Source: a virus
IMG/VR virus record: IMGVR_UViG_3300010885_015976
Location: 1 to 26,244 of that record
Length of the DNA stretch: 26,244 bases
Reading direction: 5' to 3' (one strand)
In this document: positions 1 to 26,244 of the stretch, one piece after another
How the letters are laid out: every line of letters starts with the position of its first letter
How positions within the stretch are numbered: the first letter of the stretch is position 1
Notes under the pieces: model-generated
Seen by the model: the letters and a program-made list of their open reading frames with translations, nothing else
The model's database searches: none
Told to the model about the DNA's origin: nothing
Made by a program: the position numbers and the translations under genes

Positions 1-252
1 AAGATTAATGCCAATCAACAGATCATTGATTCAAACAAAGCAACTGCTGATTCACTAAACGCACAGAATACCGATCTACAAACACAGATACAGACCGGAA
101 CAGATCAGTATGCGGCAGCAACTGATGCTGCTGGACAAACAACAAATATACCAGGAGTACCTGGTGGTAATTCTCCTGGTGGAGCAGCTGGTGGCGCTCC
201 AACTGCGGCTGCATCTGCTGCATCTGCTGCTGCAATGCCTAGTGGATGTTAA
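1..252 (+). CDS. C-terminal fragment of an unidentified phage structural-region protein
   Basis: The first reading frame is open from the window edge to a TAA at 250-252 and gives 83 residues; the start lies upstream. The first 45 or so residues are rich in Q, N, D and A with regularly spaced hydrophobics and could form a coiled coil. The rest is low-complexity Gly/Pro/Ala (PGVPGGNSPGG, then an Ala/Ser run) ending in Pro-Ser-Gly-Cys. I do not recognise the family. Its place just before gp25 would suit a baseplate hub, spike or tail-associated protein, since T4 carries gene 5 next to gene 25, but nothing in the fragment proves this. It ends 7 bases before the gp25 start, so the two genes are probably co-transcribed. 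An overlapping reading frame beginning at 110 is a spurious extension of gp25, not an alternative to this gene. Confidence 0.6.
   Translation, partial: KINANQQIIDSNKATADSLNAQNTDLQTQIQTGTDQYAAATDAAGQTTNIPGVPGGNSPGGAAGGAPTAAASAASAAAMPSGC
208..234 (+). repeat. GCTGCATCT trinucleotide-type tandem repeat in a coding region
   Basis: Two perfect copies of GCTGCATCT (208-216, 217-225) are followed by a related GCTGCTGCA (226-234), encoding the Ala/Ser-rich tail of the upstream protein. Repeats of this kind are prone to slippage in whole 3-base units, which would change the tail length without breaking the frame. Confidence 0.6.
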
Positions 253-259
253 ATACATT

Positions 260-697
260 ATGCCATTATATAAAGGTTACAGTACACAAAATTTCATTTA
301 TCAGGATGCCAACACGATCACTGGCATAAAAGAGAATTATTTCGGTCCATATTCAGTTACTGATAAGAATTTGATTATAACTGATCTACTAAATCACTTT
401 TATATTCGAAAAGGCGAAAAGTTAATGAACCCAGAATTTGGGTGCATGATATGGGATAGTCTGTTTGACCCGCTAACAATAACTTTGAAAAATGATATAG
501 TAAATGAAGTTAAAACTATTGCTACTTCAGATCCCAGGATTTCTTTGGTCAGTAAAATTTCAGTGAATGAATCTCCTGACGGAGCTGGATTATTGATAGC
601 ATTAGATATTGCATTAAAAAATAGTAATGAAGTGATAAGTTTGAATCTGGCATTTGACGGCTCGACTGGTGTGATCACAAGTACAATTGCTTATTAA
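260..697 (+). CDS. gp25: Baseplate wedge protein, gp25-like (GPW/gp25 family)
   Basis: This 145-residue protein matches the size and pattern of the gp25 family (T4 gp25 is 132 residues). In contractile tails gp25 sits in the baseplate wedge core with gp6 and is related to sheath-initiating proteins of other contractile systems. The family hallmark is the central block with RKGEKLMNPEFGCMIWD followed by SLFDPL at about residues 47-69, close to the usual 'GER..P.FG....LFEP' pattern. The C-terminal half has the expected beta-rich character. The ATG at 260 is chosen because the frame upstream of it overlaps the clearly coding C-terminus of the previous gene. There is only a weak TGGA ahead of it, so translation may be coupled to the upstream stop. 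The next gene is gp6, its known partner in the wedge. Confidence 0.9.
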   Translation: MPLYKGYSTQNFIYQDANTITGIKENYFGPYSVTDKNLIITDLLNHFYIRKGEKLMNPEFGCMIWDSLFDPLTITLKNDIVNEVKTIATSDPRISLVSKISVNESPDGAGLLIALDIALKNSNEVISLNLAFDGSTGVITSTIAY

Positions 698-720
698 AAT
701 CTATTAAAATCTATTAAAAT
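691..720 (+). repeat. Three tandem copies of a 10-bp A-tract repeat
   Basis: The unit CTATTAAAAT occurs three times in a row; the first copy has T for its first base and contains the gp25 stop codon. The period of 10 bases is close to one helical turn, so the AAAA tracts face the same side of the helix. The array ends 17 bases before the late promoter octamer of gp6. Confidence 0.75.
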
Positions 721-737
721 GCGCACTTTATTCTACA

Positions 738-745
738 TATAAATA
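738..745 (+). promoter_or_regulatory. T4-type late promoter octamer for gp6
   Basis: An exact TATAAATA lies in the gap between gp25 and gp6, 21 bases before the gp6 ATG. In T4-like phages this octamer is the sole -10-like element read by the phage late sigma factor gp55. A plausible ribosome-binding site, AGAGG, follows at 751-755. Confidence 0.75.
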
Positions 746-766
746 ATAGTAGAGGTTTAGTGTATA

Positions 767-3700
767 ATGGCAACATCGTCAAATAATAAGCAAACTAATT
801 TATTTGCAGTTGAGGACTGGAAGAAACTCTATACAGCCTTCACTGATGCAGACTTTCAAGCATATGATTTCGAAACTATTCGTAAGGTCATGGTTGATTA
901 TCTTCGCACATATTATGCTGAGGATTTCAATGACTTTATTGAATCGAGCGAATTCATTGCTCTACTAGATCTCATCGCGTTCCAAGCACAGAGTCTTGCA
1001 TTTCGCACCGATTTAAATGCCAGGGAGAATTTCTTAGAAACAGCAGAGCGTAAAGACAGCGTTCTAAAATTAGTTAAGCAACTAAACTATAATCCCAACC
1101 GTAATAAAGCAGCCAACGGAATTCTTAAAATTAAGAGTCTGATGACAACCGAATCTGTTTTTGATTACAGCAGCAGAAATCTTAGTAAGATCTCTGTTAA
1201 CTGGAATGATACAACTAATCCAGACTGGTTAAATCAATTCAATTTGATAGTCAATGCTTCGTTATCGAGTGGACAAAGAGTTGGTAAGGCATTTGCAAGT
1301 AAAAAAATTAACAATATTAAGACAGAGCAGTATAATATTGCTGTTCCCACAACAGTGCTTGCAGTTTTTCCATTTACTGCAACGATCAGTGACACAGTAA
1401 CTCCCTTTGAAGTTGTTGGTGCAAGCATCACTGATACAGATTCAATAACAGAAAATGATCCGGGACATTTCGGTAATTTTGGTATGATCTATCAAAATGA
1501 CAGTCGTGGAAATGCCAGCCCAAATACAGGTTACTTTCTATTTTTCAAACAAGGGCAGTTAAATGACATCAATCAAGCATTTGCAGAACGTATACCTAAT
1601 CGCATATTAAGTGTTAATTTCGATAATATTAACAACGAAGACGTTTGGTTTTATGATCTGAATAACGGACAAATTGGAGATCAGTGGACGAAGATTCCAA
1701 ATATTGTTGGAAGCAATGCTGTTTATAATAGCATTGCAAGGGGCAATAGAAAGTTATTCAGTGTTAACAGCAGAGGCACAGATCAAATTGATCTTGTGTT
1801 TGGGGATGACACGTTCTCTGAAACCCCTGTAGGTAATTTTAAAACTTATTTTAGAGTTAGCAATGGTTTGACTTACAGAATAAGTCCAGCAGACATGACT
1901 AATGTTAGCATTGTCATTCCATATATCAATAAAAATGGCAAACCTGAAAGACTTACATTGACAGCAAGTCTTCAATATACAGTATCTAATAGTAGTCGTC
2001 GAGATTTAGTTGCTGAAATTAAAAGTAAAGCACCTCAAAATTATTATACACAGGGAAGAATGGTAAACGGTGAAGATTATAATATCTTGCCATACACAAT
2101 GTTCAGTGATATCATTAAGGTAAAGAGTGTTAACAGATATAGCAGCGGTATCAGTCGTTATCTAGATATCAATGATCCAACTGGAAAATATAGTAGCACT
2201 GATCTATTTGCCAGTGACGGTGCATTTTACAAACAGAATAATCGATTGACTACAAATTTCACTTTTAATAGTCGCAACGATGTTATTCGTACGATCACTA
2301 CAACTGTGCAATCAATTCTGAACAGCAAGAGCATGAAGCATTTCTATTATGAAAATTATTCAGAATATCCATTGGTTAATTTATTATGGGCAAGAAAAAC
2401 AGACGATACATCTACCTGTACTGGATTCTTTAACTTCTCTTATAGTGTTGGCACATATCAACCGATCGGTAATGCTGCTGGCGTTCAACAGAATCTACGT
2501 TATTTGTTAACTAACTGTTTAATCAAATTTACAGCACCGTCCGGCTATTATTTTGATAGCAGCAACAGTATAATTCTAGGATCTCCAGCATTACCCAGTG
2601 ATAAAACTGAAATCTGGGCAACGATTCAGAGTCAAATCGGTGACGGTAGAACTCCTATATATCTAGCAGGTCGTACGATTGGTAGTATTACTCTCAGTGA
2701 GAACATCCCCTCAAATGCAATTGTTTCTGCGGTATACGCACCGTTTACAACAAACTTAACTAATACTTTAATAAACACGATCACAACTTACATTTTGAAT
2801 AATGTTGAATTTGCTCTTCGCTACGATACGACGCAGACACCATATGGTGAGCCATGGAAGATTATTCCAATTATCAATGTGGATCAAACCAGTGGATATA
2901 CAGCATCTACTGCTGGAACTAATAGTGATAGCAGTTGGCTATTTTTATTCACTAATGACGGAACAAAGTATACTATAACATATCGTGGTTTAGATTATAT
3001 TTTCAGTAGCACCAACAGCGTTCGTTTCTTAAACATCAATCCTGAACCTGTCTATGATGTTAAGACAAACACAATTGTCACTGACAACATCAAGATTCTA
3101 CAAAGCAACCTAGATAATACTAATACCGTTAAACTTCCTCGTCGGGTTAATCTGTCAGTATATGAAAACGAAATCGAAATCGATGGATATGTTGACAGCA
3201 CAAAAGTAAAGGTTACTTTCCCAACTGCAACACACAGCGATTTGCCTACAGATCCTGCTATTTTTAGTACCATAGTTGGAAGTTTAGATTCAACTTATGT
3301 TTTCTATAAAAAATTTATCGATTATGATAATCTAATTAGATATCAACTACTGGAAGACGGTGTTATTAATTACGTCTATCCTACTAGAATCTCGATTGAG
3401 AATGTTAGAAATAACTTTCCAAATAAAAGACTGTTCTATGCAACTAAAGAAGGGATGTTTTATGAAATCTCTTCCAACGGCGTAGCAAATACATTGGTGG
3501 ATGTCACTCAGGATTATAAATCTTTTATTGGCAGACAGTCTCTGCTATTCCAATATCGTCATAATGCAAGTGATCGTCGACGTATCGATCCTGCAACAAC
3601 TAATTTAATCGATACTTTTATCTTGACTCGTAGTTACGATGAAGCATACAGAAATTATATTAACGATTATACCGGGAAAGTTGCAGAGCCCGCAGCAGTT

Positions 3701-4168
3701 AGCAGTGTTACTTTGGCCAATACATATGGATCTCTATTAGATTTAAAAATGATCAGTGATGAAATGATTCTGAATCCAGGGGTTTATAAGCCATTATTTG
3801 GCAACAAATCAGACAGTGCATTGCAAGCAACAATTCAAATTGTTAAGAATCCTGCCAGCAATATAAGCCCTAACGAACTCAAGAGCAGAGTCATTGAACA
3901 GATCAACAGTTATTTTGCAATCGATAATTGGGATTTTGGGCAAACTTTCTACTTCAGTGAACTAAGTGCTTACTTACATAGCCAACTTGGAAATTACTTA
4001 AGCAGTGTTGTACTAGTGCCCACTTACCCTAACAGTGTATTTGGTGATCTATATGAAATAAGAAGTCAGCCCAATGAGATACTAATTAGTTCAGCAACTG
4101 TTGACAATATCGAAGTTGTTAGCGGTGTTTATATCAGCATGTCTCAGAATACTATGGTTACAATTTAA
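767..4168 (+). CDS. gp6: Baseplate wedge protein, gp6-like, enlarged
   Basis: gp6 forms the ring of wedge dimers at the core of the T4-like baseplate and joins neighbouring wedges. The N-terminal 120 residues carry the signature seen in marine T4-like gp6 proteins: FNDFIESSEFIALLDLIAF, then a segment with FRTDLNARENFLETAER and LNYNPNRN. The C-terminal region has RRRIDPATTNLIDTFILT (around residue 940) and a helix-rich, baseplate-J-like end with a 'FGQTFYFSEL' block. At 1133 residues it is much longer than T4 gp6 (660), with extra beta-rich sequence in the middle (around residues 590-860). The start is supported by AGAGG at 751-755 and by an upstream late promoter. The next gene begins 16 bases after its stop. 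The family call is secure; the role of the additional middle region is unknown. Confidence 0.92.
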   Translation: MATSSNNKQTNLFAVEDWKKLYTAFTDADFQAYDFETIRKVMVDYLRTYYAEDFNDFIESSEFIALLDLIAFQAQSLAFRTDLNARENFLETAERKDSVLKLVKQLNYNPNRNKAANGILKIKSLMTTESVFDYSSRNLSKISVNWNDTTNPDWLNQFNLIVNASLSSGQRVGKAFASKKINNIKTEQYNIAVPTTVLAVFPFTATISDTVTPFEVVGASITDTDSITENDPGHFGNFGMIYQNDSRGNASPNTGYFLFFKQGQLNDINQAFAERIPNRILSVNFDNINNEDVWFYDLNNGQIGDQWTKIPNIVGSNAVYNSIARGNRKLFSVNSRGTDQIDLVFGDDTFSETPVGNFKTYFRVSNGLTYRISPADMTNVSIVIPYINKNGKPERLTLTASLQYTVSNSSRRDLVAEIKSKAPQNYYTQGRMVNGEDYNILPYTMFSDIIKVKSVNRYSSGISRYLDINDPTGKYSSTDLFASDGAFYKQNNRLTTNFTFNSRNDVIRTITTTVQSILNSKSMKHFYYENYSEYPLVNLLWARKTDDTSTCTGFFNFSYSVGTYQPIGNAAGVQQNLRYLLTNCLIKFTAPSGYYFDSSNSIILGSPALPSDKTEIWATIQSQIGDGRTPIYLAGRTIGSITLSENIPSNAIVSAVYAPFTTNLTNTLINTITTYILNNVEFALRYDTTQTPYGEPWKIIPIINVDQTSGYTASTAGTNSDSSWLFLFTNDGTKYTITYRGLDYIFSSTNSVRFLNINPEPVYDVKTNTIVTDNIKILQSNLDNTNTVKLPRRVNLSVYENEIEIDGYVDSTKVKVTFPTATHSDLPTDPAIFSTIVGSLDSTYVFYKKFIDYDNLIRYQLLEDGVINYVYPTRISIENVRNNFPNKRLFYATKEGMFYEISSNGVANTLVDVTQDYKSFIGRQSLLFQYRHNASDRRRIDPATTNLIDTFILTRSYDEAYRNYINDYTGKVAEPAAVSSVTLANTYGSLLDLKMISDEMILNPGVYKPLFGNKSDSALQATIQIVKNPASNISPNELKSRVIEQINSYFAIDNWDFGQTFYFSELSAYLHSQLGNYLSSVVLVPTYPNSVFGDLYEIRSQPNEILISSATVDNIEVVSGVYISMSQNTMVTI

Positions 4169-4184
4169 TAGGTAAAAGATAAAA

Positions 4185-7100
4185 ATGGTTAATAAGTCTC
4201 TAGACAATGTTCCTAAGATAAATCAGAATTCTAAGAACCGTAAGGTAACATCTGATTTCCTGCCAGGTGTATTCAGAACTAATACTAATAAGCGTTTTCT
4301 AAATGCTACTATGGATCAGTTAATCCAAGAACCTAAATTAAACAATGTTTATGGCTACGTTGGAAGACAGGATCTTAGTCCAGCATATCAAACAACAGAC
4401 CCTTATGTTAGAGAGACTGATAGTTATAGTCAATTTTATCAACTTGAACCAGGTCTTGTGATCAATGAACGGATCGTTGGCACCAATCGATTTAAAAAAA
4501 CAAATGCCTTTAACTATGTTGACTTGCTCAATGGTGTTGCACTACAGGGTGGAATCAATACTAATCATAGTAGATTATTCTCTAACGAATATTACAACTA
4601 CGAAGGGTTCATCGATTTCGACAAGTTAATTAATTACAGCAAGTATTACTGGGTTCCCAATGGACCAACTACGCTTGAAGTAAATGGATATGATGTTGAC
4701 AATACAAAGCCTGATGTTGTATTCATCGAAGATTTATCCATTAGCCGCCCTGTAGATCCAGATACCACTGGTAATCTAGTATCTAATAAGCCCATTGGAC
4801 TTGTTGGATATAATATTAGTCAATTCCCAGGCAAGACAAACCCAACTCTTAATTTAGTAAGAGGCAGAACATATAATTTTAATGTTGCTCAACTTGGTCA
4901 TCCATTTTGGATTCAAACTGAACCGGGACTTGGGGAAGGTGTTGGATATCAAGAAAACATCTTTAAGAGAGAAGTATATGGAGTTGATAACAATGGTGCA
5001 GAAGAAGGTACAGTAACTTTTAGAGTACCATTCTCAGACGAGCAGTTTGATGTTGAATCGTTGCCACTATTTGATACTGTTGATCTAGTGACAGATATTC
5101 CATATAACGATATACAAAATGTTATGTATGAAGATTTTATCGCTAACAATACCATTGATGGTATGAGATCATTGACTCAAAAACGCATAGTAATGATCAA
5201 TCCAGACCCTGCTAGTTGGAGAGATGACGTACCTCTAGAACAGCGTTATGGCATCTGGCAGTTAAACAATGTTGATGGCCAACTGCGTTTAGGTTTCATT
5301 AAGGCATGGCCTAATAGCACTAAGATATTTGTTAGAGAAGGCAGACAATATGGTAACGTGAATGTTATTAGAAATAGTCACGGTTCGATATACAAAGAGC
5401 CATTCATTACTTCTAAGCTTGACACACTATACTATCAAGATGGTGTTGATGAAAATGTATACGGTGAGATACGTCTAGTAACAATCGATCCAACACAAGC
5501 AACCATTGATGTCGTACAGCGTGTGCTAGATCAACCTTCTTATACGAGTCCTAATAATGTTGAATTTACCAATGGTTTAAAAGTTATATTCAGAGGCTTC
5601 GTCGAACCCGCAGGATACGCAGATACAGAGTTTGTTGTTGAAGGTGTCGGCACAGGGATTAAATTAGTACCATGGGAAAATTTACTCACCCCTGATCCCA
5701 ACAATCCCAATCAAGGTGATGGATTTGATGCGCAGGGTGAAAATTTTGATTCACTACAGTACGATCTTGCATTAAATTCTCCTTTAAGGAAAGACTATGT
5801 TGTCATAAATCGTTCAAGCATTGACGGTAATGCATGGAGCAGAACTAACCGTTGGTTCCATGAGGACGTAATTCGTTACGCAACAACTTTTAACAATTCA
5901 ACAGCACCTGTTGTATTGGATAACGCATTTAGAGGTATTAGACCAATCATCGAGTTTGATGCCAACTTACAGTTATTCAATCATGGAAATAAATTTGCAG
6001 GTGCTGTGACTGTGATAGATTCCAAAGTCACTGATCTAGGAAACCAAGTTGAAGGTATTAGTCCATATGTACTGATTGATTCCAATGGAAACTATTACAG
6101 CGATGATGTTGCGTTAGAAAACGGAACATACGTTATCTTCACGCAGGAGAGATATCATAATACCAGAAATAAAATCTATGAAGTAAGCAACATCATCCCA
6201 CATGCTGCTAACATCAGAATCAAAACTGTGCTGAGATTTGCTCAGTTGGGATCAACTCAAATGATACTGACTGATACTGATTATCTATATGTTAATATGA
6301 AGGTAACAGGGCAAGGCGTGCCTTCTAATACAATAATTACTGCCATCGATACATTGAATAATATTGTTACTGTGAACAATGAATTAGTAGATGTTCCTGC
6401 GGGTTCGAGTGTTTCTTTTAATACTAATAATAAGCAAGTGCATCTAACACCAGTTCACACTATGCAAGAAGGTGAAACCGTTGTTGCATTAAGTGGTGCA
6501 ACTAAACAGAATTTTGTCTACTGGTGGCATAATGACAGTTGGGTCTATGCTCAACAGAAAAACAGTTTAAATCAAGCGCCGTTATTTGATATCTTTTCAA
6601 TAAGTGGAATTAGTTTCAGTAATACTGAATATTTCACAAGCAGTACATTTGCAGGTAGCAAGTTATTTGGATATAAGGAATCAACTACCGGGCTCAGAGA
6701 TAGTGAACTTGGTTTTCCATTGACTTATAGATCAATCGGAAATATCGGTGACATTGTCTTTGAAAATTTTTACGACACCGAGTCTTTTCATTATAGTTTC
6801 CTTAATAAGGACCAAACTCTTTCGATTTCAAATGGGTTTGCCCATGAGAACAATGTCAATGATCTAAGTTTTAAACTTAGAAATAATTGGATCAAAGTAC
6901 TAGATCAAAGTAAACAATACATTCAGAAGAAATATATCGTGAGTGAGAATCTACGAAATAACTTCTTGCTTAATGTTGATTATAAGATCAATAGTCAAAA
7001 CGAAAAAAATATTTTCGTTTATGTCAACGAAGTCGAATTAAGTTACAAGAAAGACTTCTCATTGATGGTACAAGGAAAGAATTATTATGTATCATTTGCT

Positions 7101-10100
7101 AAAGAATTGATTGTAGGCGATGTTCTAGTAGTTAAGATTTTTGCAAATCCCATATCTCAAGAAAACTTTACTCTGCCAAAGAATCTCACTGAGAACAGTT
7201 TAAATGAAACATTTGATTCATTGACATTGGGGCAAATAAGAAATCATGTGCAGGAAATTGCAGACAATAGTTTATATTTTGTCGGTGAGGCTGCTGGAAG
7301 CAATAATCTACGTGATATTGCATATAAACAAATTCCTGGAAGAATTTTACAGCATAGTGCTGGCGTACACGTCTCGCAGTTGTTTTTTAATAATGAAACT
7401 ACTAACGTCATCCAATCGATCGACTATAGTAGAAAAGCATATCGTAACTTCAAAGACAGATTCTTTAGCCTATTAGGTTCATCTGACTTTCAAAATACTG
7501 GAGATCCACGTGCATGTCTAGATCAGATTTTTGATGAACTTACATCACATGTAACAAGCGATCAAAGTTTCTATTATACTGATATGGTAGCTACCGGAAC
7601 TAAGAATTTCATCGTTAATCGATATACCATTTCAGATACAAACTATAGAAAATTCAACGTAATCAATCCTTTCAGTGTGGCCACTCCTGGATACGAATCG
7701 GTATTGATATATCAAAAGAAATTTAATGATATCACAGATACCAATGGCAATCAACTACTAATCAATAAAGATTATACATTCGATGGGTATGTCGTCAACA
7801 TAATCGCCAATCTAGATATTAACGACACTGTTAGCGTGTTTGAATATGCCAGCACTAAAGGCTGTACTGTTCCTGCTACTCCTACAAAATTAGGACTATA
7901 TCCAAAGTTTACACCTGAGATATTTGTGGACGATACATTCATCGGCCGTAAATTAAATGTCATCCAAGGACATGATGGCAGTAAGACTATTGCATTCAAT
8001 GATTTTAGAGATAACATAATTCTAGAATTTGAAAAAAGAGTTTATAATAATATAACAGTCAACTATATCAATGATAATACTTCTTTCACATCTATCGAGC
8101 CAGGAGCCTTCAGAGTAACTGATTATTCGATGGACGAGTGGACACTGTTACTAAGTCCTACTTTCTTAGAATGGGCTGGAAGTAATAATGTTAACATATT
8201 TGATAATTTATTTCAAAATCAAGCAACATCTAACGATCCTTTTAGTTTTAACTATTCTCAAAGCTTAGATGTTTTATATAATGATGGTGTTCCTGGTTAT
8301 TGGAGAGGTATATACAAATATTTCTTTGATACTGATCGTCCTCATACACATCCTTGGGAAATGTTTGGATTTAGTCAACAACCGGAATGGTGGGAAGCAA
8401 GATATGGTAAAGCACCATATACTTCTGGGAATTTAGTTCTATGGCAAGATGTGCAGATTGGGTTGATTTACCAACACGGGCATGATAGCTATATTGATTC
8501 TCGTTACGCCAGACCAGGAACATTAGATGTTATACCTGTAGATGAACATGGAGATTTATTACCTCCATTGAGTAGTGTAGTTACAACAGTAAAACCCAAT
8601 AATGTTGGTAGTTCATGGAGATTTGGTGATCAGAGTCCGCAGGAAACAGTGTGGCGTCGCAGCAGCGAATATCCTTATGCAATTCAAATTGCATGGGCAT
8701 TGGCTAAACCAGCACAATATTGTACTTGGTCATTGAATCGTCGCGACTATGTGCGTATCCCATTGCTTGATCAGATCATTAACAAACGTACTGGTAAAAG
8801 AGCAGTTAGTCTATCGATATCAGATGACACACAATATATTCCAGGCAGTAATATCTGGATACGTGATCGTCTAGCAGGTTTAAATGTAAACATTCAGACA
8901 AAATTTGTTGAGATATTTGAAAATCTAGGACTTAATCTTGTTTACAAGATGAGTGGTTTCACTGATAAGAGTTACATCGAAGTCATTGCAGAACAAGCAA
9001 GCCCTAACAGCACTAACACAGGTATCCTGGTTCCTAAAGAAAATTATGATCTTGTAGTTTCTAAAAGTGCTCCGGTAGGTGCTGCTACTTATAGTGCAGT
9101 TATAATAAAGAAAGCCGGCGGCATCTTTTCTATATTTGGTACTGATTTCAATCGTCCTTATTTTATCATCACTCCTCGTAGGATGAATGGAAATTTCTAT
9201 AATATTACTGTAAGCCAACAAACAGCCATGGTTAGAATGGATGATGAAGATGGCATTCAGATAATTCCATATGGGCAACAGTTCACAACAACACAACAGG
9301 TTGTTGATTTCTTAATAAGTTATGGTAGTTATTTAAAGAGCACTGGATTCTTATTTGGAGATGTAGCAAGTGGAGAATCTGAGATTGAATTTCATAATTC
9401 TACTATCGATTGGGCAAATTCTGCTAAACAATTTCTCTATTGGTTAGAACAAGGGTGGGATTCATCTATCGTTCTAAGTTTAACTCCTGCAGGAACTCAA
9501 TTAAGTTTTGACACTGGGTTTGGCGTCGTCGACGACTTAACTAATAGTTATAGTGGAGTTAGATTAACTAATTCCGACGACACTGTTTTACAGAACAAAG
9601 AATACACTACTTTTAGAAATGGTACAAACTTTAATTTAATCCTTAAGGATCCTTCTAAAGGAATTCACTTATTAGATCTTGTAGTTGTGGCATATGAACA
9701 TACATTAGTTTTTGATAACACGACAGTGTTTAATGATATCATATACAGTCCAAGCCTTGGCAATCGTCAATATAGAATGAAGATCAATGGTTTCAAGACT
9801 AGGGATTGGGATGGTAGTTTATATGCTCCAGGTTTCTTAGTAAACTTCAATGACGTTGAGTTATGGCAACCTGTAACTGATTACTATAAAGGCGACATTG
9901 TAGAATACAAGAACAAATACTATACAGCCAAAGTTTTCATACCTGGACAGAATAAGTTCATTGAAAATAATTGGATGCCAGTGAATGGCAATCTATTAAA
10001 CAAAAAACTAATACCAAATATGGCATTTAATGCTCAGCAGTTTGAAAATTTCTACGACGTAGATAAATTTGATGTTAATTCAGACGCTGATACATTAGCA

Positions 10101-13100
10101 AGAAATGCCACTGGTTTTGTTCCAAGAAATTATCTAGATGATATCGGATTAAACAACATCAGTCAACACAAATTCTATCTTGGAATGATTCGAGAAAAAG
10201 GAACTAAGGCAGCAATCAATGCCTTCCTTAGAGCAAAACTTCCATACATCGATAACAATGTAACCGTCGACGAGCAGTTTGCAATAAGATTAGGATCATA
10301 TGGCGGTTCCAACGATATCAATGATATTGAACTAAGTTTGGAAAATGCAAATCCATTGAATGGTGCGTATGTTGTTGAACTGATCAATCAAAATGATACA
10401 AGAAGCAATATGTGGAATTCATATAGACCAAAAGATCTATTAATGAAACCAGCATCATACGATAACAACATTTTCTACTCAACTGAATCATATCCGATGC
10501 AAATTGGCACAGGCGGTCCTGTATATCCATCTGACGTGACTTCATCTGTCTATGATATTCAGAAGATCTACAATCTAAGTGGTCCGTCAACTACAGATTC
10601 AACCGCTGGCTACGGCGAAGGCAGTAGAATCTGGGTAGCAAACGATACCGAAGGCACTTGGAATGTCTATAGACTAAGTGGTTTCGAGAATATCAAAATT
10701 CTAAATGCTGTTGCAATTAATACAACTTCTGAGATAGAATTCATGACTGATATCCCTCATGGATTAACTTTCAATGACAATATTCTTATCAAGAACGGTG
10801 CAACCATTGGTAAGATAGAAATGAATCTCAGTGGATTCTATAGAGTTAATAAAGTTCTTACTGCAAATACATTTAGAACTCCTATATACGACGGAGTAAA
10901 AATAGCATCGGGACCAATGCATGGTTCTCTATTGAAAATTAAATCAGTGAAGTACAATGACAGATCTTCTTTTGCGATCGATACTCCTCCAGGTGGATGG
11001 AGAACGTCTGACAGAGTTTGGATCAATGGGCTCAGTGGTAACTGGGAAGTATTAAATCGTTATGACAACTATATCATTTCTCAATCACTGACTCCTGTGT
11101 TCTCGGGCGAATCAGATAATTTTGGTAATCAGATGGATATCAAATCCACAGAAGATATCATGGTTGTAGGAGCACCTGGAAAAGATTCAGGATACGTTTA
11201 TGTTTATAATAAGGATTTAAATGCTTCTTGGGCTGTTGCTAAAGGTATCAGTCCAGCAAATTCTAATACATCGCAATTTGGTTATAGCGTAAAATACAAT
11301 GATCTAGATATTGCCATCGTTGGTGCGCCAGGCAGTAACAGTGGTGCAGGACTTGCTTATATTATCAATGCGTCGAACTACAAGATCGGTGTTAATCAAA
11401 TTTTAAATCCCACTGGTATGAGTGCCGGTGATCAATTTGGCTATGCAGTTGCGTCCAGTGTTGATGGCAACTGGATTGCAATCGGCGCTCCTGCTAATAA
11501 TAAGGTATTCATCTATAGATATACTGAAATTACTAGTCCGGTAACATATTCTTATCAAACAGAGACTGCAACCGAGTTTGAATTGCCTCAGGGTATATTA
11601 GGTACAGGACTTACTGTAGATGATATCAAGGTCTATATCAATGATGATATGAAAATTCCAACCACTGATTATTACATCAGTGGTAACAATGTGGAACTAA
11701 ACTTTACTCCTAATTACAGCGACATATTGACTATAACTTATGAAAGTTATTATCGGTATGTCACTGAGTTTTCGAATACTGAAAACAGTGGCAATTTTGG
11801 AAGCAGCTTAAGTTTCAGTAAGGATGGTTCTCAGTTGGCCATTGGCGCACCAACTTTAACTGTAGTCGATGCTAGTGGAAATTCTTACTCTAACATGGGT
11901 CAAGTTTATATCTACGAAAGAACAATCGAATCATTCATCATTCCCACATATACTGAAACATTCTTAACATCTGCACAAGCAGCAACTTTGTATTCTGTAA
12001 CATTAGATAATACTGCTGTATTTCCACTGGTATATCTAGACGGAGTATTAGATACAGAAAACACAGTACTCGATAATACTGTTACATTTATGTCAGGGGA
12101 TTTACTTCGTTTACTATCATATGGATCCCAAGTTACGGTTGAATCTAATACATTTAGATTACTAGAAACCAAAGTAATGTCAACAGGACAGAATAATTTA
12201 AATTTTGGTGCTAAGGTGCAAATATGTCCAACTACATGCAGTTTATATGTAGGCGCTCCTGGATTTGCCACTGTTAATCCTGTCACAACAGCAAGTATTA
12301 ACAGCGGTGCATTAATTCGTTATGTTAATGAAGCAAGATTTTATGGTTCTATTACAGGTAGTCAAAGTAATCCTACTACCACTGGTGGTTATAGTACTAT
12401 CATCAACGGAGTAAAGATTACATTTGATGGATCTAGTATCGATAATAGGACTATATTAGATTGGTCTCCTTATCACGACTATATCACTGATAATTGGATC
12501 AGACATAATACTATAATCTATAAGCCAACGCAGAATTTTACTAGTAGTGCAACATTCGATAGCACATATCTAACACCGTATCAGGTAACTGTCGACGAGA
12601 TTGTTTCTGACATCAATGCTGCTAGGATTCCAGGTATCACTGCCTCTAAGTCACCTAGAAATAGATTAGTAATAACTTCATCGATCGAATTAGCACATAA
12701 TAAGATCGTAATTAATACAACTAGTTTGGGCACGTTCTTAACTGATGTTGGATTAACTGTTTTCAAATATTATCAAACTATTAACTCCATAGTTGATCAA
12801 TCGACTGCAAATTTTGGAATTCAATTTGCATTGAATAATGCAGGTGATCGCTTAGTGATTGGCGCAACAACTGCTGATAATATTAAATTTGTATCCATAG
12901 ATAAAGGAACAACAACATTTGACGCTAAATCTACTAGAACATTTAGCGCATATTATAGAAGCGGTGCTGCTTATCTATACGAGTATCAAGCAGATGCAAA
13001 TGAGAATACAATACATCATGGAAACTTTGCCTATGCTCAGACATTCAACACTTCTTCACTCGTTTCCAATCAGTATTTTGGAACAGGTGTCTTATTAACA

Positions 13101-16100
13101 AATAATTGGGCAATAATTTCTTCTCTCGGCGACGGTACCAGAGCCGGAACTGTTAATACATTTTACAATAAATCAGGCACTAAAAATTGGGCAGTTCTTC
13201 GTCAGCAGTTACCAGATGTAGATTCTAGAAAGATAACACGAGCATATATCTACAATGACAACACAAAAACATTGATTGCAGATCTTCCTGTCATTGATCC
13301 AGAACACGGTATACCTGTTCCTGCTGCCGCTGAACAGATCAGATATATTTTAAATTATGATCCAGCCATCTATACAAACAGTCCTAACAAATACTCTTTT
13401 GCTGTGGATGTTAGAAGCAGTTGGTCTAAAGAACACGTTGGGCAGTTGTGGTGGGATACTAATCAAATAAAGTATACACTATGGAACCAAGGATCTCTAT
13501 TAGATAGATTTAATAATTGGGGTCTTTCGATCCCAAATAGTTTTGCAAGTGTTTACGAATGGATCGAAAGTGATATGACGCCAAGTCAGTGGAACATTGA
13601 ATATCCATTGACACCCAGTGTTTACACCGCAAGTGAAATCTATTCCACCCGAGTTGTCATTGACCCTGATACACTAGTACCTTCTAACAAATACTATTTC
13701 TGGATCATTAATAATGATTCTAATAGCAGTAAGATTAGAAGAGATACTGCACTTATGTTGCAGGAATTAATTGCAAATCCTAGAAAGAATGACAATCAAC
13801 CATTTGTCTCTGTGATTGGAACAAACGCATTGGCATTGTTCAACTGTAATGATCTAATAGACAAGGACACTCGACTGCATTTAACTCTTCAAAATAATCG
13901 ATACGTAAATCCAGTGCATAATGAATGGACAATGTTTGATGATGGTTCAGACCTAGGTGTTGCACGTGAATTCTTGGATCGTATGAATGATAGTTTAGCA
14001 GGAATTGATGCTCGCGGTAAAATGGTTCCTGATCCTGATCTCAGTATTAAAGAACGTTATGGGTTAGAAGTAAGACCAAGACAAACAACATTTGCTGATA
14101 ATTTTAATGCCAGAGGAATTTGGATCAACAATGTCAATGCTGTGTTTACTCAATATCCGATAGCACTGCTAAGAGACATGGTATCACTTGAGGAATATGA
14201 TGTTCCGCCTATCGTTGATGGGGTGGAAATTAAATTCTCAGTTGAAAACGAAATCGAATTAACATATATTAATGCTGGTTTTTATAATACCGGTGATAAG
14301 ATTCTAGTATTAAATGATTCAACTGTAAATGGATGGTCTATTAGACAACTACAATCGTCAAATTCTGTATCCGAACTTTGGAAAATCATACGGGTAAAAA
14401 CTTATGATCTTAGAAATTACTGGTCATATGCTGATTGGTATCAGAGTCCTCTGATAGCATCTGTTGCAATTGACAAGATAGTCGATTATGATTATGAAAT
14501 TCAAAGTTCAAATCCACAAGTTGGAGAATTAATTAAAGTTAAGGATGGTGGTAACGGCAATTGGAAGTTGGTGTTAGCACAGGAAAGTTCTTTCCAGTTG
14601 GTTGGTCAACAGAATGCAACCATTCAACTTAACAGAAATCTCTATGATAACAATGTTGCAGGATTTGGTGTAGACAGCCAGAGTTTTGAAATAATTGGTT
14701 TCGCTAAAGATAATGCATTGGAATTCAGAAAGATATTTGATATCGTAACAGACAAGTTATTAACAAATGAATTGCGAGACGATTTTAAAATCATTCTAAG
14801 ATCAATGCTAGATGACATTACTAATCAGTTTAAACAGAACGATTGGTTGATGAAAACTAGTTTGGTCAATGTTAACAATGAAGTTAGATCATTGAATCAA
14901 ATTCCAGTCTACGTCAAAGAAACGACTGATACTGTGTTAAATTTCTTCAATGAGGTTAAACCATATCATACAAAAGTCAAAGAATTCATCAGTTCTTATA
15001 AACAACTTGATACTGCTCAACTTGATGCAGTAGATTTCGATCTTCCACCATATTATAATCTAAATAATAAAAGATACAGAGAACCGCAGTTAGGTAACGG
15101 CATCGATGTTGTCGATGATATCAATGTATTTGATACTCCGCTTTATAATATTTGGTACAACAATCACAAATACCCAGTACAGTACATTGATATTGCTGAT
15201 GGCGGTCATGGATATAGACAAATAGATACCACTGTTGTTATTACTGGTGATGGAAAGGGTGCTACTGCACAAGCATTCATTAAAAATGGTTCTATATATG
15301 CAATCGAATTAACTAATAGTGGAAAAGATTACACTTATGCTACTGTTAAGATATTAGGTATCGGTACCGGTGCAACAGCATTTGCTAAACTTGGTCACAG
15401 CGTGGCAAGAAATATCAAAACTACAATCCGTTTCGATAGATTCACTTATGGCACTTATACTAAAGAATGGGCTCCAAACACTTCTTATACATTGACTGAT
15501 TTAATCAATTACAATGGTAACGTATATAGAATTGCAACTGATGCTAATCTACAAAATGTACAAAGCACAGGTATAACAACTGGCGATACTTTTAATTTCA
15601 CTAACTTGATCGAACTTAAAGTTAAAGTTTGGGAACCAGAAAAACCATTTACTAAAGATACTGTCATTGTTTATAAAAATATTCCTTATGTTGCACTCAC
15701 TGATTTTGTCAGTGGTAGATATTTTGAATATAATGATAATATAACAGTAACTAATAGTTTAGATTGGGAACCTGCTACTTACTATATGGCAGATACTGTA
15801 ATCAGTTACAATGGAGTTGCATATCGTGTGCTACATGATTTTACAACACCCAATTCATTCACGTATGATAACTTATTATCTGTTTATGATATTGCTATGT
15901 ATCCAGGCGGGTACTTTGACGATGCTGCCAGCCGAGTATGGAGTTACTATAATCCAGCATCTGGAATGCCAGGCAAGGACTTAACGCAAGTAATGACTGG
16001 CATGGAGTATCCTGGCGTAATTGTTAAAAGTCCAACATTTAATCAATTGATGGGATATGGGTTTGAACTGTTTGAAAGAATCGCATATGATCAGAGAACA

Positions 16101-19025
16101 TATGATGAAAACGGTCTACTAGATGTCTATGGTGATCAACAAGTCGATTCTAATATTGCTAGTTATTTCAATGATGCACAATTGGGATTACGTCCGGAAG
16201 ATATGATTTTAGATGGATCTAACTTCGTCGATACATACAGCAGTTATGCTCCTGAAGAATTCATTCCTGGAATGATGTTAGACAGCGTTGACATTAGAGT
16301 TAAGACTTTGAGTGACTATACTGTTTCTAAATCACCAGATGTTGTGGTTGTATCTAAGTATGCTGATAGTGTTACAAAAGTTTATAGTTTTGATCCAACA
16401 GTGACAGATACGAAACTGCCAACTGGCGGAATTGAAAATATCACAGTGTTGAATGATATCGCAGGTGTACAAACAGAAGGTATTGATTACACAGTGAATT
16501 GGGCACTTCGATACATCGAATTTATCAATGCTCCTCCGATACCCAGCAGTGTATACATTATAATAACAGGAGCCAGTGGTCAAAAAGTAATGGCTGATTC
16601 CGAGTTCATCGGTGATGGACAACAGACCGAGTTTGAAATATTTGACGCAGTATTAGAGAATGTTCAACAAGTCTATGTCAAGATAAACGGTAATAAAGTG
16701 ACCAATTGGAAACTTGCAGAAGCAGGTTATGGCACCACGGATCCTGCAACATTGGGTTGGGATGGTACTCCTGTAGACGGCACATATTGGGATCAATCAT
16801 ATGTTCCCGTTAGTGCAATCTGGCAACCGCTAACTGATTACTTCATTGACGATTTTGTAACCTATAATGCTGCAACATATAGAGTTGTTAGAGCATTCAG
16901 AAGTGGTGCAGAATTCAGTAACGAAAACATGATGTCATCTCAACGAGTGATTGTGAGATTTGATGGTCCGCCTGCGGCCGGTGACCTAATTCAGATCCAC
17001 TTATTTGACTTGTCTTTTTCTACTAAGGCTTACAGTGAGATAACAACCCAAGAAGTTATAGTTGGTTCAGGATATCAGTCGGGCACAGCAGGTTTTGAGA
17101 TTTCATTGAACGAGAAAGTGCAATATTCAAAACCATGGGAATCTAAGGTTAGAGTTAGCGTAAATGGGATTGATCTAGAACCTACCAATCAAGCATACTA
17201 TGCTGGTAACGGAAAAAATAAAACTTTCTCATTGCCAAACACAAGAAATGTCGATGTTAATTCAGTTACCAATTCTGATATCGTTGTGCTGATCGACGGC
17301 GTAGTTAAACTAAATCCAAGCGATTACACTGTTTATAGAAATGGCATTGATATTCCAAGTATTGTGTTCAATTCTAGCCCTGCTGATGGATCATCTATTA
17401 TAATAAGCAATAAGAGCACCTCAGATTATTTCATATTCAATGAAAGATCGATCATCATTAAACCTTCTTATCGATTGTTCCCCAACGATAAGATTGAAGT
17501 AAATGTTTACAGCAACCATGATCAGTATGATACCCGTTGTCAGGTCTTTAGTTCGTTGAACAACAACACAACTTCGATTAAGGTTGATAATTATTCCGGA
17601 TGGGATAGCATCGCGTATGATTCTATCAACTATGTCGATGAAACATTGCTCACTGGCAGTATAGGAACCGTTCCATATGCAATACATCACAGTGATCTTA
17701 AGAGCGGTTCGATCACAACTTCGACTGTTGATTATGGTTTCGCAAGCAATGTAGTAGGGTTTGACAACGCTGCGTGGGATGTAAATGAAGTAACATATGC
17801 ATCGAGTTATATACTGAACAGTCCATTGAATGGAACTCCACAGGTATCAGTCAATGGTGTGTTATTATCTATCTTGACTGACTATGTCATTGCGAACACT
17901 TCGACAATTGTTTTCAATTCTCAGGTATTGTCAACTGATGTTATTACAGTTTATGATCTCTATGACACACTGATCACAATTGTATCTTCTTATCCTACTA
18001 CTACTGCAATGGACATTTCAGCATTAAAAGTTGTAGTTGATGGAATTCAACTAAACAGATATACTGACTATACATTATCAAATGCCTATAGTCTTTCGTT
18101 TTTGAACACATTGAAAATCAGTCCATCTGCAACAATTCAAGTTTATTCATTGACTCCTGTTGTTGATCCCGCTGCTAATTTTGGTTGGGACGATGAATTT
18201 ACAATCAGCATTCAGCCTGCAGGCACAATTGTATCTCTTGGATATGATATCGTTGGATGGGACACTACCATTTGGGATAACGAACGCACAAATACTATTG
18301 CAGCCCCAACGTATGTACTAAGTAGACCAGTGAATAACATTAATAATCTGAGAGTTACATTCAATGGAGCATGGCTTCAGCCATTCTATGAATATGTTCT
18401 AATAACTCCCACAGTGCTAAGAATTGATCCAGCACTGGGTGTAACTTCTGCAGACGTAGTTGTTGTGACACATATCAATGAAGATGCAAGACAACAAAAC
18501 ATCGAATTCAGAATCTTCAAAGGTATCACTGAAACATACGATTACTTGGGTATCAGTGATAGAACTACTACATTATTAACTCAAGATTTACTACAAAATG
18601 ATGAGTGGATTAATGTTAAAGATACCGCAGTGTTTAGTTTTCCCGATCCCGAACAGTCTAAACCAGGTGTTGTTTTCATCAATGGGGAAAGAATTACTTT
18701 CTATGTATTAGATATTGTAAACAATCGTCTAGGTCAGTTACGTCGTGGAACCAACGGAACGGGTGCTCCACTAGTACATGCTGCTGGACTAAGAGTATAT
18801 GATGGTGGCAATCTAGTAGAAATTCCAAGCGCAAGAGACAAGTATGTTATTGCTGATGTTCCTGTAACTATAATAGGAAAGATGGGAGATCAGCGTACTA
18901 TCGACATTGGAAAACTTTATCGTCAAGGTAAGGTTTGGGAAAACTTAGGTGTTAGCACTCCATCAGATGGAACGGGTATATTAAATTCTACTACAGTACA
19001 AGCAACCTTCTTAAAGGCATTATAA
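4185..19025 (+). CDS. Giant 4946-residue modular baseplate/tail structural protein
   Basis: One open frame of 14.8 kb follows gp6, where T4 has genes 7 and 8; marine T4-like phages often carry a very large structural protein here (sometimes labelled VrlC-like). No interruption is present. Modules seen, by approximate residue: conserved marine-phage blocks at 1-1450, including RSSIDGNAWSRTNRWFH (about 545) and HPWEMFGFSQQPEWW (about 1390); a 'GQGVPSNTIITAI' unit (about 710); a CBM5/12-like unit (1894-1935); a 'PHGL' unit (about 2190); seven FG-GAP repeats (2312-2995); a GQLWWDT block (3086); GGxGY repeats (3672-3745); four more CBM-like units (3762-3910, 4213-4250); beta-sandwich repeats (about 4100-4770); and a C-terminal domain with PGVVFINGERITFY and LRRGTNGT (4785-4880). 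No signal peptide or membrane segment is evident. AGG at 4170-4172 precedes the ATG. Most likely it builds the outer baseplate and host-contact surface; the exact role is inferred. Confidence 0.85.
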   Translation: MVNKSLDNVPKINQNSKNRKVTSDFLPGVFRTNTNKRFLNATMDQLIQEPKLNNVYGYVGRQDLSPAYQTTDPYVRETDSYSQFYQLEPGLVINERIVGTNRFKKTNAFNYVDLLNGVALQGGINTNHSRLFSNEYYNYEGFIDFDKLINYSKYYWVPNGPTTLEVNGYDVDNTKPDVVFIEDLSISRPVDPDTTGNLVSNKPIGLVGYNISQFPGKTNPTLNLVRGRTYNFNVAQLGHPFWIQTEPGLGEGVGYQENIFKREVYGVDNNGAEEGTVTFRVPFSDEQFDVESLPLFDTVDLVTDIPYNDIQNVMYEDFIANNTIDGMRSLTQKRIVMINPDPASWRDDVPLEQRYGIWQLNNVDGQLRLGFIKAWPNSTKIFVREGRQYGNVNVIRNSHGSIYKEPFITSKLDTLYYQDGVDENVYGEIRLVTIDPTQATIDVVQRVLDQPSYTSPNNVEFTNGLKVIFRGFVEPAGYADTEFVVEGVGTGIKLVPWENLLTPDPNNPNQGDGFDAQGENFDSLQYDLALNSPLRKDYVVINRSSIDGNAWSRTNRWFHEDVIRYATTFNNSTAPVVLDNAFRGIRPIIEFDANLQLFNHGNKFAGAVTVIDSKVTDLGNQVEGISPYVLIDSNGNYYSDDVALENGTYVIFTQERYHNTRNKIYEVSNIIPHAANIRIKTVLRFAQLGSTQMILTDTDYLYVNMKVTGQGVPSNTIITAIDTLNNIVTVNNELVDVPAGSSVSFNTNNKQVHLTPVHTMQEGETVVALSGATKQNFVYWWHNDSWVYAQQKNSLNQAPLFDIFSISGISFSNTEYFTSSTFAGSKLFGYKESTTGLRDSELGFPLTYRSIGNIGDIVFENFYDTESFHYSFLNKDQTLSISNGFAHENNVNDLSFKLRNNWIKVLDQSKQYIQKKYIVSENLRNNFLLNVDYKINSQNEKNIFVYVNEVELSYKKDFSLMVQGKNYYVSFAKELIVGDVLVVKIFANPISQENFTLPKNLTENSLNETFDSLTLGQIRNHVQEIADNSLYFVGEAAGSNNLRDIAYKQIPGRILQHSAGVHVSQLFFNNETTNVIQSIDYSRKAYRNFKDRFFSLLGSSDFQNTGDPRACLDQIFDELTSHVTSDQSFYYTDMVATGTKNFIVNRYTISDTNYRKFNVINPFSVATPGYESVLIYQKKFNDITDTNGNQLLINKDYTFDGYVVNIIANLDINDTVSVFEYASTKGCTVPATPTKLGLYPKFTPEIFVDDTFIGRKLNVIQGHDGSKTIAFNDFRDNIILEFEKRVYNNITVNYINDNTSFTSIEPGAFRVTDYSMDEWTLLLSPTFLEWAGSNNVNIFDNLFQNQATSNDPFSFNYSQSLDVLYNDGVPGYWRGIYKYFFDTDRPHTHPWEMFGFSQQPEWWEARYGKAPYTSGNLVLWQDVQIGLIYQHGHDSYIDSRYARPGTLDVIPVDEHGDLLPPLSSVVTTVKPNNVGSSWRFGDQSPQETVWRRSSEYPYAIQIAWALAKPAQYCTWSLNRRDYVRIPLLDQIINKRTGKRAVSLSISDDTQYIPGSNIWIRDRLAGLNVNIQTKFVEIFENLGLNLVYKMSGFTDKSYIEVIAEQASPNSTNTGILVPKENYDLVVSKSAPVGAATYSAVIIKKAGGIFSIFGTDFNRPYFIITPRRMNGNFYNITVSQQTAMVRMDDEDGIQIIPYGQQFTTTQQVVDFLISYGSYLKSTGFLFGDVASGESEIEFHNSTIDWANSAKQFLYWLEQGWDSSIVLSLTPAGTQLSFDTGFGVVDDLTNSYSGVRLTNSDDTVLQNKEYTTFRNGTNFNLILKDPSKGIHLLDLVVVAYEHTLVFDNTTVFNDIIYSPSLGNRQYRMKINGFKTRDWDGSLYAPGFLVNFNDVELWQPVTDYYKGDIVEYKNKYYTAKVFIPGQNKFIENNWMPVNGNLLNKKLIPNMAFNAQQFENFYDVDKFDVNSDADTLARNATGFVPRNYLDDIGLNNISQHKFYLGMIREKGTKAAINAFLRAKLPYIDNNVTVDEQFAIRLGSYGGSNDINDIELSLENANPLNGAYVVELINQNDTRSNMWNSYRPKDLLMKPASYDNNIFYSTESYPMQIGTGGPVYPSDVTSSVYDIQKIYNLSGPSTTDSTAGYGEGSRIWVANDTEGTWNVYRLSGFENIKILNAVAINTTSEIEFMTDIPHGLTFNDNILIKNGATIGKIEMNLSGFYRVNKVLTANTFRTPIYDGVKIASGPMHGSLLKIKSVKYNDRSSFAIDTPPGGWRTSDRVWINGLSGNWEVLNRYDNYIISQSLTPVFSGESDNFGNQMDIKSTEDIMVVGAPGKDSGYVYVYNKDLNASWAVAKGISPANSNTSQFGYSVKYNDLDIAIVGAPGSNSGAGLAYIINASNYKIGVNQILNPTGMSAGDQFGYAVASSVDGNWIAIGAPANNKVFIYRYTEITSPVTYSYQTETATEFELPQGILGTGLTVDDIKVYINDDMKIPTTDYYISGNNVELNFTPNYSDILTITYESYYRYVTEFSNTENSGNFGSSLSFSKDGSQLAIGAPTLTVVDASGNSYSNMGQVYIYERTIESFIIPTYTETFLTSAQAATLYSVTLDNTAVFPLVYLDGVLDTENTVLDNTVTFMSGDLLRLLSYGSQVTVESNTFRLLETKVMSTGQNNLNFGAKVQICPTTCSLYVGAPGFATVNPVTTASINSGALIRYVNEARFYGSITGSQSNPTTTGGYSTIINGVKITFDGSSIDNRTILDWSPYHDYITDNWIRHNTIIYKPTQNFTSSATFDSTYLTPYQVTVDEIVSDINAARIPGITASKSPRNRLVITSSIELAHNKIVINTTSLGTFLTDVGLTVFKYYQTINSIVDQSTANFGIQFALNNAGDRLVIGATTADNIKFVSIDKGTTTFDAKSTRTFSAYYRSGAAYLYEYQADANENTIHHGNFAYAQTFNTSSLVSNQYFGTGVLLTNNWAIISSLGDGTRAGTVNTFYNKSGTKNWAVLRQQLPDVDSRKITRAYIYNDNTKTLIADLPVIDPEHGIPVPAAAEQIRYILNYDPAIYTNSPNKYSFAVDVRSSWSKEHVGQLWWDTNQIKYTLWNQGSLLDRFNNWGLSIPNSFASVYEWIESDMTPSQWNIEYPLTPSVYTASEIYSTRVVIDPDTLVPSNKYYFWIINNDSNSSKIRRDTALMLQELIANPRKNDNQPFVSVIGTNALALFNCNDLIDKDTRLHLTLQNNRYVNPVHNEWTMFDDGSDLGVAREFLDRMNDSLAGIDARGKMVPDPDLSIKERYGLEVRPRQTTFADNFNARGIWINNVNAVFTQYPIALLRDMVSLEEYDVPPIVDGVEIKFSVENEIELTYINAGFYNTGDKILVLNDSTVNGWSIRQLQSSNSVSELWKIIRVKTYDLRNYWSYADWYQSPLIASVAIDKIVDYDYEIQSSNPQVGELIKVKDGGNGNWKLVLAQESSFQLVGQQNATIQLNRNLYDNNVAGFGVDSQSFEIIGFAKDNALEFRKIFDIVTDKLLTNELRDDFKIILRSMLDDITNQFKQNDWLMKTSLVNVNNEVRSLNQIPVYVKETTDTVLNFFNEVKPYHTKVKEFISSYKQLDTAQLDAVDFDLPPYYNLNNKRYREPQLGNGIDVVDDINVFDTPLYNIWYNNHKYPVQYIDIADGGHGYRQIDTTVVITGDGKGATAQAFIKNGSIYAIELTNSGKDYTYATVKILGIGTGATAFAKLGHSVARNIKTTIRFDRFTYGTYTKEWAPNTSYTLTDLINYNGNVYRIATDANLQNVQSTGITTGDTFNFTNLIELKVKVWEPEKPFTKDTVIVYKNIPYVALTDFVSGRYFEYNDNITVTNSLDWEPATYYMADTVISYNGVAYRVLHDFTTPNSFTYDNLLSVYDIAMYPGGYFDDAASRVWSYYNPASGMPGKDLTQVMTGMEYPGVIVKSPTFNQLMGYGFELFERIAYDQRTYDENGLLDVYGDQQVDSNIASYFNDAQLGLRPEDMILDGSNFVDTYSSYAPEEFIPGMMLDSVDIRVKTLSDYTVSKSPDVVVVSKYADSVTKVYSFDPTVTDTKLPTGGIENITVLNDIAGVQTEGIDYTVNWALRYIEFINAPPIPSSVYIIITGASGQKVMADSEFIGDGQQTEFEIFDAVLENVQQVYVKINGNKVTNWKLAEAGYGTTDPATLGWDGTPVDGTYWDQSYVPVSAIWQPLTDYFIDDFVTYNAATYRVVRAFRSGAEFSNENMMSSQRVIVRFDGPPAAGDLIQIHLFDLSFSTKAYSEITTQEVIVGSGYQSGTAGFEISLNEKVQYSKPWESKVRVSVNGIDLEPTNQAYYAGNGKNKTFSLPNTRNVDVNSVTNSDIVVLIDGVVKLNPSDYTVYRNGIDIPSIVFNSSPADGSSIIISNKSTSDYFIFNERSIIIKPSYRLFPNDKIEVNVYSNHDQYDTRCQVFSSLNNNTTSIKVDNYSGWDSIAYDSINYVDETLLTGSIGTVPYAIHHSDLKSGSITTSTVDYGFASNVVGFDNAAWDVNEVTYASSYILNSPLNGTPQVSVNGVLLSILTDYVIANTSTIVFNSQVLSTDVITVYDLYDTLITIVSSYPTTTAMDISALKVVVDGIQLNRYTDYTLSNAYSLSFLNTLKISPSATIQVYSLTPVVDPAANFGWDDEFTISIQPAGTIVSLGYDIVGWDTTIWDNERTNTIAAPTYVLSRPVNNINNLRVTFNGAWLQPFYEYVLITPTVLRIDPALGVTSADVVVVTHINEDARQQNIEFRIFKGITETYDYLGISDRTTTLLTQDLLQNDEWINVKDTAVFSFPDPEQSKPGVVFINGERITFYVLDIVNNRLGQLRRGTNGTGAPLVHAAGLRVYDGGNLVEIPSARDKYVIADVPVTIIGKMGDQRTIDIGKLYRQGKVWENLGVSTPSDGTGILNSTTVQATFLKAL
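9858..9989 (+). other. CBM5/12-like module 1 inside the giant protein
   Basis: Residues about 1892-1935 read WQPVTDYYKGDIVEYKNKYY, followed by a short segment and a closing Trp (NNWMPV). The order W-x-P, Y-x-x-GD-x-V-x-Y, Y-x-A and final W is the usual pattern of small chitin/cellulose-binding (carbohydrate-binding family 5/12) modules. Sugar binding is inferred; the fold also serves as a structural unit in phage tails. Confidence 0.6.
11118..13170 (+). other. Seven-repeat FG-GAP (integrin-type) beta-propeller domain with inserts
   Basis: Seven FG-GAP-type repeats start at residues of about 2312, 2364, 2417, 2537, 2673, 2876 and 2964. Clear examples are QFGYSVKYNDLDIAIVGAPG and DQFGYAVASS followed by NWIAIGAP. 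Repeats 5 to 7 are more divergent (VGAPGF, VIGATT, IISSLG). Seven is the number needed to close an integrin-type propeller. Long inserts follow repeats 3, 4 and 5; the first resembles the beta-sandwich repeats found later in the same protein (KVYINDDMKI, then ELNFTP). Confidence 0.75.
15198..15400 (+). repeat. GGxGY glycine-rich beta repeats in the giant protein
   Basis: Residues about 3672-3740 contain two related units: DGGHGYRQIDTTVVITGDGK with GATAQAFIKNG, then NSGKDYTYATVKILGIG with TGATAFAKLG. The alternation of GY, a V/I-rich strand and G-x-GA is a repeat I recall from fiber and baseplate proteins of marine phages. A structural spacer role is inferred. Confidence 0.6.
15462..15900 (+). 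other. Three consecutive CBM5/12-like modules (2-4) in the giant protein
   Basis: Three units begin at Trp residues 3762 (EWAPNTSYTLTDLINYNGNV), 3816 (WEPEKPFTKDTVIVYKN) and 3861 (DWEPATYYMADTVISYNGVA). Each has W-x-P, an aromatic, D-x-(V/L)-x-x-Y and a Tyr-containing strand. They follow directly on the GGxGY repeats. Spacing is 54 and 45 residues, consistent with tandem small domains. Confidence 0.6.
16815..16935 (+). other. CBM5/12-like module 5 in the giant protein
   Basis: A fifth unit begins at Trp 4213 (IWQPLTDYFIDDFVTYNAAT, then YRVVRAF). It is embedded among the beta-sandwich repeats, separated from modules 2-4 by about 350 residues. Confidence 0.55.
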
Positions 19026-19702
19026 TGGAAGACAAAAACACGTCAGAATCTAAGGTAATAAATAAAGAGCAGCAAGAGAAAAATCCAATGTCTAAACCAG
19101 ATGAGAATAGCGGAATTAGGGTTGAAGGCCATATTAAGATATGGGATCCTAGTTCTGGAGAAGTGATCGTTAATAAGCGTAATGCCATTCATTATGAGAA
19201 TTTTAGTAAAGCATTGGCAATGAGCATTGGAAATCAACAAGAAAGTTGGATCCATGAGATGGTTTTTGGGAACGGTGGTACTAGTGTTGACCCTACTGGG
19301 GTTGTTACTTATTTGCCAACTAATACCACTGGAAGTAACTCCGCACTTTATAACCAAACTTATAATAAAGTGATTGACGGAAACAGTAGTTATAACATGG
19401 ATCCTACTAGAAACATGATTCAAGTTCGACATGTTCCGGGAACACTGTATACCGATGTATTAATGACTTGCTTGCTAGATTATGGCGAGCCAAATGATCA
19501 AGCCGCATTTGATAATAGCACTACCTATGGTGATAATTATGTATTTGATGAATTGGGACTTAAGAGTTTCTCATTGAACGGCATTAATCAGGGTGATCTT
19601 TTAACTCACGTTATCTTCCACCCAGTTCAGAAATCATTAAACAGACTCATTCAAATTGATTATACAGTTAGAATTCAAACTTTAACAACACTAACTGCAT
19701 AA
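19025..19702 (+). CDS. Conserved structural-region protein coupled to the giant gene
   Basis: This 225-residue protein starts in a TAATG that overlaps the stop of the giant gene by one base, with AAAGG at 19013-19017 ahead of it; this argues for translational coupling and a shared transcript. The first 25 residues are hydrophilic and charged, followed by a compact region with GHIKIWDPSSGEVIVNKRNA, then MVFGNGGTSVDP and a beta-rich end. I recall this 'dG.vl..k.NAIHYEN' arrangement from marine myovirus structural clusters, usually unnamed. No transmembrane segment or enzyme motif is visible. A baseplate or fiber-attachment component is the best guess from position; a divergent gp8 counterpart is possible but cannot be shown here. 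A second ATG at 19089 has a poorer ribosome-binding site. Confidence 0.75.
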   Translation: MEDKNTSESKVINKEQQEKNPMSKPDENSGIRVEGHIKIWDPSSGEVIVNKRNAIHYENFSKALAMSIGNQQESWIHEMVFGNGGTSVDPTGVVTYLPTNTTGSNSALYNQTYNKVIDGNSSYNMDPTRNMIQVRHVPGTLYTDVLMTCLLDYGEPNDQAAFDNSTTYGDNYVFDELGLKSFSLNGINQGDLLTHVIFHPVQKSLNRLIQIDYTVRIQTLTTLTA

Positions 19703-19703
19703 C

Positions 19704-19711
19704 TATAAATA
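19704..19711 (+). promoter_or_regulatory. T4-type late promoter octamer for the first fiber gene
   Basis: Exact TATAAATA directly after the preceding stop codon, 31 bases before the ATG at 19743. A GAAGG at 19723-19727 is the only purine-rich ribosome-binding candidate and is unusually far (15 bases) from the start. Confidence 0.72.
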
Positions 19712-19742
19712 TTTTATTAATCGAAGGTTAACAAATAACATT

Positions 19743-20651
19743 ATGCCTTATTATATTAAACATACTAACGGCTCGAGTTTAGTTACAGTACAGGATGGTA
19801 CTGTTGATAACACATCCACATCTGTCACATTGGTTGGAAAGAACTTCCCAACTTACGGAGAAGTTCTAAATCAAAACTTAATTAGTATGTTAGAGAATTC
19901 TGCTAATTCAACAAGTCCAGATCCAGCATTGATTGGACAACTATGGTATGATAGCACTAATAAGGTTTTGAATTTCTATAGACAAGGATCAACATCTAAC
20001 TCCTGGCAAAAGATAGCAACAACTATAGAAAGTGACACTGCACCTACTAGCCCTAGGATGGGAGACTTATGGTGGGATACTTCAGTAAGTCAATTAAAAA
20101 TATATGATACAATGGCCAGTGACTGGCAAGTCATCGGACCTCAAACAACTAATAATGGCCGCTTAACAGTCATTGGTACTAATAACTTTACGTTACAAGT
20201 TAGCGGTAATAATGTTTTTCAAGTTGATTTATACGGTGGTGTTGTTAAGCCATATAATCCCTGCTTCTCAGGATATGATAACACCAATGGCGGAAATCTA
20301 ACTAGCAGTGGCTTAACTTCTTACAATACATGGAAACCAAAATTAATACTCGATCGAAGCAGTAATTTTGATATAACCTCTGGTGTTTTCACAGTCCAAA
20401 GTCCGGGTTATTACCGTTTAAATGCTTCAGTAACGACATTGGGAACTACCGAAGTCAGATTACAATGGTGGAAAAACGGGGTTTCTTGTAATGTCAAAGC
20501 GAAAAACAATGTTGCAACTGCCTCGCAGTTGACATGTTCGGGCATTATCACTGCAAGAACAGGAGATTCTTTTCAGTTAGTTTATTCAACTGATTCCGGA
20601 GCGTCTATAAGTAATACATACAGTACCTATCAGATAGAGTTTGTGGGGTAA
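19743..20651 (+). CDS. Tail fiber/appendage protein with C1q-like tip
   Basis: The 302-residue protein has a three-part layout. Residues 1-60 hold an anchor-like block (VQDGTVDNTSTSVTLVGKNF, then YGEVLNQN), which is repeated in the next gene. Two 'GxLW(Y/W)D' units follow at about residues 65 (GQLWYDST) and 107 (GDLWWDTS). From about residue 172 to the end the sequence follows the C1q/TNF-like jelly-roll pattern: CFSGYDN, a 'KLILDRSSNFDITSGVFTV' strand set, SPGYYRLNASV, then LQWWKNG, GDSFQLVYS and a final strand. C1q-like domains trimerise and bind ligands, and serve as receptor-binding tips in several phages. The gene has its own late promoter. Attachment to host surface is inferred from the architecture and the neighbouring baseplate genes; the receptor is unknown. 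Confidence 0.8.
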   Translation: MPYYIKHTNGSSLVTVQDGTVDNTSTSVTLVGKNFPTYGEVLNQNLISMLENSANSTSPDPALIGQLWYDSTNKVLNFYRQGSTSNSWQKIATTIESDTAPTSPRMGDLWWDTSVSQLKIYDTMASDWQVIGPQTTNNGRLTVIGTNNFTLQVSGNNVFQVDLYGGVVKPYNPCFSGYDNTNGGNLTSSGLTSYNTWKPKLILDRSSNFDITSGVFTVQSPGYYRLNASVTTLGTTEVRLQWWKNGVSCNVKAKNNVATASQLTCSGIITARTGDSFQLVYSTDSGASISNTYSTYQIEFVG

Positions 20652-20669
20652 ACGATTATGAGCAATCTA

Positions 20670-20677
20670 TATAAATA
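20670..20677 (+). promoter_or_regulatory. T4-type late promoter octamer for the second fiber gene
   Basis: Exact TATAAATA in the 47-base gap, 21 bases before the ATG at 20699, the same spacing as for gp6. GAGAG at 20686-20690 is a suitable ribosome-binding site. Confidence 0.72.
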
Positions 20678-20698
20678 CATTAAACGAGAGAATCAGTA

Positions 20699-21715
20699 AT
20701 GACTTATTCTATATATAATACATCAAGTAGCGCAACATACACCATCACTGATGGTACTGTAAACATAGATCTTGATATTGGTCTAGTAGGTAAAGGCTAT
20801 CTAGGTTATGGTCCTACTATCAATAGAAACTTTTTACAGATATTAGAGAATTTTAGCAACGCAAGTGCTCCAAGCAAACCTGTTAAAGGTCAACTTTGGT
20901 ATGACAGCCTGAATAGCGTAGTTAAAGTTTACAACGGTACAGCATGGTCCAGTGTTGGTGGTAGTTCACTAAACGCAACCTCTGCTACATTATCAGGTGA
21001 TTTAACTGTATCTGGAACTGCTACTTTCTATGGTGCCGTGAGTCTTCCTACACTTACTTCTCTCGCTGTAAGCGGTGCAATAACTGCTGGATCCGTGACT
21101 GCTACTTCACATTATGGATCATTTAATGGACCACATAATGGTACTGTTGGTGGAACTACTCCTAATACTGGCGCATTTACTGGTGTTACAACAGGAACGA
21201 TGGGTGTTTCGGGCGCATTAACTGTTAACACAGGTAATAACTTAACTGCTATTGTTAACGGCGGCACCAATGGAACTGGTAACATTGGATCAAGTAGTTC
21301 TTCATTTAATACTGTATTTGCTAAAGCCACAACTGCACAGTATGCTGACTTGGCTGAAAATTATGTAGCAGATGATCTATATGAAGCAGGAACTGTATTA
21401 GATTTTGGTGGAGAATTTGATGTTACAATTTCTTCAAAATCTAATAGCACTAGAGTTGCAGGTGTTGTCTCAACAAATCCTGCATATTTGATGAATGGTG
21501 ATGAAGAAGGTGTTAATGTTGTAGCAGTTGCATTGACTGGTCGTGTGCCTTGTAAGTGCATTGGTCCAGTCGAAAAAGGCGATATTCTTGTAACAGCAGG
21601 AAACGGGTATGCAGTAGTTAATAATACACCAAATACTGGTACGATCATTGGAAAAGCAATCCAAAAGATGGGTGATGGTGAGGGTGTCATTGACATTGTA
21701 GTAGGGCGTTTTTAA
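20699..21715 (+). CDS. Tail fiber protein with self-processing/chaperone-like C-terminal domain
   Basis: The 338-residue protein begins with the same anchor-like module as the preceding fiber (ITDGTVNIDLDIGLVGKGY, then GPTINRNFLQILENF) and one GQLWYDS unit at about residue 64. Residues 90-210 are a low-complexity Ser/Thr/Gly/Ala shaft, including TTPNTGAFTGVTTGTMGVSG, typical of fibrous beta structure. From about 212 a globular domain starts with YADLAENYVADDLYEAGTVL, continues with RVAGVVSTNPAYLMN and GRVPCKCIGPVEKGDILV, and ends GVIDIVVGRF. This end is common in marine phage fibers and resembles the peptidase G2 / intramolecular chaperone tips of phage appendage proteins, which assist trimer folding and may be cleaved off. 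Whether this one cleaves itself cannot be read from sequence alone. Confidence 0.8.
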   Translation: MTYSIYNTSSSATYTITDGTVNIDLDIGLVGKGYLGYGPTINRNFLQILENFSNASAPSKPVKGQLWYDSLNSVVKVYNGTAWSSVGGSSLNATSATLSGDLTVSGTATFYGAVSLPTLTSLAVSGAITAGSVTATSHYGSFNGPHNGTVGGTTPNTGAFTGVTTGTMGVSGALTVNTGNNLTAIVNGGTNGTGNIGSSSSSFNTVFAKATTAQYADLAENYVADDLYEAGTVLDFGGEFDVTISSKSNSTRVAGVVSTNPAYLMNGDEEGVNVVAVALTGRVPCKCIGPVEKGDILVTAGNGYAVVNNTPNTGTIIGKAIQKMGDGEGVIDIVVGRF

Positions 21716-21716
21716 T

Positions 21717-21724
21717 AATAAATA
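21717..21724 (+). promoter_or_regulatory. Possible late promoter, one mismatch
   Basis: AATAAATA (seven of eight bases of TATAAATA) lies 22 bases before the ATG at 21747, matching the spacing of the two 21-base sites upstream. AGGA at 21736-21739 is a good ribosome-binding site. In AT-rich DNA a one-mismatch octamer could be chance. Confidence 0.4.
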
Positions 21725-21746
21725 TAAGAAGATATAGGACTTAAAA

Positions 21747-22667
21747 ATGACATATTCGTCAGGCGGGTTAATTGAAGCAACAGACTATAACAATAGAGCA
21801 ACCGCGGTAAACTCGATCTGGGGTACAGGCGCTGGCGCTAATGGTTATGGTCAAAGTACTACATTAAGCAGTGTAAGCGTTGGCGGAACTGTTACTGCTA
21901 CCAACTGGGCTTCATTGATTGCACGTTTAGATAGTTTGGGAAATCACCAAACTGGTGCTGCCAGTGGTATCAGTCAACCCGCTTCAGGTGGTGTTATTAC
22001 TTTCCTATCAACGGTTGATACTAAAGTTACTGCAACAAATTCTAATAGACTATTATTCAATTCTATTAGAGGTACTCCTGCTCCTACAGGAATTGGTAAT
22101 CCTGCATTATCGAGCAGTACTGCTTGGTATACGAGTTCAACTAAAGAATTTACTGTAACTTTTAGTAGTACTGACACTGTACGTTACTTCTTTAATGCAG
22201 GCGGTATTATAACTTTCTATGCTAGTCAGTCAGGTGGAACAACTTCTAAGAGTAGCGATTGGGGATCATTCTTAACTAATCAACTTGGTACTATTAGTTT
22301 TGGATCCAACTTCTGTTCACGTTCAGGCACAGGCGGCGATAACTTAACTCAAAATACTAGCATTGGCTTTCACAATCTAACAACATCATATCAAACTTTA
22401 TTCAATATTGGTTCAACTAGTGCTACTGCTGACTATGGTAATAACTATGCAACTGTCGAAGCAAAGGTAGGCGGAGCACTCTATGCTGGAAGTTCAAACG
22501 TAATTTATTTCCGTGTCACTTTATATGATGCTGCTGCTGACATACTTAATGACCAAGTTGATGGAACAACTGCTGTCTATTGCGGTTATACTCCTCCAGA
22601 AACAACATATCTGACCAATACTTGGGGTACTCCAACTGGTGCTATTATCACTAATACACAAAGTTAA
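21747..22667 (+). CDS. Probable fiber/structural appendage protein
   Basis: The 306-residue protein starts with SSGGLIEATDYNNRATAVNS, WGTGAGANGYGQ and a 'VTATNWASLIARLDSLGNHQ' block. I recall this combination from structural proteins of large marine phages. The rest is rich in Ser, Thr, Gly and Asn with aromatic strands (TVRYFFNAGGIITFYAS, YGNNYATVEAKVGGALY) and suggests a beta-sandwich. No catalytic motif, signal peptide or membrane segment is visible. It directly follows two fiber genes and is probably a further virion appendage or decoration protein. Its ribosome-binding site is AGGA at 21736-21739. The specific role is unknown. Confidence 0.7.
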   Translation: MTYSSGGLIEATDYNNRATAVNSIWGTGAGANGYGQSTTLSSVSVGGTVTATNWASLIARLDSLGNHQTGAASGISQPASGGVITFLSTVDTKVTATNSNRLLFNSIRGTPAPTGIGNPALSSSTAWYTSSTKEFTVTFSSTDTVRYFFNAGGIITFYASQSGGTTSKSSDWGSFLTNQLGTISFGSNFCSRSGTGGDNLTQNTSIGFHNLTTSYQTLFNIGSTSATADYGNNYATVEAKVGGALYAGSSNVIYFRVTLYDAAADILNDQVDGTTAVYCGYTPPETTYLTNTWGTPTGAIITNTQS

Positions 22668-22687
22668 TTTGATTTAATTAACTTTTT
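22663..22687 (+). terminator. Weak hairpin plus T-run after the fiber genes
   Basis: GTTAATT (22663-22669) and AATTAAC (22676-22682) are perfect inverted copies separated by a 6-base loop and followed by TTTTT (22683-22687). The stem has only one G-C pair, and the stop codon of the fiber gene lies in its left arm, so it may only attenuate, or be chance in AT-rich DNA. Confidence 0.35.
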
Positions 22688-22702
22688 CTGTTACTATACA
22701 GC

Positions 22703-23023
22703 ATGGATATCATTGACCTCAAAAATCAAGCACAATTGAGTTATGAACATGCATTGGCAAAGAAGAATCTGCAACAGCGCATGGAATCTCGACTTAATGT
22801 CAGTTACAATAATGGATTCTTTACAGTAACTAAAGAGCAGATTAACTTTTTAGATTTACTGGGATCGCAAGAAGTAGTATTACTTGACAATTATCAAACT
22901 CCAATTAAAGTAAATGCCTTTGAACTTGTTAAAATAATGTTTGCACGTTATCATGAAATAATGAATGAATGGCATACAGAATGGGAAGAATTAAAGAAAG
23001 TTAGGTCTGCTAAAAATGTCTGA
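22703..23023 (+). CDS. Small conserved phage protein downstream of fibers, function unknown
   Basis: This 106-residue, mostly helical protein has a charged N-terminal helix (residues 5-28), a short strand region (VSYNNGFFTVTKEQINFLDL) and a C-terminal block LLDNYQTPIKVNAFELVKIM followed by a tryptophan-containing helix. A 'D.Y.TP(I/V)KV' motif followed by a helix is something I associate with small proteins next to marine phage fibers; no function is established to my knowledge. Fiber assembly or attachment is a guess from position. No Shine-Dalgarno sequence is visible ahead of the ATG, and a small CTGT/ACAG hairpin sits immediately upstream. Its last 8 bases overlap the next gene. Confidence 0.65.
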   Translation: MDIIDLKNQAQLSYEHALAKKNLQQRMESRLNVSYNNGFFTVTKEQINFLDLLGSQEVVLLDNYQTPIKVNAFELVKIMFARYHEIMNEWHTEWEELKKVRSAKNV

Positions 23024-23813
23024 TGTTGGAGCAGTCATTATTGCTAACAATACAGATGAGTTTGATTATATCAAACTGGCTGAAATTTCAGCGAATAAGA
23101 TTAAAACAAATTTAAATATTCCGGTTGCATTAATAACTGGAAAGCAAGTAGTATCACCATGCTTTGATAAAGTTATCATTCAAACACCTAAAGAAACTAA
23201 TACACGTTACATACGAGAACAAAGTCGTCGTATTACATGGCTTAATATGGACAGAACTCGCGTGTATGACCTTAGCCCATGGGACAGAACACTTGTAGTT
23301 GACGCTGATTTTTTTGTGCATACTGATACATTAAGCAATCATCTTAAGACTAATGTAGATTTTTCTATTGCTAGACAAATGTATGATCCAGTTACTGGTA
23401 ATGACTATGTCATGAAAATGGGCAAAACTCAGATTGATCAATGTTGGGCAACTGTAATGATCTTTAATAAATGTTCTTTATCTAAGATGATGTTTGATAT
23501 GGCTGAATATACATTTGAACATTGGGAATATTATCACAAGTTATATAGATTTAACTATAGTCCATTTCGTAACGATTATGCTTTTACTATTGCAAGTCAC
23601 CTGTTGGGTGGTTATGGATCTAAACACTTTGATATTGCTGATTATAAATTATGCAACTGTGATTTCAATACAGAAATTGCTGAAATAAATGACAATAACA
23701 TATTAGTAACTTATAAGAAGTTAGTAAACAATCAAGTTAAATCTTATATTCAACGAATAAAGTCAGATGTTCATATTCAACATAAGATAAGTTTATTTGA
23801 AAGGTTACCATGA
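23016..23813 (+). CDS. Glycosyltransferase-like protein (GT-A type, DxD motif)
   Basis: The 265-residue protein has the layout of a GT-A glycosyltransferase, resembling family 8. An N-terminal Rossmann-like beta-alpha half (GAVIIANNTDEFDYIKLAEI, then IPVALITG) leads to LVVDADFFVHTD, where D96-A97-D98 is the metal- and nucleotide-sugar-binding DxD. Further conserved-looking parts are CWATVMIFNK and the RNDYAFTIASHLLGGYG acceptor-side block. No signal peptide or membrane segment is seen, so it should act in the host cytoplasm. Its ATG lies inside the previous gene (ATGTCTGA, 8-base overlap) with TTAGG at 23001-23005 as ribosome-binding site. The next gene is a paralog. Possible targets are virion proteins, phage DNA or host surface glycans; sequence does not decide. 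Confidence 0.72.
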   Translation: MSDVGAVIIANNTDEFDYIKLAEISANKIKTNLNIPVALITGKQVVSPCFDKVIIQTPKETNTRYIREQSRRITWLNMDRTRVYDLSPWDRTLVVDADFFVHTDTLSNHLKTNVDFSIARQMYDPVTGNDYVMKMGKTQIDQCWATVMIFNKCSLSKMMFDMAEYTFEHWEYYHKLYRFNYSPFRNDYAFTIASHLLGGYGSKHFDIADYKLCNCDFNTEIAEINDNNILVTYKKLVNNQVKSYIQRIKSDVHIQHKISLFERLP

Positions 23814-24634
23814 AGCAGAAAGGCTTTATTACAGTTGCTTGTAATACACAAGATATAAACTATCTAGATCATGCTTACCAACTGGCAGTCAGCATAAAGG
23901 ATACACAGAAAGAAGTGACTGATATTTCTGTTATTATCAATGATAGTTCTAAACTATTACTCGAAGACAAACATTATAAAATTTTTGATAATATCATTCC
24001 TGTGTTCACTGGTAAATTTAATTTTAGGAAATCATTCATCCCAGAATACAAAGTTTGTTTTCTCACTCCCTACGAACAAACTATCAAAGTCGAATCGGAT
24101 ATTATTATGACTTCCTGCATAGACCATTGGTGGTCTATATTAGATGAAAAAGATATTGTACTGACTAGCAAAGTAATGACTTATTGGGGTGATGTTGTAA
24201 CAAATAGAAGTCAACGTAGATTGTTTGATGATAACGATCTTCCAGATGTATACAGTGCAATATATTACGTCAGACCTAACGAACAGTCACACAAGTTCTT
24301 TGATATTGTTACTATGATCTTTAAGAATTGGGCATGGTTCAGAGATCATTATCTTAAAAATTGTAGATATGAATTTCCAGTTACAGACGAAGTGTTTGCG
24401 ATTGCTGCTAAAATATATGGCGTGGAAAAATGTACCTTAAATAAAGCAAAGGTTCCTACATTTGTGCATATGAAAAATGAATTACAGAAGATTTCAACCG
24501 AAGTCCATTGGTATGAACATGTTGATTTTGAAAAAAGAAAAAAACAAATTTCTGTAGGATATTACAATCAGTTTTATCCCCTACACTATAATGATAAAAG
24601 TTTTCTAACTCTACTGGAGAAATATAATGACTGA
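23810..24634 (+). CDS. Paralogous glycosyltransferase-like protein with altered DxD
   Basis: At 274 residues it parallels the previous protein along its length: FITVACNTQDINYLDHAYQL at the start, LTPYEQTIKVESDIIM in place of the strand carrying DAD, then VYSAIYYVRPNEQSHKFFDI and PVTDEVFAIAAKIYG. At the position of the DxD the sequence is E95-S96-D97, so the first acidic residue is Glu. The motif may still bind a metal, or this copy may have changed donor or lost activity. The two genes overlap by ATGA and a GAAAGG at 23799-23804 serves as ribosome-binding site. The two genes probably arose by tandem duplication followed by strong divergence. Function as a sugar transferase is inferred from the paralog. 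Confidence 0.65.
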   Translation: MKQKGFITVACNTQDINYLDHAYQLAVSIKDTQKEVTDISVIINDSSKLLLEDKHYKIFDNIIPVFTGKFNFRKSFIPEYKVCFLTPYEQTIKVESDIIMTSCIDHWWSILDEKDIVLTSKVMTYWGDVVTNRSQRRLFDDNDLPDVYSAIYYVRPNEQSHKFFDIVTMIFKNWAWFRDHYLKNCRYEFPVTDEVFAIAAKIYGVEKCTLNKAKVPTFVHMKNELQKISTEVHWYEHVDFEKRKKQISVGYYNQFYPLHYNDKSFLTLLEKYND

Positions 24635-24995
24635 AGAAGAGATGTTAGCAGAAATCTTTAAGATTTATGTACCTGCAGAATCAGCGAAAACTGTTGAATA
24701 TAGAGCATATTACAACTATACAGACAATGAGATCATATGCTTTAGTCAAGAAGAGTTAGAACATCCATATTGGGTTTCGATATCCGAAGAATGGTACATG
24801 ACTATGCGCCCTGATTTATTTAGAATCGAAGATGGTGTGATGGTAAAGAAAAATATCAATGATGGTAGTAGACTACAGATGAAAATGTCAGAATTTAATC
24901 TTAATAAGAAATTCACATCATTGAGAGATGATAAGCAATTTCCTGTATGGCCAGATTTTGAAGGCGAATTAGACTGTTGGAACGAAGATGACTGA
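24627..24995 (+). CDS. Small acidic protein of unknown function between glycosyltransferase-like genes
   Basis: The 122-residue protein is acidic and rich in aromatic residues. Its central part (TVEYRAYYNYTDNEIICFSQ, then HPYWVSISEEWYM and FRIEDGVMVKK) has a short-strand pattern I recall from unnamed marine phage proteins near fiber and sugar-modification genes. No enzyme motif, signal peptide or membrane segment is visible. The start is well supported: GGAGA at 24616-24620, six bases from the ATG, and an 8-base overlap (ATGACTGA) with the preceding gene. It overlaps the next gene by the same 8 bases. Membership of the same operon suggests involvement in the same process, but I cannot name the function. 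Confidence 0.65.
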   Translation: MTEEEMLAEIFKIYVPAESAKTVEYRAYYNYTDNEIICFSQEELEHPYWVSISEEWYMTMRPDLFRIEDGVMVKKNINDGSRLQMKMSEFNLNKKFTSLRDDKQFPVWPDFEGELDCWNEDD

Positions 24996-25932
24996 AATAA
25001 TTGATATTAACGAACTCGATTGTGTATACCTAAGTTACGATGAACCAAAAGCAGATGAATTTTGGGCACTGATCAGTGCTAATGTGCCATGGGCAAAGCA
25101 CGTTCATGGTATCAAAGGCAGCGATGCAGCGCATAAAGCCGCTGCCGCAGCAAGCGATACTGAACGATTTATTTTAATTGATGGTGATAATCTACCAAAT
25201 TGGGATTTTTTCAATCAACAGTTACGTATCACTGAATCTAATAAAGACTGCGTGTTTCGTTGGAGAGCCCGTAATGAGATCAATGGGTTGACATATGGCA
25301 ACGGTGGCATCAGCAGTTGGACACGAGACTTTATTAACACGATGCGTACACATGAAGCAACAGATGGCACAGATGAAACCGTAGTTGAATTCTGCTTTGA
25401 TAATAGATATTGGGCCATGCATGATGTTTGGAGTCATACGTATCCAAATCAAAGTCCATTACATGCGTGGCGTGCAGGATTTAGAGAAGGTGTTAAGATG
25501 TGCTTAGATCAAGGACGTAGACCTTCCCCATCTGAATTTGATACTGCGGTTTGGCATGGTAATAGATTCAATCTAGAAATTTGGTCCAGCGTTGGATTAG
25601 ATGCTGAAAATGGAGCATATGCAATGGCAGGCGCTCGTCGCGGCACATATATGTGTATGTTTGATGATGACTGGAACTATGCAGATGTAAGAGATTTTGA
25701 TAAACTTCAAGATATTTGGGAAACAATCAAAGACAATGAACCGCTTGTTGACATCGAAAAGTATGGAGAAATCTTGACAAAACGATTAGGATTAAGTATA
25801 GTAACACTTGATGTAGACGCGAGTGCGTGGTATAAAAGCCATAGGCAGCAATGGCAAAATGTAGATATTATGCTTCCGGAAAGAGATTATGTCAGAGTCC
25901 TCAACGAAACCGCTAGAAACCTCTGGCGATAA
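24988..25932 (+). CDS. Second-type glycosyltransferase-like protein
   Basis: This 314-residue protein is unrelated at sequence level to the two paralogs upstream. It opens with DCVYLSYDEPKADEFWALIS, then PWAKHVHGIKGSDAAHKAA, SDTERFILIDGDN with D65-G66-D67, and later VFRWRARNEINGLTYGNGG. The hydrophobic strand ending in DGD, after a block that would position a nucleotide sugar, is the pattern of GT-A fold transferases, and proteins of this type occur in aquatic phages, often labelled as glycosyltransferases. A C-terminal helical part (from about residue 225) may hold the acceptor side. It overlaps the previous gene by ATGACTGA and the next one by 44 bases. Donor and acceptor are unknown. Confidence 0.62.
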   Translation: MTEIIDINELDCVYLSYDEPKADEFWALISANVPWAKHVHGIKGSDAAHKAAAAASDTERFILIDGDNLPNWDFFNQQLRITESNKDCVFRWRARNEINGLTYGNGGISSWTRDFINTMRTHEATDGTDETVVEFCFDNRYWAMHDVWSHTYPNQSPLHAWRAGFREGVKMCLDQGRRPSPSEFDTAVWHGNRFNLEIWSSVGLDAENGAYAMAGARRGTYMCMFDDDWNYADVRDFDKLQDIWETIKDNEPLVDIEKYGEILTKRLGLSIVTLDVDASAWYKSHRQQWQNVDIMLPERDYVRVLNETARNLWR

Positions 25933-26244
25933 GAATACACTGAATGAAGATGGGACTCTAGCCAGCGGCTTTATGAGTGAAGCAGAATACATGCGGGAAA
26001 AATTAGGTCCTGCACTGTGTCTTGCCAAGTGGCAACAGACCAGTTTGCATCTTACTACTGGACATACTAACAGTTGTTATCATCCACCCCTACACAAAAT
26101 AGAGGTAAAAGAACTTGAGAATAACCCCAGTGCGCTCCATAACACCTATTACAAGAAGACCCAAAGACAGCGGATGCTACGGGGAGAGAAGCCAGAAGAA
26201 TGTTCATATTGCTGGCGTGCTGAAGAAACCGGAAACTTATCAGA
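25889..26244 (+). CDS. Twitch-type radical SAM protein, N-terminal part
   Basis: The frame is open from the ATG at 25889 to the window end (118 residues), so the gene is incomplete. GGAAAGAG at 25878-25885 is a good ribosome-binding site; a second in-frame ATG at 25973 has none. Residues 44-69 read CLAKWQQTSLHLTTGHTNSC with YHPPLHK after it, and residues 101-110 read KPEECSYCWR. I recall this C..W....H...G..NSC-H-P and ECxYCW arrangement from the start of phage proteins annotated as twitch-domain radical SAM proteins. C44, C63, C105 and C108 may ligate an auxiliary iron-sulfur cluster. The diagnostic CX3CX2C of the radical SAM core is not in this window and should lie downstream. These enzymes often modify peptides; the substrate here is unknown. 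Confidence 0.65.
   Translation, partial: MSESSTKPLETSGDKNTLNEDGTLASGFMSEAEYMREKLGPALCLAKWQQTSLHLTTGHTNSCYHPPLHKIEVKELENNPSALHNTYYKKTQRQRMLRGEKPEECSYCWRAEETGNLS

Follow-up and report, generated by a model that had tools for sequence, protein, structure and literature searches.

The wedge scaffold of contractile tails is a (gp6)2-gp7 module that is conserved from pyocins to T4 (PMC10457771), and in the T4 gene order gp7 follows gp6. In several jumbo phages this position is taken by members of the family phrog_10938, single chains of more than 3,000 residues encoded directly 3' of gp6 in PA5oct (3857 aa), Phosso (4555 aa), Atu_ph07 (4449 aa), GAP32 (3341 aa) and PBECO4. Phage SCTP-2 is the exception, with its homolog located ~92 kb away from gp6; the upstream neighbor of the SCTP-2 giant is a 3096-aa beta-propeller repeat protein (phrog_8401; L006:2624-11914), not gp6. 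The PHROGs category of phrog_10938 is "head and packaging", yet the position beside gp6 points to the tail baseplate.

The PA5oct gp355 record carries an ESI-MS/MS annotation. Mass spectrometry of the phAPEC6 virion identified gp245 (382 kDa, 17 unique peptides), whose number adjoins that of the baseplate wedge protein gp244 (PMC7247149), and in the CBB virion it identified CBB_236 (21 peptides), which adjoins the gp6 protein CBB_237 (PMC5259590). Judging from position and size, we read both proteins as homologs of the giant described here. Virion association is reported for the relatives tested; this giant is known from a virus contig.

The giant gene and its family

The stretch of DNA analyzed (the window, 26,244 bases) is identical to its source record, IMGVR_UViG_3300010885_015976. 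Its first three genes are as follows:

260..697, + strand: gp25-like sheath initiator, 145 aa (PF04965, E 4.3e-8; homolog of 145 aa in contig G002)
767..4168, + strand: gp6-like baseplate wedge subunit, 1133 aa (phrog_10646, E 3.5e-280)
4185..19025, + strand: giant of 4946 aa, a virion structural protein of the phrog_10938 family that occupies the gene-7 slot behind gp6

The true start of gp25 is probably the ATG at 260 and not the listed frame start at 110 (110-697), since the G002 homolog is 145 aa long. The initial annotation had described one uninterrupted frame right behind gp6, and this is borne out in both coordinates and length: the frame at 4185-19025 runs for 4946 codons from ATG to TAA with zero internal stops. 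That annotation had also named an assembly fusion as one of two findings that would overturn it, the other being separate gp7 and gp8 homologs elsewhere in the genome. A fusion, or a mis-called frame uniting several genes, is recommended by the exceptional length of the frame and by nothing else, and we give it practically no credence. The independent contig G002 carries a giant of 4978 aa, 67% identical to that of the window, in the same gene order: gp25 (145 aa), gp6 (1132 aa), the giant and matching downstream genes. Comparison of the two giants gives an overall dN of 0.25 and dS of 2.6; in 450-codon bins dS is at least 1.5 throughout, with many bins saturated, while dN peaks at 0.38 (residues 2251-2700), such that dN/dS is low over the entire length. 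A BLASTP search against the frames of retrieved loci found a homologous frame in all 39 (L002-L040), those complete within their loci being 3105-4555 aa. The shared order, the full-length G002 homolog and a dN of 0.25 against near-saturated dS thus show that this is not an assembly fusion, a conclusion to which the 39 homologous loci also contribute, and the window giant is a real single gene.

The sole strong PHROG match of the giant is phrog_10938 (E 9.1e-287, in five stretches, on a profile of 3324 positions), which was matched by 11/11 members of the test alignment. Similarity to this profile extends across the scaffold, and the family members PA5oct gp355, Atu_ph07 gp180 and GAP32_230 are homologous to the giant across the scaffold and have the same position after gp6. 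The giant is therefore a long representative of an already known family of very large jumbo-phage baseplate proteins and not a new system. It is longer than its homologs in jumbo-phage isolates (4946 aa versus ~3.3-4.6 kaa) because of extra inserts at residues 151-450, 2100-3000 and 3600-4800.

Conserved scaffold and variable inserts

An occupancy map drawn from an alignment of 40 sequences shows a conserved scaffold of ~2.3 kaa broken up by variable inserts. Residues 1-150, 451-675, 751-2060 and 3001-3600 are well occupied, as is a shorter block at 4801-4875; residues 151-450, 676-750, 1876-1950, ~2100-3000 and 3600-4800 are poorly occupied. The parts of the giant are:

4185..4634, + strand: conserved N-terminal block, residues 1-150; occupancy ~0.93 in homologs spanning the block
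4635..5534, + strand: variable insertion, residues 151-450; occupancy ~0.15
5535..6209, + strand: conserved scaffold block, residues 451-675; occupancy 0.73-0.91
6435..10364, + strand: main conserved scaffold, residues 751-2060; occupancy mostly 0.8-1.0 except at the CBM insert; invariant columns
9849..9986, + strand: CBM5/12-type domain in the scaffold, residues 1889-1934, from a predicted-structure match
11142..13154, + strand: FG-GAP beta-propeller region, residues ~2320-2990; variable between relatives
13185..14984, + strand: second conserved scaffold block, residues 3001-3600; occupancy 0.67-0.98; invariant columns
14985..18584, + strand: variable decoration region, residues 3601-4800; occupancy mostly 0.1-0.5
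15177..15380, + strand: glycine-rich decoration module, residues 3665-3732 (phrog_438 positions 198-267, E 1.4e-9)
15465..16904, + strand: CBM_5_12-like units at residues 3761, 3861 and 4213 (PF02839 slices, E 4.3e-9 and 0.01)
18543..18815, + strand: C-terminal module, residues ~4787-4877, GERI..LRRGTNGT..H..G; matches S-PM2p081

The N-terminal block bears the motif LPxxFRTxxNxKFLxATxxQL, with L26, P27, F38, G60, Y85 and Q86 invariant. A near-invariant RPHTHPWEMFG lies at about residues 1385-1395, inside the main scaffold, and the second scaffold block contains the motif NEVKPYHTK.

The modules described in the initial annotation were verified in part. The Pfam match to CBM_5_12 (E 1.8e-13; 50.7 bits against a cut-off of 26.2) and that to FG-GAP_2 (E 2e-10; 41.1 bits against a cut-off of 23) both exceed their cut-offs, and the glycine-rich module, of which the cyanophage giants discussed below hold many copies, matches phrog_438. 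In slices, FG-GAP_2 was matched at E 7.7e-13 and 0.001, with six GAP-type motifs present; a motif scan added further CBM_5_12 motif matches at residues 1894 and 2760, and a module at residues 217-284 matches phrog_677 positions 329-387 (E 1.7e-6). The C-terminal module has a profile match to residues 59-155 of S-PM2p081 (P 5.9e-8), and a second match to that protein (E 1.6e-12) shows copies at 66-123 and 2872-2956. The predicted model of the CBM at 1889-1934 matches a baseplate/receptor-binding entry of phage Milano (chain 8fqc_P1; Z 7.8, rmsd 1.0 over 45 residues), as well as chitinase CBMs.

Structure models of two scaffold portions, residues 1205-2060 and 3000-3670, reached modest confidence (pLDDT 64.6, with the final 34 residues below 50, and 61.0, respectively), and Foldseek searches of the PDB with either returned nothing at E 0.001. 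Compared with solved structures, the model of 1205-2060 matched CBM and Ig-like folds only among the matches listed, and the absence of a gp7 or TriB chain from that list, for a model of modest confidence, neither shows nor excludes the fold; the model of 3000-3670 had no meaningful structural match. In BFVD, the 1205-2060 model resembles phage giants, for example those of Atu_ph07 and uncultured Caudovirales, predicted similarities that restate family membership.

Relationship to gp7 and gp8

A comparison of the giant with T4 gp7 and the TriB proteins directs attention to one region of the main scaffold:

10035..10319, + strand: residues 1951-2045, FYLGMIREKGTKAAINAFLR, with a KGT motif resembling that of gp7/TriB; candidate gp6-binding core

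The giant is encoded directly 3' of gp6, the position after gp6/TriA that it has in common with T4 gp7, P2 gpI and XM1 gp17, and possibly shares a KG[TI] motif with them. It has no significant sequence match to these three proteins, is ~5-30 times longer and, unlike them, is decorated with CBM and propeller modules. The region near residue 2000, FYLGMIREKGTKAAINAFLR, resembles FYSTKGIEASYKFLFK of T4 gp7 and CHKGTIGAIRRVVE of P2 gpI, and the KGT motif was the best placement against T4 gp7 (hhalign P 0.4), P2 gpI (hhalign P 0.14) and S-PM2p081 (hmmsearch E 0.74), none of these values being significant. Against a combined T4 and cyanophage gp7 profile, the KGT slices 1886-2016 and 1951-2081 ranked first and second of 75, with P values of 0.017 and 0.024 that are uncorrected for the 75 slices. 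When hhalign was run against the cyanophage profile alone the KGT motif was not picked, and Pfam and PDB sequence searches with the KGT region gave no relevant match. These results suggest homology of the giant to gp7 and do not prove it.

The gp7 profile phrog_964 had no match in eleven jumbo relatives (five complete isolate genomes, the rest contigs), and gp53 (PF11246) was found, weakly, in 8/8 jumbo relatives searched for it. The initial annotation placed the giant in place of genes 7 and 8. With no gp7 detected in the eleven relatives and a weak KGT match, the gp7 part of that proposal is plausible, and the giant probably replaces the wedge protein gp7; the gp8 part did not hold up, as discussed below. 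Gene 240 of SCTP-2, which directly follows gp6, was considered as a separate gp7 and ruled out, being a sheath stabilizer. The P2 gpI profile PF09684 was uninformative as a gp7 detector, as it matched P2 only and missed T4 gp7 too. T4 gp7 weakly touched phrog_2885 (4179 positions).

Two cyanophages also encode a giant directly after gp6, S-PM2p081 in S-PM2 (3048 aa; L069:9073-18219) and Syn33_092 in Syn33 (6376 aa; L070:8720-27850). The window giant is very long, as the initial annotation noted in ranking it among the largest phage structural proteins, but Syn33_092 is longer in the same gene position. The cyanophage giants share the glycine-rich decoration module with the window giant, and that of S-PM2 also the GERI/RGTNGT C-terminal module; homology between their scaffold core and that of the window giant is not detectable. 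A further difference is that the cyanophages encode gp8 separately and that the T4 gp7 signature of their giants is clearer, as seen in the match of these giants to T4 gp7 (hhalign P 4.3e-5) and of phrog_964 to Syn33_092 (E 2.2e-5). Both proteins are annotated merely as hypothetical or virion structural proteins despite this signature. A 2010 comparison assigned gp7 to the non-cyanophage core (PMC3037559); given the T4 gp7-like signature in S-PM2p081 and Syn33_092, a gp7 is probably present in cyanophages as well.

The giant spans the T4 gene interval that includes gp8, but the gp8 core profiles (phrog_977, and phrog_438 positions 1-90 and 441-478) do not match it. These profiles match T4 and the cyanophages and none of the jumbo relatives, bar a weak partial match of phrog_977 to a 128-aa frame of Atu_ph07 (E 0.008), an absence compatible with a diverged gp8; as the window record is 26 kb, gp7 and gp8 were searched for in the genomes of relatives. 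A gp8 within the giant was rejected, as the phrog_438 matches are confined to the decoration module (positions ~163-301), which is present in many copies in the cyanophage giants. The replacement of gp8 by the giant is thus unsupported: no gp8 core is found inside it, and cyanophages with a giant after gp6 retain a separate gp8.

Our favored reading, to which we assign a probability of roughly 60%, is that the giant is a phrog_10938-family jumbo-phage baseplate wedge protein, a gp7-position scaffold with host-contact inserts. For the ~2.3-kaa scaffold (residues 1-150, 451-675, 751-2060 and 3001-3600), which lies at the gp7 (TriB) position, the probable partner is the gp6 dimer, contacted by the KGT-motif region around residue 2000. 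The CBM5/12 units, FG-GAP propeller, glycine-rich modules and C-terminal beta module would project as the wedge periphery, where the variable inserts probably contact surface polysaccharides or carry fibers. The single gene, its conserved position, its family membership and the pattern of scaffold and inserts are established, and the gp7 function, the gp6 contact and the host-surface contact are inferred. Position and architecture fit the proposal, made in the initial annotation, of a wedge scaffold combined with a host-contact surface, in that a scaffold with carbohydrate-binding and propeller inserts lies beside gp6 and its relatives are detected in virions. Our reading gains from the resemblance of the CBM fold to a baseplate/receptor-binding entry of a phage, from the top ranks of the KGT slices and from the T4 gp7 signature of the cyanophage giants at this gene position. 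Counting against it are the lack of significance of every single gp7 test, the modest confidence of the predicted structure, which matched solved structures in the CBM and Ig-like parts only, and the ~92 kb between the SCTP-2 homolog and gp6.

A possible, less favored alternative is that the giant is a peripheral baseplate protein or adhesin merely attached to the wedge, the true gp7 being small, diverged, located elsewhere and missed by profiles. TriB proteins can indeed be small and diverged, XM1 gp17 being 242 aa (PMC10457771), profile sensitivity is poor since PF09684 fails even on T4 gp7, and many of the modules of the giant resemble host-contact modules. Conservation, however, is highest in the large scaffold blocks and not in the adhesin-like modules, in every isolate seen but SCTP-2 the frame is directly 3' of gp6, and in SCTP-2 the gene following gp6 is the sheath stabilizer and not gp7. 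It is unlikely that in this lineage a single chain took on the gp7, gp8 and peripheral host-contact roles, leaving a wedge of essentially gp6, gp25, gp53 and the ~550 kDa giant; a chain fusing the functions of gp7, gp8 and possibly gp10, in a wedge of gp6, gp25, gp53 and the giant, appears more doubtful still. The failure to find gp8 core positions in the jumbo relatives would leave room for a gp8 role in the giant, but no giant has a gp8 core match, phrog_438 matches the decoration module only, and gp8 remains a separate protein in those cyanophages whose gp6 is followed by a giant.

If the wedge-protein reading is correct, jumbo phages build a T4-like contractile baseplate without a recognizable gp7 or gp8, by means of a giant gp7-position protein that also bears carbohydrate-binding modules. 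The isolates PA5oct, PBECO4, 121Q, phAPEC6 and CBB make the wedge organization of these phages directly testable, and to this family the window contributes one long member with a clear map of scaffold and inserts.

Genes downstream of the giant

The TAA of the giant shares one base (19025) with the ATG of the next gene, 19025-19702, which is 86% identical to its G002 counterpart and belongs to phrog_11259, of unknown function; because of the one-base overlap and its good conservation, this gene may encode a partner of the giant. The adjoining genes 19743-20651 and 20699-21715 carry a common N-terminal domain of ~80-110 residues, 38-43% identical in cross-matches; their C-terminal parts are dissimilar, one being weakly C1q-like. 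The G002 counterpart of 20699-21715 is 700 aa long, compared to 338 aa in the window. This arrangement suggests exchanged adhesin tips on a shared anchor. The region 23016-26242 holds genes that we read as glycosyltransferase-looking, followed by a cut radical-SAM-like frame, with no Pfam or PDB match backing a name for the genes in this interval; in G002, additional related frames follow one another.

Follow-up and report, generated by a model that had tools for sequence, protein, structure and literature searches.

A removable integrin-type FG-GAP propeller predicted within a giant baseplate-locus protein of uncultured jumbo-type phages

The head with which animal cells classically adhere is an integrin-type propeller, and the locus described here raises the question of what such a fold might be doing in the baseplate of a phage. 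The DNA studied is a 26.2-kb viral fragment (26,244 nucleotides, referred to below as the window), in which no tRNA genes were found. The initial annotation had read seven FG-GAP-like repeats in series, inside a giant protein of a 'T4-like baseplate'. The main features of the locus are given below, the positions of the CBM5/12-like stretches being set by pattern.

110..697, plus strand: gp25-like baseplate wedge gene, 195 aa (PHROG, baseplate wedge subunit; phrog_261 E=8.9e-12, phrog_43 E=3.1e-8)
767..4168, plus strand: gp6-like baseplate wedge gene, 1133 aa (baseplate wedge subunit; phrog_10646 E=3.5e-280, phrog_219 E=1e-15)
4185..19025, plus strand: giant baseplate-locus protein that contains the propeller, 4946 aa, one uninterrupted open reading frame
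7869..10382, plus strand: conserved core preceding the slot, residues 1229-2066 (alignments A1, A6)
9864-9926, plus strand: further CBM5/12-like stretch, located by pattern
10800..11042, plus strand: pre-domain, residues 2206-2286, retained even where the propeller is absent
11043..13193, plus strand: predicted seven-bladed FG-GAP_2 propeller, residues 2287-3003, flanked by conserved W2287 and W3002
13200..15170, plus strand: conserved core following the slot, residues 3006-3662 (alignment A2; phrog_10938)
15468..16883, plus strand: CBM5/12-like stretches of the chitin-binding type, within the C-terminal half (PF02839 E=1.8e-13, 4 stretches)

The giant protein was assigned to phrog_10938, a family of jumbo-phage virion structural proteins, which it matched over five stretches including both cores (E=9.1e-287). 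Its homologue in PA5oct is annotated, in the record, as detected by mass spectrometry (ESI-MS/MS), and homologues lie beside gp6-like and gp25-like genes in Phosso, PA5oct and 121Q. The source of the window is an uncultured jumbo-type myophage. In T4 the gene order is gp25-gp6-gp7, which the order gp25-gp6-giant in the window matches. The 'T4-like' description therefore stood in respect of gene order and of membership in a jumbo-phage family, but not in respect of gp7, to which homology was detected neither by profile nor by fold. Gp7 was not among the PDB-sequence matches of the core profiles A1 and A2 (E<=1), the sole match being a chitin-binding domain. Likewise, when the first core was modelled with AF2 (pLDDT 77, pTM 0.68), Foldseek gave no match below 0.001 against the PDB, gp7 included, and the weak top matches of the model were chitin-binding domains. 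Equating the giant protein with T4 gp7 thus rests on gene order. The KGT...EEWAF end of the core was also considered as phage tail protein I (P2 gpI), a candidate that Pfam did not support.

The seven repeats were located by their FG motifs, as follows.

nt 11121, plus strand: blade 1 FG motif, residue 2313, then VGAP
nt 11277, plus strand: blade 2 FG motif, residue 2365, then VGAP
nt 11436, plus strand: blade 3 FG motif, residue 2418, then IGAP
nt 11796, plus strand: blade 4 FG motif, residue 2538, then IGAP
nt 12204, plus strand: blade 5 FG motif, residue 2674, then VGAP
nt 12813, plus strand: blade 6 FG motif, residue 2877, then IGAT (decayed)
nt 13077, plus strand: blade 7 FG motif, residue 2965, then SSLG (decayed)

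The window segment matched the Pfam profile FG-GAP_2 (PF14312) with E=3.8e-13 and 49.8 bits, above the curated cut-off of 23, although only four of its seven repeats passed the profile as separate stretches and the setting is that of a phage structural protein; PF01839 gave no match in the window. When the window was aligned with 58 relatives, each of the 59 sequences matched PF14312 singly (E<=0.01), the best at 1.1e-31. All seven FG positions were conserved in the alignment, with the FG glycine kept in 55-59 of the 59 sequences. The landmarks had been described as clear in blades 1-4 and decaying in blades 5-7, which holds for the window itself; in the relatives, however, blades 5-7 prove genuine, since their FG glycines are kept and blade 7 mostly reads GAP there, as against SSLG in the window. 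A leave-one-blade-out test was also applied: for each blade of the window, an HMM was trained on the remaining six blades, taken from the relatives without the window, and the score of the blade was set against those of 2000 shuffled versions of it. Every one of the seven blades scored above all of its shuffles, the weakest being blade 6 (13.0 bits, best shuffle 12.4 bits). Seven FG-GAP-like repeats in series, as first proposed, are thus borne out by PF14312, by the conserved FG positions and by the leave-one-out test. Searches with the propeller itself were uninformative. Tblastn with the domain from the window, or from the relative L022, against 50,697 phage records returned zero matches, because BLAST is too weak for FG-GAP repeats, and an IMG/VR scan with a single propeller protein returned nothing, while scans with the flanking cores succeeded.

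An AF2 model of the domain was obtained with mean pLDDT 87.9 and pTM 0.88, and the model is a propeller. With the FG-GAP profile match as well, neither outcome named in the initial annotation as contrary to its reading was seen. When it was compared with the PDB by Foldseek, integrin alpha headpieces held the top sixteen places, the best match having E=4.5e-12, probability 1.0 and TM 0.64 normalised on the integrin. A structure-free profile search of PDB sequences ranked integrin alpha-4 first (4.2e-13), and the fold route and the sequence-profile route therefore agree on integrin alpha, whose headpieces (alpha-V, alpha-5, alpha-IIb, alpha-4) likewise have seven FG-GAP blades. By both sequence and prediction, then, the region forms a predicted closed seven-bladed integrin-type (FG-GAP_2) beta-propeller within the giant baseplate protein, in keeping with the complete seven-blade propeller of the initial annotation. 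Closure of the modelled ring was judged from the integrin fold match. The span first given, 11118-13170, was correct in location; the domain is slightly wider (11043-13193, residues about 2287 to 3003), with boundaries taken from the empty-site alleles described below.

The phage domain nevertheless departs from integrin alpha in several respects. It is embedded in a phage baseplate protein, a setting with neither a beta-subunit partner nor a membrane anchor, and it carries long beta insertions in blades 3-5, which are listed here with a conserved loop of blade 6.

11532..11744, plus strand: blade 3 insertion after strand 3, a small beta domain (sequence, DSSP of the model; loop placement inferred from FG-GAP topology)
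11922..12149, plus strand: blade 4 insertion after strand 3 (sequence, DSSP of the model)
12333..12758, plus strand: blade 5 insertion, about 140 aa, with a conserved INxAxIPGVTA...GxLxIxS that resembles Flagellin_IN
12861..12962, plus strand: blade 6 strand 2-3 loop, near-invariant polar residues D2906/T2910/D2913/T2917, DKGTTTFDAKST

Against PF07196 the blade 5 insertion of the window fell below the cut-off (E=0.043), and three of the 59 members matched, the best at 2e-4. A search for the DxDxDG calcium loops typical of integrins, which the initial annotation had suggested, found none in the window and any such match in only 4/59 sequences. The propeller has the predicted integrin fold but, by its sequence, fails one defining integrin feature, the calcium loops. 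The polar residues of the blade 6 loop, on the other hand, were kept in 58 (D2906), 56 (T2910), 59 (D2913) and 54 (T2917) of the 59 sequences, and this loop was among the lowest-confidence parts of the single-chain propeller model.

At least 594 relatives of the conserved cores were found in IMG/VR. Comparison of the giant proteins, those of cultured phages included, shows a variable slot at residues about 2066 to 3005. The propeller occupied the same position in about 115 of the 132 distinct slots that could be read end to end (114 by coverage threshold and L182 by reading the sequence), a figure that is not a prevalence, as sampling was biased toward the window. In three relatives (L066, L121 and L123) the site is cleanly empty: the pre-domain joins the downstream core directly and the slot measures 247-248 aa. 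An example of the junction reads ...DRVWVNNDTNTGSTGWAVYTYNGATWDRTRQQSAKVD..., against ...DRVWINGLSGNWEVLNRY[propeller]KNWAVLRQQLPDVD... in the window. These empty sites are not a slip of assembly, because the three lie on different contigs and their cores differ by about 25-30%. In L055 a YHYH domain (E=4.3e-29) lies at the propeller junction, and in L058, L061, L067 and L080 the propeller is absent and a GDSL/SGNH hydrolase (best E 8.2e-15) lies in the slot just upstream. Pre-domain HMM positions 1-89 matched in all eight of these propeller-less proteins. The empty-site and replacement alleles show that the propeller ends meet at one point, and that the module can be present, absent or replaced with the cores undisturbed.

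The cultured members of phrog_10938, which include 121Q gp582, PA5oct gp355, Atu_ph07 gp180, Phosso XYS97451 and SCTP-2 gp140, conserve both cores but differ from the window protein in this slot. No FG-GAP match was found in the giant protein of six cultured relatives (121Q, PA5oct, Atu_ph07 and others). Their slots are 232 aa long in 121Q, 286 aa in Vibrio phage 2.275 (V2275), 338 aa in PA5oct and 531 aa in SCTP-2; in Phosso and Atu_ph07 the slot is filled by other repeats, about 1550 aa in length. The slot of SCTP-2 is LamG-like by appearance, a candidate for which Pfam gave no match.

The GDSL hydrolase in a neighbouring slot of propeller-less proteins brings up the idea that the propeller belongs to a unit that modifies the receptor or acts as an enzyme. 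It could then be a lectin or a lyase, for instance, that targets polysaccharide and fills the place of the hydrolase. We regard this as very improbable. The propeller has no match to any catalytic family, and the association of GDSL with absence of the propeller is confined to one clade, hence a single event, so that it was not counted as support for functional substitution. Nor is any FG-GAP propeller known to be an enzyme.

The same alleles bear on a second reading, according to which the propeller is an internal docking platform that holds another baseplate or fibre protein, or an adjacent wedge, and has no contact with the host. Propellers commonly serve as protein-protein platforms. The near-invariant D2906/T2910/D2913/T2917 loop, of low confidence when modelled alone, resembles a conserved contact, and the propeller is retained over a broad clade. 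However, the three relatives with clean empty sites keep the same flanks, from which it follows that assembly can dispense with the propeller. The six cultured relatives with homologous cores are propeller-less as well, and divergence of the propeller outpaces that of its flanks. Internal docking is the chief competitor of the adhesin reading given below, yet on this evidence it is less likely than not.

The history of the module was examined in a tree of the first core, obtained by a quick search with SH-aLRT support and no bootstrap. A fully supported split separated the propeller-bearing phages from the cultured relatives, and the alleles with an empty or replaced site were nested among the former, in enclosing groups with SH-aLRT of 96-100. 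The pattern fits, and is consistent with, an early acquisition of the propeller followed by at least two losses or replacements. Mean identity was 35% in the propeller, compared with 52% and 46% in the flanking cores, and 277 of 278 pairs had lower identity in the propeller than in the first core (the pairs are non-independent and the sample is window-biased). Fast divergence and loss in several lineages are also what a largely neutral space-filling or protective domain, with no specific ligand, would be expected to display. That explanation seems improbable to us, as the seven FG glycines and the polar loop are retained in nearly all of the 59 diverged sequences and the slot is refilled by other recognisable domains.

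The best explanation of the whole, which we hold with only slightly more confidence than doubt, is a self-contained propeller module acting as a secondary adhesin on the baseplate wedge. It is favoured because of the faster divergence of the propeller, its loss and replacement, the CBM5/12-like stretches in the same protein and the precedent of Bacillus phage Vp4. In that phage the wedge protein Gp119, which has two CBMs, decorates host cells, while its CBM-less homologue Gp177 does not (PMC11406892). Gp119 is likewise a wedge protein with added binding modules that are missing from close homologues; it differs in that its modules are CBM folds with no propeller, and in that cell binding was shown experimentally there (PMC11406892). 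Reasoning from such CBM-bearing wedge proteins, we consider the chances evenly balanced that the propeller is an exchangeable host-surface adhesion module. The reading of the initial annotation is supported in part: the propeller and its place in a baseplate-locus protein stand, and a receptor- or glycan-binding role would be plausible in view of the exchange at the slot, the fast divergence and the Vp4 precedent. As a secondary adhesin, the propeller would project from the baseplate wedge, its outside position being assumed, and its variable loops would contact polysaccharide or protein on the host envelope. It would help to settle the baseplate on the cell, with primary specificity coming from the tail fibres, and its likeness to the integrin alpha head would be limited to binding via the propeller face, without calcium loops of the integrin type.

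Two observations count against the secondary adhesin. Fast divergence and loss fit a dispensable or weakly constrained domain too, and the strongest polar conservation is concentrated in one loop, as would be expected of a site facing an invariant internal partner more than of one facing a changing receptor. With its DxxxTxxDxxxT pattern conserved, the blade 6 loop may provide a constant contact with a ligand or a partner protein, and the D2906/T2910/D2913/T2917 group could just as well touch a fixed partner within the baseplate. A more specific version of the adhesin is put forward only tentatively and appears rather unlikely: that throughout a large uncultured environmental jumbo-type clade an integrin-type propeller, forming part of the baseplate rather than of a fibre, could be an exchangeable receptor-binding head, with the blade 6 loop as its fixed working site and the remainder tuned to the host. 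With an adhesive propeller, the wedge of the baseplate would itself touch the host, in addition to the fibres, and the naturally occurring empty-site alleles offer a built-in control for function.

The analysis bears out the propeller and widens the finding from a single protein to a clade. The fold is already known, as is the addition of binding modules to wedge proteins; the combination of the two, with natural empty-site controls, is new. A conserved, cleanly removable baseplate propeller, carried by more than a hundred environmental phages, would add to the range of adhesion folds open to phages. As regards other viruses, FG-GAP genes of the prasinovirus MntV1 have been proposed for host attachment, and its authors suggested in 2024 that it was possibly the first confirmed virus with FG-GAP (PMC11467894); phage cases were therefore not considered there. 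MntV1 too encodes FG-GAP repeats, but in separate genes and in an algal virus (PMC11467894). The near-absence of FG-GAP from viruses suggested in that work (PMC11467894) fails for phages. No paper linking FG-GAP with phage baseplates was found in the open-access literature, and as far as could be searched there, FG-GAP in phages is present but undescribed.

The FG-GAP_2 profile also matched proteins of two of the cultured relatives, namely Phosso XYS97266 and XYS97267 and Atu_ph07 gp320 (E=2.4e-53, 1.5e-172 and 5.3e-18). Each of the two Phosso proteins exceeds 3100 aa; the first has at least 6 repeats and the second at least 19, together with Laminin_G domains, whereas gp320 is a 393-aa 'hemagglutinin' whose gene adjoins that of the tail sheath. 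All three differ from the window in being separate genes elsewhere in the genome, outside the giant baseplate protein. By fold, FG-GAP-like phage proteins are present in BFVD as well, and phage nozzles and endosialidase have beta-propellers of other kinds (PMC10607447).

FG-GAP_2, the family of the propeller, was matched in two cultured jumbo-phage relatives.

L118 (Sinorhizobium phage Phosso), 3339-23979, equivalent to phage positions 48338-68978: two neighbouring hypothetical proteins (3162 and 3692 aa), FG-GAP_2
L119 (Atu_ph07), 4019-5200: gp320, 393 aa, FG-GAP_2 (5.3e-18)

The 3162-aa protein of Phosso matched the family with E=2.4e-53 over at least 6 stretches and the 3692-aa protein with E=1.5e-172 over at least 19, and the pair probably represents several tandem propellers in a cultured phage. 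Laminin_G domains were detected in one of the two. While gp320 of Atu_ph07 is annotated as a streptococcal hemagglutinin, it is an FG-GAP_2 protein, and a tail sheath gene adjoins it.

Among related phages encoding the giant baseplate protein, L028, L034, L037 and L038 displayed very long slots (variable stretches between conserved cores) of about 1490-1730 aa with repeated partial propeller matches, each possibly containing two propellers. Other domains were found in the giant protein of further relatives.

L067, 3858-5477; L058, 12419-14668; L061, 11251-13512; L080, 12425-14926: GDSL/SGNH hydrolase domain insertion
L055, 5937-8306: YHYH domain (PF14240, 4.3e-29)

The hydrolase insertion lies upstream of the propeller slot in a single clade devoid of the propeller, and the YHYH domain occupies the position held by the propeller in relatives.

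The following features flank the giant gene in the window.

692-720: 2.9 tandem copies of the short unit TATTAAAATC
19743-21715: two adjoining tail proteins with common N-terminal phrog_15511/phrog_14394 matches
23016-24634 and 24988-25932: glycosyltransferase-like ORFs, by eye
25889-26242: start of a cysteine-rich protein, possibly radical SAM, by eye

The repeat spans the 3' terminus of the gp25-like gene and extends into the spacer leading to the gp6-like gene. The phrog matches of the tail proteins span approximately residues 1-87, and the first protein has a C1q-like C-terminus (E=1.8e-4); both are likely fibre or spike proteins with a common anchor. A Pfam search of the downstream ORFs in 23016-26242 returned nothing above cut-off; by eye the first two resemble glycosyltransferases and the last may be a radical SAM protein. 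A radical SAM gene is also located near the giant gene in Phosso and Atu_ph07.
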